Source: Saprospiraceae bacterium (GTDB lineage: Bacteria; Bacteroidota; Bacteroidia; Chitinophagales; Saprospiraceae). From it: a DNA stretch of 64,000 nucleotides. The notes below the pieces were generated by a model. That model had not been told where the DNA came from. It did not search any database and saw only the letters and a list, made by a program, of their open reading frames with translations. The stretch covers positions 62,001 through 126,000 of the forward strand of contig JANQLV010000023.1 in NCBI GenBank assembly GCA_028280415.1. Direction: 5' to 3'. Below are positions 1-64,000 of the stretch, in pieces (the stretch's first letter is position 1; each line of letters opens with the position of its first letter). The position numbers and the translations under genes were made by a program.

Positions 1-1
1 T

Positions 2-61
2 GTTGAAGTTTCCACAAGGGGAATCCCGGTGTTTCAGCTAAAGCACCACGACCGGAAGTAA
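2..61 (+). CDS. C-terminal end of an upstream gene (partial)
   Basis: The first bases read as an open frame of 19 codons ending in HHDRK and a TAA stop. The last base of the stop is the A of the next ATG (TAATG), an arrangement typical of translationally coupled genes. The fragment is too short to assign a family. Its main value is that the SGNH gene that follows is probably the distal member of a plus-strand operon that begins outside the window. Confidence 0.5.
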   Translation, partial: VEVSTRGIPVFQLKHHDRK

Positions 62-1065
62 TGAAAACCTTAAAAGTTATTTCCTTCAATATTTTGTTTT
101 TAGCGATACTGTTGATCGCACTGGAGTTGCTACTCTGGCAAATGTATCCCGATTATCAATTTTATTACCGCACCCATCCGGAACAAGCCAATTTATCCGG
201 TTCTTATGCGAAAATCGATACAAATTGGCTAGACCCGCACCCCGAATTAGGTTGGGTTTGTCAACAAAAGGAAGCCTTACATTTTCCCTCTCCTCCCCGT
301 AGGGGAATTAGCTATCAAATTAATCCACAGGGCTTTCGAAGCGCCTATGATTTTAATCATCCCGAACCAAAGCGCAAAAAACGCATCTTATTAATTGGTG
401 ATTCTTTTACTTTTGGCATTTATCTACCCGAGGATTCTACGATTAGTCATCGCTTACAAAGGCTCAAGGGGCCAGAATATGAGTTTTATACCCTGGCGAT
501 TCCAGCCTGGGGCATGGATCAAATGTACCTCGCTTATTTGCAGTATGCCGAAAAAATACAGGCAGATCAAATTGTTTTAAGCTTTATCGATGATGACCTG
601 ATGCGATCTCTTGAATATTTTTACTACGGCTGTGGCCCCAAACCCTGTTTCAAAATTGAGGATGATTCTTTACTAATCAATAAGGACAATCCATCCTATT
701 GGGAGCATTTATGCTGGAACAATCAGATTGGAAACCGAATCCTGCGCATTCATTATCAAAAGAAAGCAGCAGAACTGGGGCAGTATTTTTTAAAGGAAAT
801 TATTCATCTTGAAAAAAAAGCAGGCCGAACAGCCCTTGTCGTTCGAATCCCTGCATTAATTGATCTGGAAAAGAATATTCCAAGGCCCTCATTCAGTATG
901 CAGGAATTGATGGAAAAAGAACAAATACCTTATATCGAATTATTCGACAGTCTGATTGCAAAACCAGTTCCTGAAATTCGCTCTTTTTATATTCCTGATG
1001 ATGGCCATTTCAATGAAAAAGGAGCGCAGTTGTTGACCGAATGCATTGCTCCTTTTATTGAATAA
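61..1065 (+). CDS. Membrane-anchored SGNH/GDSL-type hydrolase
   Basis: The 334-residue protein starts with one hydrophobic segment (about residues 5-26), so the rest is probably periplasmic or surface-exposed. An SGNH-hydrolase nucleophile block is visible (LLIGDSFTFG, Ser115), and the C-terminus has the matching Asp-x-x-His pair (DDGH, Asp313 and His316). Such enzymes usually act as O-acyl esterases or transferases on glycans, but the substrate cannot be read from the sequence. The start overlaps the stop of the preceding open frame. It converges on a carbamoyltransferase/DUF5989/SxtJ cassette, and SGNH proteins of this type are often found near such cassettes, which suggests a shared role in decorating an exported glycan or metabolite (inference). 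Confidence 0.8.
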   Translation: MKTLKVISFNILFLAILLIALELLLWQMYPDYQFYYRTHPEQANLSGSYAKIDTNWLDPHPELGWVCQQKEALHFPSPPRRGISYQINPQGFRSAYDFNHPEPKRKKRILLIGDSFTFGIYLPEDSTISHRLQRLKGPEYEFYTLAIPAWGMDQMYLAYLQYAEKIQADQIVLSFIDDDLMRSLEYFYYGCGPKPCFKIEDDSLLINKDNPSYWEHLCWNNQIGNRILRIHYQKKAAELGQYFLKEIIHLEKKAGRTALVVRIPALIDLEKNIPRPSFSMQELMEKEQIPYIELFDSLIAKPVPEIRSFYIPDDGHFNEKGAQLLTECIAPFIE

Positions 1066-1109
1066 TTTAACGAAGCCTAACAACCGACTTTTGAATTGGA
1101 AGTTCACAA

Positions 1110-1475
1110 CTACCAGAGTTGTTCAAAATCTTCTTTTGTAAAAGTATGATTCCGATCCCGGAAGTAGCTTTTTTTGCCTTTTTTCCTTTTGATGTAAAAT
1201 TTATCCTGTGAAAAGAGGCGCTTCAACAAGGCCAGAGGTGTAAGCATCAGAAAGAAAATGAGGCTGAGTAAAATCCTGGAATTAACGAAGCCGAGTATCC
1301 TGCCAAGCCGAAGCCAGTATTTAACAATAAGCTTTCTGATTTTTGAAAACAAAAACCCGGAGAAGGCTATCCCTCCACTTATCACCAGGAGGTATTCATT
1401 TTTGAAGAAGAAGAATAGCACTAAAAAACCAATGCTAATCACAGCGATTGTACCAAGTTCTTTTTGGACTGACAT
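1110..1475 (-). CDS. SxtJ-family small membrane protein
   Basis: The 121-residue protein has two hydrophobic stretches in the first 45 residues, a third near residues 68-85, and a very basic C-terminal tail (KRKKGKKSYFRDR). Size, topology and position directly after a NodU/CmcH-type carbamoyltransferase and a DUF5989 peptide match the SxtJ family, named from the saxitoxin cluster, where it neighbours the carbamoyltransferase SxtI. Biochemical function is unknown; a membrane platform for the carbamoyltransferase is a guess. It starts three bases after the DUF5989 stop, so the three genes are almost certainly one operon. Confidence 0.75.
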   Translation of the reverse strand: MSVQKELGTIAVISIGFLVLFFFFKNEYLLVISGGIAFSGFLFSKIRKLIVKYWLRLGRILGFVNSRILLSLIFFLMLTPLALLKRLFSQDKFYIKRKKGKKSYFRDRNHTFTKEDFEQLW

Positions 1476-1478
1476 TTT

Positions 1479-1628
1479 TCAAAAAATAGAATAAATAAAT
1501 GGAGCTACGGCAGAACCTCCTCCCAGGACAACAATAAACCCAATCAGCAATAAAACAATAATTACCGGAGCCAGCCACCATTTTTTTCGACTCAATAGAT
1601 AATTAAAAATATCTTTTAAAAATTCCAT
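1479..1628 (-). CDS. DUF5989-family single-pass membrane peptide (49 aa)
   Basis: This tiny gene begins at the ATG on 1626-1628, inside the last codons of the carbamoyltransferase (13-base overlap), and ends with TGA at 1479-1481. The product starts MEFLKDIFNYLLSRKKWW, followed by one hydrophobic helix ending in a Gly-rich turn (LGGGSAVAPF) and the end FIYSIF. That pattern (basic WW motif, helix, GGGSAVAPFIY) is how DUF5989 proteins look, and they characteristically sit between NodU-type carbamoyltransferases and SxtJ proteins. Tight packing on both sides supports a real gene. Function is unknown. Confidence 0.85.
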   Translation of the reverse strand: MEFLKDIFNYLLSRKKWWLAPVIIVLLLIGFIVVLGGGSAVAPFIYSIF

Positions 1629-3445
1629 TCGTTTTTGTGTTTTTTAAGCACGAATTGATCCATTACCAACAAATCCATTCCTGTTTTTATAAAACAATGA
1701 TACGCATCCTCCGGTGAACATACAATAGGTTCGTTTCTAATGTTAAAGCTGGTATTAATCAATACTCCATATCCCGTTTTTTCTTTAAATGCACGGAGCA
1801 ATTGAAAAAATTTCGGATTACTGGTTTCATGCACCGTTTGAATTCTGGCAGAATAATCTACATGTGTAATCGCGGGTAGGGCAGATCGGCGAATCGCTAA
1901 CCGCTCTTTCAGAGAAAGGTTCGAAGGAGTTGTCTTTTGCATGATTCTTTGTTCTTCATTGATCTTTGTTACCAGAAGCATATAGGGCGAATTGTTATCT
2001 TCCAGTTCAAAATAATCGCCGGCTTCCCCGGCAAGGACCGCCGGAGCAAAAGGACGAAAATGCTCCCGGTTTTTAATTTTTTGATTAATGATACTTTGCA
2101 TTTTCGGGTTACGGGGATCGCCCAGTATGCTCCGATTACCCAAGGCCCGCGGCCCGTATTCCATTCGCCCCTGAAACCATCCTACAATTTTTCCATCCGC
2201 CAGAGCAGTGCTAACTGCTCCGCATAATTCATCGAAGTGCTCAAAATATACATAGGATAATTTTTGTCGATCCAGCCAGTTACGGAGAACCGTTTTTGAA
2301 AAGTCTGGTCCAAGATAGGTCCCTTTCATTTTATCGCTTCCAGTACTGATCTTGCGTGCCTGGCCGCCATAAATGTGATAAGCCGCCAAAGCTGCTCCCA
2401 GAGCGCCTCCGGCATCCCCCGCAGCAGGCTGGATAAAGAGCTTTTTGAAAATCGCCTTTTGCACTATTTTCCCATTTGCTACACAATTGAGGGCAACGCC
2501 TCCCGCCATACATAGATTATCCAGGCCCGTAATACGCTTGATTTCTTTCACCATCCCTAACACAATGTCCTCCAGTACTTTTTGAATAGCAAAGGCGAGA
2601 TCGCAATGTACCTGCTCAATCGCAGTTTCAGGAATCCTGCGGGCAAAACCAAAAAGCATTTCCCATTTTCCAGCTTTAATCATCCTCAGTCCCGTCACAT
2701 AATCAAAATATTGCTGATTAAGCCAGAGTGATCCATCCGGTTTCAGGTCAATCAGTTTTTCGTAAATGAGTGAAATAAATCTTTTAACCCGATCAGAATG
2801 TGCATCCCCGTATGGTGCAAGCCCCATCAATTTATATTCTCCGCCATTCACTTTAAAACCCAGAAAGTATGTAAAAGCCGAGTATAATAATCCCGGGGAA
2901 TGTGGAAAGTGCAATTCTTTAATTATAGTGATTTCCTTACCTTTTCCAATTCCGAGAGAAGCCGTTGCCCATTCTCCAACACCATCAATTGTAAGGATAG
3001 CTGCTGCTTCAAATGGCGATGCAAAAAATGCACTTGCCGCATGCGAAAGATGATGTTCGGTAAATAATAGCTGTAGTTTTTGGGGATCAAAGGCTTCAAT
3101 CTCTGCCAGCTTTTTTCGGATGATCCTTTTGAGAAAAAGTTTTTCCCGAAGCCATACTGGAATTGCTTTTAAAAAAGAAGGCAAGCCCCGTGGTGCAAAG
3201 CGGTAATAACTTTCGATTAACCTTTCGAATTTCAAAAAAGGTTTGTCGTAAAAAACCACTGCATCCAACTCATCAATACTTATTTGAGCAGTTTTCAAAC
3301 AATACTCACAGGAGCGGAGCGGAAAAGCAGCATCGTGTTTTATCCGGCTAAATCGTTCCTCCTGTACAGCTGCGATTATTTCACCATTCTTGACAATAGC
3401 TGCCGCCGAATCGTGATAATAAGCCGAAATTCCGAGAATTGTCAT
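1616..3445 (-). CDS. NodU/CmcH-type carbamoyltransferase
   Basis: Members of this family transfer a carbamoyl group from carbamoyl phosphate, through carbamoyl-adenylate, onto a hydroxyl of a sugar or natural product. The N-terminal kinase-like domain shows the family opening TILGISAYYHDSAA, the HHLSHAASAFFASPF metal/phosphate-site block and the GGVALNCVANGK block. The C-terminal domain begins near GRMEYGPRALGNRSILGDPR. I chose the ATG at 3445 because family proteins begin exactly there; an ATG at 3469 and a GTG at 3475 are in-frame alternatives, and 3475 gives 619 residues. Downstream come overlapping DUF5989 and SxtJ genes; xylA ends 34 bases upstream, so co-transcription with xylBA is possible. 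The acceptor substrate is unknown. Confidence 0.88.
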   Translation of the reverse strand: MTILGISAYYHDSAAAIVKNGEIIAAVQEERFSRIKHDAAFPLRSCEYCLKTAQISIDELDAVVFYDKPFLKFERLIESYYRFAPRGLPSFLKAIPVWLREKLFLKRIIRKKLAEIEAFDPQKLQLLFTEHHLSHAASAFFASPFEAAAILTIDGVGEWATASLGIGKGKEITIIKELHFPHSPGLLYSAFTYFLGFKVNGGEYKLMGLAPYGDAHSDRVKRFISLIYEKLIDLKPDGSLWLNQQYFDYVTGLRMIKAGKWEMLFGFARRIPETAIEQVHCDLAFAIQKVLEDIVLGMVKEIKRITGLDNLCMAGGVALNCVANGKIVQKAIFKKLFIQPAAGDAGGALGAALAAYHIYGGQARKISTGSDKMKGTYLGPDFSKTVLRNWLDRQKLSYVYFEHFDELCGAVSTALADGKIVGWFQGRMEYGPRALGNRSILGDPRNPKMQSIINQKIKNREHFRPFAPAVLAGEAGDYFELEDNNSPYMLLVTKINEEQRIMQKTTPSNLSLKERLAIRRSALPAITHVDYSARIQTVHETSNPKFFQLLRAFKEKTGYGVLINTSFNIRNEPIVCSPEDAYHCFIKTGMDLLVMDQFVLKKHKNEWNF

Positions 3446-3509
3446 GCCTTGCTTAATACCTTTATTCATTGACACAAACTTATCATCATTTTCCCCCTCA
3501 AGTATGCTT

Positions 3510-4838
3510 CTAAATATAGCTTACAATTAACTGTTCCAATAGTTCCTGTTTTCCGCTAATTACCATAGGTTCTTTTGCTCTTCCTGCGATCTTTCGAAGA
3601 TCTTCAAGTTTAAGTTTCCCTTTTTCAAATTCCTTTCCTTTGCCTTCATCAAAACTGGCGTACCGCTTTTTGCGCAAAGCCTTGTAATCAGAATTTCGTA
3701 AAATATCATTTGCAATTAACAGCGCCCTTGCAAATACATCCATCCCCGAAATATGAGCAATAAATAAATCCTCAAGATCAGTGGAGTTTCGGCGAACCTT
3801 TGCATCCCAGTTAATGCCCCCTCCCTGCAATCCTTTGTTTTCCAGAATAACCAACATCGCCAAAACCGATTCGTAAATACTAATGACAAACTGATCTGTA
3901 TCCCAGCCATTTTGATAGTCTCCTCGATTGGCATCTATGCTTCCGAGCATTCCGGCATCCGCGGCAACCTGAAGTTCGTGTTCCATGGTATGACCGGAAA
4001 GCGTAGCATGATTGACTTCAATATTGAGTTTAAAATCTTTATCCAGCCCATATTGCCGTAAAAAACCAATGACTGTTTCGGAATCGAAATCGTATTGATG
4101 TTTAGAAGGTTCCATGGGTTTCGGTTCGATAAAAAACGTTCCTTTGAAACCATTTTTTCTGGCATAATCTCTGGCCATTGAGAGGAAACGAGCCAGATGT
4201 TCCTTCTCCCTTTTCATATCCGTGTTGAGCAGAGAGAGATAACCTTCGCGCCCGCCCCAGAAAACATAATTTTCACCATTCAGCGCGATCGTTGCATCAA
4301 TAGCATTTTTTACTTGCGCTCCTGCATAAGCTACGACATTGAAATCGGGATTCGTAGCGGCACCATTCATATATCGGGCATTGGAAAAAAGGTTGGCAGT
4401 CCCCCAAAGTAATTTTACTCCAGAAGCTTTCTGCTTTTGTTTGGCGAAACGTACAATCTCTTTCAATCTCTTTTCGGACTCCCTTAAAGTCGAGCCTTCT
4501 TCAACCAAATCAAAATCGTGAAAACAATAGTATTCCACACCCAGTTTTGTAAAAAATTCGAAAGCTGCATCCATTTTTTCTTTAGCCCGGCTCATCGCAT
4601 CTTTAGCTTGATTCCAGGCTAAATTTCGCGTCCCTCCACCAAAAGGGTCCGAACCAAGATTACAGAAGCTATGCCAGTAACAAACCGCAAATCGAAAATG
4701 CTCTGCCATTGTTTTTCTACCTACTTTTCTTTCGGGATCATACCATTTGAATGCCAGCGGATTTTTAGAATCTCTCCCTTCAAAAGGAATTTTTCCTATT
4801 CCTTTAAAATATTCCTTTTTTCCTTTTAGATATTCCAT
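3510..4838 (-). CDS. xylA: Xylose isomerase
   Basis: This enzyme interconverts D-xylose and D-xylulose in the cytoplasm. The 442-residue length is typical of the longer (class II) enzymes. Active-site blocks are all present in order: the catalytic His segment (YYCFHDFDL), the metal ligands in [16 protein letters not shown], the [12 protein letters not shown] block, the [18 protein letters not shown] block with its Asp cluster, and the late [13 protein letters not shown] Asp. It lies five bases after xylB on the same strand, so the two form a xylBA operon for xylose use. No xylose transporter or XylR-type regulator is visible next to it. Confidence 0.97.
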
Positions 4839-4843
4839 TATAG

Positions 4844-6331
4844 TCAGATTTTATTTTTTAAAATATTCAAGGTCTTTTTCCAGGATTGATAAGCATCGGA
4901 AAGTACAGATGCATCCTTCTGATCCGGAAGTGTATGATCTACGATTTTCAGTTTTTCAAAAGCTTCCTCAGCATTTTTATATATCCCCGCACCGATCCCT
5001 GCACCTCTCGCGGCACCGATGCCTCCATCCGTATTATAAAGCTGAATAGCCGAGCCCGAAATCGTAGCCAGTGTTTTTCTAAATATGGGACTCAAAAACA
5101 AATTGGCTTGCGCTGCCCTGATCAATGCAAGATTAAGTCCCATCTCCTGCATGATTTCCATGCCGTAGTAAAACGAAAATGCGATCCCCTCCTGAGCAGC
5201 TCTGATTAAATGCCCTTGTCCATGGATATTAAAATTCAATCCATGAATACTCGCATGTAAGTTTTGGTTCTGTAAAATACGCTCTGCCCCATTACCAAAG
5301 GGAAGTACCTGAAGCCCCTGCGCCCCGACCGGTGCAAGCCCGGCCATTTCGTTCATTTGCTCATAGCTCTGCACGCCGATATTTTTTCGCATCCAGGCAT
5401 TGAGGATACCACAACCATTGACACATAACAAGATTCCCAATCGAGATTGTTCATGAGTATGATTAACATGTGCAAAAGTATTAACCCTGGATTGCGGATC
5501 GTAATTGATCTGATCACTAATACTGTAAACAACGCCTGAGGTCCCCGCTGTTGCCGCCACTTCTCCCGGTTCAAGTACATTGAGTGAAAAAGCATTATTC
5601 GGTTGATCTCCGGCTCTGTAAGTTACCGGAATACCCACTGACAATCCCAACATACCGGCAGCGGTTTCACAAAGCTTGCCCTGTACAGAAAAAGCAGGAA
5701 CGATTTCAGGAATAATTTCACGAGGTATATCATAATCCTTTAAAAGGAAATCCGCAATTTGGTTTTCTCTGAAATCCCAGAAAACACCTTCCGAAAGACC
5801 GCTTAAAGTAGTGTTGATTTCATTGGTGAGTTTCATTGCAATAAAATCACCGGGTAACATAAATTTGTGGATTCTTTCGAAGTTTCCGGGTTCATTTTCA
5901 TATACCCAGCGAAGTTTGGAAGCGGTAAAATTACCCGGAGAATTTAACAGATGGTTCAGACAACGGCTTTCTCCGATACGGGAAAAAGCCCGCTCTCCTA
6001 TATGCGCCGCACGACTGTCACACCAGATGATCGATGGCCTGATCACTTCCCGGTTTTTATCAACCAGGACCAGTCCGTGCATTTGATAAGAGATGCCAAT
6101 TGCCTGAACAAGATTGCGGTTTACATTTGTTTGCGCAAATAATCTGGCATTCGCCTTTTGTAAATTACGCCACCACATTTCCGGACTTTGTTCTGCCCAG
6201 CCTTCCTGCTCTGCAGCAATAGGCATCTCTTCATCTGGATAAAAGGTAGAAGCTATACATTGTCCCGTAGCAATTTCCAACAAAGCGGCTTTGACTGATG
6301 AGCTTCCTAAATCATATCCGATGAGATACAT
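4844..6331 (-). CDS. xylB: Xylulokinase
   Basis: This FGGY-family kinase phosphorylates D-xylulose to xylulose 5-phosphate, feeding the pentose phosphate pathway. The 495 residues match the family. The first domain opens with [15 protein letters not shown], and the sugar-binding region includes [15 protein letters not shown] and SIIWCDSRA. The second domain has the ATP-site glycines ([12 protein letters not shown]) and the late [15 protein letters not shown] block. It is the first gene of the xylBA pair and is followed after five bases by xylA. The upstream gap is only about 110 bases, A/T rich, and must hold the promoter. Confidence 0.96.
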
Positions 6332-6440
6332 ATTTTAACAAAATTAAAATTTCTAAAAAGTATTGGTAAGAAAAGAAAAAGTACAGAATATCTAGTGATT
6401 TGCCTTACCGTTTATGCTGAAATTATAGAAAATTCCAGAT

Positions 6441-7847
6441 TTATTTTGACATATCCTCTAATTGCTGTAGTAACCAATTCCTATCCGGTAAAATCTCCGC
6501 TTTAATAATCTCTTCTCTCAGTTTTTCCTGTCCGGCTTTATCGGTTTTCGTAAGATAGAGCAGCTTGCGGGTAAACTGAATCGTTCCCAGATAATGTTTG
6601 CGGTGATAGCCCATTACTTTTTTTCGGGAGATAAAAGTCTGCATACTATTTAACAGAGACTCCAGTGCCGAATGCTCTTTTAATTCGAAGTAAATTTTTA
6701 TAAGCATATTTCGCGCATCAAGACTAACCAGCAAATCCTCTTCATCTACTGCTACAAGCAAATGCCTTGCTTTTTCATAGTCTTTTAAATCGACATAATA
6801 CCTCGCCCGGCAATAGTGATAATAATTAGAGCGATAACGCGGTTCGAGCAATGGTCGATAATCTTTCAAAAAGCTATCCACCCAATCATATTCCTTTACT
6901 TTCAAACCCGCCGCTACGATATTCGTATAAGTAAAGCGACTTAAATAGCCATCAATTAATAGCACATTAATTGCCAATGCGGATTTGAATAATTCAAAAG
7001 CTTCAATTCGGTATTCCTCGTTCCCCTGATTAATTTGCTTGATACAATAGTTGATCGCCATCAGAAAACAGTCCCTGAGTTCCGCCAGAGAAAACCGGGC
7101 CTGACTACGTTGTAGTTCGAATTTAAACTTTTGAAAAAAATCCGGATTATTCTCTGTCAAGGCGCGATAGCAGTAATAATACATCCCGATTGCCGGATTT
7201 TCCAGATAGGCGCTATTTTCCAGATAATCCAGAAGTGCCGGCAGAAAAGTGTAATCATAATCCGTTTTGAATACCGCCTGATGAGCAAATAAAAGACAAC
7301 TTTGCCGAAGCTTGCCGGAAATAATTCGGATATCCAGGATTTTGCTTAAGACCTGAAGATTATTTCCCGTCGTTCGGCGGCGAGACTCGGCAAAAGCATA
7401 ATGCTCCATTTCCAATAGATACTGGGCATGCAAATAATCCTGCCCGATTTCCATTTTATCCAAAAGATTACGACTGCGCTTGACTTCCTGATTAAAATGC
7501 TTTTCCAGATTGAGATGCCGATAGGCTTTGACTAAATAAATTTGTGAAAAAACCTTTTGCTGCTTGTATTGCCGATAAGCCAGGTACTCTTCGATACAGT
7601 TCAACAACCAGGACATAATCAACCTGATTTTTGTGTCGTCAAACTTCTCTCCGGGGAACAAAAAAGAGAATATTTCCTCCTTTTTTAATGCCTTTTTAGT
7701 TCCATTTTTACTTTGTACCAAATAGTCCCAAAGAGCGATCACCTCTTGTCTTTGATTGAAGAAAGGGGAACGGATAAATTTATGCACCGCACGTTTGCTT
7801 ACTCCGTCCAGGCTGAAAAAAACCTGTACCAGTTTACTGTTGTACAT
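6441..7847 (-). CDS. Uncharacterised helical (TPR-like) protein
   Basis: I do not recognise a named family. The 468 residues are almost entirely helical, with a regular 30-40 residue rhythm of aromatic and leucine residues (for example YYHYCRARYYVDLKDYEKA) that resembles divergent TPR repeats. There is no signal peptide, membrane segment or catalytic motif. The N-terminus (VFFSLDGVSKRAVHKFIRSP) could be a small protein-binding or DNA-binding head. It has its own upstream region of 266 bases, shared with the divergent T9SS gene. A cytoplasmic scaffold is the safest reading. Confidence 0.6.
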   Translation of the reverse strand: MYNSKLVQVFFSLDGVSKRAVHKFIRSPFFNQRQEVIALWDYLVQSKNGTKKALKKEEIFSFLFPGEKFDDTKIRLIMSWLLNCIEEYLAYRQYKQQKVFSQIYLVKAYRHLNLEKHFNQEVKRSRNLLDKMEIGQDYLHAQYLLEMEHYAFAESRRRTTGNNLQVLSKILDIRIISGKLRQSCLLFAHQAVFKTDYDYTFLPALLDYLENSAYLENPAIGMYYYCYRALTENNPDFFQKFKFELQRSQARFSLAELRDCFLMAINYCIKQINQGNEEYRIEAFELFKSALAINVLLIDGYLSRFTYTNIVAAGLKVKEYDWVDSFLKDYRPLLEPRYRSNYYHYCRARYYVDLKDYEKARHLLVAVDEEDLLVSLDARNMLIKIYFELKEHSALESLLNSMQTFISRKKVMGYHRKHYLGTIQFTRKLLYLTKTDKAGQEKLREEIIKAEILPDRNWLLQQLEDMSK

Positions 7848-8113
7848 AATATTTAAAGACTAATGTGAAACAGATAAAGCACTGACATAGATTCTAAACA
7901 TCATACGGGGCCAAAGAAGTCAAATAAGCCCTATTTTTACTATTGTATAATGCCTGTGCATCTATTTTAATTTAATACAAAACAATACTTAAATATATAA
8001 AAATCAGTGCTTTATAATATTTTACTTTTTTACAAATCTACTTAAATGTAATTGTACTCGCCGTTTTTTTTGCTGATTTTTGAATCAGGGTAATCTATAC
8101 AAAGGCAAAAAAT

Positions 8114-11100
8114 ATGAACTCATTTCCCATAAATAAGCGATTGGGATGGCTGCTATGCTTCCAGTTTCTTATTTGTACAACATTATTGGCTCAATGGGCT
8201 CCCTTGCAATATCCGGGTATCATCGGTGGTGATTTTCCGGTCATCAATGCAATGGATTTCACCAATGATATAACGGGAGTTGCAGTAAGTGATAATGGCC
8301 TTATCGTTCGAACCGAGAATGGAGGGATAGAATGGGATACGATTTATGATATTTCCGAGGCATATACATTTCAGAAAGTATTGTATTATTCAGATGCAAG
8401 AATCGTTGCGGTTGGACATAAAACAGTCGATCCGGGATGTGTCGCCACTCCATCGCAGGGAATCATCGCTTATAGCCTAAACACGGGAAATAGCTGGGAT
8501 ACTGTCTCTGTTGAATACAGTCTGAATGCTGTTGATTTTCCAACAGCTCAAACCGGATATGCAGTCGGGGATTGCGGTCGGATGTATCAATCTACAGACG
8601 GGGGTGAAAACTGGGTAGAAATAGCCGGTCCCGGAGGTCTGGAGAATCTGGAAGATATAGACTTCCCAACGGAGACAACCGGATATATTGGCAGAACAGA
8701 CGGTAGTGTTTTAAGAACACTCAATAGCGCAGCAGACTGGACTACTTTTCCAATAGGGCTTAGCGGTTCAACGGGTTATGTCCAGTTTTTCAATGAGCTG
8801 GAGGGGGTTACAGTGGGTATTGACGTAGGGGGTATCATCAGCATCATGGCAACAACAGATGGGGGGGAAAACTGGAATCCATTTTCTCCTTTCGCAGGGA
8901 ATGAATTAACATTCATGCTTGATGTTACCCGTGGCTACACCGGTCAAATAGGAGTAGGTTTAGTAGGGTATATTACCGAAAGTGGGGGCAACATAGAATT
9001 TCAGGAAGCGCTGCCTCCCGCTCCAGAGGTATGGCCCATAAAGAGAGTGATTCATTTTTATGATGAAAATACCGGCTATATAGCTGGCCCTAATACCTTT
9101 TATAGTTTTATTCCCCCTATTACTACGCAAAATATTTCGGGGGTAATTTTTGTGGACGAAAATGATGATTGTCTGCTCGATGGAGGGGAAAATGGTTTAA
9201 AGGACTGGATTGTAAAAATTGAAAACGAAGATAATAATGAAGTAGAGTTCATCACAACCGATGCTCAGGGAAATTACAATTTCACCCTTGATACCGGGAA
9301 CTACGTATTAAATGTTTTTGCTCCGAATAGTACCCGGAGATTATGTATCAATGATGTTCAGGTTGACTTAAATACCCCCGGGGGGAATACTGTTTTAGAT
9401 ATAGGTTCTCAAATTGATTCTCTCTGCCCGGTAATGGAAATTGATATTTCCACGCCAATGCTGAGTCGCTGTGAGATGAATCGTTATTACGTTTCTTATT
9501 ACAATCGGGGTACTGCAACGGCTATAGCACCAAGGGTCGAGATTATTTTCGATGATGACTTTGAAGTACTGGCCAGCAACCCTGTCTGGACGGATGTTTC
9601 GGATAGTTTGTATACTTATGAACTGGAAGATTTAATGCCTGGAGATTCCGGCAAAATTTTCATTAATACTTTTCTAAGTTGTGCAGCACCATTTGAAGGA
9701 CAGACACATGGCGTCATTGCGAAAATATTTCCCGATAATATTTGCGATACACTTAATCCAATATGGGATCAATCCAGCGTAAGTGGAAGTGGAAAATGCG
9801 CGGGGGATTCGGTCACCTTTGAAATACGCAATACTGGCTCTGGCGATATTCAAGCAGCCCTAGATTATATCGTCATTGAAGATCATATACTTTTAACTAG
9901 GGGCAACTTCGACCTGAGTGCTGGTCTTGAAACTGCCTTTGTATTTTACCCTAACGGCGGAACGCTACGACTGGAAGCCGATCAATCCGAAGGTCACCCG
10001 GGAAGAAGTATGCCCTCTGTTGCAATAGAAGGTTGTGGTCTTAATGAAGATGGAGAGTTTAGTCTCGGATTCGTTACTCAAGACCCGGAAGATGATCTCA
10101 ACTCCTTCATTTCCATAGAAAATCAAGAAAGTATAGATTCTAATAATCTAAACTTTGAGAATCAGATTTTTGCTTATCCCAAGGGATACGGCAATGCTAA
10201 TTTTATCAAACCAAATACAAGTATTGAATACCGTATTCCCTTCCGGTTTAATTTTCCACTGGATAGTACCATTATTATCCGTACAGTTCCTTCAGCCTTT
10301 CAGGATATTGCTACAATTGTCCCGGGGGTAAGCAGCCATATCTACGATTTTTCAATTGTCGGCGGAGATACGCTGGAATTCAAATTTCAGGAGCCCATAC
10401 AAGCTAATGAAGCTGGTTTCATCAAATTCAGAATTGATCAAAAAACGGATAATCCCGATGGTACGATAATTCATCATCAGTACCATATGGCAGTTGTGGT
10501 TGTGGATGATACACTCTCCTTAAATGGGGGTAGCTATACACATAATGTAAGTACAGACTCCCTAAGCACATCAGCTAATGGTCTGATCATAGATGGAGAG
10601 ATCCTCGATTATGTTAGCAATCCGGTGGAAATGGTAGAATTAATGGTTGGTGAAGAGAATGAAATATCGACGACAACAGAAAGTGGTCAATATTCATTCG
10701 TATTGCCCGGCGATTATAGTCAGGATGAAATTGTACTGACACCTTCAAGAAACAGTAATTTCCCGGCAGGGGTCGAAACCTATGATCTGCATCTAATACA
10801 TGCATTTTTAGAAGGATGGTATGCTCCTGAAGATTCTCTACAACTTGCTGCTGCTGACTGGGATCGTAACAATATTGTGAATCGAATGGATATCCTGCAA
10901 ATACAGGAAGCATTGGGGAACCCCGATCCAGTATCCGCTAATTTTCCCTGGCGATTTTTGCCAAATAGTCCAGGGCTGCAATATACTGCTGATGACCAGC
11001 ATAGATATACCATAAATAATCCTACACTATATAACAAAGCTGATTTTCGGGCATTAAAGCGAGGAGATTTTGATCTCAGCGCAAGGGCTAACAACGCTAT

Positions 11101-11815
11101 ATCTCCGGACACTATGTTCCCTCTTCTGAAACTAGAAATACCCAACCTTTCACTTAAAACTGGAGAAAGCTATGAACTCCCATTTTCAATGGAAGAAAAA
11201 GAAGGGAAAATGCTATCGTTTCAATGGATATTAAGTTATGATTCCACAGCCATTGAAATATCGGAATTATTACCCGGGCGGTTAGAAAATGATCCGAATT
11301 TTTCCAACCTGCAAGTAAATACAACTATCCCGGGACTGATTCTAATTACCTGGTATCAGACTAAAGAGGAAGAAGGGGAAGAAAAGCCGGAGCTTTTCAG
11401 CATTAGGATAATGGCCAAAAAAAATATCCAGACGGATCAACTCTGGTCCGTAGAAAATGATTGGCTATTTCCCAAAGTTTATCTAAAAGAAAGTTCCGAT
11501 GACACTAAAACTTACAAACCAGTACTGGGCACAAAAGAATCGAATACTTTTCCGGGCATACTGAATCTTAATCCCAACCCAACACGTGGTATCGTATTTA
11601 TTGACTATCAATTGGAACAGGGCCAAAATGCAACTATACATGTAGTTGACGCCTTGGGTCGATTGGTACGTCAATACGATACTTCTGATCAGTTCAATAT
11701 GAGTTCTCCTATTGAACTGGATACTTCGACCTTGTCCAGTGGTGTCTATATAGTTTATTTAAAAATAAATTCGCATAAAATTGAAGCTATGAAAAAATTG
11801 ATTGTTGTAGAATAA
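8114..11815 (+). CDS. Large multidomain surface protein with T9SS sorting domain
   Basis: The 1233-residue protein starts with a signal peptide (about residues 1-26, ending near LLAQ) and finishes with a type A T9SS sorting domain (about 1150-1233: NPNPTRGIVFIDY, LGRLVRQY, LSSGVYIVYL). It should therefore be exported by type IX secretion and released or anchored at the surface. Residues 40-330 carry repeated TTDGGENW-like motifs of the BNR/YCF48 beta-propeller type. About 340-420 resembles an SdrD-B/Cna-B-like Ig domain (GVIFVDENDDCLLDGGENG). About 900-960 looks like a dockerin (AAADWDRNNIVNRMDILQI), and about 1020-1130 is cohesin-like (FQWILSYDSTAIEI). No enzyme motif is seen, so adhesion or surface scaffolding is most likely. 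Confidence 0.85.
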   Translation: MNSFPINKRLGWLLCFQFLICTTLLAQWAPLQYPGIIGGDFPVINAMDFTNDITGVAVSDNGLIVRTENGGIEWDTIYDISEAYTFQKVLYYSDARIVAVGHKTVDPGCVATPSQGIIAYSLNTGNSWDTVSVEYSLNAVDFPTAQTGYAVGDCGRMYQSTDGGENWVEIAGPGGLENLEDIDFPTETTGYIGRTDGSVLRTLNSAADWTTFPIGLSGSTGYVQFFNELEGVTVGIDVGGIISIMATTDGGENWNPFSPFAGNELTFMLDVTRGYTGQIGVGLVGYITESGGNIEFQEALPPAPEVWPIKRVIHFYDENTGYIAGPNTFYSFIPPITTQNISGVIFVDENDDCLLDGGENGLKDWIVKIENEDNNEVEFITTDAQGNYNFTLDTGNYVLNVFAPNSTRRLCINDVQVDLNTPGGNTVLDIGSQIDSLCPVMEIDISTPMLSRCEMNRYYVSYYNRGTATAIAPRVEIIFDDDFEVLASNPVWTDVSDSLYTYELEDLMPGDSGKIFINTFLSCAAPFEGQTHGVIAKIFPDNICDTLNPIWDQSSVSGSGKCAGDSVTFEIRNTGSGDIQAALDYIVIEDHILLTRGNFDLSAGLETAFVFYPNGGTLRLEADQSEGHPGRSMPSVAIEGCGLNEDGEFSLGFVTQDPEDDLNSFISIENQESIDSNNLNFENQIFAYPKGYGNANFIKPNTSIEYRIPFRFNFPLDSTIIIRTVPSAFQDIATIVPGVSSHIYDFSIVGGDTLEFKFQEPIQANEAGFIKFRIDQKTDNPDGTIIHHQYHMAVVVVDDTLSLNGGSYTHNVSTDSLSTSANGLIIDGEILDYVSNPVEMVELMVGEENEISTTTESGQYSFVLPGDYSQDEIVLTPSRNSNFPAGVETYDLHLIHAFLEGWYAPEDSLQLAAADWDRNNIVNRMDILQIQEALGNPDPVSANFPWRFLPNSPGLQYTADDQHRYTINNPTLYNKADFRALKRGDFDLSARANNAISPDTMFPLLKLEIPNLSLKTGESYELPFSMEEKEGKMLSFQWILSYDSTAIEISELLPGRLENDPNFSNLQVNTTIPGLILITWYQTKEEEGEEKPELFSIRIMAKKNIQTDQLWSVENDWLFPKVYLKESSDDTKTYKPVLGTKESNTFPGILNLNPNPTRGIVFIDYQLEQGQNATIHVVDALGRLVRQYDTSDQFNMSSPIELDTSTLSSGVYIVYLKINSHKIEAMKKLIVVE

Positions 11816-11854
11816 GAATTGCAATGATTATCAAAAATATAAGGCTAGTTCTTG

Positions 11855-11904
11855 GGGAGTAAGTCCTGTTTAATTGACCGTAAACAGGCTTACCCTCCTT
11901 TTTT
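11855..11904 (+). terminator. Rho-independent terminator after the T9SS gene
   Basis: GTAAG and CCTGTTTA (11859-11872, one bulged T) pair with TAAACAGG and CTTAC (11881-11893) around an 8-base loop. Six T residues follow at 11899-11904. It lies 40 bases after the stop codon. Confidence 0.75.
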
Positions 11905-12333
11905 AATGTCATTGAAATTATTTATTAGAGGTAAATAATCCGAAAGGTAATTAAGGCAAAGGTAAGTCGTTTAGTCAGAAGAGCTTTTCCCTTTTCTAAA
12001 AATGGAAAATCCATATTGCCGCATTGAAATATTTTCCTGTCAATTCAATTTGGAGAAACATTGAAAGGGTTGAGTAATCCCGGAGAAGCTAAGCCTCATT
12101 ACCAAAAGCCTAATACCTATTTCATGCAGATGAAGAGCTTTTAATATTCTATTAATCTCTTTTTAGGTGTTAAATGTATTGATATATCAACTTAGAGACA
12201 ATCAACGAAAGGAAGTTAAAGACTCCTCAGGAATGTCAATCGTTTTTCGCTATTCGTTTTTCACCGTTTTTTCGAAATTCGAATATCAAGAATCGAAAAA
12301 CAGCTTTACCCCTATGTTCATGTAATAGTTCAG
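11905..12333. other. Non-coding gap with dispersed repeat fragments
   Basis: No convincing gene is seen in this gap between convergent genes. It holds a segment at 12098-12118 that matches 22647-22667 at 18 of 21 positions, and an inverted repeat GTTTTTTCGA (12266-12275) / TCGAAAAAC (12293-12301). The 11-mer ATTCGAATATC (12277-12287) recurs at 61901-61911. These look like decayed copies of intergenic repeat families. Confidence 0.4.
12098..12118. repeat. Dispersed intergenic repeat, copy 1
   Basis: This 21-base segment (core ACCAAAA, ends AATACCT) aligns with 22647-22667 with three mismatches. Both copies lie in gaps between convergent genes. Confidence 0.4.
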
Positions 12334-15270
12334 TTAGTTTTTAGAATAACTCCTGTTTTTATAAAAATAAAATCCTGTAAGAAATAAAAGCACCGCTCCA
12401 GAAATAGATAAGTAAAATATAAAATCATAAGGCTTCCCTGGCAAAGTTCCCGGATCGCCGGACTGCACAAAAGCTGCCCAATAATAAGGATGTGCCTCTA
12501 TTTTATCGGAAGCACTATTAATGTAATTCAGTTTTGCTTCACGCAATGCTTGATTCTTTGCTTTATTATTTTTTAGGTTTTTATAAAAATTAGTCATCAG
12601 TTCGGAAGTAGCGCAATCATCCACCGCCCACAAACTCATCACCGTACTGGTAGCTCCGGATTGTATAAACCCTCTGGAAAGACTAAGCACTCCTTCTCCT
12701 TTAATCATTTTTCCGGAGCCGGTATTACAAGCACTCAACACCACGAGGTTCGCATTTAATTTCAAATTATATAAATCAAACATGGTGATATAGTCATCAC
12801 TGAAATGAATTTTACTGAGCATTGCATTTTCTTCATCAATACAGGCATGGGTAGCCAGATGAATAATTTCGTATTTTTCCACAGTACTCATAAAATCCAT
12901 CTTGCCTGCATCTTCTTCTTTTAAAACCTCCCCATCAAAATAATTATTAATTCGTTTTACCTCATTCGATGCGCATCCCAAATCGTGTAAACGTTCTCTT
13001 CCACAGGATCGTTGGGTAATTTCACTTTGATTTGTAAAAGTCGGTGCAAAAGCAATAAATGCATTTACACTATTCGATCTGGATTTTTTTTGATTTAAAG
13101 ACAATGTTCCGGAATAACTATAACTAATACTGTATTCATTCAATAAATAGCTCAATTTTTCCGTACAATAAGTCATTGTATTTTCTGCAGCTGCCTCCAT
13201 CAATAATACTTCAAACGGAATCAAACTGATTATATCATCAGGAACAATTATCAATTGATCAATCGAAGCATTTAGCGCTGTTTTGTGTTTATCAAACAAG
13301 AGATTATACAATTGATTGGCATGTTTGTTAAATACCCGGAGTCCAGATAAAAAAGTTTCACTATCAGGAGCTGTCTCTAATTCATGTTTTAATGTTAAAA
13401 TTAAATTGTCAAAATCCGAATTCCGCTGAAAAGAATTCATAGCAAATTCCTTTTGGGTAATTAAGAAGCTGTAAATATTTTCTGCTCCAACAAAATACTC
13501 AATAAAAGCAGTGGACTCATCCAGAAGTTTTTCCTGGATTTTGGAAATCGTTGAAGTCGTATTAATATATTTTAATTCATAATATTTTGGATAATTCTTT
13601 TCAACGTGTAGAATTAAATTTTTATAGTCTTCTCTTATTCGAAACCGTCTTTCCTCCAGTTTTTTAATAATTTGTTTTTCCGCTCCGGTAGTTTTCAGTT
13701 TTGCCAACTGACTATTTTCAAAATTTAACTGAATATTCAACTGACGCTCTAATTCCATCAAGGAATCGGGTAAGCCGGAAAGACTCAATGCTGTTGCTTT
13801 ATTAATTGACTCCAGCAAAGTAATTGCTTTATTACTTTCTGCAAAAACAAATGCCGTCTCGATATATTGCTTGTTTTTAGTTTTTTCAAATAATAAAGCA
13901 CAGGTTTCAATCGCAGATTCGTATAGTTGATTCGCAATATCAGCCAGGGTGAATTTTGCTGCTTCGGTATTATAATCCTGCCGGGTAAGCTGGACTAAAT
14001 CGGCTGCCAGAATGAAGTGCCGGTAAGCATTTTCCAAATCTTCAATATTCTGAGACTGTTCTGAAAACCGCGCTTTGAATGCTCTTGCTTTTCCAGCAAC
14101 TAAGTTTAATGCGTTAAGTTTTTGAATAATTTGCGCTGGCCGGGGATTTTTAGAAAGTTCATTTTCATCAAAATCCACAGCTGTTATTTGCAAGCCTTTT
14201 TGAAAGGCAGTAAGTGCCTGATCATATTTTTGTAACTGCAAAAGCGCTTTCCCTTTTTCGGTATAAGCCAAAGCAACATTTGGAAAATTAGAAAAATTTT
14301 CAGCCTCCTGAATAGCTGCCCCTATTGAAGCATCAAAATATTGCATCGCCTTTGAAGGATTATTTTTCAAATGAAGTTTACCCAGTGTCGCATAACTGTG
14401 ACATCCATCGTAGATGTTGAATTTTTCATTGATTGCTACTGCTTTGTTCGCAAAAATAAATGCAGAGTCCCTTTTATTAAATTTAAAATAAATATCAGCC
14501 AACTTGTAATAGCAAATGTATCGGGTCTGATTGACGTACTCATTATTTTTATCAAAGTCATGCAGTGTATTTAATGATTGATTAAATATTTCAAGTGCTT
14601 TATTATAATCTTTTTTTCTGTAATAACAATCTGCTAAGCCTGCATAACTTGTTCCGATATCCGCTTGGATAATATCTTGCTCGCCTTTATTTTCAGAAGC
14701 TAATTCTTTTTGTAAGCGGAGGGCATTATTAATGGCTTCAATTGCTTCTTCATAATCTCCGATACTTAAATAGGCAAGAGCCAGATTTTGGTAACTAATA
14801 ATGACATTGGCTTTTGGGGTGTTTAGTGCTTTGTCCAGTTCAATAATTTCCAAAAATTTATCAATTGCCTCTCTGGAAAAACCTTCTTTATTAAGTATAG
14901 TAATAATGTTAAAAAGGGCATCGGTATAACCTAAACTAACTTTGCCTAGTTTTTTTTCAGCCAGATTTAATCCCTTTTGAGCCCAACGTTCGGATTGGTC
15001 AAATTCATTTTTGAGAAAATGGTAAATTGATAAGGTATTATAACTGTCAACTATTTTTTCCCAATTTTCTGCTTTCTCAAAAAACTCTAGGGCCTGCTTC
15101 ACTAAAACGAGATTGCTATCGGGAGAAAAGGCAAACATATCTGTTTGAGCAAGTAATTCTTCTCCCTGCTTCGAAAAGCTCAAACTATCGGTTTGCAGTA
15201 TTGTAGAAGGTGTTTTTGCAAGTAAAAAATCGCAGGATAATAATATGAATAAAATAATTTTGTGTGTCAC
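12334..15270 (-). CDS. Secreted TPR-CHAT protein (caspase-like protease fold)
   Basis: The 978-residue protein has an N-terminal signal peptide (KIILFILLSCDFLLA), a long TPR array (about residues 30-420), a coiled-coil linker (about 490-560) and a C-terminal CHAT domain. It ends in a membrane helix near 950-970 and a short basic tail. The CHAT catalytic pair is intact: His808 in HLATHACID and Cys848 in VLSACNTGSG, followed by the family blocks GEGVLSLSRGFIQSGA and SLWAVDD. CHAT proteins are caspase-related peptidases, some of which cut partner proteins on a TPR-sensed signal. The start is a GTG at 15270, the only start that keeps the signal peptide. An ECF sigma factor and a membrane TPR protein are encoded divergently. 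Confidence 0.85.
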   Translation of the reverse strand: MTHKIILFILLSCDFLLAKTPSTILQTDSLSFSKQGEELLAQTDMFAFSPDSNLVLVKQALEFFEKAENWEKIVDSYNTLSIYHFLKNEFDQSERWAQKGLNLAEKKLGKVSLGYTDALFNIITILNKEGFSREAIDKFLEIIELDKALNTPKANVIISYQNLALAYLSIGDYEEAIEAINNALRLQKELASENKGEQDIIQADIGTSYAGLADCYYRKKDYNKALEIFNQSLNTLHDFDKNNEYVNQTRYICYYKLADIYFKFNKRDSAFIFANKAVAINEKFNIYDGCHSYATLGKLHLKNNPSKAMQYFDASIGAAIQEAENFSNFPNVALAYTEKGKALLQLQKYDQALTAFQKGLQITAVDFDENELSKNPRPAQIIQKLNALNLVAGKARAFKARFSEQSQNIEDLENAYRHFILAADLVQLTRQDYNTEAAKFTLADIANQLYESAIETCALLFEKTKNKQYIETAFVFAESNKAITLLESINKATALSLSGLPDSLMELERQLNIQLNFENSQLAKLKTTGAEKQIIKKLEERRFRIREDYKNLILHVEKNYPKYYELKYINTTSTISKIQEKLLDESTAFIEYFVGAENIYSFLITQKEFAMNSFQRNSDFDNLILTLKHELETAPDSETFLSGLRVFNKHANQLYNLLFDKHKTALNASIDQLIIVPDDIISLIPFEVLLMEAAAENTMTYCTEKLSYLLNEYSISYSYSGTLSLNQKKSRSNSVNAFIAFAPTFTNQSEITQRSCGRERLHDLGCASNEVKRINNYFDGEVLKEEDAGKMDFMSTVEKYEIIHLATHACIDEENAMLSKIHFSDDYITMFDLYNLKLNANLVVLSACNTGSGKMIKGEGVLSLSRGFIQSGATSTVMSLWAVDDCATSELMTNFYKNLKNNKAKNQALREAKLNYINSASDKIEAHPYYWAAFVQSGDPGTLPGKPYDFIFYLSISGAVLLFLTGFYFYKNRSYSKN

Positions 15271-15408
15271 GTGTTTTTTTGAATTAATTTTTTATTAATA
15301 AAACTGCACCAGGTTTTCGAGAGAAAAATTTTCAATTAATTCGATTATTAACCCAATAAGTTTTCATAGCTTCCTTAAATAAGAAGTCCTATTGTCGGCA
15401 AATTATAG

Positions 15409-15960
15409 TCAATATTCAGAGTTGGAATTACTCGGCGTATAACTTATTTGCCCGGTTTCCGGAAAAATAGGAGAAGGAAATAGAAGGTAAGGTTCAATAT
15501 TGAAGTCTTCATCCATCATTATTAGTTGAAAAGAATAATCAAAAGTCCTTGGCCCTTCCGATAGTTTTGGCAGGTAACAAAAACCATCAACTTACACTTG
15601 AAAGACAAGCCGGGCTTTGTATACATTATAAGCCATTAATTTCAACAGGTACTAAATCTCCGGAAGTAATTTGGGCCGTCATCCCTGTGGAATAATTTCC
15701 CCATTTATAACTATCATATATAAGGGTGGAAAATTTTCCAGGTCATTAGGGACCATGCCTATTGACAGCTCTATTTCAAGTATATTATTCGCAGGAATAG
15801 GTATGCAGCTTGTTGACTGGAGGGTCTCCATTGGATTTTCCCAATTCATTTGTGGAATCCTGGTTCGTGGACCGCCTTGATCAGATGCAAAAACAGGATT
15901 GGAAATCAAAAAACATAGCAATAGCATTGTACCGAAATACAGTTTTGTTAAACATGTCAT
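15409..15960 (-). pseudogene. Small secreted protein gene broken by frameshifts and a stop
   Basis: An open frame of 93 codons (15679-15960) encodes a signal peptide (MTCLTKLYFGTMLLLCFLIS then NPVFA) and a short soluble domain, and stops at TGA. The sequence beyond still reads like protein. Dropping one base at the GGGA before the stop continues as MTAQITSGDLVPVEINGL. The original frame resumes with YNVYKARLVFQV, is cut by a TAA, and continues with VDGFCYLPKLSEGP to a TGA at 15409-15411. The span is 184 codons. A decayed gene or assembly errors both fit; I favour decay. No family is recognised. It lies between the CHAT gene and the sigma factor. Confidence 0.55.
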
Positions 15961-16412
15961 AATTTTCTGTTGTTTTAAAAATTAAAGAATAATACTTATT
16001 AGCAATTCAAAGCCATCCAATTCTCCTCTTTAGAGTTTCGGACCACAATTCAATTCTCTTAAATCGTTTAAAAAGATTGAATAAGGCATCAGTTAATCAT
16101 AAGAACATTAATGATTAACTATTACTAAATAATCATAATTTTTAAAAGGCTAGATTAGCTATTGAAGTATGACAAGATTTGTTTTTTGACCGTTATTAAT
16201 AAAACGTGTTTGTTTTATTAAATGTTCCTTCAAGTTATAAAAAGGTAACAAGGAAGGCTAATTATTTTTACATTTTTTTTATTAGTCTTGTAATTATTTT
16301 TACAAATGATATATATTATACATATAAGAAGGTATTGTTTTATTTTGTTTTTATTTTTTTTGTCAAAAAAGTTACCTTTTTCAGCTAAGAGAGAACAAAT
16401 AATTATACTTGC
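15961..16412. other. Divergent A/T-rich regulatory gap upstream of the sigma factor
   Basis: No gene is convincing here. The stretch is extremely A/T rich and separates the divergent secreted-protein gene from the ECF sigma gene. It contains a perfect 11-base inverted repeat, AAAAAGGTAAC at 16239-16249 and GTTACCTTTTT at 16371-16381. The second arm ends 31 bases before the sigma-factor ATG. The arms could be paired binding sites for a regulator, possibly the encoded sigma or its partner (inference). Confidence 0.4.
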
Positions 16413-16994
16413 ATGGATAGACTTTCAGATGATCTACTTATCGAAAAGCTAAAATCAACAGTGTATACTGATAATGATGAAGCTATGAGTTTTCTATACA
16501 AAGTAATGTACAGAAAAGTAGCGTATTTTATCCAAAAGAATAAAGGCACGGAGCAGGATGCAGATGATATTTTTCAGGATGCTTTGATTGCATTGTACAA
16601 ATTAAGTAAAGCAGATCGACTTCAAAGTGTCAATAATGTGCAAGCTTATTTTTTTTCTATTTGTAAAAACTTATGGTATAAGACATTGAAAAAAAACCAA
16701 AAAATAACCGGGTTAACAGAGGAACATCATCTGCTACCTGAAGTAGAAGTTCCCATGCAAGCCATTTTATCAAAAGAGAAAAACCAGCTATTAAACCAGT
16801 TGCTCGGTAATCTTGGGGAACAATGTAAACAGATACTTATTCATTATTATTATGAGCGACTAAAAATGAAAGAAATCAAGAAGCTGATGAATTTTTCAAG
16901 TGAGCAGGTAACTAAAAACAAAAAATTTGCTTGTATGAAAAAATTGAAAGAGATTATTAATGCCAACCCTAGTTTGGAAGCACTCTTAAAATAA
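16413..16994 (+). CDS. ECF-type RNA polymerase sigma factor
   Basis: This 193-residue sigma-70 family protein has region 2 at about residues 20-90 (AYFIQKNKGTEQDADDIFQD, then ALIALYKL and AYFFSICKNLWYKTLK) and region 4 at about 125-180 (LGEQCKQILIHYYYERLKMK with a helix-turn-helix). There is no region 1 or 3, as expected for an ECF factor. It should direct transcription of a specific gene set on an extracytoplasmic signal. The gene for a membrane-anchored TPR protein starts 11 bases downstream and probably encodes its partner. The TPR-CHAT gene is divergent and could be a target. Confidence 0.9.
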   Translation: MDRLSDDLLIEKLKSTVYTDNDEAMSFLYKVMYRKVAYFIQKNKGTEQDADDIFQDALIALYKLSKADRLQSVNNVQAYFFSICKNLWYKTLKKNQKITGLTEEHHLLPEVEVPMQAILSKEKNQLLNQLLGNLGEQCKQILIHYYYERLKMKEIKKLMNFSSEQVTKNKKFACMKKLKEIINANPSLEALLK

Positions 16995-17005
16995 ACAGCG
17001 TTGAT

Positions 17006-17746
17006 ATGAAGGAACATATGGAAAACCAAATTGATGCCTATTTATTAGGGCGAATGCAATCAGATGAATTAAAAGAATTTGAAAACAGATTGCTCAGGGA
17101 TAAAGAATTAGCCCAAGGTGTTGAAACGAGAAGGCAATTGTTGCAGTATATCGATACGATAGGAGAGGCTGCGCTGAAAAACCGCGTTCAGGCTGTACAT
17201 CAGAGCGCAAAAAAAACTCTTTCCACTAATCGCACTCATAAGACAGTCAGATTTCTCAAATATGCAGCAGCAGTGCTGACCCTAATTACTGCCAGTTATT
17301 TTTTAATGCGCTCTTTAGCTCCAAAGCAAAATATATACGACACTTATTATCAGGCATATGATCTCAGCTTTGGTACCAGGGAGGAGGGAAGCTCAGACGA
17401 TGAAGTTTTAACACTGGCCGGCAGACTCTACTCAAACGGAAATTATGTTGAAGCGCTTCAACAATTTAATGCACTTCCCGATTCGTTGATTAATGCGAAA
17501 ATAAATTTGGCCAAAGGCATCAGTTACCTCGAATCCGGCCAGTACTCTAATGCAATAGCAACGCTTCAATTGCTAATTGATGCCAAAGACCCTGTTTATG
17601 AGGGACATGCTCGCTGGTATCAGGCTATGACATATATCAAAAGCAATAAGAGAATGGAAGCCAAAATTTTACTACAGCAAATCGCCGCCGAATCAGAAAG
17701 TTTTAATCAACAACAGGCAAAAGAAATTTTGGATTTACTGGAATAA
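17006..17746 (+). CDS. Single-pass TPR protein, probable anti-sigma-like partner
   Basis: The 246-residue protein has a cytoplasmic head of about 85 residues (DAYLLGRMQSDELKEFENRL, similar to the start of FecR-like and other Bacteroidota anti-sigma proteins), one membrane helix (about 90-108, YAAAVLTLITASYFLM) and an extracytoplasmic part with two to three TPR units (NYVEALQQFNALPDSLINAK and GQYSNAIATLQLLI). No zinc-binding HxxxCxxC motif is present. Topology and its position 11 bases after the ECF sigma gene suggest that it holds or releases the sigma in response to a periplasmic signal; this is inference. A strong terminator follows. Confidence 0.7.
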   Translation: MKEHMENQIDAYLLGRMQSDELKEFENRLLRDKELAQGVETRRQLLQYIDTIGEAALKNRVQAVHQSAKKTLSTNRTHKTVRFLKYAAAVLTLITASYFLMRSLAPKQNIYDTYYQAYDLSFGTREEGSSDDEVLTLAGRLYSNGNYVEALQQFNALPDSLINAKINLAKGISYLESGQYSNAIATLQLLIDAKDPVYEGHARWYQAMTYIKSNKRMEAKILLQQIAAESESFNQQQAKEILDLLE

Positions 17747-17791
17747 AGTGATCAGAAGTTAAGCAGCCAGAAAATAATATGTAGTTAACGG

Positions 17792-17820
17792 CAAGGGTAT
17801 TAACAGCAATACCCTTGTTT
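17792..17820 (+). terminator. Terminator after the sigma/TPR operon
   Basis: CAAGGGTATT (17792-17801) and AATACCCTTG (17808-17817) form a perfect 10-base-pair stem with loop AACAGC. Only three T residues follow, so termination may be partial. Confidence 0.65.
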
Positions 17821-17861
17821 GGACTAATGGATTTTATTTAGATCGCTAATGAGAAAATGTC

Positions 17862-17869
17862 TATTTTTG
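17862..17869 (+). promoter_or_regulatory. Likely -7 element for the Sua5 gene
   Basis: TATTTTTG matches the Bacteroidota -7 consensus TAnnTTTG and would give a leader of about 35 bases. A clear -33 TTG is not seen at the best spacing. Confidence 0.35.
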
Positions 17870-17910
17870 AGCCGTTTTTGGCAAATAAGCATTAGCGATA
17901 AACTTAGAAC

Positions 17911-18873
17911 ATGACTATTGTATCAAAAGATATAAATAAAGCAAGTGAAATTCTACATGATGAAGACGTAGTTGCTATACCCACTGAGACGGTATACGGA
18001 TTAGCGGGAAATATCTACAGTGAGAAAGCAATTAGAAAGATATTCCAATTAAAACAAAGACCTTTATTTAACCCCTTAATTGTCCATATTCATTCTACCG
18101 AACAACTAGACGAAATAGTAAGCTACATTCCCGATAAGGCAAAATTGCTGGCAGATACTTTCTGGCCCGGTCCTTTGACACTGATCTTGAAGAAAAAGTC
18201 AAATATTCCTGATCTGGTCACATCCGGGAAAGATACCGTTGCCGTAAGAATTCCCAGGCACCCTCTAACCCTAAGTCTATTAGAAAAAATAGATTTTCCG
18301 CTGGCTGCCCCCAGTGCGAACCCCTTTGGCAGTATAAGTCCCACGAATCCGTCCCATGTTGAGAATTATTTCCGCGGCCGATTATCTATGATACTCGACG
18401 GCGGCGATTGTAAAAGTGGCATAGAATCAACTATCATTGGATTTGAAAATGATAAACCCGTACTGTACAGATTAGGTTCGATTGCAATAGAAGATATTAC
18501 AAAAGTTACCGGTCCGATTGAAATCAAAAACAAAAAAGAAACAGCGCCCAATGCTCCTGGCATGTTATCTCGACACTATGCGCCGGAAACCAGTACTTTT
18601 TTAGTAGATGATGTAGAGGAATTCATCGCTGGCCGAACAGACAAGAATATAGGCGTTTTGCTCTTTGACAAAAAAATCAATGCTCCGAATATTGCCGTAC
18701 AGGAGATACTGTCGAAGAAAGGGGATTTAAAAGAAGCGGCATCCAGATTATACGCTTCCTTACACAAATTGGATAAACTAAATCTAGACCTGATCGTAGC
18801 AGAAAGATTCCCGGATTCCGGATTGGGGAAATCGATTAATGACAGATTAGAAAGGGCAACGAGGAAGAATTAG
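17911..18873 (+). CDS. tsaC: L-threonylcarbamoyladenylate synthase (Sua5 type)
   Basis: This enzyme makes threonylcarbamoyl-AMP from threonine, bicarbonate and ATP, the first step of the t6A37 modification of tRNAs that read ANN codons. The YrdC domain covers about residues 8-190 (AIPTETVYGLAG, KQRPLFNPLIVHI, FWPGPLTLILKKK, VAVRIPRHPL, PSANPFGSISPT). A C-terminal Sua5 domain of about 110 residues follows (APGMLSRHYAPE to SGLGKSINDRLERA). With 320 residues it is the long Sua5 form rather than the short TsaC. It appears to be a single-gene transcription unit. Confidence 0.95.
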   Translation: MTIVSKDINKASEILHDEDVVAIPTETVYGLAGNIYSEKAIRKIFQLKQRPLFNPLIVHIHSTEQLDEIVSYIPDKAKLLADTFWPGPLTLILKKKSNIPDLVTSGKDTVAVRIPRHPLTLSLLEKIDFPLAAPSANPFGSISPTNPSHVENYFRGRLSMILDGGDCKSGIESTIIGFENDKPVLYRLGSIAIEDITKVTGPIEIKNKKETAPNAPGMLSRHYAPETSTFLVDDVEEFIAGRTDKNIGVLLFDKKINAPNIAVQEILSKKGDLKEAASRLYASLHKLDKLNLDLIVAERFPDSGLGKSINDRLERATRKN

Positions 18874-19024
18874 GGCTTTTTAGCAGCCATTATCAAAAAT
18901 TTATCATTTTCCGGTCTTTTAGACGTTACCTTTTTCTTTTTAATGGAACTTATAAAAGGAAGGCGGATGAATAGGCCGGACAAAACAAAAAATATAAACT
19001 AATAACTATTTTTAGGGCATTGCT
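18874..19024. other. Gap after Sua5; possible promoter of a small RNA
   Basis: No gene is visible in this part. TATTTTTA at 19007-19014 is one base from the Bacteroidota -7 consensus and lies just before the structured element at 19025-19130, but I see no -33 element at the expected distance. Confidence 0.3.
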
Positions 19025-19130
19025 CTAAACGATTATCAACACTGACACTTAGTTAAAAATGATCTCTTATCGGTTCATAAAAGAATCGTTTAGGCAGATC
19101 ACAAGTCAACTAACGTGTCAGTGTTTTTTT
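19025..19130 (+). ncRNA. Candidate structured small RNA ending in a terminator
   Basis: Nested pairing is unusually extensive. AACACTGACAC (19038-19048) plus TTAGTT (19049-19054) pair with AACTAA (19108-19113) plus GTGTCAGTGTT (19115-19125). Inside, TGATCT (19060-19065) pairs with AGATCA (19096-19101), and CGGTTC (19071-19076) with GAATCG (19083-19088) through one G-U pair. Seven T residues follow at 19124-19130. In addition CTAAACGATT (19025-19034) is perfectly complementary to AATCGTTTAG (19084-19093), which would form a pseudoknot or a competing fold. I do not recognise a known RNA family. A simple but large terminator for the Sua5 transcript is the alternative. Confidence 0.5.
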
Positions 19131-19139
19131 GGTATCGAT

Positions 19140-19171
19140 GCAAGAGTGGAAAATAGCTATTCCGCTCTTGC
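19140..19171 (+). terminator. Second stem-loop directly after the RNA candidate
   Basis: GCAAGAGTGGAA (19140-19151) pairs with TTCCGCTCTTGC (19160-19171), 12 base pairs with one G-T pair and an 8-base loop. The T tract after it is weak (TATCTTTT), so it may be a structural hairpin rather than a terminator. Confidence 0.45.
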
Positions 19172-19321
19172 TCGTATCTTTTAACGACTCTTCACATGGA
19201 TGTTCTTCACTGCTTTCTTTGCGTTTTACCTGCTCCACTATTTAAAAATGATACTTATCTCTTGTATTCTGATACCCGTTTGAATCTGTATGATATCCCC
19301 TGATCATAAAGCCTGTTTTTT

Positions 19322-19352
19322 TTTGGAGATAAGGATAGTTTCGTTACTTTTA
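19322..19352 (+). promoter_or_regulatory. Bacteroidota-type promoter for the sugar-oxidation operon
   Basis: TTTG at 19322-19325, a 19-base spacer, then TACTTTTA at 19345-19352 (one mismatch to TAnnTTTG). The predicted start lies about 17 bases before the ATG at 19375. Confidence 0.5.
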
Positions 19353-19374
19353 AAGAGAAACAACCTAATCCATT

Positions 19375-20295
19375 ATGAAAAGCAAACGAAGAACTTTTCT
19401 CAGAAATGCAGGCTTTCTGGCTACCGGGGCTTTATTATTTCCAAATTTTAGCTGTTCCTCTGAAGGGTCGACCAATGCAAATAGTACTCCCGCCCCCTCC
19501 AATACTCCTCCCGAAATAAAAGGAAGCCTCGATCAATTTGGTATTCAACTCTATACGCTACGCGATGATATGCCTAATGATCCCAAAGGCGTTCTAGAGA
19601 AGTTGTCGACTTTTGGCTTCAAACAAATTGAAGGATATGAAGGTGCTCAGGGTATCTTCTGGAACATGAAGAATACGGAGTTTAAAAAATACCTCGATGA
19701 TCTGGGGATGGAAATGGTTTCTTCTCATGTTGATATTAAAAAAAATTTTGAAATAAAAGCTGCACAGGCGGCTGAAATAGGCATGAAGTACCTGGTTTGT
19801 CCTTATGTAGGGCCACAAGCAAGTATGGATGACTGGAAAAAAATAACGGATCGGTTCAATGAATGTGGAGATATCTGTAAAAAACACGGTATTCGATTTG
19901 CCTATCACAATCACGCCTATACTTTCAAACCGTTTTCCGGAATGATTCCCCATGACTTTGTAATGGACAATACCAACCCGGAAACAGTAGATCATGAAAT
20001 GGATATTTACTGGGTAGTGACGGGTGGTGCTGATCCGATCGAATACCTCACCAAATACTCTAAGCGCTTTAGACTTTGTCATGTGAAAGATCGTATAAAA
20101 GATGCCCCTGCCGAAGAACATTCCGCATCCTGTGACCTGGGAACTGGTTCTATAGATTTTGCCAAAATTCTGAAAGTTGCCAAGGAAAACGGTATGCAGT
20201 ATTTTATTCTCGAACAGGAGCGCTATGATAACTCTACTCCTTTGCAAAGTGCCGAAGCCGGGGCCAAGTATCTTAAAAATCTGGTATTCGCTTAA
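19375..20295 (+). CDS. Exported sugar phosphate isomerase/epimerase (TIM barrel)
   Basis: The 306-residue protein begins with a twin-arginine-like export signal (KSKRRTFLRNAGFLATGALL) that runs into a lipobox-like NFSCSS, so it is probably a periplasmic lipoprotein. The remainder is a xylose-isomerase-like TIM barrel (AP endonuclease family 2): FGIQLYTLRDDMP, FKQIEGYEG, RFAYHNHAYTFKP, DHEMDIYWVVTGGADP, HVKDR, DLGTGSIDFAKIL, with the expected metal-binding Glu, His and Asp residues. Exported members commonly accompany GMC oxidoreductases and are linked to 3-keto-sugar metabolism; the substrate here is not known. The subunit-3-like gene follows after 11 bases. Confidence 0.88.
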   Translation: MKSKRRTFLRNAGFLATGALLFPNFSCSSEGSTNANSTPAPSNTPPEIKGSLDQFGIQLYTLRDDMPNDPKGVLEKLSTFGFKQIEGYEGAQGIFWNMKNTEFKKYLDDLGMEMVSSHVDIKKNFEIKAAQAAEIGMKYLVCPYVGPQASMDDWKKITDRFNECGDICKKHGIRFAYHNHAYTFKPFSGMIPHDFVMDNTNPETVDHEMDIYWVVTGGADPIEYLTKYSKRFRLCHVKDRIKDAPAEEHSASCDLGTGSIDFAKILKVAKENGMQYFILEQERYDNSTPLQSAEAGAKYLKNLVFA

Positions 20296-20306
20296 AATTA
20301 TCTGGT

Positions 20307-20819
20307 ATGAATCGAAGAAAAGCCATTCAAAGTTTAGCTTTGATCACCGCAGGCGCAGCTTTATTGCCCGCCTGTAATGTTGAGAAAATTCCCGTATTCG
20401 AAAATGTTCCTTTAGAACCTTCTCAGTACAAGCTAATCGATCAGTTGGTACAAGCACTGCTACCTCGTACCGATACTCCTATCACAACTCCGGAAACCAC
20501 AACCGATTTTATTCTGACCATGTTCAATGATTGTCGTTCCCCGGAAGATATCGAAAAATACCTTTCTGGCTTAAAAGCTTTTGAGCAAGTTTTAAAGGAA
20601 CAAAAAAAAGCTGCTTTCAAAAAGATGACTGCAGATCAGAAAAACACCCTGCTAAATGAATTTTTCGAAGCAGAAGCAGCCAATGAACAAATAATGTACT
20701 TCATTGATAATACCCGGGATATGGCGACCTGGCATTTTACCAGTTCCGAATATTACATGAAAAATTTACTAGACTTTGAATTTATTCCGGGGCGATACAT
20801 CGGTTGCAGCGAAATATAA
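20307..20819 (+). CDS. Gluconate 2-dehydrogenase subunit 3-like protein
   Basis: This 170-residue protein has a twin-arginine-type N-terminus (MNRRKAIQSLALITAGAALL) ending in a lipobox-like LPAC, then the helical fold of the gluconate 2-dehydrogenase subunit 3 family (LIDQLVQALLPRTDTP, FILTMFNDC, and the C-terminal YYMKNLLDFEFIPGRYIGC). In comparable systems this small subunit carries the export signal and takes the folded FAD subunit through the Tat pathway. The next gene, a GMC oxidoreductase without a signal of its own, fits that role. The genes are 31 bases apart. Confidence 0.88.
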   Translation: MNRRKAIQSLALITAGAALLPACNVEKIPVFENVPLEPSQYKLIDQLVQALLPRTDTPITTPETTTDFILTMFNDCRSPEDIEKYLSGLKAFEQVLKEQKKAAFKKMTADQKNTLLNEFFEAEAANEQIMYFIDNTRDMATWHFTSSEYYMKNLLDFEFIPGRYIGCSEI

Positions 20820-20850
20820 AAGAAAGTCACATAACGAAAAATTAGCAAAC

Positions 20851-22551
20851 ATGTCCAGTAATACAGATCATCATTTTGACGCTATTGTGATTGGGGCCGG
20901 AATGACCGGAGGTTTTGCCGCAAAGGAATTTTGTGATAACGGTTTAAAAACGCTGGTTTTAGAAAGAGGCAGAAATGTTGAACATGTCAAAGATTATCCA
21001 ACGACTAATATGCAACCCTGGGATTTTAAGCATCGGGGAGAGGTCCCATATGCTGTTAAAAAAGAAAATCCCGTGATCAGCCGTTGCTATGCTTATCGGG
21101 AAGATGCCATGCATTTTTTCGTCAAGGATACGGAACATCCCTATATTCAGGACAAACCTTTCGACTGGATCAGAGGCTATCAGGTCGGCGGAAAATCTAT
21201 TATGTGGGCTCGACAGGTACAGCGCTGGAGCGATTACGATTTCGAAGGTCCGGCCAGAGATGGCTTCGCGGTAGACTGGCCAATCCGCTACAAAGATATT
21301 GAGAAGTGGTATACTTACGTTGAACAATTCATTGGCGTTTCCGGCAACAGAGACGGACTCGATATACTGCCCGATGGTGATTTTCTAAAAGCATTTGACT
21401 TAAACTGCGTTGAAGAGTATTTTCAAAATATAATAAAAGAAAACTATAAAAATCGGCATGTAATTTACGGCCGTTGTGCGCATATTACTGAAAATCGACC
21501 TATTTTTCAGGAACAAGGACGCGTACTCTGTCAAAGTAGAAATATTTGCCAGAGAGGTTGCCCCTTTGGTGGTTATTTTAATGCCAATTCCACACTAATT
21601 CCCTGGGCACAGCGCACGGGAAATATGACGCTCAAACCACACTCAGTAGTACATTCCATTATCTTTGATGATGCAAAAAACAAGGCAGTAGGAGTACGGG
21701 TAATTGATGCCCAAACCAAGGAAACGACAGAGTATTTTTCCAAAGTAATTTTCGTCAATGCGGCTACTTTCAATACCAACCTGGTTTTATTAAACTCTAC
21801 TTCCAGTCGCTTCCCCAATGGCCTGGGCAATGATAATGGCTTACTTGGAAAATACGTCGCTTTTCATAATTATCGGGGCAAAATCCAGGCGGAACACGAA
21901 GGACACCAAGCGTTTAGAACCCTGGGAGGCAGACCAACAAGCGCCTATATCCCAAGGTTTAGGAACGTCTACAAGCAGGAGACGGATTTCTTAAGAGGTT
22001 ATGCCTGTGGTTTTTCAGCCAACCGTGGCCGGGATGTTAATAATGAAGGCTTTGGCGATACTTTAAGGGATAATTTGATGCATTCAAAATCTTTTAAACC
22101 CTGGCGCGTGGGTTCACATATGATGGGAGAGACGATTCCCAAAGAAAGTAATTTTTTAAGCTTAGACAGCGAACAAAAAGACGATTGGGGAATTCCTTTG
22201 CTAAAAGTAAATATCGACTATGACGAGAATGATGAGAAGATGCTCCAGGACTTTTTCGAACAGTTAACGGATATGTACAAAAAAGCAGGTTTTACCAATA
22301 TCAAAACCTGGGATGATAAGCGCGCACCCGGTCTCGACATCCACGAAATGGGCGGTGTTCGCATGGGGCATGATCCTGAAACCTCTCTGCTCAATAAATG
22401 GAATCAGTTGCATAACTGCCCGAATGTTTTTGTAACAGATGGAGCCTGTATGACTTCTGTAGCCACACAAAATCCATCGCTTACTTTTATGGCATTAACG
22501 GCCAGAGCAGCCAACTATGCAATAGAGCAAATGAAAAAGGGAGAGATATAG
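20851..22551 (+). CDS. GMC-family FAD sugar dehydrogenase with a cysteine cluster
   Basis: The 566-residue oxidoreductase has the FAD-binding start AIVIGAGMTGGFAAKEF, the GMC block YQVGGKSIMWARQVQRW and a C-terminal active-site region (HEMGGVRMGHDPE, then QNPSLTFMAL). Cys227, Cys233 and Cys237 (VLCQSRNICQRGC) have the C-x5-C-x3-C spacing of the iron-sulfur cluster site in bacterial FAD-dependent glucose dehydrogenase, so electrons probably leave through a cluster to a cytochrome. I chose the ATG at 20851 because the longer frame (from 20776) overlaps the previous gene and adds 25 unrelated residues. With the subunit-3-like protein it resembles LacA/LacC-type glucoside 3-dehydrogenases. No cytochrome gene is adjacent. 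Confidence 0.9.
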   Translation: MSSNTDHHFDAIVIGAGMTGGFAAKEFCDNGLKTLVLERGRNVEHVKDYPTTNMQPWDFKHRGEVPYAVKKENPVISRCYAYREDAMHFFVKDTEHPYIQDKPFDWIRGYQVGGKSIMWARQVQRWSDYDFEGPARDGFAVDWPIRYKDIEKWYTYVEQFIGVSGNRDGLDILPDGDFLKAFDLNCVEEYFQNIIKENYKNRHVIYGRCAHITENRPIFQEQGRVLCQSRNICQRGCPFGGYFNANSTLIPWAQRTGNMTLKPHSVVHSIIFDDAKNKAVGVRVIDAQTKETTEYFSKVIFVNAATFNTNLVLLNSTSSRFPNGLGNDNGLLGKYVAFHNYRGKIQAEHEGHQAFRTLGGRPTSAYIPRFRNVYKQETDFLRGYACGFSANRGRDVNNEGFGDTLRDNLMHSKSFKPWRVGSHMMGETIPKESNFLSLDSEQKDDWGIPLLKVNIDYDENDEKMLQDFFEQLTDMYKKAGFTNIKTWDDKRAPGLDIHEMGGVRMGHDPETSLLNKWNQLHNCPNVFVTDGACMTSVATQNPSLTFMALTARAANYAIEQMKKGEI

Positions 22552-22607
22552 TCTGAAAACATGGGTTCTCCCGAATTTTAGCAGCTTTAAAGAGGTATTC
22601 GGTCTTA

Positions 22608-22652
22608 GGTATTGGGGTTTAGGTTTTCCGGGATCACCCAGTTCCCAATACC
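22608..22652. terminator. Inverted repeat between convergent genes, likely bidirectional terminator
   Basis: GGTATTGGG (22608-22616) and CCCAATACC (22644-22652) are perfect complements, with TTAGGTTTT and AAAACCT partly repeating the symmetry. The gap separates the GMC gene from the convergent molybdenum hydroxylase gene. T tracts are poor, so the terminator role is uncertain. Confidence 0.4.
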
Positions 22653-22667
22653 AAAAACCTGATACCT
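22647..22667. repeat. Dispersed intergenic repeat, copy 2
   Basis: It matches 12098-12118 at 18 of 21 positions and overlaps the right arm of the inverted repeat at 22608-22652. Confidence 0.4.
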
Positions 22668-22748
22668 GCTCAAGCAATATACTATTCCATTTCACACTGA
22701 ATCTTAAACAAAACTCAGGATGGACAACTTAAAATAATATCTCATGTC

Positions 22749-25043
22749 CTAACCCAATACCTTGGATTGCTTGACATAAGGTTGGCTATAGAGTCTTTCA
22801 CCAGTAGCAGCAAAGATCGCATTGGCAATCGCAGCACCAGCAGGCGGAAGAGCTGGTTCACCCAATCCGGTAGGATTGTTTTCGTTTTTCACAAAATGGA
22901 TTTCAATTTCCGGTGCTTCATTGATTCGGATCATCCGGTAATTATTGAAGTTGGTCTGAGTAGCTTTTCCATCCTCGAACGTTAATTCTCCAAACATTGA
23001 ATGTCCAATGCCATCAATTATTCCTCCTTCAACCTGATTTTTGGCAGCGATTGGATTAACAACGATACCACAGTCAACAGCACAAGTCATTTTTTTAACC
23101 TTTGGTTTTCCATCTTCCATGACTACATCAGCGACTTCCGCCACATAAGTATTATGCGAATAAAAGACACTGAAGCCCTGATAGGTTCCGGCAGGTGCTT
23201 TGCCCCATCCGGATTTTTCAGCGGCTAATTTAATGACTCCGATAAATTTATCTGGCTCGTAATTTCCTTTAGGCAATAAAGCTTTTTGGGCCTCGGCGAG
23301 TTGCTCTTCATCATCCTTAAATTTTTCTTCCAGCTCGCGATGTTTATCATAATTAGCTTTTGCTTCTTCCAATAAGCCCAGTCGCATCTGTACCGCATCT
23401 ACTCCAATTTTATGTGCTAATTCATCGAAAAAGCTTTGCTCTGCCGATGCCAGAAAATTAGTGTAAGGCGCGCGCCAGGCTCCAATAGTAATATTGCTTT
23501 TTAACTGATGGGTATCTACCCGATAATCATCCATTGCTCCGGCGGGGAAACCATCGGCCAGAGCCGCCCACATATTTCCATTCACTCCGACTTCTGTCAG
23601 ATGATAGGCTGCCAGTTTATTATCCTTGATCGCTGCGCGAATTCTGTACTTGGTTGAAGGGCGATAAGTACCCGCCGCCATATCATCCTCTCTGGTGAAT
23701 ACTACTTTGACAGGCTTTCCGGTCATCTTCGATATTTGGGCAGCTTCAATCACAAAATCACCATAAAGTCTTCTTCCAAATCCTCCACCCATTCTCGTCA
23801 TTTCCAGGTTGATTTTTTTGAAAGCCTCGGCATATGCAGCTTTATCTTTTTCTTCATCGCCCGTTTTTTCTACCATTTCAAAAAGATCGACAATTCTGTT
23901 TCTGGTCCAGGCCGGGGTCTGAATAGGTCCAATCAGATCAATCTTATCTTCGCGAACATCGGCGAAGAAGTTCATGGGTTCCATACAGTTATGCGGCAGG
24001 AAAGGTGCCTCGTAGATTCGCTCCAATACCTCGTCGGCCTCTTCGAAAACTTTTTCCGGATCTCCATTACGACGCACTGGCTCTTTGGCCAGAGTCGTTA
24101 CCATTTTCAATAATTCCTTATTGTGATTATCGGAATGCTCCGCCGGTGTTTCTTCTTCCCAAACGGCTTTTACCGCTTTTTGTCCTTTCATCGCGGCCCA
24201 GGTTGAGTTAGCGATGATGGCGATTTTATCTGCGAAACGATCTTTTTCTTTTAACGGAACACGCATCTGGATAACCTGCTGAACGCCATTTACTTTCAAC
24301 GCTTCACTATCGTCCAGAGATTTCAGTTTCTGACCAAAAGCCGGCGGACGGATTACTGTGGCATACAACATCCCTTCCCGCTGAGTATCCAATCCGAAAA
24401 GAGGTTTTCCAGTAATGATATTTTCAATATCGACATTATACGTATCCGTTCCAATGATTTTAAAGTCTTTGACCTCTTTTAAAGGGACTGTTTCAGGCAC
24501 TTCCATTTCCGCGGCTTCTGCAGCGACCTCTCCGTATCCTATCGTTTCTCCTTTAGCATTGGTGATCACTCCTTCAGATGCCGTACACTCTGCAGCATCA
24601 ACATTCCATTTTTTAGCAGCAGCATTAATTAACATTTGTTTTGCGGTAGCGCCAGCCATACGAAGACTTTCCCAGCCCTGTCGGATGGATTGACTCCCTC
24701 CGGCAACCTGTCGCGTATACCACTCCGTGTTTAATCCAGCCTGTTGTACGACCACATCTTTCCAGCGCACATCCAGTTCCTCCGCAATAATCATTGGCAT
24801 AGAGGTTTTTACATTTTGACCGATTTCCGGATTGGGTGACATAATCGTTACCAGCCCGGTATCTCCGATTTTTATATAAGAGTTGATATCAAACCAGGTT
24901 GAAGGCACTGCTTTAGCCATTTCTTCCACAGTAGCCGGTTTACATCCTGCAAACCAGCTAAAGCCAAGTAACATTCCACCACCTGCAGCTGTAGATACTT
25001 TCAGAAAAGATCTTCTATTATGTTTAGTTGTAATTAACTTCAT
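22749..25043 (-). CDS. Molybdopterin-binding large subunit, IorB-type xanthine dehydrogenase family
   Basis: The 764-residue protein starts with a Tat-like signal (HNRRSFLKVSTAAGGGMLLG) and a lipobox-like FAGC, so it is exported and acts in the periplasm. Molybdenum-cofactor blocks are visible: GGSQSIRQGWESLRMAGATA, TRMGGGFGRRLYGDFV, IGAWRAPYTNFLASAEQ, AVDCGIVVNPIAAKNQVEGG and the catalytic-Glu region GLGEPALPPAGAA. The family hydroxylates aldehydes or N-heterocycles; the substrate is not predictable. It follows the 2Fe-2S subunit gene by 26 bases, giving an IorAB-type two-subunit enzyme without an FAD subunit. Electrons probably pass to a cytochrome encoded elsewhere. Confidence 0.93.
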   Translation of the reverse strand: MKLITTKHNRRSFLKVSTAAGGGMLLGFSWFAGCKPATVEEMAKAVPSTWFDINSYIKIGDTGLVTIMSPNPEIGQNVKTSMPMIIAEELDVRWKDVVVQQAGLNTEWYTRQVAGGSQSIRQGWESLRMAGATAKQMLINAAAKKWNVDAAECTASEGVITNAKGETIGYGEVAAEAAEMEVPETVPLKEVKDFKIIGTDTYNVDIENIITGKPLFGLDTQREGMLYATVIRPPAFGQKLKSLDDSEALKVNGVQQVIQMRVPLKEKDRFADKIAIIANSTWAAMKGQKAVKAVWEEETPAEHSDNHNKELLKMVTTLAKEPVRRNGDPEKVFEEADEVLERIYEAPFLPHNCMEPMNFFADVREDKIDLIGPIQTPAWTRNRIVDLFEMVEKTGDEEKDKAAYAEAFKKINLEMTRMGGGFGRRLYGDFVIEAAQISKMTGKPVKVVFTREDDMAAGTYRPSTKYRIRAAIKDNKLAAYHLTEVGVNGNMWAALADGFPAGAMDDYRVDTHQLKSNITIGAWRAPYTNFLASAEQSFFDELAHKIGVDAVQMRLGLLEEAKANYDKHRELEEKFKDDEEQLAEAQKALLPKGNYEPDKFIGVIKLAAEKSGWGKAPAGTYQGFSVFYSHNTYVAEVADVVMEDGKPKVKKMTCAVDCGIVVNPIAAKNQVEGGIIDGIGHSMFGELTFEDGKATQTNFNNYRMIRINEAPEIEIHFVKNENNPTGLGEPALPPAGAAIANAIFAATGERLYSQPYVKQSKVLG

Positions 25044-25069
25044 TTTGAAAAAATTTGAGGTGAAAGGGA

Positions 25070-25528
25070 TTAAGAAATTTTAGCAGCAGTCTTGATTGCA
25101 GCTCTGATTCTCGTATAAGTCGCACAGCGACAAAGATTACCCTGCATAGCCTGATCAATGTCCTTATCGCTTGGATCAGGATTATTTGCCAGTAAAGATG
25201 CTGCATTCATGATCTGCCCGGCTTGACAGTATCCACATTGAGGGACATCATGTGTTCTCCATGCCTCTTGTAAAGGATGGCTTGCATCGGTGGAAAGTCC
25301 TTCGATGGTAATAATCGATTTATCTCCTACTGCAGATACGGGCAATGAACAGGATCGCATCGCTGCCCCATTAACGTGAACAGTACAAGCACCACATTGT
25401 CCAATTCCACAGCCATATTTAGTACCAACAAGCCCAATATTATCGCGAAGCACCCATAACAAAGGGGTATCCGGATCGACATCTACCTGCCGGTTTTCGT
25501 TGTTTACTTTAATATTAAATACTGCCAT
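25070..25528 (-). CDS. (2Fe-2S)-binding small subunit, IorA type
   Basis: The 152-residue protein has the N-terminal plant-ferredoxin-type cluster site ([20 protein letters not shown], then SCSL) and the C-terminal helical second cluster site ([12 protein letters not shown] and [12 protein letters not shown]). These two clusters carry electrons away from the molybdenum site of the large subunit. There is no signal peptide, so it probably travels with the Tat-signalled large subunit. It is the first gene of the two-gene operon. Confidence 0.95.
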
Positions 25529-25713
25529 AATGTATGATTTTTAAAGTTTGATGCATTTAAGTACTCTCAAATTAGGAAAATATACTTGATATTCGATGAA
25601 TTTTAACATTCCAGCGGCCCTTATAGGTATCAAATAAGCGTAAAATGAATCTACACAGTCAGAAAAATTGACTGAGGATAACATTTTATTATTAACTTCC
25701 GGACTTATCAAAA

Positions 25714-26109
25714 ATGCTATTCGAAATGGATTTGAAAACCAGAATAAAAAATGCGGAGACGCGGATTTTCCGGGCCGTTTTTCCAAATACGACCAATCAT
25801 TATGATACTTTATTCGGAGGCAATGCTATGCAACTTATGGATGAAGTCGCTTTTATTACTGCAACCCGTTTTAGTCGAAAAAAAGTAGTGACCGTCAGTA
25901 CCAGCAAAATCGATTTTAATAAACCTATTCCCAGTGGTACGCTGATTGAATTAGTGGGAAAAGTTTCCCGGGTAGGAAATACCAGTCTCGATATTCATGT
26001 GGAAATTTTTATTGAGCAAATGTATTCTGATCATCGCGAAGAGGCCATACAAGGCACTTTTACTTTCGTGGCGATAGATGATGAGAAAAACCCGGTTCAG
26101 GTTTTGTAA
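25714..26109 (+). CDS. Acyl-CoA thioesterase (hotdog fold)
   Basis: The 131-residue protein belongs to the BACH/YciA-type hotdog thioesterases, which hydrolyse acyl-CoA to the free acid and CoA in the cytoplasm. Family features are NHYDTLFGGNAMQLMDEVAF with the catalytic-Asp region, the strand VVTVSTSKIDFNKPIPSG and LVGKVSRVGNTSLDIHVEI. An in-frame ATG at 25726 gives a start closer to most homologues. The last 50 bases overlap the end of the convergent DUF5690 gene. Confidence 0.92.
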   Translation: MLFEMDLKTRIKNAETRIFRAVFPNTTNHYDTLFGGNAMQLMDEVAFITATRFSRKKVVTVSTSKIDFNKPIPSGTLIELVGKVSRVGNTSLDIHVEIFIEQMYSDHREEAIQGTFTFVAIDDEKNPVQVL

Positions 26110-27364
26110 TTATTTCCGATTTAAAAATAAAATATAAACCTAGTACGATGAATAAGCCCAAACTACCTCCTGTAAAACACAAGCTTTGGTAAAAGCTAAG
26201 CCACTCAATATCCGCATTTCCAAAATTTTTGTACAGCATAATAAGAACGCTCCCCAGATAACCAAAAGCATCCGAGATATACATTATAAATCCTACATTG
26301 CCTGCAATTTTATAATGCGCGATAAATCGATCGAAGATAATACCGTTTAAGAGGATATAGGGTAGAAACAGGCCTATACCGGAAATAATCATCCAGCTTA
26401 CGGGAGACATAAAGTCCCGAGAATATGCAAAAGTGGTAAAAAGGAGCAAGCTGATCCCGAGAATCGAAATCAATACATTTGTCAGTAGCGCTTTTTTATT
26501 GTCTCTGATTTTGTAGAGTAATCCGAGGGATAGTAAGATGAGCAAGGCCACCGGAATTTCCGTCGTAGTAAATATTTGCGGGTTTTCGTCATAGCCAAGT
26601 CCAGTCCATATTTCTACCGCAAAATTATCCCGTATATCTCTAATAATCGTAAGGATCAGATAAAGTAAAACAAATAAAGTCAGAACGAACCAATATTTTT
26701 TCAAGAAGTGCTTTTTATCCTCTTTTGTCATCGGCAGTCTTTCTTGTTTGTAAGCTATTTCACTGGGGGAGGGTGGTGGAATCTTGCTCAGCATCCATAA
26801 AGAAAGGAGCAATAAGGGTATTGTAAACAGACCGATCATCATTGGCATTTCCTGAGATGAGTAACCACTATTCAACAGATAGGTCCCCCATGATTTTGCA
26901 ATCCCCGAAGAGAGAATAAAATTTGCACTAATCAGTACGGTAATAAATTCCGTTATTCTGCGTCCCTCGCAATAACTGAAAACAATCCCCCAGATCATTC
27001 CCAGAGGAATGCCGTTAATAAACAAAAAGACCGGTCCAAAAGCCGGAGGGGTATAAGCAAAACCTACTAAAGCCAGCCAGGCCGTCCCGATAAAATAAAT
27101 AAAGAGTCGAATCCTTTTTTTATTATCCAACTCTGAAATTACTTTGATCCCTAAAAATTTACTCAAGGCATAACCCAGAACCTGGGAAATAACCAAGATT
27201 ATCTTGTAGTCTACATCGAAAAAATCAAATTCTTCGAATGTTCCTGCAGTATATGGTTTGCGATACATATACATGCAGAAATAAGCCAAAAAACTGGCGA
27301 AGCCTGCCCAAAGTAAAAAAATCAAATTATTCTGGCTGAGGCGATATATTAGATTAGATTTCAC
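26060..27364 (-). CDS. DUF5690 multi-pass membrane protein, probable transporter
   Basis: This 434-residue protein has about 12 hydrophobic segments in an MFS-like layout. The first block reads FASFLAYFCMYMYRKPYTAG, as in organophosphate:phosphate-antiporter-like carriers, and there is a long basic loop between helices 6 and 7 (YKQERLPMTKEDKKHFLKK). It matches DUF5690, whose substrate is unknown. The GTG start at 27364 overlaps the stop of the phosphonatase-like gene (GTGA), showing translational coupling. I infer import of the phosphonate or phosphoester handled by the operon. Its 3' end overlaps the convergent thioesterase gene by 50 bases. Confidence 0.8.
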   Translation of the reverse strand: MKSNLIYRLSQNNLIFLLWAGFASFLAYFCMYMYRKPYTAGTFEEFDFFDVDYKIILVISQVLGYALSKFLGIKVISELDNKKRIRLFIYFIGTAWLALVGFAYTPPAFGPVFLFINGIPLGMIWGIVFSYCEGRRITEFITVLISANFILSSGIAKSWGTYLLNSGYSSQEMPMMIGLFTIPLLLLSLWMLSKIPPPSPSEIAYKQERLPMTKEDKKHFLKKYWFVLTLFVLLYLILTIIRDIRDNFAVEIWTGLGYDENPQIFTTTEIPVALLILLSLGLLYKIRDNKKALLTNVLISILGISLLLFTTFAYSRDFMSPVSWMIISGIGLFLPYILLNGIIFDRFIAHYKIAGNVGFIMYISDAFGYLGSVLIMLYKNFGNADIEWLSFYQSLCFTGGSLGLFIVLGLYFIFKSEIITKPEPGFSHHLSPRK

Positions 27365-28041
27365 GCTGTCTGCTCAAGTACCGAGGTAAGTTCGAACATA
27401 TCATCCAGGATAAAATCTGGGGCAGCTTCTTCTAACATGCCGCGCGACTGAGCGCCGGTAGTAATACCAATACAATACTTCACCTCCGCGGCCCGGCCTT
27501 CTTCTATATCGATTTTGCTATCCCCAACCTTGATGGCCTGAGAGGCCGGGATATTTAACTGATTACAAATCTTTAGGATCATATCCGGTTCGGGGCGATA
27601 ATTGTCTACATCACTGGCCGTCATGAGTATATCTATATCCTCACCGACCAGCAGGTTGGTTCTTTGTAAAATCTTTTCGGCAATATGCCTGCTATATCCA
27701 GTATTAAAAGCGATTTTAATTTGCTTCTCTTTAAGCACTGGCAGTATTTTCTCTACCCCGGAAAAAACACTAATCGGATAAACCTCATAGGCCGCTTCGA
27801 GTGCATTCAGAAAATACTGATGAATCCTGGCAACGAGTTCATCTTTTGGCTCTACGCCTTCAATCTCAAAAAGGATATCCCGAATCGCTCCATATTTTTC
27901 CTTGCCCGCACCAAGTTCCAGTACTTTTTCCAGGCTTACCGTAATTCCTTGCTCTGTAAGGCTTGATTGAATCGTTTTATAGACAAGGTTATCTTCATTG
28001 ATGACTGTGCCAGCCATATCAAAAATTATTAGTCGGATCAT
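27361..28041 (-). CDS. Phosphonatase-like HAD hydrolase (PhnX-related)
   Basis: The 226-residue HAD enzyme opens with IIFDMAGTVI: the nucleophile is Asp8, and the usual second Asp is replaced by Ala10. This DxA motif is typical of phosphonoacetaldehyde hydrolase (PhnX), which uses a cap-domain Lys instead. Lys47 in LGAGKEKYGAI is at nearly the same distance from the nucleophile as the PhnX Schiff-base Lys. The other HAD motifs are the Thr region FNTGYSR, a late Lys/Arg segment (DNYRPEPDMI) and KVGDSKIDIEEG. Resemblance is strongest to the TIGR03351-type phosphonatase-like group. Expected reaction: C-P cleavage of phosphonoacetaldehyde or an analogue. It lies between the FAD oxidoreductase (2-base gap) and DUF5690 (4-base overlap). 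Confidence 0.87.
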   Translation of the reverse strand: MIRLIIFDMAGTVINEDNLVYKTIQSSLTEQGITVSLEKVLELGAGKEKYGAIRDILFEIEGVEPKDELVARIHQYFLNALEAAYEVYPISVFSGVEKILPVLKEKQIKIAFNTGYSRHIAEKILQRTNLLVGEDIDILMTASDVDNYRPEPDMILKICNQLNIPASQAIKVGDSKIDIEEGRAAEVKYCIGITTGAQSRGMLEEAAPDFILDDMFELTSVLEQTA

Positions 28042-28043
28042 GT

Positions 28044-29216
28044 TTAATAAGAAGTAGTTTGATTAATTGAAAAAAGTTGTTCAACATTTTGCCTGGCGTA
28101 GCCAGGGGCTCCGGTCATTCCTTTACCACCTATACCTGTAATAATGTGGATATCTTCGTCGATCGTCTCTTTAAAAATATCTCTTTCTGCACACTGGCAA
28201 TAATACCCCAACCAGGTCCGCCGAATGGTCCAGTCATCAAAGTCAAAAATGCGTTGAGCCTGACTAAGCATAAAACAGTTTATACTATTATCTGTATCGA
28301 AGGAAAGGGTTTCTATTTCATTGACCGGAGCATAATGATGAGAATCTCCGATAATAATAGAGCCGTCCGGAGATTGCTTAAATAAAATGTGGATTCCATT
28401 TTTTTTATAAAAAGAATGTTCATCCTCTTTGGCTTTTACGGATGCATAGGAAGGGCACTCCTGAAAACTTTCATAACGCCGAATGGTCCATCCCGTCAAA
28501 ACGGAGCCTTCGATCCGAATATTTTTCATTGGTAAAGTATCCATCATTTGAAGTTTGACCAGGTGCAGATCACTTGCTTCGAAAATCTCTGGAAACAATA
28601 TTTGAAATTCCGTTCCTGAACAAAGAATTACTTTACTCGCCTGGTATTTTTCCAAAGCCGAAGTAGTGATGGTCACTGTATCATTAAACTTGTTGACAGC
28701 CTTCACACAAGTATTCGGTATATAAACAAGATCATGAGCCTGAACTAGGTATTCGATAATCCTTCGGGCAGCATGTCTGGGATCAACAATAATTTCTTCC
28801 GGGAAATATAGCCCTCCTTTTACATAAGTAGATTTAAGCCTTGGATAGCGTTTCAGGCAGCTTTCCTTATTCAATAAAACAGAAGTATAATCATGGTTCC
28901 TGTTAATTTCTGCCAATTCCTCCAATAATCCCATTTCCTCCTGATCACTTGCCAAGTACACTGTTCCTTCCTGGCGGACTCCAATATTTGCTTCCTCTTG
29001 CAAGTGCTGATAAATTCGCAAACTTTCGCGGCCGAATTGTTGCCATTTATTATCAAATCCGGAGGGCACTATTTGACCAAAGTTTCTGACTGTTGCCGCC
29101 TGATTGTATTGGTTCTTTTCAACTAATGCTACTTTCAAGCCTGCTTTTAAACAATGATAGGCATGGGAAATCCCAAGAATTCCTCCTCCAATAATAATTA
29201 CATCGTATTTATTCAT
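28044..29216 (-). CDS. FAD-dependent oxidoreductase of the phosphonate-linked TIGR03364 type
   Basis: The 390-residue DAO-fold enzyme begins with a dinucleotide-binding motif (DVIIIGGGILGISHAYHCL). It carries ATVRNFGQIVPSG after the first beta-alpha-beta unit and ends with the FAD block HIITGIGGKGMTGAPGYA, both of which I associate with the TIGR03364 family found in phosphonate operons. Enzymes of this type oxidise aminoalkylphosphonates (2-aminoethylphosphonate or N-methyl forms) to the aldehyde. The phosphonatase-like HAD enzyme encoded 2 bases downstream would then release phosphate. The exact amine substrate is inference. Confidence 0.85.
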   Translation of the reverse strand: MNKYDVIIIGGGILGISHAYHCLKAGLKVALVEKNQYNQAATVRNFGQIVPSGFDNKWQQFGRESLRIYQHLQEEANIGVRQEGTVYLASDQEEMGLLEELAEINRNHDYTSVLLNKESCLKRYPRLKSTYVKGGLYFPEEIIVDPRHAARRIIEYLVQAHDLVYIPNTCVKAVNKFNDTVTITTSALEKYQASKVILCSGTEFQILFPEIFEASDLHLVKLQMMDTLPMKNIRIEGSVLTGWTIRRYESFQECPSYASVKAKEDEHSFYKKNGIHILFKQSPDGSIIIGDSHHYAPVNEIETLSFDTDNSINCFMLSQAQRIFDFDDWTIRRTWLGYYCQCAERDIFKETIDEDIHIITGIGGKGMTGAPGYARQNVEQLFSINQTTSY

Positions 29217-29251
29217 TTCGTTTATTTGTGAGATTTTAGTGATTATCCGAT

Positions 29252-30352
29252 TTACATTGGAACCGAAACTTTAAATTGTTTTTTATACCCAATTACCGCA
29301 TTGAGAATGTTAAATTCCAAAGGGATTTTTTCACCCTGATTTCTGGAGGTAATCACCTGTAATATTTTTTTGCTTTGAGGTAAAATTTCAATGATGTCTG
29401 TATTTTTCTGAAAGTCATAAACAGAAATATTATGCAACATGAATTTCGCATCGCTTACATTAGTGGCTTCGATTTCCAGGACATCCGTATCTCCGATATA
29501 ACCTTTGGTTTTGAAAGAGAGAGAAGCATCGACAAGCATTTTCATATTATCTTCTTTTCCGGCAAGGATATTGTCAAACCAGGTAACTGTTCTACCTGCG
29601 AATAGTGCTTCCCTGATCGCCTCTTCTGAACGCTCTTTAGCGAAGACCAAACAGATCGGGCGATGTCCGCCTTCTGCAATACGGTATTGATAATCAACCA
29701 GTCCATGGATATCGGAAGTACCCAATACTGTTAAATTATTTTCAATAGCAATTCTAAGCGCTTCCTCGGAAAAAGTTAAATCATTAACCACTTCTATTCC
29801 GTGCAGCAAATCGCTTTTGATCAATGAATCATGTAGAGTTGACAATTTTGGAATACCGTCTTTTTGTTGCTGAATCCAATTGGGATGATTCCAAAAAATA
29901 AAAGCGCCCTGATCCCGTGCTTTTTGATAAGCAGTAATAGAATCTTCGACGACCAACTCATTGACATCTTTTACAAATAAGGCATTGGCATGTCCGGGGG
30001 GCATATCCCGGGTGATTTCCGTACCATGAATGACGATCAAATTATGAGGCTTTGCTGCCTTTTTGGCAATTTCATAAGATCGATTTCGGTCGGGATGTGG
30101 AATGTCTTCCTTCCAGGGCTGGTTCTCAATATGCTCCGTTAGGGAGATTGCATCCAAACCATCTTTTACCGCCTCGCTTACCCGGATCGTTGGCCACACA
30201 TGTCCATCACTAAAAACCGTATGGATATGTAAATCACACTTGAGCGTAAGAAAACTGTCAACATCGGGAAACTCGATTTTACGGTCCAGGTCCTGAGCTG
30301 TGGTACGAAGTGTGGCGATAAAAACAATTAATGAAAATATATAATATCTCAT
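29252..30352 (-). CDS. Secreted PHP-domain phosphodiesterase (Sb-PDE-like)
   Basis: The 366-residue protein has a signal peptide (MRYYIFSLIVFIATLRTTAQ) followed by a PHP metallo-phosphoesterase domain. The metal-site motifs are DLHIHTVFSDG, LTEHIENQ, HGTEIT, FWNHPNW and GTSDIHG, consistent with a three-metal site. Residues from about 275 form a small beta domain. It resembles the Sb-PDE-type phosphodiesterases known for cleaving alkyl phosphodiesters, which would suit release of a phosphonate or phosphate monoester from a diester in the periplasm. It is spaced 12 bases after the metallophosphatase and 35 bases before the FAD oxidoreductase, so it is in the operon. Confidence 0.83.
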   Translation of the reverse strand: MRYYIFSLIVFIATLRTTAQDLDRKIEFPDVDSFLTLKCDLHIHTVFSDGHVWPTIRVSEAVKDGLDAISLTEHIENQPWKEDIPHPDRNRSYEIAKKAAKPHNLIVIHGTEITRDMPPGHANALFVKDVNELVVEDSITAYQKARDQGAFIFWNHPNWIQQQKDGIPKLSTLHDSLIKSDLLHGIEVVNDLTFSEEALRIAIENNLTVLGTSDIHGLVDYQYRIAEGGHRPICLVFAKERSEEAIREALFAGRTVTWFDNILAGKEDNMKMLVDASLSFKTKGYIGDTDVLEIEATNVSDAKFMLHNISVYDFQKNTDIIEILPQSKKILQVITSRNQGEKIPLEFNILNAVIGYKKQFKVSVPM

Positions 30353-30364
30353 ATGCTGGAGTTG

Positions 30365-32254
30365 TTAGTGGCTGAGCTGAAAAACGGAAAACGGAATCTT
30401 TTCATTCTGGCTGGTAACAAATCCGGAATAAACGAAATTATTCCCTCCGCCTTCAAAATACTCAATACGAATCCAATGTTTTCCTTTTTCAAGGATCGTT
30501 GTCCCCGATATATATTTTGCACTGTGCCGCCCGTCGCTGTCTACAACAATTTCATCATTTATAAAAAGTTTAGAACCATCATCAGAATAGGTATAAAAAG
30601 TGTAAGTATCTGTTTCCGGAACTTCAAGGTAGCCTTCCATAACAACTCCAAAATTATTTTCCCGATGATCAATTTTATCAATATTTGCAAGCTGGATAAC
30701 ACCTGTTTTTACCGGTTTCAATTTAGAAAAATCCGGTAAGCGTTCCCAGCTGCCTTCATAATAGGCATATTTGAGTCCTCTTTTTGTGGAAGAAGGATTA
30801 GCCGCAGGAATCGGTTTCATTTTTTTGAAACTGCGAGAGACCACCCGGCTTGCCCGGCCATCTTCGGTAAAACAAATGGCATTCAAGGTAGCTGTATTTT
30901 TGATTTCAATTGGTTCAGAGTAAAGACTTGCCTGCTGTGTGGGTCTTGATCCGTCGAGGGTGTAATAGATTTTATAATCATTGGACAAGGCCGATAAAGT
31001 CGCTATTGCCTTATTCTGGAAAATAGTTTTATCAATTTTAAAATGAGGTGCAGGAGGCTTAATCATGCCTGTGTTTTTGTCCTCTTTTTTTTCCAATTGA
31101 AAAGTATCGAACAAATGCCCTTCATGATCAATTGCTTTAAACAAGAGATGATTTTCATAAATAGCAAAAGTGCAATAATGATGTCCGGTTTGCAACTCTT
31201 GTGTAAACCAGGATCGAACCGGATCAAAGTCCTCAAGACCTCCGCCAGCGCCTCCGGAATTAATATAGATTACACCGTTTTTCAGGTTGACTTTATTATT
31301 GAGCAAAGGCCAGGTTCGTTCATAAAGATGCGTATGACCAAAAAGACAAAAATCCACATTGTAGGATTCATAAAGTGGTACTAAATTCCGGGCATGTGTT
31401 CCTAATGTTGAAGCTCCGATATAGGTATCCCCATGATCGTTCTCTTCGCTGGAGTAGGGCGGATGATGATGAACCACAAATTTCCAGGTTGCTTTGGATT
31501 GTGCCAGTTGCCATTCCAGCCAGTCATACTGCTCTGATCCTTCCTGCACATCTCTATTGGTATCAATCATAAAAAACTGAGCATTGCCATAGTGAAAAGT
31601 GTAATAGTATTCCGGGGCAGGATTGACCATATAATCATAATATAAAGTGGCATCCTGCTCGTGGTTACCCAGTACAGTATACATCGGAAACCGGCTCATT
31701 GCAATATGACCATTGGGGAAAAAATGTTGGGTCCAGTCTGTTTTTTTTGTCCCTACATCCACGAGGTCGCCTACATGTATAATGAAGTTGGGCCGATCCT
31801 GCCAGACCTTTTCGGCAATAGTGCCCCAGGCCCAGGGGCTTTTGCTATTGTATTGAGAATCTCCTACAAGTGCAAAGAAATAAGCATCATCATCGTTTAC
31901 TACTGTTTTAAAAGTGAGTACTTCGCTTTGAATACTTTTACCATTAGATAAGATGCCGGTTACCCTGTACAAATATTTTGCAGCTGGCTTAAGGTTTTTT
32001 ATATGTACTTCATGGAGTGCTTTAGGCTCTGTAATCTTTATCTTTTGGTTGAGATTTGGTTTTTCAGCATCTTTCAATGCTTCCCCATATTCTATGAATC
32101 CTGTTGACATCTGCTGCGTTTCCCAAAGTACGTGCATACTATTCTTCGTTCCCCATTGCAGATAAGGTTTTACTAAAAAAGTATCCTGTTCCGTTTGTGC
32201 AGCTAACTGACAGGAATATAAAAAGAAGAAAAAAATCAGGGTTTGAAAGTTCAT
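30365..32254 (-). CDS. Secreted purple-acid-phosphatase-like metallophosphoesterase with PA14 domain
   Basis: The 629-residue secreted protein (signal peptide about 1-19) starts with a fibronectin-III-like PAP domain (about 25-115). The calcineurin-like metallophosphoesterase domain follows (about 125-375) with all metal motifs: GDSQYN, HVGDLVD, LGNHEQD, VHHHPPY and FGHTHLYER. Next is a chitobiase-type Ig-like domain (YYTLDGSRPTQQASLY, about 425-470) and a C-terminal PA14 domain (about 495-625; TYSDDGSKLFINDEIV). PA14 and the Ig module suggest binding of a polymeric or glycosylated phosphoester. No T9SS domain is present. A 130-base gap separates it from the upstream HD gene, so an internal promoter is possible. 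Confidence 0.87.
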   Translation of the reverse strand: MNFQTLIFFFFLYSCQLAAQTEQDTFLVKPYLQWGTKNSMHVLWETQQMSTGFIEYGEALKDAEKPNLNQKIKITEPKALHEVHIKNLKPAAKYLYRVTGILSNGKSIQSEVLTFKTVVNDDDAYFFALVGDSQYNSKSPWAWGTIAEKVWQDRPNFIIHVGDLVDVGTKKTDWTQHFFPNGHIAMSRFPMYTVLGNHEQDATLYYDYMVNPAPEYYYTFHYGNAQFFMIDTNRDVQEGSEQYDWLEWQLAQSKATWKFVVHHHPPYSSEENDHGDTYIGASTLGTHARNLVPLYESYNVDFCLFGHTHLYERTWPLLNNKVNLKNGVIYINSGGAGGGLEDFDPVRSWFTQELQTGHHYCTFAIYENHLLFKAIDHEGHLFDTFQLEKKEDKNTGMIKPPAPHFKIDKTIFQNKAIATLSALSNDYKIYYTLDGSRPTQQASLYSEPIEIKNTATLNAICFTEDGRASRVVSRSFKKMKPIPAANPSSTKRGLKYAYYEGSWERLPDFSKLKPVKTGVIQLANIDKIDHRENNFGVVMEGYLEVPETDTYTFYTYSDDGSKLFINDEIVVDSDGRHSAKYISGTTILEKGKHWIRIEYFEGGGNNFVYSGFVTSQNEKIPFSVFQLSH

Positions 32255-32385
32255 TGGCTAATAGATAATAGTTAATTTAAGTGCGATTCATTTTTAAAGA
32301 GAGAAATTGCGTCTAATTTTGTTCGAGATCAAAGATTTCTATCAAAATTCTCCTTATTCCCTCTCATGCATCGCAAATGGTTTAG

Positions 32386-32949
32386 TTAATATTCCTGCGA
32401 TAATAATAGCAATTCCAAATAGTTCCAATGGCTTTCAAGGATTTCAAAGTCAGGATTTTTCGCAGCATCATCTATCTTTCGGAGGCTTACTGACTCCTGA
32501 AAAAGCGTAGTTGATTTGAATACCTGAATTTCCTGCTCTGACATCACACCACCCTGATATGCTAATGTTTTCTTACTCGCTTCTGATAAGGTTTCGTAAT
32601 AATTCGGATCAACCGCACATAAATATCTTTTAGTCGCAACATGGTTTTTAATCGGTATATATATTTCTTCGGGAAAGTTCATCCCTTTCAGATAACGCGC
32701 TCCTATTTCTTCGTGATTCACGATGCCGAAAACCCCCATTTCTGTAGTTAATCCTGGTTTTTGCAATGGAAGAAGATGGCCAATATCATGGAGAAACGCG
32801 GCTAATATTAATTCTTTGCTATAATTTTCCTCTCTGGCCAGTAAACCGGATTGGAAGGAGTGGGACAATACAGATACATTTTCTCCGTATTGCTTGTACC
32901 CATATTTTTTAAACAGTTTAAAAATTCGGTCCTTATTAATTTGTCTCAT
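32386..32949 (-). CDS. PhnZ-like HD-domain diiron oxygenase (C-P bond cleavage)
   Basis: PhnZ-type enzymes use a mixed-valent di-iron centre and O2 to cut the C-P bond of alpha-hydroxylated aminoalkylphosphonates. The 187-residue protein has all expected ligands in order: His30, His54-Asp55 (FLHDIGH), His79 (NHEEIGARYL), His103 (NHVATKRYL) and Asp160. PhnZ hallmarks outside the metal site also occur: Tyr21 and Glu23 at the entrance (QYGENVSVLSHS), HVATKRYL and the long match SEASKKTLAYQGGVMSEQE. The ordinary PhnZ partner PhnY, a 2-oxoglutarate hydroxylase, is not in the window. The gene overlaps the end of the upstream phosphatase gene by 4 bases. TmpB-like activity on trimethylated substrates is an alternative. 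Confidence 0.88.
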   Translation of the reverse strand: MRQINKDRIFKLFKKYGYKQYGENVSVLSHSFQSGLLAREENYSKELILAAFLHDIGHLLPLQKPGLTTEMGVFGIVNHEEIGARYLKGMNFPEEIYIPIKNHVATKRYLCAVDPNYYETLSEASKKTLAYQGGVMSEQEIQVFKSTTLFQESVSLRKIDDAAKNPDFEILESHWNYLELLLLSQEY

Positions 32950-34046
32950 TTCTTAATCATTGTATCGATTACTTTTCCCGCTTCATATTTTCCTCCTTTA
33001 TAATCATAACCAAGCATTTTAGCTACAGTTCTGGCAATTTGATCCTGAGCCAATTGTTCCTTTTTAGCAACTTCTCCCAAAGCCGGGACATTGGGTCCCA
33101 GGGCCGCCGCCCAAATTTCATCGGAACCTTTGTAAATGGTCCCATGACTTTTCCATTCTGTCATCGGAGAGTTTCCCCGGCCATGATCCGTCGTAATTAC
33201 AAGTGTTGTTTTATTTTTATAAAAAGGATCAGCCTGCAGAAATTCCCATAATGCCTGTATCCATTTATCCGTCTGATGAGCAGAATTAAGATAGTGATCG
33301 TATCTCCCATCATGCGCAAAATCATCGGTTTCTCCATATGAAATATAAACGACTCTTGGATGGTGTTTTTTCATATGCTCCAACATATAGTTATGCGTAA
33401 AGGCATCCAATCTTACAGAACTCCATGGACTAGGAATCTGATCTTGTAAATCGTTAAGCAATTGTTCGGTATAAGTCAGGTAAGTATCTTTTGCTTTTCT
33501 AAATCCGGCGTTTACAGGGATTTTACTTCTTTGATCATTGATAATAAATGGAAAGACATCCCAGGAACAGAAAGCAGCTACTTTCCCGCTAAATTCCGGT
33601 TTTTCATGTAGCCATTCCAATATGGTTTTATTGGGATTATACTTCTTATCATTGGTATCGATCACTGGATCACTGTAACCGGTCAATATTTCGCTATAGC
33701 CCGGATATGAAAACCAAAAACGATTTGTACAATTCATTTTATTTCCCAGCCAACGATTTCCATATAATTGCCCTTCTTTAGCAAGTGTATTCCAAAACCA
33801 GGGCATTAGTTTTTTGCGTGCTTCTTCTTTGTTTGGAGCGCTGAATTTTGCCATTAAGGATTCCGGATTTTTAACCAGTTTTTCGTTGAGCATCATACTG
33901 TCAACTGCTCCTCCAAATAGTTCTTGCCAGCGCAATCCATCCAAGGTTATCAAGACAATATTGTCAACCGTTTCTACTTTTTCCTGCGACTGGGCAAAAA
34001 TGGAAACAGGTAGAAGAAAAAGGAAAAGAACTAATGTTTTTTTCAT
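32946..34046 (-). CDS. Secreted alkaline-phosphatase-superfamily phosphodiesterase
   Basis: The 366-residue protein has a signal peptide (MKKTLVLFLFLLPVSIFAQS) and the type I phosphodiesterase/NPP fold: first metal Asp in ITLDGLRWQELFGG, a probable Ser nucleophile in SYPGYSEILTG, Asp and His ligands in SYGETDDFAHDGRYDHY, and TTDHGRG with a late WKSHG. Such enzymes hydrolyse phosphate or phosphonate esters in the periplasm. The nucleophile is Ser rather than the usual Thr of many NPPs. Its stop overlaps the PhnZ-like start by 4 bases, tying a secreted esterase directly to C-P cleavage. A hairpin lies between it and susD. Confidence 0.85.
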   Translation of the reverse strand: MKKTLVLFLFLLPVSIFAQSQEKVETVDNIVLITLDGLRWQELFGGAVDSMMLNEKLVKNPESLMAKFSAPNKEEARKKLMPWFWNTLAKEGQLYGNRWLGNKMNCTNRFWFSYPGYSEILTGYSDPVIDTNDKKYNPNKTILEWLHEKPEFSGKVAAFCSWDVFPFIINDQRSKIPVNAGFRKAKDTYLTYTEQLLNDLQDQIPSPWSSVRLDAFTHNYMLEHMKKHHPRVVYISYGETDDFAHDGRYDHYLNSAHQTDKWIQALWEFLQADPFYKNKTTLVITTDHGRGNSPMTEWKSHGTIYKGSDEIWAAALGPNVPALGEVAKKEQLAQDQIARTVAKMLGYDYKGGKYEAGKVIDTMIKK

Positions 34047-34075
34047 TGCACAAATAGTCTGTTTTGGAAAAGAGA

Positions 34076-34092
34076 GGCTGATAAAATCAGCC
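34076..34092 (-). promoter_or_regulatory. Hairpin between susD and the phosphodiesterase gene
   Basis: GGCTGAT (34076-34082) and ATCAGCC (34086-34092) form a 7-base-pair stem with a 3-base loop. On the minus strand it is followed by a mixed pyrimidine stretch (TCTCTTTTCC), not a clean T tract. Such hairpins may protect the susCD message and lower downstream expression. Confidence 0.45.
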
Positions 34093-34150
34093 CCCCGTAT
34101 TAATTTACTGTAAAAAAACTTTCAGTATAATAAAATTGGTAGTATTCAGT

Positions 34151-35593
34151 CTATTGTAACAGCCACATTTTAGTATCAATTTCATCTGGTCCCTGGCTGG
34201 CAACTGCTTGTTGATAACTTTCTGCATTTAATACCTGCTCACTTCCGGGATACTGAACTCTCACTGGTAGTTCGCTTAATATCGCATTTGGCCCAGGCGT
34301 TAATGCTGGTAAACCCGTTCTTCGGAAATCAAACCAGGCTTCATTTCCTATCAAAAACAGAGATAACCATTTTTGAGTGGCAATCCTATTCAGATGATCC
34401 GTATCCAGTTTCACAAGTGGATTATTAAGGTACGCATCGGTATCGGTAATCCCCAAATAGTTTAAATTGGCGATTATTCCTGCTTCGTAAAATCCACTGG
34501 CACCGCCCCGACTGATATATCCTTTTTGCTCAGCTTCCGCCAGAATGAACATTAATTCAGAAAAATGCATAATGGTCATTTCAACAGTCGCGGGATCTTC
34601 TCTAAAGCGTGTCCCTAATCTGGACTGGTTATTGGCTCCGCCATTAAAATTGGAAGCGGCGTCTTCAGATAGCCCGTTTGGTACTCCTACAAACTCATCA
34701 CTATCTGGATTATCCACCGGACGGAAAAGTATCGGCATACGTGGATCCTCCAAGTCTTTCAATATTCCTTCAATACGCTGACTCATTCTTTTCTCATCAA
34801 AAGACCCTACTCTTGCAGTATTAAGCGGCCAGCGGTTCGTACTTTCCAAATAAGACACTGCAGCATTATCATCATTACTGGTAAAGTGCAACCCGGAAGC
34901 AGCAATTTCATCAATCTGCCCTGCGCCATCAATACCCAATTCTCCCCATTTATTTTCCAATCTCATCAAATAACGAACTCTTAGTGAATTGGCAAATTTA
35001 ATCCACTTATCCAGGTCGCCATCATAAAGAATATCACCGTTCATATTTCCCCCTTTGTTGAAAAATGTTACAGCTTCTTCCAGGTCTCCCAGAACAGCTC
35101 TGTAAAGGTCTTCCTGAGCATCGTATTTTGGAAGAAATTCATCGTTCTTTCCAGCCAGGGCTTCACTGTAGGGAACGTCTCCGTACATCTCCGTCAGGTT
35201 GGCTAACATCCAGGCTCGAAGGACCAAAGCTGATCCCTGATATCCACCATTATTAGTGGATTCGCCGAGTGCAAAGAGGTTATTAGCATCTCTAATATTT
35301 CGATACAGCAAATTCCATGTCCCTTCATAAGTTCCATACAAATAGCGATCGTTCCCTGTAAAGTTATTGGTAGCTACCAATTGAGCAATGATATTGCCTA
35401 AGCCCCAGGCAACATCAGAGGTCATTTCATTTCCCGTTTCAAACAGGATTTTAGGCAAAATCAAGGCAGGATTTGCTTCATCAACCGTTGGAAAATTGGG
35501 ATTATCATTAATATCTTCAAAATCATTAGTACAAGCTTGCAGGACTAATATCAGTAAGAGTACAAGGATAGATTTATATTTTAAAAAATTCAT
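34151..35593 (-). CDS. SusD/RagB-type outer-membrane lipoprotein
   Basis: This 480-residue lipoprotein (signal ending in LVLQAC, lipidated Cys about residue 21) is a member of the SusD-like family: TNDFEDINDNPNFP after the lipobox, helical TPR-like repeats with LVLRAWMLANLTEMYGDVPYSEA, and the C-terminal part with LSLFLIGNEAWFDFRRTGLP. SusD proteins cap a SusC TonB-dependent transporter and bind the ligand at the cell surface. It lies 30 bases after susC. Because the next genes are phosphoesterases and phosphonate enzymes rather than glycoside hydrolases, the ligand is probably a phosphonate- or phosphoester-bearing molecule (inference). Confidence 0.93.
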   Translation of the reverse strand: MNFLKYKSILVLLLILVLQACTNDFEDINDNPNFPTVDEANPALILPKILFETGNEMTSDVAWGLGNIIAQLVATNNFTGNDRYLYGTYEGTWNLLYRNIRDANNLFALGESTNNGGYQGSALVLRAWMLANLTEMYGDVPYSEALAGKNDEFLPKYDAQEDLYRAVLGDLEEAVTFFNKGGNMNGDILYDGDLDKWIKFANSLRVRYLMRLENKWGELGIDGAGQIDEIAASGLHFTSNDDNAAVSYLESTNRWPLNTARVGSFDEKRMSQRIEGILKDLEDPRMPILFRPVDNPDSDEFVGVPNGLSEDAASNFNGGANNQSRLGTRFREDPATVEMTIMHFSELMFILAEAEQKGYISRGGASGFYEAGIIANLNYLGITDTDAYLNNPLVKLDTDHLNRIATQKWLSLFLIGNEAWFDFRRTGLPALTPGPNAILSELPVRVQYPGSEQVLNAESYQQAVASQGPDEIDTKMWLLQ

Positions 35594-35623
35594 AATTTGA
35601 TTCTTTGTTAGTTGAAAAATTAC

Positions 35624-38600
35624 TTAGAATGTAACTCCCAGGTGGAAACCGACGCTTCGGGTGCTTGGGGTTGCCATATCTTCTACTCCGGGAACAATCG
35701 TATTGCCGTCATAAGAAAAAGTCTCCGGATCAAAGTGTGGATTTTCAGTAAATAGCAATAAGTTTCTTCCGATAATGCTAAAGGTCAGTCTTTGAGCTCC
35801 AAGCTTGGATGCAATGTTTTCACCAAAAGTATATCCAATGCTTAATTCCCTCAGTTTAAGGAATGAAGCATCATAAATTCCAACTTCTTCATTTCCGCGG
35901 TTGAAATGTGACCAGTAAAAATCTCTGGCAGATACTGCCTCGGTATTCGTTACAAAATTGCCATTCTCATCTTCCACAAAACCCGGGCGGTCCAAAGTGC
36001 TCACACCCGATACTTTTGTTTGTCCTCCAATGAAAGTATGCGTTTCCCTATCGTACTCAGCAGTCTCTGCTACCAAGCCCGAAGTACCACCGATCAATAA
36101 TGTTCTAGACATAATTACACCTCCATGTCTCCAGTCTAATAAAAATCCAAGGCTAATATTTTTCCAGGTCAGGCGATTGTGCATCCCCATCATGAAATCC
36201 GGATTATAGTTGCCAAGCTTTCTTAAGTTGGGATCTCTTACCGGGAAACCATCTTTGTAAAGGTGCCCCCAGTCACTTTCAATATCTGCTACATCATCAA
36301 CGGTAACAATTTCATTATTTTCCGGATCAACCAATACGAATCCGGTTCCGTATACATCACCCATTCTCTGACCAACCTGAGCTTGTACGCTGAGATAGTT
36401 ATTAGACACTTCATAAGTCTCAAGATCATCGGTCAGGCTTATTACCTTACTTCTTGCTCTTGTAAAGTTGATGCTTGTTTCCCACTGGAAATTTTTTGTT
36501 CGGACGGGTACGATACTTACCAACGCTTCGATACCTGTACTTTCAATTTCTCCTGCATTAATAAATTTAGATCCAAAACCGGAAGTTTGAGAAACAGGAA
36601 TACTAATGATTTGATCCGTAGCATTATTTTTATAATATGTCAAATCCAACCCTATACGATTTCCAAAAAATCGCAAATCAGTACCTATTTCAAAAGTGGT
36701 CAGACGTTCTGGTTTCAAATCCGGATTGGGTAATACGTTTCCTTCCGTACCCAGTAATTGTGTTCCGTATGGATTGGAAAGAAACTGGAAGTAGGGTTGC
36801 AGTGAATAAGGATCCGTATCATTACCTACCTGACCATAACCTAATCTCAATTTAGCGAAGGAAATATCCTGAGGTAGTTCAAAGAGTTCACTAGCGATGA
36901 AAGAAACAGAGGCTGATGGGTAGAAGTAACTATTATTCTCGGCAGGCAATGTTGAAGCCCAGTCATTTCTACCCGCAAGATCAACGTAAATTGCATTGTT
37001 GATTCCGATCGACGCATTCGCATAAAGAGAATTAATTCGTCTCTTGCTATTGAAAGAGTTTTGTAAAAGCGGAATATTGGAGTTATTAAAACTGTAGATT
37101 CCCGGAACGGCCAACTCATTGGCAGCAACCTGGTTAAATCGATTTTCCTGAGTCATTTGATTTCCTCCGGCGGAAACAACCAATGAGATATTATCATTCA
37201 GATTTTTGTTATACTGTAATAAGAAATCCGTATTGATTTCCTGGAAGTACACCTTGTCTTCCCGGTACTGCCCTAAAGGAAATCTTTGTGTACTCCAGGC
37301 TCTTCTTCCTTCTCTTAGATCATTGAAAACATCCGTTCCCGAACGAAGCATCAAGCTTAAATTATTCGTGATATTATAAGTCAAATTAATGTTCCCGAGA
37401 ATTCTGTCCTTATTAAAGCTGTTGGTGTTTTCAAACATCGTAAAGTAAGGATTGTCATGCCAGTTATAATTATAGTTAAACTGCTGAATGCCTTCCAAAC
37501 CTGGTTGCCAGTAATCTCTTAAGGATTCGATTGGAATCTGTCTTCCGAACCAAACCCATAAGTACATGATGTTTTCTGTACCATAGGAATTATTAGGCCG
37601 GTTTTTGGACCCTGAATTGATGTAATTAATATTTGCATTGATCCGGAGTTTGTTGTCTAAAAACCGATGTCCCAAATCGAGGTTGACACCATTTCTACGT
37701 AGGTCGGTGTTTGGCAAAATACCTTGAGAGTATTGATTAGAATAAGAAAGTCTGAAATTACTGTTCTCGTTTCCTCCGGTAATCGAAACATTATTATTGG
37801 TAGAAACACCCGTTTCAAAAAAGTTTTCGATATTGTCCGGTTGTGGTACCCAGGGCAATTTCTCGTAGGTTTCCTGATCCGTATATCCATCCGGGCGCAA
37901 TGCAAAATCTCCCGCTCGTAAACCCTCACCGTTTTTACTCTGATGTTGAACCATTAATCGGCCATCCAAAGCCGGGCCCCAACTCTCATCGATATTATCA
38001 TTAGTTCCCGATCCAAAGCCATCAACAAATTCAAAATTAAAGCCGGCTCCTTGTCCATATTTATTCTGGTAGTCTGGAATGCGTAATGCCCGTTCAAAAG
38101 TAGTAGCCGAACTTACGCTAACTCCAATTCCTTTGGTTCCCTGTCCTGATTTAGTAGTAATCAAAACAACGCCATTTGCAGCTCTTGATCCGTAAAGCGC
38201 CGTCGCATTTGCACCTCTCAGAATAGTTACAGAAGCGATGTCATCCGGGCTGATTTCAGCAGCTCCGTTCCCGTAGTCTGTTTCGAGATTTCCCTGTGCC
38301 CTTCCGTTGCTTCCATTGGAATTACTAATTGGTACACCATTTACGACGAATAAAGGCTGGTTATCTCCCGACAGGGAAGACTCTCCACGGATAACAATCC
38401 TGGATGAAGACCCAACTCCCGAGCCGCCTTGTGTAATATTTACCCCGGCCACTTTTCCGGTGAGATTATCGAGCAGGTTCGGTGTTTTCACTACGGATAA
38501 ATCCGCTCCGTCCACTTCTTGCGCTGCATAGCCCAGTGCTTTCGTAGCTCTTTTAATCCCCAATGCCGTTACCGTAACTTCATTGAGCGCAATACCGCCT

Positions 38601-38929
38601 TCCGTTAATGCGATTTTAAATGCATTATCCTTTCCAACTAAGTGTTCCGTTTCAGCATATCCAATATAGGAAACAAGCAAAATATCATCATCTTTTACAT
38701 TTTCCAAAGTGAAATTCCCATAGATATCTGTCGTAGTCCCCTGTCCCGTATTTTTAACTGTAATGTTGGCTCCAATCAGGGGTTCCTGCGTATTTGCATC
38801 TGTAATAGTTCCGGAGATGGTCCTCTGTGCAGACAGAGAAAAGAACATAAATACGCCCAGCAAAGTCAATAGACCGGGCAGTAGTCTTTTTTGAAATGAG
38901 AAATAATGTAGTAGTACTGATTTTTCCAT
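35624..38929 (-). CDS. SusC/RagA-type TonB-dependent outer-membrane transporter
   Basis: The 1101-residue protein has a signal peptide ending near SLSAQ, a carboxypeptidase-regulatory-like domain (about 37-110; ISGTITDANTQEPLIGANIT), a TonB-plug domain (about 125-245; LDNLTGKVAGVNITQGG, SSSRIVIRGESSL, IASVTILRGANATALYGSRA) and a 22-strand barrel ending in an aromatic residue (GVTF). It imports substrate with energy from TonB-ExbBD. It heads the nine-gene minus-strand operon and is preceded by a candidate promoter (39024-39052) and a palindrome (39095-39113) shared with a divergent HTH protein. No N-terminal signalling (STN) domain is seen, so it is probably not regulated by a FecIR-type system. 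Confidence 0.95.
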   Translation of the reverse strand: MEKSVLLHYFSFQKRLLPGLLTLLGVFMFFSLSAQRTISGTITDANTQEPLIGANITVKNTGQGTTTDIYGNFTLENVKDDDILLVSYIGYAETEHLVGKDNAFKIALTEGGIALNEVTVTALGIKRATKALGYAAQEVDGADLSVVKTPNLLDNLTGKVAGVNITQGGSGVGSSSRIVIRGESSLSGDNQPLFVVNGVPISNSNGSNGRAQGNLETDYGNGAAEISPDDIASVTILRGANATALYGSRAANGVVLITTKSGQGTKGIGVSVSSATTFERALRIPDYQNKYGQGAGFNFEFVDGFGSGTNDNIDESWGPALDGRLMVQHQSKNGEGLRAGDFALRPDGYTDQETYEKLPWVPQPDNIENFFETGVSTNNNVSITGGNENSNFRLSYSNQYSQGILPNTDLRRNGVNLDLGHRFLDNKLRINANINYINSGSKNRPNNSYGTENIMYLWVWFGRQIPIESLRDYWQPGLEGIQQFNYNYNWHDNPYFTMFENTNSFNKDRILGNINLTYNITNNLSLMLRSGTDVFNDLREGRRAWSTQRFPLGQYREDKVYFQEINTDFLLQYNKNLNDNISLVVSAGGNQMTQENRFNQVAANELAVPGIYSFNNSNIPLLQNSFNSKRRINSLYANASIGINNAIYVDLAGRNDWASTLPAENNSYFYPSASVSFIASELFELPQDISFAKLRLGYGQVGNDTDPYSLQPYFQFLSNPYGTQLLGTEGNVLPNPDLKPERLTTFEIGTDLRFFGNRIGLDLTYYKNNATDQIISIPVSQTSGFGSKFINAGEIESTGIEALVSIVPVRTKNFQWETSINFTRARSKVISLTDDLETYEVSNNYLSVQAQVGQRMGDVYGTGFVLVDPENNEIVTVDDVADIESDWGHLYKDGFPVRDPNLRKLGNYNPDFMMGMHNRLTWKNISLGFLLDWRHGGVIMSRTLLIGGTSGLVAETAEYDRETHTFIGGQTKVSGVSTLDRPGFVEDENGNFVTNTEAVSARDFYWSHFNRGNEEVGIYDASFLKLRELSIGYTFGENIASKLGAQRLTFSIIGRNLLLFTENPHFDPETFSYDGNTIVPGVEDMATPSTRSVGFHLGVTF

Positions 38930-39023
38930 TCTGTAAGATTTAATTCTGTTCCAATAATTTAGAAATACACCGGATTAAAGAACTGACCGGTTTTTCGTTT
39001 GATAATTTTTGGGGATTCTGTTG

Positions 39024-39052
39024 CTAAATTAGATGGGAGATGTTATTTGCAA
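39024..39052 (-). promoter_or_regulatory. Candidate promoter of the susC operon
   Basis: On the minus strand TTG (39052-39050) is followed after 18 bases by TAATTTAG (39031-39024), one mismatch from TAnnTTTG. Predicted leader: about 90 bases. Confidence 0.45.
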
Positions 39053-39094
39053 GTATGAATGGAATTAACCAATTTTTAATAATTAATTAATTGA

Positions 39095-39113
39095 ATGAAT
39101 TAATTTAATTCAT
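39095..39113. promoter_or_regulatory. Perfect 19-bp palindrome, candidate operator
   Basis: ATGAATTAA, one central T, then TTAATTCAT. It lies 43 bases upstream of the predicted susC -33 element and 51 bases before the start of the divergent HTH gene, a natural place for an operator controlling both. The surroundings are A/T rich, which lowers the significance. Confidence 0.45.
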
Positions 39114-39133
39114 GGCTTTTAGAATACCTTTAG

Positions 39134-39149
39134 ATCGTTTTCGAACGAT
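39134..39149 (+). promoter_or_regulatory. Small perfect hairpin before the HTH gene
   Basis: ATCGTT, TTCG, AACGAT: a 6-base-pair stem with a UUCG-type tetraloop, 15 bases before the ATG at 39165. It could be a second operator half or a leader hairpin. Confidence 0.3.
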
Positions 39150-39164
39150 ATTCAAACAAAATCT

Positions 39165-40088
39165 ATGAGCAAAAAAGATCAGGTATTAATTCGGAAAGCA
39201 AAGGAAATACATGCTTTGTATCTTGAGCTTAATCGAAACGGATATAGAAATAAGGATTTGGCGAAGGTTCTAAATATCTACCCTTCAGCTTTTTCCGTTC
39301 TTTTCAATAAAATAATAAAAGCATTAACCAGCCTTTCGGAATACGATACAGATGTGTCGAAAAAAGTTCAACAACTGTTCAGCAGCTTTAATAATGTTTC
39401 TGAAGTCAAGACCCGGCAAAGAATTTCGGACTATATCGAAAAACTGAAAGAAGTAAAAATTCAATCTTCTGGCACTTCAGGAGAAAAGCTAAAGCGCTTC
39501 ATAGAAAACCTGATCGATGATTCGCCCAGAGAAGTAATGGCTCGACTCGAAGGCATTTATCACTGTTATTATTTGTCTTCTTTTGGTTATAAAATCAAAA
39601 GAGAACCACTGATGATTTCCTACAGTGCAATTAACGAGTCTTATCTTATCCGGAAGGGAAATGATATGGGACCTGCCAAATATCTGGGTTTTGGCTATCT
39701 CTCCAATAACCACATATTCACCATACAGATAAAAGAATTGGATACTTTAGTTCCGGACAATTATCTGGCACATTTCCATTTACCTCCTTCCTATTCTATC
39801 ACAATGAATTTGATGAAAGGAATTTCTGTCTCTATGTCAAATGCCTATCTGCCGATTTCGAGAAAAGTCATTTTGCACAAGTATTCAAATGAGACCAGGA
39901 TGGAAGTTTTTAACAAACAAGAAACTTTCTTTTTCAAAGATGAATCGATGGTAGATAATTCTATCGTTCAGTACTTGCAAAAATCTGCGGATTATATTGA
40001 ATACCTACCCATTCCTCAGCCGAGTTATGATGTGGATGATCTGGTGAAAGAAGAGCGCTTGAAAATGGTTAAATTAGAAGAGGGCTAA
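39165..40088 (+). CDS. Uncharacterised HTH-containing protein, candidate regulator of the susC operon
   Basis: I recognise no named family for this 307-residue protein. The first 60 residues read as a helix-turn-helix (LYLELNRNGYRNKDLAKVLN then IYPSAFSVLFNKI), similar in pattern to phage-type or Xre-type DNA-binding domains. Residues 120-300 form a predicted alpha/beta domain with SYSAINESYLIRKGNDMGPA and many aromatic residues, perhaps a ligand sensor. It is divergent from the susC operon with a palindrome between them, which is the classic layout of a local regulator. Its end overlaps that of the convergent glycosyltransferase gene by 4 bases. Confidence 0.6.
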   Translation: MSKKDQVLIRKAKEIHALYLELNRNGYRNKDLAKVLNIYPSAFSVLFNKIIKALTSLSEYDTDVSKKVQQLFSSFNNVSEVKTRQRISDYIEKLKEVKIQSSGTSGEKLKRFIENLIDDSPREVMARLEGIYHCYYLSSFGYKIKREPLMISYSAINESYLIRKGNDMGPAKYLGFGYLSNNHIFTIQIKELDTLVPDNYLAHFHLPPSYSITMNLMKGISVSMSNAYLPISRKVILHKYSNETRMEVFNKQETFFFKDESMVDNSIVQYLQKSADYIEYLPIPQPSYDVDDLVKEERLKMVKLEEG

Positions 40089-41242
40089 TCCGTCAATTTA
40101 TTCAATAATCCCTTTAAGCTTTCAAAAATGCGTAAGCCTATAGCATCCCAGTTTGCTTCGTTCATTACGCGAAGCCGCCCGTTTTCTCCGAGCTGATTTC
40201 TAAAAGTATCATCTTCATAAAGGCGGATAATTGCCCGTGCTAAATGATTGGGATTTTCAGTTTCCACCAACAGGCCGGTTTCTTCATGCAGGATCGCACT
40301 CGGGATACCTCCGGTGTCAGAACCAATTACTGCTTTCCCCGCTGCGTTTGCCTCCAGAAATACAATCCCAAAGCCCTCTACATCGGGCAGTACTGCCCGG
40401 GCAGGCATGCAGAAAATATCACAAAGGTTATAGTATTGGTTTAGGTCCTTGTAAGGAATCTTTCCCGTAAAAGTAACAGAGTCCTTTAATCCAAGCTCTT
40501 GACATTGGTTTTTCAGTTCCGCTTCATAAGGTCCAGTGCCCCCAATGATGTAATGTACATTGGAAATCTTTCTGATTATTTCCGGAAGTGCATTTAAAAT
40601 AATATCCATCCCTTTTCGGTGAACCAATCTGCATAAACTGAAAATAATGAATTGCCCTTCCCGTCCAAATTCTTTTTTCAAATTCCTTCCTTTTATCGGA
40701 AAAAATTGCGCAGGATTTGTTCCGTTAATAACGATTACTTGCTTTTGTTCTTTTATCCCATATTCCGACAAGGTATCCGCTGTAAATTGACTAACGGGCA
40801 GAAAAAGGTCTGCTTGCTGCAGGCATTTTCTTTTATGGTTTTCATACCATTTGCGAAGTAGTGGATTTTTTTTAAATGGGTTGAAAAAATATTCCCGGGC
40901 ATGCGCCGCCACTATAATATACCTGGCATTTGCTTTCCTTTTAGCAAGAATACCCACCGGGATCGTTTGCCATTGTGCATGAAAAACAATATCTACTTTC
41001 CGGGCATTGAGGTATTTATCAATGGTAGATTTCCCCGTCCAGCCCAATAATTCGTTCCTGCTTTTCACTCTTATTACATCATAATTCAAAGCCTGATCTA
41101 TAACCTGTGCCTCAGGTTTATCCGGAGCAAAGAGTACAAAATCATCCGCATGAAGTGCCAGTCTATTCGCTACTTCATAGGAATAGGTTTGTATCCCTCC
41201 ATGTTCAGGGGGGAAATCCTGCGTAATAAATGCAATTTTCAA
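40085..41242 (-). CDS. Glycosyltransferase family 4 (GT-B fold)
   Basis: The 385-residue enzyme starts with the typical KIAFITQDFPPEHGGIQTY. It has the C-terminal donor-binding half with SLCRLVHRKGMDIILNALP, IIGGTGPYEAELKNQ and the E-x7-E motif in EGFGIVFLEANAAGKAVIG. It transfers a sugar from a nucleotide donor to a growing surface glycan in the cytoplasm. It is the last gene of the minus-strand polysaccharide locus. The start appears to be TTG at 41242, because the conserved N-terminus begins there. The donor sugar cannot be inferred. Confidence 0.9.
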   Translation of the reverse strand: MKIAFITQDFPPEHGGIQTYSYEVANRLALHADDFVLFAPDKPEAQVIDQALNYDVIRVKSRNELLGWTGKSTIDKYLNARKVDIVFHAQWQTIPVGILAKRKANARYIIVAAHAREYFFNPFKKNPLLRKWYENHKRKCLQQADLFLPVSQFTADTLSEYGIKEQKQVIVINGTNPAQFFPIKGRNLKKEFGREGQFIIFSLCRLVHRKGMDIILNALPEIIRKISNVHYIIGGTGPYEAELKNQCQELGLKDSVTFTGKIPYKDLNQYYNLCDIFCMPARAVLPDVEGFGIVFLEANAAGKAVIGSDTGGIPSAILHEETGLLVETENPNHLARAIIRLYEDDTFRNQLGENGRLRVMNEANWDAIGLRIFESLKGLLNKLTD

Positions 41243-41258
41243 GTATTGTATTTTTAGA

Positions 41259-42161
41259 TCATCTCGGAATCAAAATCTTGTTGGACAGAAATCCATCCCG
41301 GCTATTTGCTTTGAAGCGCCGGATAAAAAATTCAATTAATCGTTCCCAGGGAAAGGAAAGTATAAATAAAATGTAAATGTACTTATCAAAATTGATATTC
41401 ATAGACATCAAAATCCCGAAATGCATTCCGATTAGAGTCAATCCGATAAATGGTCTGGTTTTTTTAAACCAAAACAGAAAACCGAATAGCTCGGCTAATA
41501 ATCCAAAGACCAGGATAAGTGTAGCAGCAAGCTTGCTGTCAAATATTAATTTTTGTAATGAATTTGGCACGAATGCTCCTGTTTGTGAGAGAACATCTAC
41601 ACTTCGCTCTCCCAACCATAGCCATAAGTGTTCGCCACTCACCCAGGCTGGTCCGGTCGCGATCAATTTGCAGATCGCTGCCGAAGTATATCCCAGACCG
41701 ATATAAAAAATAGCGAGGCCCAATGCAAAACGTCTGGCTTCTTTTTCCTGCTTAAAAAATATAAAAGCCAAAGCCAGGCCAAGTAAAGTCATGGCTACAA
41801 TATTGGATCCATGAGAGATTTCTCCCTGAGAAAAGCGGGCAATATATTGAAAGTGAAACAGGATCAAGGCAATGAGGTAACCCCAGGAAAAACGACGGAA
41901 AAAACTCAAGGCAATAAATACCGTAGCTCCTATGGCAATCAGAACAGGTGTGACATCATTAAATAAGGTACTGACATCAAAATATTGTGCTAATCCAAGG
42001 GGCAATACAACTCCTTGCAATTTGGGGATATAAGTTGACCAGGACCAGATATACTGGAGGGAAAACAGGCAAACAAAAAATTCGTACATCCTGAAAAAAA
42101 TCAATTCACTCAAACTTTCCTCCCGATTCCAGTCGAATAAGTGTATAAAAAAACGTTGCAT
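41259..42161 (-). CDS. HTTM-type multi-pass membrane protein
   Basis: The 300-residue protein has about eight hydrophobic segments and resembles the horizontally transferred transmembrane (HTTM) domain of vitamin-K-dependent gamma-carboxylase-like proteins: SELIFFRMYEFFVCLFSLQY at the start, then AIFYIGLGYTSAAICKLIAT, GPAWVSGEHLWLWLG and GLTLIGMHFGILMSMNI. No carboxylase C-terminal domain is present and the biochemical role is unknown. It follows a 158-residue partner gene with only one base between them, and the pair lies inside a surface-polysaccharide locus. Confidence 0.7.
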   Translation of the reverse strand: MQRFFIHLFDWNREESLSELIFFRMYEFFVCLFSLQYIWSWSTYIPKLQGVVLPLGLAQYFDVSTLFNDVTPVLIAIGATVFIALSFFRRFSWGYLIALILFHFQYIARFSQGEISHGSNIVAMTLLGLALAFIFFKQEKEARRFALGLAIFYIGLGYTSAAICKLIATGPAWVSGEHLWLWLGERSVDVLSQTGAFVPNSLQKLIFDSKLAATLILVFGLLAELFGFLFWFKKTRPFIGLTLIGMHFGILMSMNINFDKYIYILFILSFPWERLIEFFIRRFKANSRDGFLSNKILIPR

Positions 42162-42162
42162 A

Positions 42163-42639
42163 TTAGTTGAATTGGGGGTTTAAAATAATGCTGTCCTGAT
42201 ACATTAATAAAAGAGGTTTATAATCTTGTATCACTTCCTTTTGATCATTGAGATGACCTTTTACTTCGTAAAGCAATAACTTCCTATCTACTAACTGACT
42301 TTTAAATAGCACGCGAATATTTTCCTTGTTTTCAGCGTCCCAGGAATCCACTTTTTGAATATAGTTAGCGATATCATTCTGGTTAATCCCTACCTCATCC
42401 ATTGCAAAGATTTTTCCCGGAAGTGTTTCCAGCGTTCTGGATTGCCAGTATTGATTAGAAGGGGTTTCGCTCACATCTCTGACCAGGGAGCGGGTCCAGG
42501 TTCTTCCTGCTTGTGAAAACATTGGATAAACACTGAAGGGCCAGAATTCGCCAAGGTGAGTAGCAACTAATAAGGCCTGAGTAAGAAACAAAGCCCAAAA
42601 GAAGCGTTTCTGTCGGAATAATGTTTTTTGTTTTTTCAC
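42163..42639 (-). CDS. Unknown membrane-anchored protein, partner of the HTTM protein
   Basis: This 158-residue protein has one N-terminal membrane helix (FFWALFLTQALLVATHLG) followed by WPFSVYPMFS and an extracytoplasmic part of about 110 residues with no cysteine pair or catalytic motif. The WPF-YPMF segment recalls short proteins found beside HTTM genes, but I cannot name a family. The start is GTG at 42639. It is almost fused to the HTTM gene (one base apart), so a joint complex is likely. Confidence 0.55.
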   Translation of the reverse strand: MKKQKTLFRQKRFFWALFLTQALLVATHLGEFWPFSVYPMFSQAGRTWTRSLVRDVSETPSNQYWQSRTLETLPGKIFAMDEVGINQNDIANYIQKVDSWDAENKENIRVLFKSQLVDRKLLLYEVKGHLNDQKEVIQDYKPLLLMYQDSIILNPQFN

Positions 42640-42780
42640 AGTTGGTTATTTTTTGAGATAAACTTTTCTAATAACTAATGAAAATCTTTCAGGTTTTGTG
42701 AATTAGATGATTTTTTTGTGAATTTTTACGAAATGAGGGCGAGGTTAATAATTAAATGTTCAAAAAAAGGATACAAAGGC

Positions 42781-43704
42781 CTAGCTGGACTTTTGAGGTT
42801 TTATTTGAAATATACTGTATAAAATGAGGTTTAGTACTTTGCCTAATGCGGTGATCATCAGATAGACAGCCATAATTTCTGCCTGCGGAATATGGTACAA
42901 TTCTGTCACTTTTGCATAAATCCCCAGGAGCAAAATATCCTGACTCGGAAGAAAAGGGATTCGACTGGAGATTACTTTAATTGCCAGAAAGGTAAACCAG
43001 ATATTAACCGGAATTTCAGGAAGTGCCGCTACACACATTAATATTTCAAGACCATAAACTGTAATAATTCTCAATTCATGAATACCAAATATTTTAATGG
43101 CAGTTAACGTATCAAAAGCTATTATCCTTTTTCTAAAATAGATTGCTAAAAAAAGTACGACAAGTACTAAAACCCCAATGGTGATAATTGTGGTATGACT
43201 AATGGTAATAAAGTCCAAGAAATTAATTTGCCCAAGGTAGGTCAACACACTAAGAAGAATAATGGCAGTCAGGGTAGAAGCAAAGGAGGAAATGATATTA
43301 TTATCCTTTACAACATTGAACAAATATTTATCACTAACGTCCAGGTGTTTTTTCCCCCAGGCGAAAAAATAAGCCTCTCCGGAATAAGCAACTACATCGA
43401 CATTCAGTATTTTTTTGATCATAAAAACTTTGAAGCCTTCCCAAAAGGTAAAATTTAGAGAAAGTCGATAAATGAACTGTTCAGAAACGGGCAAGGCCAG
43501 GTAAGCGAGTAAGAAGAGCAGATAAAACCAGGGGTTAACCGGCAAGGCTTTGATAATTGCCAGCCAGCCAATTTTATGTAACTGATAAACCAGAAAAACA
43601 AAAATACCGATCACCAAAACGGTGCGAAAGAAACGAATCAGTTTTTTACCGACAGGTTGTTCTGCAAAAACGCTCCAGGCTCGTATGATTTTTTTAAAGT
43701 TCAA
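42781..43704 (-). CDS. Flippase-like membrane protein (LPG synthase TM-region type)
   Basis: The 307-residue protein has about eight hydrophobic segments, with YLALPVSEQFIYRLSLNFTF near the third and ISSRIPFLPSQDILLLGIYA near the sixth. The overall length and the conserved loop before the last helices look like the lysylphosphatidylglycerol synthase transmembrane family (UPF0104, AglD-like), many of which sit in glycan loci. The start is TTG at 43704, directly after the stop of the glycosyltransferase-like gene, so the two are coupled. Substrate is unknown. Confidence 0.6.
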   Translation of the reverse strand: MNFKKIIRAWSVFAEQPVGKKLIRFFRTVLVIGIFVFLVYQLHKIGWLAIIKALPVNPWFYLLFLLAYLALPVSEQFIYRLSLNFTFWEGFKVFMIKKILNVDVVAYSGEAYFFAWGKKHLDVSDKYLFNVVKDNNIISSFASTLTAIILLSVLTYLGQINFLDFITISHTTIITIGVLVLVVLFLAIYFRKRIIAFDTLTAIKIFGIHELRIITVYGLEILMCVAALPEIPVNIWFTFLAIKVISSRIPFLPSQDILLLGIYAKVTELYHIPQAEIMAVYLMITALGKVLNLILYSIFQIKPQKSS

Positions 43705-43705
43705 T

Positions 43706-44698
43706 TTATGGAGCTTGTTTCAAAATCGGGTGAGCAATTTTACCGTTTTTTAAATCTTCGTAGATTTTGTCTGCAAAATCCAGAAATGGTTGCTTCTCAT
43801 GTAACCAGCCGAAGTGCAGGCAATATGGCGTGACCATCATATAATCGCTTTTACCCGGACTCAAGCCGGCCATTTTTGTCAACAGGCTTTGTAGCCACCT
43901 TTGCTTCAGGCCGCGCAAACTGTAGACAAAAGCATCGGTATAGAACTTGCATCTTACTTGTGTGAAGTCATCATTATATTCCGTATAGTTACTGATAAAA
44001 TCGAGCTGTGCACTTTCCTGCCCAATCATCCAGGGATAAACCGGAAGATTCATTTTTGACATCGCCATGGCCAGACTCCATTCACAGGATTCCATATTGC
44101 GGCCACTTTCTTTTAAACGGCTTTGAAAATGCGTTTTGTCTATATTCCGCAAATACATCGAAGCTTGCTCGGATACTTTTTTAGTTAAATCGTAATCCCG
44201 GGAATACATCACTCCGGACTGGACCCGGCTCAAGTACTTCAATCCAAACGTTTTGAGTGTTTTTTTCCTCTTTCCCAACAAGATGATTTTTAAAATTGCC
44301 CAGCCTTTCGGCGCTCCAAAGAAGATATCGGCTTTAAGGTGCCCGGTGATTGTAAAAGGATATGGCGCTAAAGATTCCCAGAGTCGATCCGGATTTTTAC
44401 ACCAAATAATATCACTATCTAAAAACAAATTTTTTTCAAAAAAAAGAAACCGATATGTATGATGTTTAAATCCAACAATGGAACAATGCTCAGGACCGAT
44501 TTCGTGTATCACTTCAAACAAACGGTCGAGTCCGGTTTGATGCAATAATTCAACATGCCCTTTATCGCAAACAATCGCTACGGGTCTACTCCGGTCATAT
44601 CTCCTTAAAGAATACACCGAAGCAATCACATGTCCAAGATATTTCTCTTTGCCATAGCTTACATAAACATATCCTTCTTTGTGCCTCGTATTATTCAA
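43706..44698 (-). CDS. Glycosyltransferase-like protein with a GT-A type DxD motif
   Basis: The 330-residue protein starts with YVYVSYGKEKYLGHVIASVYSLRRYDRSRP, the pattern of GT8-like and other GT-A nucleotide-sugar transferases. It has a metal-binding DSD motif (NLFLDSDIIW), a Ser/Gly-rich middle (YLSRVQSGVMYSRDYD) and a late HFGW segment that may supply the final metal ligand. It has no signal peptide. The start is TTG at 44698 with no in-frame ATG nearby. It lies between the O-antigen ligase/polymerase gene and the flippase-like gene in the polysaccharide operon. Donor and acceptor are unknown. Confidence 0.65.
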   Translation of the reverse strand: MNNTRHKEGYVYVSYGKEKYLGHVIASVYSLRRYDRSRPVAIVCDKGHVELLHQTGLDRLFEVIHEIGPEHCSIVGFKHHTYRFLFFEKNLFLDSDIIWCKNPDRLWESLAPYPFTITGHLKADIFFGAPKGWAILKIILLGKRKKTLKTFGLKYLSRVQSGVMYSRDYDLTKKVSEQASMYLRNIDKTHFQSRLKESGRNMESCEWSLAMAMSKMNLPVYPWMIGQESAQLDFISNYTEYNDDFTQVRCKFYTDAFVYSLRGLKQRWLQSLLTKMAGLSPGKSDYMMVTPYCLHFGWLHEKQPFLDFADKIYEDLKNGKIAHPILKQAP

Positions 44699-44784
44699 AA
44701 TATTTGTTTTATACGAAAAGAGTAAAATTAAACCCGGTGAGGTATTTTTAGTATATGAACCGCTTTTAAAACCAACGGCCTCTA

Positions 44785-46257
44785 TTATTTGTTTTGAACA
44801 GCTTGCTGTCGGATTTGCTTTTTATTCAACAAATCCACATTAATGATAATGACCATATTCATAAAAAAGAAAGTTCCCATTTTATCCGTCTCGATCATAT
44901 CGTTGATTAGTAGAAAGGCATTGATTACAACCAAGGACAAGACCGCAGCCATCGCAAGTCCCTTCAACGTTTTATCCCTGGAGCGATGGTACACTTGCTC
45001 CCCTTTGATCAGCGCATAAAAGCTCAGTGCTAAAAAGATCAGCATGCCCGGGAATCCTTGCTCCACCAACATCAGCAAGAAATAACAATGTATGGTTGAT
45101 TGTTCGGGATTATCACTTACATAGGTTCTAAAACTGGATACGGTATAGGGTTTGTAAAAATTGTAAAAATTTCCAGGGCCATACCCCACCAGGGGCTTAT
45201 CTTTAATCATCCGGAGACCTGCTATCCAGCGATAAAATCTTTCCATAGTAGAAATATCCTCCCCGGCAACCGTAGCTTCTACCAGATTGTCAAATTTTCT
45301 ATGCACTACCGTATGTTCATAGTCCGGTGCATAATCCAGATAAGTGTTATTATTAATCAGGTAAGCAAATAAGCCGATTCCCCCGATTACTGAAACAATT
45401 AGTGCAATCTTGACTAGTTTAAACCGAACCACAAAATAGGCTCCAATCGCTAAAAACAGGGTAACATAGGCCGTCCGGGTATAGGAAAACTGAATAGCTA
45501 TAAGCATAATCAGTACCGATGCATTGATCAATATACGCATAAAACTATAGGAGCGATACCACTGTCGGGCAAACCAGACAAAGGGAATAAACAGGGCCAG
45601 TAAAGCAGCATAGTTTACATGATTTCGATAAAACGGTTTGAGCGTTTTTTCGACAGTATTAAAGGTGAATCCATAGGCAGCGTGTCGTAGCAGGATGATC
45701 CCAACAGTAAATAAAAGCGGTATAAGAATACACCAGAAGAATGTTTTCATATCCTTCTTCTCTTTCAACATACTCCCCGCCATAAAGAAGAAAACGGTAA
45801 CGTACCAAAGCTTTGCCAAGGAGAATTTCAGAGAGACAAGAAAAAGACTCGAACTGATAGTCGTAGCAAAAATCCAAAAAAGGTGAAGTGCCAATAACAA
45901 GGCCAGTGGATGCCGGATAAATTCACTGCTCATCTCCCGACCGTGCCTTAAGACGTAAACACCATAAACCATCATGAGTCCAATCATCAGCGGTTCGGTG
46001 GGCAGATCAGTGGCCAGCCCATTATCAAAATAAAACTCCGTTGACAAAGGAATACAAATTAATAGTAGGAAAAAGATTTTCCGGAAATCAACGAGGGTCA
46101 TATAGGCCAATATCAAAAAGGCCGGTATAGCTGCCAGGTAATACATCTCAAAGATAATCCCCAGTAAGATGCTCAGCACTGTAATCGCCGCAAAGCCTTT
46201 GAATATTTGCAGACTTTGATTCGGAATGCCTGATATGTTAGCTTGACTATTTGGCAT
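44785..46257 (-). CDS. O-antigen ligase/polymerase-type membrane protein (Wzy/WaaL)
   Basis: This 490-residue protein has about 12 hydrophobic segments and the large periplasmic loop of the Wzy_C/WaaL family with FYRWIAGLRMIKDKPLVGYG, PGNFYNFY and IHCYFLLMLVEQGFPGMLIF. It either polymerises glycan repeat units or ligates the glycan to its carrier; the sequence alone does not decide. It overlaps the Wzz-type gene by 11 bases. Together with Wzx and Wzz it defines a Wzy-dependent polysaccharide route. Confidence 0.88.
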   Translation of the reverse strand: MPNSQANISGIPNQSLQIFKGFAAITVLSILLGIIFEMYYLAAIPAFLILAYMTLVDFRKIFFLLLICIPLSTEFYFDNGLATDLPTEPLMIGLMMVYGVYVLRHGREMSSEFIRHPLALLLALHLFWIFATTISSSLFLVSLKFSLAKLWYVTVFFFMAGSMLKEKKDMKTFFWCILIPLLFTVGIILLRHAAYGFTFNTVEKTLKPFYRNHVNYAALLALFIPFVWFARQWYRSYSFMRILINASVLIMLIAIQFSYTRTAYVTLFLAIGAYFVVRFKLVKIALIVSVIGGIGLFAYLINNNTYLDYAPDYEHTVVHRKFDNLVEATVAGEDISTMERFYRWIAGLRMIKDKPLVGYGPGNFYNFYKPYTVSSFRTYVSDNPEQSTIHCYFLLMLVEQGFPGMLIFLALSFYALIKGEQVYHRSRDKTLKGLAMAAVLSLVVINAFLLINDMIETDKMGTFFFMNMVIIINVDLLNKKQIRQQAVQNK

Positions 46258-47347
46258 TGATGATCTCCCGCCAGTTTACATCTTTATATACATCTAAAAT
46301 CAGGATAGTCACGACACTTAAGAGAAAAGCAATAAATACCGCTGCAACACAGATAATGCTTCGTTTAGGACGGGATTTATAGATCGGAACTTCTCCTTTT
46401 TCTACCAGAAAGATGGTATTAATATGTGAATTATTAATCGACTCCAATTGCTTTAATCGCTCCTTATCCAAACTCAATTGCTCACTTGCTTCTTCGTGAA
46501 TTTGCTCCAGCAATTCTACCTGTCCTACTCCCTGATTAAATTGATCCAGCAAACTATTTAGCTTGATCAACTGTTGATCCATCCCGCTGACCATTGCATC
46601 AATCATAGCAATTGTATCTCTGGAAATACGCGATTTCTTGGCAAGGATTTCGCGGCGGGCGTTTTCTCTGGCGCGCTTTGCTTCGGCCTGTGCAATTTGC
46701 TGGGCAAGCCCTTCACTCTGGGTCAGCGTATTGTAAACACCATACTGTTTGCGGACTACCTGCATACTGTCACTGAGTAATCCCAGTTCTTTTACTTTAT
46801 CCGCGATTGCCTTTTTATAGGTAGCAATTTTAATTTTTTGATTTTTCTTTACCAGATTTTGCGCAATTTCTTCCACTTTCGCCCGGGCATCATTAACCAT
46901 TTGTGCTGCCAGTTTGGGCTCTTTATCTTCCATTGTAATTTCAATAGCATCATACTTGGTTTTTTGCACATTATAATGTGAGCGAAAAGCTTTTGCTACT
47001 TTGAAGGGTGCCAGTCTGTGTGTGGTATCAATATCGTAATGCTCATAGAGATGATATTTACTGATTAGGTAATTCGCCACTTCACTGGATTCGGCAATGG
47101 TTAAAATACGATCGATATCTTCAGACTCCCCGTAATAATCTCTTTCTCCGGCCTCGATTCCAACGGGTTCAGGCAAGGCCTGATCCGGGCTGGCTGCATA
47201 AAAAGTAGTAAAAGATTCGTAGTAATCATCGAGGAACAAGGAGATTGCAATGGCTCCCACTCCGGTAATAGCACAGACGAGAAAAATTTGTTTTTTCCAT
47301 TTGAAAAGCGTCTTCAGTACTCCTAAAAGATTGTCTTTATGTTCCAT
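46247..47347 (-). CDS. Wzz-type chain-length determinant / polysaccharide co-polymerase
   Basis: The 366-residue protein has two membrane helices, at about residues 19-37 (FLVCAITGVGAIAISLFL) and 333-355 (IICVAAVFIAFLLSVVTILI), flanking a large periplasmic coiled-coil domain rich in Lys, Glu and Gln. A proline-containing motif precedes the second helix (VPIYKSRPKRSIIC), as is usual for Wzz. It sets polymer length by interacting with the Wzy polymerase encoded in the overlapping downstream gene. There is no C-terminal tyrosine kinase domain. Confidence 0.88.
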   Translation of the reverse strand: MEHKDNLLGVLKTLFKWKKQIFLVCAITGVGAIAISLFLDDYYESFTTFYAASPDQALPEPVGIEAGERDYYGESEDIDRILTIAESSEVANYLISKYHLYEHYDIDTTHRLAPFKVAKAFRSHYNVQKTKYDAIEITMEDKEPKLAAQMVNDARAKVEEIAQNLVKKNQKIKIATYKKAIADKVKELGLLSDSMQVVRKQYGVYNTLTQSEGLAQQIAQAEAKRARENARREILAKKSRISRDTIAMIDAMVSGMDQQLIKLNSLLDQFNQGVGQVELLEQIHEEASEQLSLDKERLKQLESINNSHINTIFLVEKGEVPIYKSRPKRSIICVAAVFIAFLLSVVTILILDVYKDVNWREIINAK

Positions 47348-47426
47348 TTATTAAAAATATTTAAAACCGACTCACCTTATTGCGGTGAGCTAAAATTTCC
47401 GCGCAAAATTATAAAAAAAACCAAGC

Positions 47427-48872
47427 TCATTTTCCAAAATCACTCTTGAATTGGTAAATGGCGCTAATATCAATAAGTTTGAAAATCAGAGCCAGTACCA
47501 AACCTCCCGTTACATTGATAAAAAAATTGTACTTCCAGTCAAAATCAGAGTAATTATACAGCAAATAACTCAACAGGATAAATACGACCATAAAGCTGAT
47601 TATTTTTCCTACAATTTGGTAATCAACTTTCAATCGAAACATCTTAAGGATCAGGGCTATTTCTGCAAAGAGGACAAAATACTGTGTTACTACCGTTACC
47701 AGCGCCGCCCCTTCTGCTTTCATTTTAAAAATGAAAAAATAATTGAATACAATATTCAGGAGGACTCCTATCAGAAAAATTTTGTTGAGTTTCATCAAAG
47801 CACCATTAGCTGTCAGCAGGGTTCCAAAAATATGTATCCCGCTAATAGCTATAAAACTGATCATGAGGTATTGCAAAATTGTCCCCCAATACGGCGTTGC
47901 TTCGACATACAGTAAATTCATAATATCAACGCTGTAAAAAAAAGTAGCTATTGCAAGGCTGATTGCGCCTCCCCAGATAAGGAGAATACTGAACCGCAAA
48001 AGTGATTTAACAGACTCTTTGGCTTTAATCATTCTCGAAAACATCGGAAGAAGCAAACCGGCAAAGAGAAAGCCAACCATGTTTCCGGCATCCAGCAGAC
48101 GAAAAGCAGAAGCATATACGCCAGCTTCATAAGGTCCATCCGGCAATAATCGTTCAATCATCACACCATCGATCCGGGTATAAGCCATCATCAGGAATAC
48201 AACCAATGCAAAGGGATAGCTTTCTTTTAGAATTAGTTTTAAAAAGACGGGCTTGAAGCGAAACCGGATTTTACTGATTTTTTTATAAATAATTCCAAAA
48301 GCAATAGCCGCTGTAATCAGCAAAGCCAGGGTTTGACCATATATGAAGTACTCAATCGTAAAATGCTCTTTAAATGGTGATACCCAAAGTAAGATCCCGA
48401 TAAAAAAGATCATCAATAATTTGTCGAGTGCCGATAACACGCTATCCATCCGGTACATCGCAAGTCCCGATATATTCGACCGCAAATATAGAATCAAGGA
48501 TATGAATATCTGATTGACTGCAATAAATAATATAAGATGAAAATGCGTCCGGTATCCGGCGATCCAGGCTACCAAAAAGGTAAGCAGAATGAAAAACAAG
48601 CCTAAAAAGCATTTTAGTACGAGTATATTTGGCAGGTACTTTTCGAGTAGATGCCCATGCCGGGCGATGTTTCGATTATTGAAACCGTGAATACCAAAAT
48701 CATTGAATATTTGCAGTAGATAGGTAAAATTGAGCAGGGCAAAATACGTTCCGTAAGAATCAACTCCCACCACGTTTTGAACCGTCCGGTCAATGCCGAA
48801 AATAAAAAAGGGTTTGATCAGGAGGTTGATCGATATCAGAAATGCGATATTGATTAGAAACTCACGGTTCAT
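47427..48872 (-). CDS. Oligosaccharide flippase (Wzx-like)
   Basis: The 481-residue protein has 12 to 14 hydrophobic segments of the polysaccharide-biosynthesis MOP-superfamily type, beginning NIAFLISINLLIKPFFIFG and with the VVGVDSYGTYFALLNFTYLL block common to Wzx. It flips lipid-linked repeat units to the outer face of the inner membrane. It is the first gene of the minus-strand polysaccharide locus and has its own candidate promoter 37 bases upstream. Confidence 0.9.
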   Translation of the reverse strand: MNREFLINIAFLISINLLIKPFFIFGIDRTVQNVVGVDSYGTYFALLNFTYLLQIFNDFGIHGFNNRNIARHGHLLEKYLPNILVLKCFLGLFFILLTFLVAWIAGYRTHFHLILFIAVNQIFISLILYLRSNISGLAMYRMDSVLSALDKLLMIFFIGILLWVSPFKEHFTIEYFIYGQTLALLITAAIAFGIIYKKISKIRFRFKPVFLKLILKESYPFALVVFLMMAYTRIDGVMIERLLPDGPYEAGVYASAFRLLDAGNMVGFLFAGLLLPMFSRMIKAKESVKSLLRFSILLIWGGAISLAIATFFYSVDIMNLLYVEATPYWGTILQYLMISFIAISGIHIFGTLLTANGALMKLNKIFLIGVLLNIVFNYFFIFKMKAEGAALVTVVTQYFVLFAEIALILKMFRLKVDYQIVGKIISFMVVFILLSYLLYNYSDFDWKYNFFINVTGGLVLALIFKLIDISAIYQFKSDFGK

Positions 48873-48915
48873 ATCTAAAGCTGGTACAACAGTCTTGTCA
48901 TCTTCAAAGGTTCGG

Positions 48916-48923
48916 CAAAGATA
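48916..48923 (-). promoter_or_regulatory. Likely -7 element of the polysaccharide operon
   Basis: On the minus strand TATCTTTG fits TAnnTTTG exactly. The predicted start is about 37 bases before the wzx-like ATG. A -33 element at the best spacing is not obvious. Confidence 0.35.
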
Positions 48924-49167
48924 GCTATTCCAACGGTAAAGCTGTATTTCCCAGACTTATAACTTGATTCTGTTTCCGGAATTGTTCCCGACAGGGAATT
49001 TAATGGTTTTATATCAGGCTCCGGATATCCGACAGCTTTTAGTAAAAGCCTTCATTCCCACGAAGGTAGTATAATGTAAACAGGAATCTTTAAGTGCATC
49101 AATTACCAGAAAGGAATTCAGCCTGTTATTAAAATCGTTCCGCAGTCTCTGGGAGTTTACAAAACGG

Positions 49168-49638
49168 CTAACTCCTGACTGTTCCGGTATCTTCTATTTT
49201 AAAAGAAATGGATTTTACTCCGGGGAGAGCATCAACCCGCATATATTGCTCAATAGTGAACGTATGCTTACCTAAAGCATTAAAAAATGCTCCCTGCTGA
49301 ATAGGAATCCTGAAATTGCACCATTCACTATTACAATCCCCAAACCAAACCCCGATTTTATTCGCCATTTCGAGGGAAACCCGTTCACTAATCCGTTTCC
49401 CGGAAGGGAATTGAGTATGGATCATCACATACATATTCTGATTGGGAAATTCGGTAGAATGCTCAATATCGAGGTATAGGTTATATATTTTCAGAGAGTC
49501 TACGATATTGACTTCAAAATTAAGGGTATCTGCATATGTCCACTTCTGTTGCTCAATTTCATACGTCTTATCTAAAATATAATCAGGACCGCAGCTTAGC
49601 AAAAAAAGCAGAGAAAAGAGCAGAAAACCTTTATGCAT
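49168..49638 (-). CDS. gldH: Gliding motility lipoprotein GldH
   Basis: GldH is an outer-membrane-associated lipoprotein needed for Bacteroidota gliding and for the function of the linked type IX secretion system. The 156-residue form has a lipoprotein signal (MHKGFLLFSLLFLLSC) and the family's beta-sandwich with YNLYLDIEHSTEFPNQNMYV and a late IEQYMRVDALPGVKSISF. I chose the ATG at 49638 since the longer frame from 49680 adds 14 residues before the signal peptide. It lies after dnaJ with a short gap and may share its transcript. Confidence 0.88.
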   Translation of the reverse strand: MHKGFLLFSLLFLLSCGPDYILDKTYEIEQQKWTYADTLNFEVNIVDSLKIYNLYLDIEHSTEFPNQNMYVMIHTQFPSGKRISERVSLEMANKIGVWFGDCNSEWCNFRIPIQQGAFFNALGKHTFTIEQYMRVDALPGVKSISFKIEDTGTVRS

Positions 49639-49715
49639 ATAGTGAAAATTAGATTGAGTGGATAAAAAGAACGAAGTCATAACGCAAAAACGCTATGACT
49701 TCATATAATATGCTA

Positions 49716-50873
49716 CTAATTAAAAAAGTCCTTCATCCGGTCGAAGAATCCTTTATCTTCCTTGCCCGGTTTCGGAGTAAAATTGGGCATACTCCGTAAT
49801 TTTTCCAGAAGTTTTCTTTCCTCATCATTGAGTTTCTTCGGCGTCCAGATATTCACATGGATCAGCTGATCGCCCTTACCGTAGCTCTGTACGGCCGGCA
49901 GGCCCTTACCTTTGAGCCGGAAAATTTTTCCGCTTTGCGTACCCGCGGGCACTTTCACTTTAACTTTTCCATTGATCACAGGCACTTCAACAGAAGTACC
50001 CAGCGCAGCGTCTGCAAAGTTGAGGAACAACTCATAAATCACATTCATCCCTTCTCGCTGCAAATGTTCGTGTTTCTTTTCTTCGATATTGATTAGCAAA
50101 TCACCCGCAGGGCCTCCCTTAGCCCCCGCATTTCCACGACCTCGCATCGATAATTGCATACCTTCTTCCACACCTGCCGGGATTTCTATTTCGATGGTCT
50201 CATCTCCCATTACATTACCATCTCCACGGCAAGTACTGCATTTTGCAGTAATCGTCTCTCCGGCTCCCTGGCAAGTCGGACAGGCCGTAGTCGTTTGCAT
50301 TTGCCCCAGGAAGGTACTTCTCACCTGACGCACATAACCCGAGCCACGACAGGTGCTACAGGTCGTTACGGAATTACTATCCTTGGCTCCGCTGCCTTTA
50401 CAGGTAGTACAAGTTATGCGCTTTTTAACTTTTATTTTCTTGGTAACGCCCTCGGCAATCTCTTCCAGTGTCAAGGCAACTTTGATTCTCAAATTACTTC
50501 CTCGTTGGCCCTTGGATCGTGCTCGGCCACCTCCACGGCCGCCAAAGAAGGATTCAAAAGGACTTCCTCCATCTCCAAAAATATCGCCGAATTGAGCAAA
50601 AATATCGTCCATCGTCATTCCACCCCGGAAACCACCACCGCCATTGTTACTAAGGCCAGCATGCCCGAAACGGTCATAACGCGAACGTTTATCCGGGTCA
50701 TTGAGCACTTCATAAGCCTCTGCTGCTTCTTTGAACTTCTCTTCTGCCGCCTTATCATCCGGGTTGCGATCCGGATGGTATTTCATGGCTACCTTACGGT
50801 AGGCTTTCTTAATTTGATTTCCATCCGCTCCTTTATCAACACCCAATACTTCGTAATAATCTCTTTTTGCCAT
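49716..50873 (-). CDS. dnaJ: Chaperone DnaJ
   Basis: The 385-residue Hsp40 co-chaperone has an intact J domain ([11 protein letters not shown] with the HPD tripeptide), a Gly/Phe-rich linker (about 75-120), a zinc-binding domain with four cysteine pairs ([32 protein letters not shown]) and the C-terminal substrate-binding domains. It stimulates the ATPase of DnaK. It follows grpE by 9 bases, a conserved arrangement. No dnaK is in the window. Confidence 0.97.
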
Positions 50874-50882
50874 GATGTGTAT

Positions 50883-51521
50883 TTACTTACCGACAACCAC
50901 CTTGGCATGCCGGATAATTTTGTCTTTTAATAAATAACCTTTTTCGATGGTATCGAATACTTTCCCCTTCATCTCTTCCGAGGGTGCAGGGATTTCAGTA
51001 ATCGCTTCGTGAATTTCGGGATCGAATACCTCTCCATTGGATTCCATCGCTTCGAGACCTTTCTGATTAAGTACACTGTATAGTTTGTTATAAACCAATG
51101 CTACTCCTTCGCTAAAAATTTCGGTACTATTTTCATCATCTGCATTTTTCTTTGCCCTGTCAAAATCGTCCAGAACAGGTAATAATGCTGACATTGTGTC
51201 TTGTGCTGCGGATTTCATCATCTCCAGTTTTTCTTTCACGGTACGCTTCCGATGATTTTCGAATTCTGCCATCAGACGGAGATATTTGTCTTTCAATTCT
51301 GCAATTTGCTCCTCCTTTTCCGCAATTGTTTGTTTGAGTTGTTCTTCTTTTGAAGGCTTTTTAGAGCGTTTTTTCTGCTTTTTTGCCTTTTCAGAGGTAA
51401 TCTCCTCCTTATTTTCAACAGTTTGCTCTTCGGTCAAAGGGCTAGCGTCCTGATCCTTCTCAAGTAGCTGGTCAGTATTCTTATCCTTTTTGCTCATTAT
51501 GTCTTTTATTTTTTTAAACAT
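50883..51521 (-). CDS. grpE: Nucleotide exchange factor GrpE
   Basis: The 212-residue protein has a very charged N-terminal part (about 1-60, rich in Lys and Glu), a long coiled coil (about 60-105) and the GrpE core with the signature MAEFENHRKRTVKEK, ALLPVLDDFDRAKK and the C-terminal beta part (EAITEIPAPSEEMKGKVFD, VIEKGYLLKDKIIRHAKVVV with I for V at start). It releases ADP from DnaK. It is the first gene of grpE-dnaJ. An in-frame ATG at 51497 is an alternative start. Confidence 0.95.
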   Translation of the reverse strand: MFKKIKDIMSKKDKNTDQLLEKDQDASPLTEEQTVENKEEITSEKAKKQKKRSKKPSKEEQLKQTIAEKEEQIAELKDKYLRLMAEFENHRKRTVKEKLEMMKSAAQDTMSALLPVLDDFDRAKKNADDENSTEIFSEGVALVYNKLYSVLNQKGLEAMESNGEVFDPEIHEAITEIPAPSEEMKGKVFDTIEKGYLLKDKIIRHAKVVVGK

Positions 51522-51588
51522 TAATTTTTCCTACTTACAAATAGATTCAATTTGAAGCATCAATTACTCTGCCATGCCATTATAAGGG

Positions 51589-52113
51589 TCATTTTGTCAG
51601 TTTAGCCTTTAGCATCTTATCGAGTTCTTCAAACGATAGATTGACTCCGATAATCACTCCCTCCGGGTTGATCAGGTATTTTGTCGGGACTTCTTTAACT
51701 CCGTATTGGTTCGCGATTGGTGAATTAAAAAAGCGCAGGCTCGTGGATAAATCCAAAACCTGGTATTTCCAATCGAGTTTGTATTTATTAATCGCTCTCT
51801 CCCAGCGTTTTTGATCCGTTTCTATCGCCACGCCAACAACTTCAAAGTTATTCGCATTATTAAACCTTTTTCCATTGTATTTTTTGTACAAAGCGCGCAT
51901 ATCGTCAAATTCCGCGATACACGGCCCACACCAGCTTCCCCAAAAGTCTATGAGTACATAATTCCCTTGCAAATCTGAAATTTGTTCGTTTTCATTGAGT
52001 GCAAATTCCGGAATCGTTTCGCCATTCACAAATTTAGGTTTCATATAGATATACCGACCAATAAAATAGGCTGCTATCAGTACCGGAATAATCCAGGGAA
52101 CGATCTTTTTCAT
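51589..52113 (-). CDS. TlpA-type thiol-disulfide oxidoreductase
   Basis: The 174-residue protein has one N-terminal membrane anchor (IVPWIIPVLIAAYFIGRYIY) and a periplasmic thioredoxin domain with the active-site motif WCGPC (FWGSWCGPCIAEFDDM) and the cis-Pro loop (GVKEVPTKYLINPEG). It reduces or exchanges disulfides in exported proteins. I took the ATG at 52113, since the longer frame starts with TTG and adds seven unhelpful residues. It lies between grpE and two secreted cyclase-like genes; no link to them is proven. Confidence 0.9.
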   Translation of the reverse strand: MKKIVPWIIPVLIAAYFIGRYIYMKPKFVNGETIPEFALNENEQISDLQGNYVLIDFWGSWCGPCIAEFDDMRALYKKYNGKRFNNANNFEVVGVAIETDQKRWERAINKYKLDWKYQVLDLSTSLRFFNSPIANQYGVKEVPTKYLINPEGVIIGVNLSFEELDKMLKAKLTK

Positions 52114-52367
52114 AAAATGTATTTTTAGATTCAAAAGGGAGTTATCAGGTCAAAACTTTCAAACTAGCAAACACCAATAGCAATACTTTGGTTGATAATT
52201 GTTCCTCATAGCATCTTCAATTTGAAGAAAGCATCTATTCCTTTTTTATCCGATGAAATCATTTGAGCTATTTAAACCAGAACAAATATCGCTTTTAAAT
52301 TGATTAATCGCTTCAATGATGTGGATTATATGCCAAAGCTATCCGGTGCTGGGCATAAGTTTTAAGC

Positions 52368-53540
52368 TTATTGCATATCCTGAATATTGGAAAGAGCAAT
52401 GATGGCGAAAGCTGTAGCCAGAAGCGGGTCATCTTCTTTATTGGCTGCGCCCATGGGATTAAAGAAGCTCCCATTATCCTGTTGTTCTCTTTGGAGTATC
52501 GTTTTGATTTTCGTTTTCCAGTTACCGGAATGTCCCATCGCTTTAAACGCTTCCGCACGAACGGCCAGGTGATAGAATTTCATCACTTCATCCCAGCGCC
52601 CGGGACTATCTTCGGGAATCCCTTCCGGCAGTTCAAGTTGCTTATGGTCAATCAGCCATTTCTCCGCCGCCTCAATATTGGGTTTTGCCAAATCCAGTTC
52701 TAATGCCTTTAATGCCATCAAACCATCACAGGTAGTCGTTGCATAACTTGCAAAAAATAAAGTATCGATCAATGTTCTCGCAAAACCACCTTTGTTGGTT
52801 CCAACGGTTACAGATGAAGCATAAAAGCCTCCATCGAAGACGGTTCGAGTAACTGGATTGTCCGTGCTGTCCTTTTGTAATACTTTTAAAAATTGAAACG
52901 CTTTGGTTTTAGGTTCGTTTGTAAGCAGATTAGCTTGTGCAAGAGCTTCCAGAACCCGGCGCGTATGGGAGAGATCGACATGTCCATGCCTCCCAGGTAT
53001 TAGATTAGTCTCACCAAAGCCCCAGGCACCGTAAGCGGGATGCGTTCTGGTTATACCTCTTTGTTCTGTAAATTGCTGCTTGAGTAAATAATCTCCCATT
53101 TCAGATATCAGCATACTATCCCCAGTATTTCCAAATTGAGATAAAAGCCGGAGCGCGTAGGCTGTCGCATAATTTGGATAATCGACTATGACTGGATTAG
53201 AAAGCCCGAGTCTTCCGTCCTTGATATGATTTCGAATAAAGTCCAGGCCTTTTCGTTTCCTATCTGCCGAATGTTTATACAGCGATTCCGGCACTTCGAG
53301 TAATGACCAAAGAATAAAGGCAGTCAATGATTCTCCCCCTCTTAAAATACTATGCGTTTGGCTATGCCAGCCACCATCTTCTGCTTGTTGCCCCCAGAGA
53401 TAATCACAAGCTTTACGAAGTGTATCTTCTTTTTTAACATTGGTTTCCTGACATCCTCCGACAAACATAAAAAGAGGTAATAAGAAAAGAGGCAACCACT
53501 TCCATTGATTGCCTCCTGTATACTCTTTAGAATAAATCAA
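52368..53540 (-). CDS. Secreted lipoprotein with squalene-cyclase/prenyltransferase-like repeats
   Basis: The 390-residue protein has a hydrophobic signal ending in a lipobox (MFVGGC) and then the alpha-alpha barrel of the squalene-cyclase/prenyltransferase superfamily, with QW-like motifs (WGQQAEDGGWH, QDNGSFFNP). The catalytic DxDD of true squalene-hopene cyclase is not seen, so it is unlikely to cyclise terpenes; a binding role or a thioester-protein-like fold is possible. The start is unclear (TTG at 53540). It is 8 bases after a paralogue-like gene, so the two are co-expressed. Confidence 0.65.
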   Translation of the reverse strand: MIYSKEYTGGNQWKWLPLFLLPLFMFVGGCQETNVKKEDTLRKACDYLWGQQAEDGGWHSQTHSILRGGESLTAFILWSLLEVPESLYKHSADRKRKGLDFIRNHIKDGRLGLSNPVIVDYPNYATAYALRLLSQFGNTGDSMLISEMGDYLLKQQFTEQRGITRTHPAYGAWGFGETNLIPGRHGHVDLSHTRRVLEALAQANLLTNEPKTKAFQFLKVLQKDSTDNPVTRTVFDGGFYASSVTVGTNKGGFARTLIDTLFFASYATTTCDGLMALKALELDLAKPNIEAAEKWLIDHKQLELPEGIPEDSPGRWDEVMKFYHLAVRAEAFKAMGHSGNWKTKIKTILQREQQDNGSFFNPMGAANKEDDPLLATAFAIIALSNIQDMQ

Positions 53541-53548
53541 TTTCGAAA

Positions 53549-54901
53549 TTAATTTTGATTATCTTCAATAATGTCGTTTAAATAAGCGGCATCCCGGTCT
53601 GCGGTCATAGCCATCACTACTGCAGCCGTACAAAATACCGGGCTTGTAATACAATGATGCCCGGTCCAGCTACCATTGGGGTTTTGTGTCTGCGCAAAAA
53701 GATCAGACATCTTAGTAATCCATGCTTCATACTCGGCTTCGTTCCCCGCAGCTACCAGCGACTCACTGGTCATGGCATAACTCAGGTATTCCTCTCCACC
53801 ATTATTTCCAAAACCTGAAAGAACCGCATCATTTTTCAAACTTTCGGTAGAAGCATTATAGGCAGAATATGACCGGGCCAGGCTTTTTGCTTTTTCTTCA
53901 TCGTATTTTTCATTTAAAACACTAAAAGCCACTGCTTCTGCATCTTTCGACCTCCTGTTGACTTTGACATCAGCTTCTTCTAAAACCTTATTGACTTCGG
54001 CAGCATCTTTAGCTGTAGCACGTTGTGTACTGGAATAAGCATAAAGCGGAATCCCCGCAGCAGCTTCCGTTTTAATACCATTCTCATCATAATTTTTAGC
54101 CTGATATTCTTTTGATTTTGTGATAACAACATCGTTGACCTCCCGTCCTTGCTGTTTACTCACTTCCAGAGCATTATTCACCATAGCAGAGTTCAAAACC
54201 GGCGCCCAGCCACCGCCATTCCAACTACCGTCGGCAAGCTGTGTTTTCTCTAGTTTTCCAATACAAACATTAATCGCCTGATCTACTCGCTCATAGAGTT
54301 CGTGATCCATATCCATCATCGCAAAGACTCTGTTAAAAAGTTGCAAAGTCATTGCTACATCGATATTTTCTCCAAGTTTACGCTGCGGTTGGGTTCCTTT
54401 TTGATTGGTAATATTTGAATTGATATCCTCCGAGTTTTCGACTTTCTCAAGTAAATAAGCCAGTGCTTTATTCAAATTGGGTGCAAATGATCCGTTCTCA
54501 AGGGTATGTCCACCACGAATCAGTGCCATTGCTGTAAAAGCTGTCGTAGCCGGATCGGCCTTTACTCTTTTCGGATTGCGATTTTGTTGATTATTGTGAT
54601 TACCGGCGCCCCAACCTCCGTTAGACAACTGGGATTTAGCGAGCCAGCTAAAACTTTTGTGCATAAACCTCGGAATCGCTTTGAAGTCATTATCATCTGT
54701 ATTGACGGCCATAGATTCATAAGCCGTTAATCTTTTCTCTTTTAGTGAGGAAGGCTCGTTTTCTTCCTTAGATACTTCCACTTGCTGTTCCAGCTTTTCC
54801 GCTGAGTCCAAAGAAGGTACTTCATTATCACTTTTCCAGATCATTGTCAAAAGAGCCAGTGCAGCCAGTAAAACCAATGCTATTGATATTTTTGTTTTCA
54901 T
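53549..54901 (-). CDS. Exported squalene-cyclase-like repeat protein
   Basis: The 450-residue protein has an N-terminal membrane helix or signal (ISIALVLLAALALLTMIW) followed by an acidic linker (about 28-65) and a helical barrel with several QW-like repeats (SNGGWGAGNHNN, ADGSWNGGGW, PNGSWTGHHC). As in the downstream gene, no DxDD catalytic motif is visible. The family covers terpene cyclases, protein prenyltransferases and complement-like domains; I cannot choose. It is the first gene of a likely two-gene operon, with a distinct promoter region shared with uvrA. Confidence 0.65.
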   Translation of the reverse strand: MKTKISIALVLLAALALLTMIWKSDNEVPSLDSAEKLEQQVEVSKEENEPSSLKEKRLTAYESMAVNTDDNDFKAIPRFMHKSFSWLAKSQLSNGGWGAGNHNNQQNRNPKRVKADPATTAFTAMALIRGGHTLENGSFAPNLNKALAYLLEKVENSEDINSNITNQKGTQPQRKLGENIDVAMTLQLFNRVFAMMDMDHELYERVDQAINVCIGKLEKTQLADGSWNGGGWAPVLNSAMVNNALEVSKQQGREVNDVVITKSKEYQAKNYDENGIKTEAAAGIPLYAYSSTQRATAKDAAEVNKVLEEADVKVNRRSKDAEAVAFSVLNEKYDEEKAKSLARSYSAYNASTESLKNDAVLSGFGNNGGEEYLSYAMTSESLVAAGNEAEYEAWITKMSDLFAQTQNPNGSWTGHHCITSPVFCTAAVVMAMTADRDAAYLNDIIEDNQN

Positions 54902-55141
54902 ATTTTTGCTTTTTATATGATTTATTTAAAGATTAAGCTGAAGCCCATCAATAGGAAGGTAGACTCCGGGCCAAGCTTTTTAGTTCAAGCTCTGTTTTTA
55001 AAAATAAACAATTATTATACGATAAACCATTCGTATCATAAACTTTAACGTATAGCCTCTGTTCTATGTTTTTTAAGGAGATGTTTTTAAAAGCTTCATT
55101 AATTTTCATTTCTATTCCGTTATTTATCAAAAGCGATTGAT

Positions 55142-55149
55142 TAAATTTG
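55142..55149 (+). promoter_or_regulatory. Likely -7 element for uvrA
   Basis: TAAATTTG fits TAnnTTTG and would start transcription about 26 bases before the ATG at 55182. It therefore supports that start rather than the in-frame ATG at 55137, which lies upstream of the element. Confidence 0.4.
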
Positions 55150-55181
55150 ATCCTTCTAAAAAGCGATTCTTAATTCTAAAT

Positions 55182-58043
55182 ATGGCTAAGAGAAAAAATA
55201 AAAAAGAAGTAGGTATTGAACCTTACGATAATGATCATATTGAGGTAATTGGTGCTCGTGTACACAATTTAAAAGATGTTGATGTAAAAATTCCAAGGAA
55301 TAAGTTCGTGGTTATTACCGGGATCAGTGGTAGTGGAAAATCATCTTTGGCATTCGATACGATTTATGCAGAAGGACAACGCAGATACATGGAAACCTTT
55401 ACTTCCTACGCCCGGCAATTTATCGGAGAGATGGAACGTCCTGATGTGGAAAAAATTACTGGCTTGAGCCCCGTCATCAGTATCGAACAAAAAACAACCG
55501 GTCGAAATCCCAGGTCTACAGTAGGAACCATCACGGAAATTTATGATTTTATGCGCTTGCTCTATGCAAGGATCGGTGAGGCTTATTCACACCTCACAGG
55601 GAAGAAAATGGTGCGTTATAACGAAGAGCAGATGATCGAGCATATTTTCAAAAATTTTAAAAATAAAAAAATACTGCTTCTCGCTCCACTGGTCAGGGCA
55701 CGTAAAGGTCATTATCGAGAGCTTTTCGATTCGATTCGAAAACAGGGATATACCAAAGTCAGAGTGGACAATGAAATCCTCGATCTTAAACCCGGGATGC
55801 AGTTGGACCGATATAAAGTTCATGATATAGAAGTAGTCATTGACCGAATGACCGTTTCCAAGGATCGAAGAGATCGCCTTAGCACTTCGCTACAAACAGC
55901 GCTGAGAACCGGTAATGGTTTGATCATGGTCATGGAACACGATACCGGTGAAATTTTTCCGTATAGCAAACATTTAATGGACGCAGAGACCGGGCTCTCT
56001 TATGAAGAACCATCGCCTAATGCTTTTTCATTTAATTCCCCCTATGGCGCCTGTCCGGAATGCAAAGGTTTGGGCAAGATCAATAAAGTCGATCTGGATA
56101 AGGTCATCCCCGACGATAATAAAAGTATCAATGATACCGGTATTGTTCCCTTTGGAGAAGTTCGGGACAATATGACGTTCAAGCAGTTAAGAGCTATTTC
56201 CAAAAAATACAAATTTACCTTTTCTACTCCTGTTAAAAAGATTCCAAAGAAAGCCCTGGAAATTATTCTATACGGCGGTAATGAAAATTTTGATGTAAAT
56301 GTAAAATACAGCAAGCACGACTTCGTGTATAATCTCGCGTATGAAGGGTTAGTCAATATGTTGGGGCGATGGTACCGGGAATCCAGCTCGGATAAGATCA
56401 GAAGATGGGCGGAAGAGTTTATGACGATTGACACCTGCCCGAGTTGTGATGGGTTCCGGTTAAAAAAAGAGTCTCTTCATTTTAAACTTGGAGGTAAAAA
56501 CATTGCGGAACTTGCAGAAATGGACATTTCCGATTTAGGGCAATGGATGAATTCGATCGATAAATATCTCAGTGATCGACAGCAGGTTATTGCCAAAGAT
56601 ATTCTTAAAGAAATCAGATTAAGAATTGGCTTTTTACTCCATGTCGGCCTGGATTACCTCACACTTAATCGCCCTGCCAGAACTTTATCCGGTGGCGAAG
56701 CACAGCGCATTCGTCTGGCCACACAGATTGGTTCTCAATTGACGGGAATTACCTATATCCTGGACGAGCCCAGTATCGGCCTGCATCAAAGGGATAATCA
56801 GAGGTTAATCGAAGCCCTGAAAGAACTTTCCGAAATTGGCAATACCGTTTTGGTGGTCGAACACGATAAAGATATCATGCTGGCTTCAGATTTTCTGATT
56901 GATCTTGGTCCTGGTGCGGGCAAGCATGGCGGAGAGCTGGTTGGTATGGGTATTCCAAAAGATTTTCTAAAAAAGAAAACTATTACATCCCTATATTTAC
57001 AGAACAGCAAAGTGATCGAGGTGCCCAAAAAGCGCCGAAAAGGCAATGGGAAATTCCTGGAACTCAAAGGAGCCATCGGCAATAATTTAAAGAAAGTCAA
57101 TATCAAAATACCTTTGGGCACACTTTGCTGCATCACCGGAGTCTCAGGAAGCGGAAAATCTACTTTAATCAATGAGACGTTGTATCCGATTTTGCGACAG
57201 CATTTTTATAAAAGTCGTCAAAAACCAATGGCTTATGAATCTATCATTGGTATTGAACATATTGATAAAGTTATCGAAATCGACCAGTCGCCCATAGGTA
57301 GAACACCGCGCTCGAATCCGGCAACCTATACCGGTCTGTTTACAGATATCCGAAAAATCTTTTCCGAATTACCGGAATCAAAAATCAGAGGTTATAAACC
57401 AGGCCGTTTTTCCTTCAATGTAAAGGGGGGGCGCTGTGAGGTCTGCGAAGGAGCCGGAAAACGGATCATTGAAATGAACTTCCTGCCGGATGTAGCCGTC
57501 GATTGCGAAAATTGCATGGGACGACGCTATAACCGGGAAACACTGGAAGTACTATACAAAGGAAAATCTATCAATGATGTGCTGAATATGACCGTTGAAG
57601 AGGCCGTAGTTTTCTTTGAAAATATCCCCAATATCTACCGAAAGACCAAAACCCTGCGCGATGTAGGGCTTGGCTATATCACTCTGGGGCAACAAGCCAC
57701 CACGCTTTCGGGGGGAGAAGCACAAAGGGTCAAATTATCCGAAGAACTTTCAAAAAGAGATACCGGGAATACCCTTTATATTCTGGATGAACCTACTACA
57801 GGTTTGCATTTTGAAGATATCCAACAATTTCTCAATGTTATCAACAAACTCGTTGATAAAGGAAATACCGTATTGATTATTGAGCATAATATGGATGTAA
57901 TCAAAGTGGCAGATTACATTATCGATATCGGACCGGAAGGCGGAATCCGAGGTGGTAAAATCGTATGCCAGGGTACTCCCGAGAAGGTGGCCAAGAGTAA
58001 GAAAAGCTATACCGGAGCCTTTCTAATGGAAGAATTGAAATAG
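55182..58043 (+). CDS. uvrA: Excinuclease ABC subunit A
   Basis: UvrA detects DNA damage and loads UvrB in nucleotide excision repair. The 953-residue protein (from the ATG at 55182) has two ABC ATPase modules with Walker A motifs GISGSGKSSL and GVSGSGKSTL, two LSGGEAQR signatures and the Walker B/D-loop segments YILDEPSIGLHQRD and YILDEPTTGLHFED. Zinc-finger cysteines are present (CPECKGLG with CPSCDGFRL; CEVCEGAG with CENCMGRRY). It is a single-gene unit divergent from the cyclase-like operon. Confidence 0.98.
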   Translation: MAKRKNKKEVGIEPYDNDHIEVIGARVHNLKDVDVKIPRNKFVVITGISGSGKSSLAFDTIYAEGQRRYMETFTSYARQFIGEMERPDVEKITGLSPVISIEQKTTGRNPRSTVGTITEIYDFMRLLYARIGEAYSHLTGKKMVRYNEEQMIEHIFKNFKNKKILLLAPLVRARKGHYRELFDSIRKQGYTKVRVDNEILDLKPGMQLDRYKVHDIEVVIDRMTVSKDRRDRLSTSLQTALRTGNGLIMVMEHDTGEIFPYSKHLMDAETGLSYEEPSPNAFSFNSPYGACPECKGLGKINKVDLDKVIPDDNKSINDTGIVPFGEVRDNMTFKQLRAISKKYKFTFSTPVKKIPKKALEIILYGGNENFDVNVKYSKHDFVYNLAYEGLVNMLGRWYRESSSDKIRRWAEEFMTIDTCPSCDGFRLKKESLHFKLGGKNIAELAEMDISDLGQWMNSIDKYLSDRQQVIAKDILKEIRLRIGFLLHVGLDYLTLNRPARTLSGGEAQRIRLATQIGSQLTGITYILDEPSIGLHQRDNQRLIEALKELSEIGNTVLVVEHDKDIMLASDFLIDLGPGAGKHGGELVGMGIPKDFLKKKTITSLYLQNSKVIEVPKKRRKGNGKFLELKGAIGNNLKKVNIKIPLGTLCCITGVSGSGKSTLINETLYPILRQHFYKSRQKPMAYESIIGIEHIDKVIEIDQSPIGRTPRSNPATYTGLFTDIRKIFSELPESKIRGYKPGRFSFNVKGGRCEVCEGAGKRIIEMNFLPDVAVDCENCMGRRYNRETLEVLYKGKSINDVLNMTVEEAVVFFENIPNIYRKTKTLRDVGLGYITLGQQATTLSGGEAQRVKLSEELSKRDTGNTLYILDEPTTGLHFEDIQQFLNVINKLVDKGNTVLIIEHNMDVIKVADYIIDIGPEGGIRGGKIVCQGTPEKVAKSKKSYTGAFLMEELK

Positions 58044-58095
58044 AATTTTAACCTATAAATCATATCATAAAGTTTTAAAAAATCGTTTTAGTACA

Positions 58096-58103
58096 TAATT
58101 TTG
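58096..58103 (+). promoter_or_regulatory. Possible -7 element for the GH3 gene
   Basis: TAATTTTG fits TAnnTTTG exactly. The implied leader is about 135 bases. No clear -33 TTTG. Confidence 0.3.
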
Positions 58104-58244
58104 TAGGCTTCTGGTAGTTCCTATCTGTTAAATCAATGGAAGGAATAAAAGAAATGACAATTCTAGTTAAAAATTTAACAATAGAATGTTATTTCAATTG
58201 GGCATTTTTATTATTTTTAAACAAACCAACACTTTGAGTCCTCT

Positions 58245-59777
58245 ATGAGAAGTTTTGTTAACAGCGCCTTCAATTGGTACTATAAAATGCGGTACAAAGA
58301 GATTGAGCATATTATAAATAATCCTCATGAAGCTCAATCTCAGGTTTTTAAGAGCCTTATAGAAGCAGCCAAGCATACGGAATGGGGTAAAAAGCACGGC
58401 TTTAGTTCGATCCGTACTCCAAAAGACTTTCAGAATAATGTTCCTGTTCAGGATTACGAGAGTTTAAAACCTTACATCAAGCGTATGATGGATGGGGAAA
58501 AAGATGTTTTGTGGCACGGACAGGTAGAAATGTTTTCCAAATCTTCGGGAACTACTAGTGATAAAAGCAAATTTATCCCCGTTTCACAGCAAAATTTTAA
58601 AGATTGCCATATCCGGGGAACCTGGGATACCATGACCATTATCTACGATCAAATTCCGGATTGTAGTATTTTTTCCGGCAAGAATTTCATTATGGCGGGC
58701 AATCATTCCGTTTATAAACCAGGGTTGAAAACGATTTATGGTGATGTATCGGCTTTAATGGTCAAAAATATGCCTAAAATCGCACGCCCCTTTATGGAGC
58801 CTGATTTTGATATTGTTTTCCGGGACGACTGGGAATCCAAGATCAAATTAATGGTCGAAGTAGCTTGTAAGCCGGATATTGGACCGATGATCAAAATGGT
58901 CGGTGGCGTCCCTACCTGGACGATTGTCTTTTTCCGTCACATTCTGGAGCATTCCGGAAAATCCAATATGCTGGAAGTATGGCCAAACTTTGAGGTCTAT
59001 ATTCACGGTGGTGTCAACATAGAACCGTATCGAAAACAATTTGCCCGTTTTCTGCCTTCGGATAAAGTGAAGTATTTTGAAGTCTATAATGCTTCGGAAG
59101 GTTATTTTGGCACCAAACTGAACCTGAATGACGATGATATGCTGTTATTGCTAAATAATGGTGTATACTATGAGTTTATCCCTATGGATCAATGGAATGA
59201 TCCCAATCCAAAGGCTCTGACCCTGGAGGAAGTGGAAGTTGGAAAGAATTATGCTTTGCTGATTAGCACGAATGCCGGGCTTTGGCGTTATCTGATTGGA
59301 GATACCATCACTTTTACCTCTACAAATCCCTATAAAATCAAGATTACAGGAAGAACCAAGCAGTTTGTCAATGCTTTTGGCGAAGAAGTTATGGTTTCGA
59401 ATACAGATAAAGCGATTGCGGAGGCCTGTACAGAGATGAATGCGATTGTTTCGGAATATACCGTTGCACCAATTTATTTCAAAAATTCCGGTAAAGGAGG
59501 GCATGAATGGTTAGTAGAATTCGAAAAAGCACCGAATGATCTGAAAGCTTTTAATTCTCTTCTGGATCGAAAGCTACAGATGATTAACTCGGATTATGAA
59601 GCCAAGCGCTATAAAGATATGGCACTCAATGAGCTTCGACTCCGACCACTACCAAAAGGTACTTTTATGGGTTGGATGAAGCACCGGGGTAAATTCGGTA
59701 ATCAAAATAAGGTCCCACGCCTCGCTAATAATCGACAGTACGTGGATGAGATTTTAAATTTTGTAGGTCAGGAGTAA
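58245..59777 (+). CDS. GH3-family acyl-adenylating enzyme
   Basis: The 510-residue protein is a member of the GH3 (auxin-responsive promoter) family, whose plant members join carboxylic acids to amino acids through an acyl-adenylate. Shared blocks are QVFKSLIEAAKHTEWGKKHG, the ATP-binding MFSKSSGTTSDKSKFIPVS, the YNASEGYFGTKL block, LISTNAGLWRYLIGDTITF and ITGRTKQFVNAFGEEVMV. The bacterial substrates are mostly unknown. It is isolated between uvrA and a convergent response regulator. Confidence 0.9.
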   Translation: MRSFVNSAFNWYYKMRYKEIEHIINNPHEAQSQVFKSLIEAAKHTEWGKKHGFSSIRTPKDFQNNVPVQDYESLKPYIKRMMDGEKDVLWHGQVEMFSKSSGTTSDKSKFIPVSQQNFKDCHIRGTWDTMTIIYDQIPDCSIFSGKNFIMAGNHSVYKPGLKTIYGDVSALMVKNMPKIARPFMEPDFDIVFRDDWESKIKLMVEVACKPDIGPMIKMVGGVPTWTIVFFRHILEHSGKSNMLEVWPNFEVYIHGGVNIEPYRKQFARFLPSDKVKYFEVYNASEGYFGTKLNLNDDDMLLLLNNGVYYEFIPMDQWNDPNPKALTLEEVEVGKNYALLISTNAGLWRYLIGDTITFTSTNPYKIKITGRTKQFVNAFGEEVMVSNTDKAIAEACTEMNAIVSEYTVAPIYFKNSGKGGHEWLVEFEKAPNDLKAFNSLLDRKLQMINSDYEAKRYKDMALNELRLRPLPKGTFMGWMKHRGKFGNQNKVPRLANNRQYVDEILNFVGQE

Positions 59778-59790
59778 TATTCCAGGTCGT

Positions 59791-60546
59791 TTAAACCACT
59801 TTTCTCTGATAATGCTCCCCCGGATTAAAAAAATAGCCGTTTTCCACGGTGTTCAGGATATATGTAGGAGACTGAAAGTTCGGCTCGATCTTGCTTCGCA
59901 AACGATTAATATGCGAATTAACGACATGTGCATATTCTTTAACGCGTAGTCCCCAGACCAGGTCGTATATCTGGTTTCTGGAATAACTTCTACCGGGTTC
60001 TGAGGCCAACAGGCATAAAATATCGAATTCTTTACAGGACAGCTCTACTGTTTTACCATCCATATAAAGCTCCTTTTTCCTAACATCCAGTTTCAGATTA
60101 CCATAGTCCAGCACTTCTTCATAATCTTCACAATTATCACTGAGTGCCTTGCTTCCTCCAACCTTGCATAACAAACTTTTGACCTGGCTAATAAACTCAA
60201 TTATCCGAAAAGGCTTGGTCATATAGGCATCTGCCCCGTATTCCATGCCGATCATTTTATCGTATTTTTCGGCTTTTGCACTAAGCATAAAGACAGGTGT
60301 ATGATCATCTTCCGCGCGAAGCGTTTTGCATATCTCGGTTCCATTCATCCCGGGTAGCATAATATCAAGGATAATCAAATCAAATGTTTCGGCCCTCGCT
60401 TTTTCCAGACCTTCCCGCCCATTATAAGAAATGATAAGTTCACAACCCATATCCAAAAGATGGATTTCCAGTAGACCAACTATATCCTTATCATCTTCTA
60501 CCAACAGAACCCGATCTCGTTTGTTTATATTATTTTCACTATTCAT
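59791..60546 (-). CDS. OmpR/PhoB-type response regulator
   Basis: The 251-residue protein has a receiver domain (about 11-125) with the acidic pocket VEDDKD, the phospho-acceptor Asp61 (LIILDIMLPG) and the late Lys in AYMTKPF. A winged-helix DNA-binding domain follows (about 150-245; LSCKEFDILCLLASEPGRSY, HINRLRSKIEP). It should act as a phosphorylation-controlled transcription factor. No sensor kinase is adjacent; the nearest is truncated at the window end. It faces the GH3 gene with 13 bases between the stops. Confidence 0.93.
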   Translation of the reverse strand: MNSENNINKRDRVLLVEDDKDIVGLLEIHLLDMGCELIISYNGREGLEKARAETFDLIILDIMLPGMNGTEICKTLRAEDDHTPVFMLSAKAEKYDKMIGMEYGADAYMTKPFRIIEFISQVKSLLCKVGGSKALSDNCEDYEEVLDYGNLKLDVRKKELYMDGKTVELSCKEFDILCLLASEPGRSYSRNQIYDLVWGLRVKEYAHVVNSHINRLRSKIEPNFQSPTYILNTVENGYFFNPGEHYQRKVV

Positions 60547-61344
60547 TTCTAAACCAAATTTAGACTTCTTTCAATTATTTGCTCTCTTTTCAATGCAATA
60601 TCCGATAAATCGGACAAGTAAACCTCACAAAATTGTAACATAGCTCTGCTGGCCAGAAAAAAGATATAAAAAAAGACCGCTCAAAGACGATTACTTAAGA
60701 TTTTCTTTGTTGTTAAATTTTTAAAACTAAAAATCCCCTCTCCTGGTCTAGGGGAGAGGGGTTACATCCCAAAAACAGATTTGATAAAAGTCTGCCGAAG
60801 CAAACTTTTACAAAGTTCGCAGTATGACTAGTCTTACTGCTATAGATTTCAGGCTTCCCTTTTGGGTAGCTGAAAATCATGAGATTACAATTGCGAAGTA
60901 AACAATTGATTCTTCGGCACTATCCACAGATTATGTTGTGGTACAATTGGGACATTATCTTTTTAGTTTGTATCTCCACGGTTTTTTCAGAACAGGGATA
61001 AAACTATTACACCTATTCAAAGGAATTTCACTAGTCTTCTCAAATAGTAAATGGACAAAGTGTGTTTTGGCACTTTACCTCTTCCTTCTAATTATTCTTC
61101 GCGAGATACCATCGGCTGGTATGATAAAATGAAGTATAAATAGAAATAAAGGACTCTCTCTGACAGAGTCAAGTTTAAATTAACGGTGATTGGGAAATTT
61201 GAGGTGATTGGGATGGTTATAATCCATTAACAAATTACAACTTTGCAAATATAATATTTTTTTGTAATTAATCCACTCCCTATTCTTTTTTTCTTTTACA
61301 GAAAAACCGGAACTTGATCCGGTTCACAAAATGGTTATAAGCTT
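60547..61344. other. 800-base gap rich in hairpins, no convincing gene
   Basis: Two thirds of this gap show strong potential RNA structure and no good coding frame. Elements in order: CCCCTCTCC (60735-60743) / GGAGAGGGG (60753-60761); GCAAACTTT (60800-60808) / AAAGTTCGC (60812-60820); the near-palindrome GCAGTA (60819-60824) / TACTGC (60835-60840) around GACTAGTC; and TTTCAG, CT, CCC (60847-60859) / GGG, AG, CTGAAA (60864-60875). A short palindrome ATACCA / TGGTAT lies near 61108-61124. A non-coding RNA or a decayed repeat cluster would both fit. Confidence 0.45.
60735..60761. repeat. Perfect G/C-rich inverted repeat
   Basis: CCCCTCTCC and GGAGAGGGG form a perfect 9-base-pair stem with a 9-base loop. 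Read on the minus strand it is followed by ATTTTTAG, so it could terminate leftward transcription. It resembles common dispersed intergenic hairpins. Confidence 0.5.
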
Positions 61345-61866
61345 ATGGATATTAAAAAAGCATTGATGGACAAACAATCTAAAGCACAAGTAGTGAAAAT
61401 CAGCAATTATATAGGTGCTGACAAAAAGCGATTCGCCAGGCTTATGGATTTATTCTTCGGCGATGACCTGCGCATTTCTCAACGCGCTTCCTGGGTACTC
61501 AGTCATTGTGTTGATAAATATCCCGCTTTGATTATGCCCTATTTGGAAAAAATGATCAACCAAGTGAATCAAGCCAAACACAATGCTATCAAACGCAATA
61601 CGGTCAGGATAATGGCTGATATTGAGTTGCCGGAGGAATTACTGGGTATTGCTGCCGATGTTTGTTTCCGTTTTCTGGATAATCCACAGGAAGCTATTGC
61701 CGTGAGGGTTTTTTCGATGTCTGTTTGCTATAATATCACTCTAAGAGAGCCCGCCTTGGCGAATGAGTTACGCTTGATAATCGAAGATCATTATGAGCAT
61801 GGTTCGGCAGGATTTCAGTCAAGAGCGCGAAGGATTCTAAAAGCCCTGAAATCCCTAGAAGCTTAA
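61345..61866 (+). CDS. HEAT-repeat-like protein of unknown function
   Basis: This 173-residue protein is all-helical with repeats of 35-40 residues (RISQRASWVLSHCVDKYPAL, KRNTVRIMADIELPEELLG, AVRVFSMSVCYNITLREPAL) that look like HEAT/ARM-type units. It has no signal or membrane segment. No catalytic residues are evident, so a protein-binding role is the safest call. It is alone on its strand between the structured gap and a convergent flavin-binding protein. Confidence 0.7.
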   Translation: MDIKKALMDKQSKAQVVKISNYIGADKKRFARLMDLFFGDDLRISQRASWVLSHCVDKYPALIMPYLEKMINQVNQAKHNAIKRNTVRIMADIELPEELLGIAADVCFRFLDNPQEAIAVRVFSMSVCYNITLREPALANELRLIIEDHYEHGSAGFQSRARRILKALKSLEA

Positions 61867-62031
61867 ATGTGCTTACATGAAATCATGGAGAAAAGTTGTA
61901 ATTCGAATATCGAGCCTCGAAGTACGAAAAAACGACGAAAAGCTAAATACTAATAAGGAATCAGTTTCCGAATGATTTTTAATTTCTATTGATCATTGTC
62001 CCTGTGTTATTTTGTCCGTACACCTTAATGT

Positions 62032-62568
62032 TTAAATATCCGTAGCAAAACCATCTATGCTTAGTTTGTTTTTCTCTAGTTGATAAGCTTTAATCCCTTC
62101 TTTACCTTTGTGCTCGGCCCAGGCCTTTAGTTGAGTACGCACTCCCTGATGCTCCATCAAGGGCACACCGAAGCCACAAGAGGTTTGTACCAGCTCAAGG
62201 TCAATCTCTATTAACTGCCGTGCCCCCGGTACATTTGAAAAGTCATCGATATGTTTTTTCCACTCTTCGTCTTGTTCATGATAAATTTTTGCGGTCCCGT
62301 AGAGCCGAAGAATCAAAGGCTTGCCTTCGAATGCACAAAACATGATCGTTATCCGATTATTTCGCAAAAGGTGGGCAACAGTTTCGTTTCCGCTTCCGGT
62401 GAGATTGAGCCAGATTACCCGTTTTTCATCAATGACTCTAAAAGTATCCATTCCTTTGGGGGAAATATTTACTTTCCCGGATTCGGCAGCCGTTCCAACA
62501 AAAAACATTTTTTGCGCTTGGATAAATTCCGTTAAATTAGAATTGAGTTTGTCAAATTGTTTAGCCAT
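62032..62568 (-). CDS. Pyridoxamine 5'-phosphate oxidase-family flavin-binding protein
   Basis: The 178-residue protein has the split-barrel flavin-binding fold of the PNPOx family: MFFVGTAAESGKVNISPKGM, VIWLNLTGSGNETVAHLLRN, RITIMFCAFEGKPLILRLYG and a C-terminal block with TSCGFGVPLMEHQG. These proteins bind FMN or F420-like cofactors, or heme; the reaction is unknown. It is a single-gene unit with a 350-base upstream gap. Confidence 0.88.
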   Translation of the reverse strand: MAKQFDKLNSNLTEFIQAQKMFFVGTAAESGKVNISPKGMDTFRVIDEKRVIWLNLTGSGNETVAHLLRNNRITIMFCAFEGKPLILRLYGTAKIYHEQDEEWKKHIDDFSNVPGARQLIEIDLELVQTSCGFGVPLMEHQGVRTQLKAWAEHKGKEGIKAYQLEKNKLSIDGFATDI

Positions 62569-62921
62569 TAAAATGTATATTTTGAAATTCTTTTATACCC
62601 GAAGAACAAATGAATCCGCATTTGTATGAATGAAAACCATAAAAACAATTTATAAATTCCTATCGTCCTAATCTCAAATAATCAAAAATTCGTCGATTAA
62701 CTACATACTGCCCGTATTTTACACTTGGCTTAGTGCTGCTTTTCCCAGAGCCCCAGGAAATCATTTGTATAAATTTTAATGCGAATACAGTTCTAAGAAC
62801 TTGTTGAATACAACTTATCGGGATTATTTAAACCGGCTTTGATACTTTGCGGATGAAACAGGGTTTAATATGAGTGTGAATTTAAGATACAGGTTTTAGC
62901 AGAAGGGCAAGTAAGAAACTG
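62569..62921. other. Gap between two minus-strand genes, nothing clear
   Basis: No good coding frame is seen. A 7-base inverted repeat ACAAATG / CATTTGT, about 40 bases upstream of the PNPOx-like gene, is the only notable element. The promoter of that gene should be here. Confidence 0.35.
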
Positions 62922-64000
62922 CTAGGTCTCTGCACATTCCACCTCTAACGAGTTCTTTTGCGTTTCCACTTCTATAAGAGGTAAATGAACCGTAAAGCTT
63001 GTCCCTACATTGATGGTTGATTCTACTTTGATTGAACCTTCCATATCTTCAATAATTTTTTTACATAAACCGAGTCCCAATCCGGTACCTTTATAAGCTT
63101 CACTGGTATGTAATCTTTTGAAGAATAAAAATATCTTTTCAAAATACTGTTCTTCTATGCCAATCCCATTATCAATGAACTGTAACACCAGCTGCTTTTC
63201 AATAATACTGGCTTTTACAAAAACAGTTGGCGTTGCTTCTTCATTATATTTAATTCCATTTTCAATAAAATTCTGAAAAAGGATGGTCATTTCTGTTTCA
63301 TTACAATAAAAATCAGGAAGCGGAAAAATATAAAGATCAACATTTTTTTCTTTTATTATTTCATTCAAATTGAACTTTACTTTTTCCACAACGGAATGCA
63401 GGTTAACTACTCTGCGGTTTCTTTTTTTCCCTCTAGCAATCTTTGAGTATTCCAAAATATCCGTCACCAAAAAATTCATCTGCTCTGCGCCACTCCTGGC
63501 AAAGTCGAGTTTATCCATCAGATCATCATAACGTTCTCGCTGTACATCCCGTTTGATCAAATCCAGAAAACTAATAATCGTTCGCAATGGCGATTTCAAA
63601 TCATGTGAAGCGATATAAGTAAATTGTTCCAGCTCTTCCGTCGTCTTTTGTAGACTGGAATTTTTCACTTTCATTTCCGTAATAAGCTTTTTCTGATGTT
63701 CTTTTTGACTGGAAATTTTTCGATGCAACAATTTTATGATCATTACCAACCATAACAAGCAACAAATAAAAACGAAAATATTATCGTAAGGATTATTGGC
63801 CTGAGCGAATAAAGGCGTATAGAAATAAAGATAGCCCTTGCTTAGCGTATAGCTTACCGCTATCAAGGCATAAAAAATATGTTGTGTCCGGCTTTCATTT
63901 TTATAAAAAACATAAACCAAAAAAAGCACCACACTTAGCATACCTTCTTCTCCAAAATCACCTCCGATCAGGATAATAAACCCCGCAATCACCAAGGGTA
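62922..64000 (-). CDS. Sensor histidine kinase (5' end outside the window)
   Basis: The visible 358 codons have an N-terminal membrane region with three to four hydrophobic segments, a coiled coil (about 90-120), the dimerisation domain with phospho-acceptor His (FTYIASHDLKSPLRTIISF), and a complete ATPase domain: N box FQNFIENGIKYNEE, G1 FIDNGIGIEE, G2 GTGLGLGLCKKIIE. The frame is open to the window edge (TTG at 63993-63995 is not a convincing start), so the protein is longer. The kinase type resembles phytochrome-like and chemotaxis-related histidine kinases. No response regulator is adjacent; the OmpR-type one at 59791-60546 is a possible partner. Confidence 0.9.
   Translation of the reverse strand, partial: PLVIAGFIILIGGDFGEEGMLSVVLFLVYVFYKNESRTQHIFYALIAVSYTLSKGYLYFYTPLFAQANNPYDNIFVFICCLLWLVMIIKLLHRKISSQKEHQKKLITEMKVKNSSLQKTTEELEQFTYIASHDLKSPLRTIISFLDLIKRDVQRERYDDLMDKLDFARSGAEQMNFLVTDILEYSKIARGKKRNRRVVNLHSVVEKVKFNLNEIIKEKNVDLYIFPLPDFYCNETEMTILFQNFIENGIKYNEEATPTVFVKASIIEKQLVLQFIDNGIGIEEQYFEKIFLFFKRLHTSEAYKGTGLGLGLCKKIIEDMEGSIKVESTINVGTSFTVHLPLIEVETQKNSLEVECAET

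Follow-up and report, generated by a model that had tools for sequence, protein, structure and literature searches.

Gene organization of the locus

In the window, a 64,000-nucleotide stretch from a Saprospiraceae bacterium, the ORF calls place nine genes in a row on the minus strand between positions 26060 and 38929, spaced like one operon and faced by a divergent gene:

35624..38929, minus strand: SusC, TonB-linked outer-membrane transporter (TIGR04056, 634.4 bits; cut-off 368.25)
34151..35593, minus strand: SusD surface lipoprotein, SusD-like_2 (PF12771, 2.6e-86)
32946..34046, minus strand: alkaline phosphatase (AP)-superfamily esterase, candidate phosphonate mono- or diesterase, export judged by eye (PF01676, 8.9e-06)
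32386..32949, minus strand: PhnZ-like HD-domain oxygenase (TIGR03276, 7.6e-55; PDB 4mlm, PhnZ, 3e-30)
30365..32254, minus strand: calcineurin-like metallophosphoesterase with a purple-acid-phosphatase-like N-terminal domain and PA14, export judged by eye (PF00149, PF16656, PF07691; PDB 3zk4, 6.3e-18)
29252..30352, minus strand: PHP-domain phosphoesterase, CehA/McbA-like, export judged by eye (PF02811; PDB 3e38, 5.1e-76)
28044..29216, minus strand: TIGR03364 FAD amine oxidoreductase, PbfD type (391.2 bits; cut-off 285.1)
27361..28041, minus strand: phosphonatase-like HAD hydrolase (TIGR03351, 1.9e-51, below cut-off; motifs aligned with 2iof)
26060..27364, minus strand: polytopic DUF5690 membrane protein, predicted to be an aminophosphonate permease (PF18943, 2.8e-145; co-occurrence with TIGR03364)
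39165..40088, plus strand: divergent gene that may encode a local regulator (Pfam gives only an mTERF match below threshold)

Pfam and NCBIfam bore out all nine ORFs and the families that the initial annotation had given them. From SusC to DUF5690 the intergenic gaps are 30, 104, −4, 131, 12, 35, 2 and −4 bases, so that its description of the spacing as mostly gaps under 40 bases or overlaps holds for six of the eight; the remaining two are 104 and 131. Its upstream boundary at 39113 was placed too far out, as susC starts at 38929 and the excess is part of the intergenic stretch before the plus-strand gene. A homologue of this divergent gene also lies opposite susC in two other loci (L092 and L276). 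Scanning for promoters and terminators gave sites no more common than in shuffled sequence (39 against 38.7, and 12 against 11.5). Two patterns upstream of susC were spotted by eye, post hoc.

Predicted enzymes of C–P bond cleavage

The assignment of the FAD enzyme as TIGR03364-like is secured by a score above the curated cut-off. Enzymes of this type (PbfD) convert N-methyl-2-aminoethylphosphonate (N-methyl-AEP) or AEP to phosphonoacetaldehyde, according to the accessible part of PMC10590968. For the HAD protein, TIGR03351 is the best of 32 NCBIfam families, at 175.1 bits and below its cut-off of 218.9; the score against TIGR01422 (PhnX) is 97.2 bits, below the cut-off of 220. In 21 HAD sequences D8, G11, T12, K49 and R149 are invariant and A10 is conserved in at least 90%, and the DMAGT motif, K49 and R149-P150 align with phosphonoacetaldehyde hydrolase 2iof. 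We take the DxAGT motif, the Schiff-base lysine and an arginine replacing the usual lysine to be phosphonatase-like features.

The PhnZ-like protein scores 185.2 bits against a TIGR03276 cut-off of 214.6, and PhnZ itself (4mlm) is its top PDB match. Twelve positions (Y21, H30, H54, D55, H58, H79, H103, K107, S125, Q132, R157 and D160) are invariant in 29 sequences, and in a HMMER alignment all are identical in 4mlm except Y21, which lies one column off; the loop is one residue shorter. These positions are presumably the catalytic residues of an HD diiron oxygenase. Homology and conserved motifs support the two C–P cleavage routes suggested initially.

PhnW was not found in the bacterium's own genome at E 1e-60, and none of the nine genes is a PhnY*. 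PhyH was matched twice in the genome, by a protein of 327 residues and by a short reading frame that contains a stop; the protein fits no phosphonate family of NCBIfam, which may hold no PhnY* model. A local PhnY* was dropped as a candidate: for 40 of the 42 unassigned neighbour ORFs, the 25 families listed, out of 59, do not include PhyH, so that a lone member may still be present.

The SusCD pair and putative exported esterases

SusCD pairs normally import glycans. Here the pair is co-localized with phosphoesterases, the arrangement by which a phosphate utilization system (PUS) is recognized. The AP-superfamily protein has D36, S113, D241, H245, D287, H288 and H301 invariant in 16 sequences, the window's included; these supply a two-metal ligand set and a Ser/Thr nucleophile, a pattern that we take to be that of the alkaline phosphatase superfamily. 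Its PF01676 match is just above cut-off and its sole PDB match is a phosphoglycerate mutase (0.0089). The metallophosphatase carries CHB_HEX_C and PA14 domains (Pfam). A one-sequence model of the secreted PHP protein (40 bits) found no counterpart in the rest of the 53 SusCD-phosphonate loci described below, and its role is therefore the least supported part of the scheme.

Recurrence of the gene set in Bacteroidota

In 38 stretches fetched around TIGR03364 genes, the HAD gene was present in 29, DUF5690 in 27, SusC in 20, PhnZ in 15 and AP in 14, as compared with one SusC and no HAD, DUF5690, PhnZ or AP in 40 control stretches; SusC and our other own models were built from FAD loci, and hence are biased towards them, with self-set thresholds. 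A looser SusC rule (any match of our own model), applied to the controls alone, gives 5/40 instead of 1/40. The control stretches were used in place of a SusC density search, for which 15 candidates were scored per genome. The 18 FAD stretches without SusC refer to the fetched part; several contigs end early, and in one genome (G005) SusCD lies ∼12 kb away.

Among 80 named loci anchored on AP, which still include the duplicates L278 (= L093) and L291 (= L104), 28 combine SusCD with DUF5690 or a phosphonate gene. Separation of the SusCD pair from the phosphonate genes in relatives had been set beforehand as the refuting result; the two are instead tied together, although the link is not universal. 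In 18 of the 80, SusCD is present and a phosphonate gene absent, and AP and SusCD may therefore also serve phosphate esters.

We gathered 53 SusCD-phosphonate loci via FAD, DUF5690, PhnZ or AP anchors, removing only exact duplicates; near-copies such as L344 and L354 were kept, and in two weak members (L175 and L295) DUF5690 is the sole phosphonate-linked gene. In 23 of the 53, a single same-strand run with gaps below 600 bases contains SusCD together with DUF5690 or a phosphonate gene, and in seven loci (L101, L103, L112, L114, L115, L119 and L180) PhnZ directly adjoins SusCD. In the SusD tree the window's protein falls in a starred set of eight, of which it and six others are phosphonate-linked and one lies at a contig end; the SusD of L242 (genome G005) is the same protein as that of L284, carried there under the label AP. 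The TIGR03364 FAD enzyme, HAD, PhnZ, AP esterase, SusCD and DUF5690 form a set that recurs across Bacteroidota more than by chance.

Exchange of pathway genes in related loci

One locus (L158) reads, on one strand, SusC-SusD-AP-PhnZ-PhnA-PhnY-PhnW-FAD(other)-DUF5690, with PhnW, PhnY and PhnA above cut-off. That of Leeuwenhoekiella marinoflava (L317) reads SusC-SusD-AP2-PbfA-MPP-AP-DUF5690-FAD-HAD, with PbfA above cut-off. PhnW and a TIGR03364 gene never share a locus among the 53 (41 FAD only, 3 PhnW only, 9 neither), the PhnW-only loci being called by our own model, with L158 verified and L162 and L329 as model calls. In L123, L124 and L125, which are not SusCD loci, PhnW does co-occur with the FAD gene; the FAD enzyme is therefore not always a stand-in for PhnW.

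PhnZ and PbfA are likewise never found in the same locus (PhnZ in 24, PbfA in 12, neither in 17), counted after removal of the two duplicates; PbfA was verified above cut-off in L125, L170, L317 and L327, of which L317 and L327 are within the 53, and the others exceed 400 bits with our own model. Such exclusion would follow if each of the two removes (R)-1-hydroxy-AEP, given the functions of PbfA and PhnZ and the role of this compound in the accessible part of PMC8154272. That pathway genes replace one another in relatives narrows the likely substrate to aminophosphonates.

DUF5690 as a candidate inner-membrane carrier

Of the 33 genomes that encode the FAD enzyme, 30 have DUF5690, as compared with 12 of the 362 that do not (30/3 and 12/350; Fisher 5.7e-32); Fisher values here overstate independence because of relatedness among the genomes and because the 53 loci were collected through anchors, with only exact duplicates removed. 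In the three FAD genomes lacking DUF5690, which belong to two lineages, a GlpT-type permease adjoins the FAD gene or lies one gene off. No phosphonate gene is nearby for 16 of 73 DUF5690 copies.

No significant kinship of DUF5690 to any transporter family was found: MFS_1 matches 3 of 47 members, at best 7.4e-4, and hhalign gave 2.8% (E 0.016) against a three-sequence GlpT-type profile, co-linear over 345 columns, as compared with 4.8% for an unrelated membrane protein. For the 20 targets listed, of 31 membrane proteins, two GlpT-type single sequences aligned over 46 and 47 columns and the rest over 8–47, with one at 99. Our literature search found no paper naming the family. The co-occurrence and the GlpT-type permeases in the exceptions suggest that DUF5690 is probably the inner-membrane carrier of the operon.

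Discussion

Homology and gene context support the PUL-like phosphonate system of the initial annotation, and we estimate a probability of about two in three that the locus is an aminophosphonate utilization operon of PUS/PUL type. Its likely substrates would be AEP, N-methyl-AEP and (R)-1-hydroxy-AEP, released from ester-linked forms, for instance phosphonolipids or phosphonoglycans. SusCD would bind and import a molecule bearing an AEP-type phosphonate in ester linkage; the exported esterases (AP superfamily, metallophosphatase-PA14 and PHP) would release the phosphonate, and DUF5690 would carry it through the inner membrane into the cytoplasm. There, N-methyl-AEP and AEP would be converted by the FAD enzyme to phosphonoacetaldehyde, which the HAD enzyme would split to acetaldehyde and phosphate, and PhnZ would act on (R)-1-hydroxy-AEP taken up from outside, yielding glycine and phosphate. 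The gene spacing suggests that the nine may be expressed jointly.

An alternative that we consider unlikely, yet worth weighing, is general organic-phosphorus scavenging of PUS type, in which SusCD and exported phosphoesterases import phosphodiesters (phospholipid head groups, pieces of nucleic acid) and the phosphonate enzymes merely ride in a phosphate-starvation operon. The AP loci with SusCD and no phosphonate gene would fit this, as would the PhoX and PI-PLC domains found in L286 and L321, respectively, and the induction by phosphate depletion of Flavobacterium PusCD loci with phosphodiesterases (PMC8115612, in its accessible text). Against it stand the same-strand runs, the direct adjacency of PhnZ and SusCD, and the phosphonate linkage of the SusD proteins nearest the window's.

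That this is a glycan utilization locus beside which the phosphonate genes lie by chance is highly improbable: glycans are the normal cargo of SusCD pairs, and CHB_HEX_C and PA14 domains are found in glycan enzymes too, but none of the nine proteins matches a family of glycoside hydrolases or polysaccharide lyases (Pfam and NCBIfam, E 0.001), and the SusCD-phosphonate linkage is seen repeatedly in the phylum. A locus for phosphonate or hopanoid biosynthesis is scarcely credible, as it has in its favour only the TIGR03364 model label, HpnW_proposed; characterized members of that family oxidize N-methyl-AEP within catabolic clusters, as far as PMC10590968 was accessible, and PEP mutase is absent from the bacterium's own genome (E 1e-40) and present in 1 of 48 genomes searched. 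Phosphonate biosynthesis was dropped on the lack of a PEP mutase.

The aminophosphonate utilization reading has several precedents in part. Linkage of SusCD to phosphonate genes has been published for Flavobacterium, where SusD is polyphyletic; here, too, SusD was recruited more than once. The accessible text of that report (PMC8115612) does not name the FAD/HAD/PhnZ/DUF5690 set, nor does the word ‘oxidoreductase’ occur in it; the present loci span other Bacteroidota families. With the PbfD-PhnX hydrolytic pathway, as set out in the available portion of PMC10590968, the window shares a TIGR03364 FAD enzyme that adjoins a phosphonatase-type HAD, with PhnW lacking, but the family closest to its HAD is TIGR03351, not TIGR01422, with scores below both cut-offs, and the enzymes are coupled to SusCD and exported esterases. 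With the PhnY*-PhnZ oxidative pathway it shares a PhnZ that keeps its catalytic residues, but PhnY* is missing from the nine genes. Like the aminophosphonate permease AepP (PMC8316502), DUF5690 is a single-gene polytopic protein, here a putative carrier, adjoining aminophosphonate genes. AepP is GlpT-type, as is the permease that occupies the place of DUF5690 in three genomes, whereas DUF5690 forms a Pfam family of its own, for which the comparisons above gave no significant match to GlpT.

AEP has been called the most abundant marine phosphonate (PMC9381506, available text). We propose tentatively, at somewhat less than even odds, both that DUF5690 is a new aminophosphonate permease family and that Bacteroidota hold many independently recruited SusCD systems with aminophosphonate-lipid or -glycan cargo, the phosphorus counterpart of the polysaccharide utilization locus. 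Loci of this kind in cultured Leeuwenhoekiella marinoflava, Roseivirga pacifica (L290) and Runella zeae (L352) make SusCD import of organophosphonates testable, and would give DUF5690 a testable function.

Layout of the predicted operon and its surroundings

The initial annotation had described a row of nine minus-strand genes; they are present, with the families that it named, in the order SusC, SusD, alkaline-phosphatase-superfamily esterase (AP), PhnZ, metallophosphatase with PA14, PHP, TIGR03364 oxidoreductase (FAD), phosphonatase-like hydrolase (HAD) and DUF5690.

38929 down to 26060, minus strand: nine ORFs, SusC to DUF5690, assigned by Pfam/NCBIfam families
39165-40088, plus strand: divergent gene, with homologues divergent from susC in loci L092 and L276

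From SusC to DUF5690 the genes are spaced by 30, 104, -4, 131, 12, 35, 2 and -4 bases. Judged by eye, SusD, AP, metallophosphatase and PHP have export-like N-termini, and those of PhnZ, FAD and HAD lack this look. A plus-strand ORF of 131 codons (25714-26109) shares 50 bases with the DUF5690 gene at the latter's 3' end; at 41259-44698, a glycosyltransferase gene is adjoined by four minus-strand ORFs, none of which matches a Pfam family at E 0.001.

The host genome (Bacteroidota) is 7.1 Mb. The nearest named loci by AP protein (72-75% identity) come from Saprospiraceae and Lewinella MAGs; L278 shares at least one identical core protein with L093, which comes from the same-genus genome G003. Between susC and the divergent gene, at 39077-39090, lies the 14-mer TTAATTAATTATTA, likewise placed in L092 and L276, which are close kin. 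It occurs once more in the 4.34 Mb compared, 14 bases before phnW in L158, and is a candidate operator, from a sequence pattern spotted after the fact. Just upstream of the divergent gene is an inverted repeat, ATCGTT-4-AACGAT (39134-39149; one match vs 0.02 expected), which was not found in L092, L093, L276 or L277.

Recurrence across Bacteroidota

TIGR03364 was found in 33 of 395 Bacteroidota genomes (E 1e-60). We compared stretches of 20 kb, shorter at contig ends, round 38 FAD genes (32 besides the window's own and six from relatives) with 40 control stretches on the same contigs, set at round-number positions chosen in advance and drawn from 29 of the 38 FAD-stretch genomes plus G164 and the genome of the window itself. 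The FAD stretches held HAD in 29 cases, DUF5690 in 27, SusC in 20, SusD in 19, PhnZ in 15 and AP in 14; the controls held one SusC, one SusD and none of the other 14 models counted. The expected recurrence of the SusCD–phosphonate gene linkage in relatives is borne out (SusC, 20/38 vs 1/40; Fisher, 2.7e-7), and the gene cluster is real and conserved. An XRE-cupin protein in 16 of the 38 FAD stretches (e.g. L108:8164-8730; one checked with Pfam) is probably a local regulator in other lineages.

Among the best 80 of at least 588 AP relatives, 46 loci had SusCD, 33 a phosphonate gene or DUF5690, 28 both and 18 SusCD alone. Pooling gave 157 loci, or 155 once two exact duplicates were removed, and 53 of these, the window included, combined SusCD with DUF5690 or one or more phosphonate genes. 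Within these 53, SusCD, FAD, HAD and DUF5690 stood all together in 30, AP was present in 41 and the metallophosphatase in 18. In Flavobacterium, SusCD complexes induced by phosphate depletion are reported to co-localize with phosphonate-degrading enzymes (PMC8115612). A description of the present gene set was not found among the titles and abstracts listed in the open-licence literature, nor was the name DUF5690 found in that literature; either absence carries little weight.

Enzymes and likely substrate

The PhnZ-like protein matched PhnZ (3e-30) and TmpB (3.9e-25) in the PDB. The residues that we take to bind the metals and to contact the substrate do not vary among 29 sequences; the Y-x-G-E loop is one residue shorter in the window and L093. 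DMAGT, K49 and R149-P150 of HAD align with phosphonoacetaldehyde hydrolase. The two-metal motif set of the AP protein is invariant in 16 sequences, its own included, and a PDB sequence search found no close solved relative; the nearest structures to the metallophosphatase are purple-acid-type phosphatases and PA14 domains, and that to the PHP protein is 3e38. The FAD protein scores above the TIGR03364 cut-off. PbfD1 has been placed in this family; PbfD enzymes convert N-methyl-AEP and, less well, 2-aminoethylphosphonate (AEP) to phosphonoacetaldehyde, and pbfD genes other than pbfD1 are described as mostly adjoining phnX alone (PMC10590968).

The strongest sign of substrate is the replacement of pathway genes on a common scaffold. 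In L158, which keeps SusC-SusD-AP-PhnZ-...-DUF5690, PhnA, PhnY and PhnW (all above curated cut-offs) and another FAD protein occupy the place of TIGR03364 and HAD. PbfA exceeds its cut-off in the clusters of L317 (Leeuwenhoekiella marinoflava) and L327, both with SusCD, and of L170, without. None of the 53 SusCD loci holds both PhnW and a TIGR03364 gene, which do co-occur in L123, L124 and L125, all without SusCD. Nor do PhnZ (24 loci) and PbfA (12, by a model of our own) meet in any of the 53; 17 have neither. Mutual exclusion of these two is reported for other clusters (PMC8154272, Table 1). Because both enzymes dispose of (R)-1-hydroxy-AEP, this compound, first obtained from an amoeba polysaccharide (PMC8154272), is probably taken up as such by these loci. 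Searches found neither PhnW (E 1e-60) nor PEP mutase (E 1e-40) in the window's own genome. Together, recurrence against controls and the pathway swaps give good support to an aminophosphonate-directed operon, in keeping with the phosphonate reading first proposed.

In L183, L185 and L193, whose fetched stretches showed no SusCD, the clusters run PhnW-DUF5690-PHP(HisJ-like)-PhnZ-HAD; this HisJ-like protein is a recurrent neighbour of phosphonate genes.

SusD history and the predicted role of DUF5690

On a tree of 91 SusD proteins, the phosphonate-linked label needs 13 changes, compared with a shuffled mean of 30.4, and at least nine by starred branches. By this phylogeny, phosphonate-linked SusD proteins appear clustered yet recruited more than once; PusD has likewise been called polyphyletic (PMC8115612). 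The window's SusD belongs to a starred set of eight, in which it and six others are phosphonate-linked; the eighth is from L238, whose contig stops just past susD. More distant SusD relatives adjoin a membrane-like protein of ~450 residues (L256:2953-4314, the one member scanned, without a Pfam match at E 1e-5); similar ORFs occur in L244, L249, L251, L252, L254, L255, L258, L259, L261 and L263.

A simple scan finds 13 hydrophobic segments, some overlapping, in the window's DUF5690 protein. The family occurs in 42 of 395 genomes (judging by the genomes listed, the set also searched for TIGR03364): 30 of the 33 FAD genomes vs 12 of the 362 others. In the three exceptions (G252, G295 and G389), a GlpT-type permease adjoins the FAD gene or lies one gene off (L123, L125 and L127), and the AEP permease AepP is of this kind (PMC8316502). 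The permeases of L123 and L125 are 86% identical, so that at most two replacements are independent. A phosphonate gene lies near 57 of the 73 DUF5690 copies placed on a tree, a label that needs six changes vs a shuffled mean of 14.7; the window's copy groups with the linked ones, and the other 16 may have another role. Profile alignment found no significant kinship between DUF5690 and the GlpT-type profile, and one unrelated membrane protein reached a higher probability against DUF5690. The weak alignment is co-linear, and invariant R35 and R242 fall on two arginines of GlpT-type sequences that presumably bind phosphate in GlpT.

The cargo of the SusCD importer and the function of DUF5690 are predictions. 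Allowing for a permease replacement in at most two lineages and for a control that outscored the GlpT comparison, we put at roughly 0.4 the probability that DUF5690 is a new family of aminophosphonate permeases and that Bacteroidota have, many times independently, recruited SusCD systems whose cargo would be an aminophosphonate-bearing lipid or glycan.
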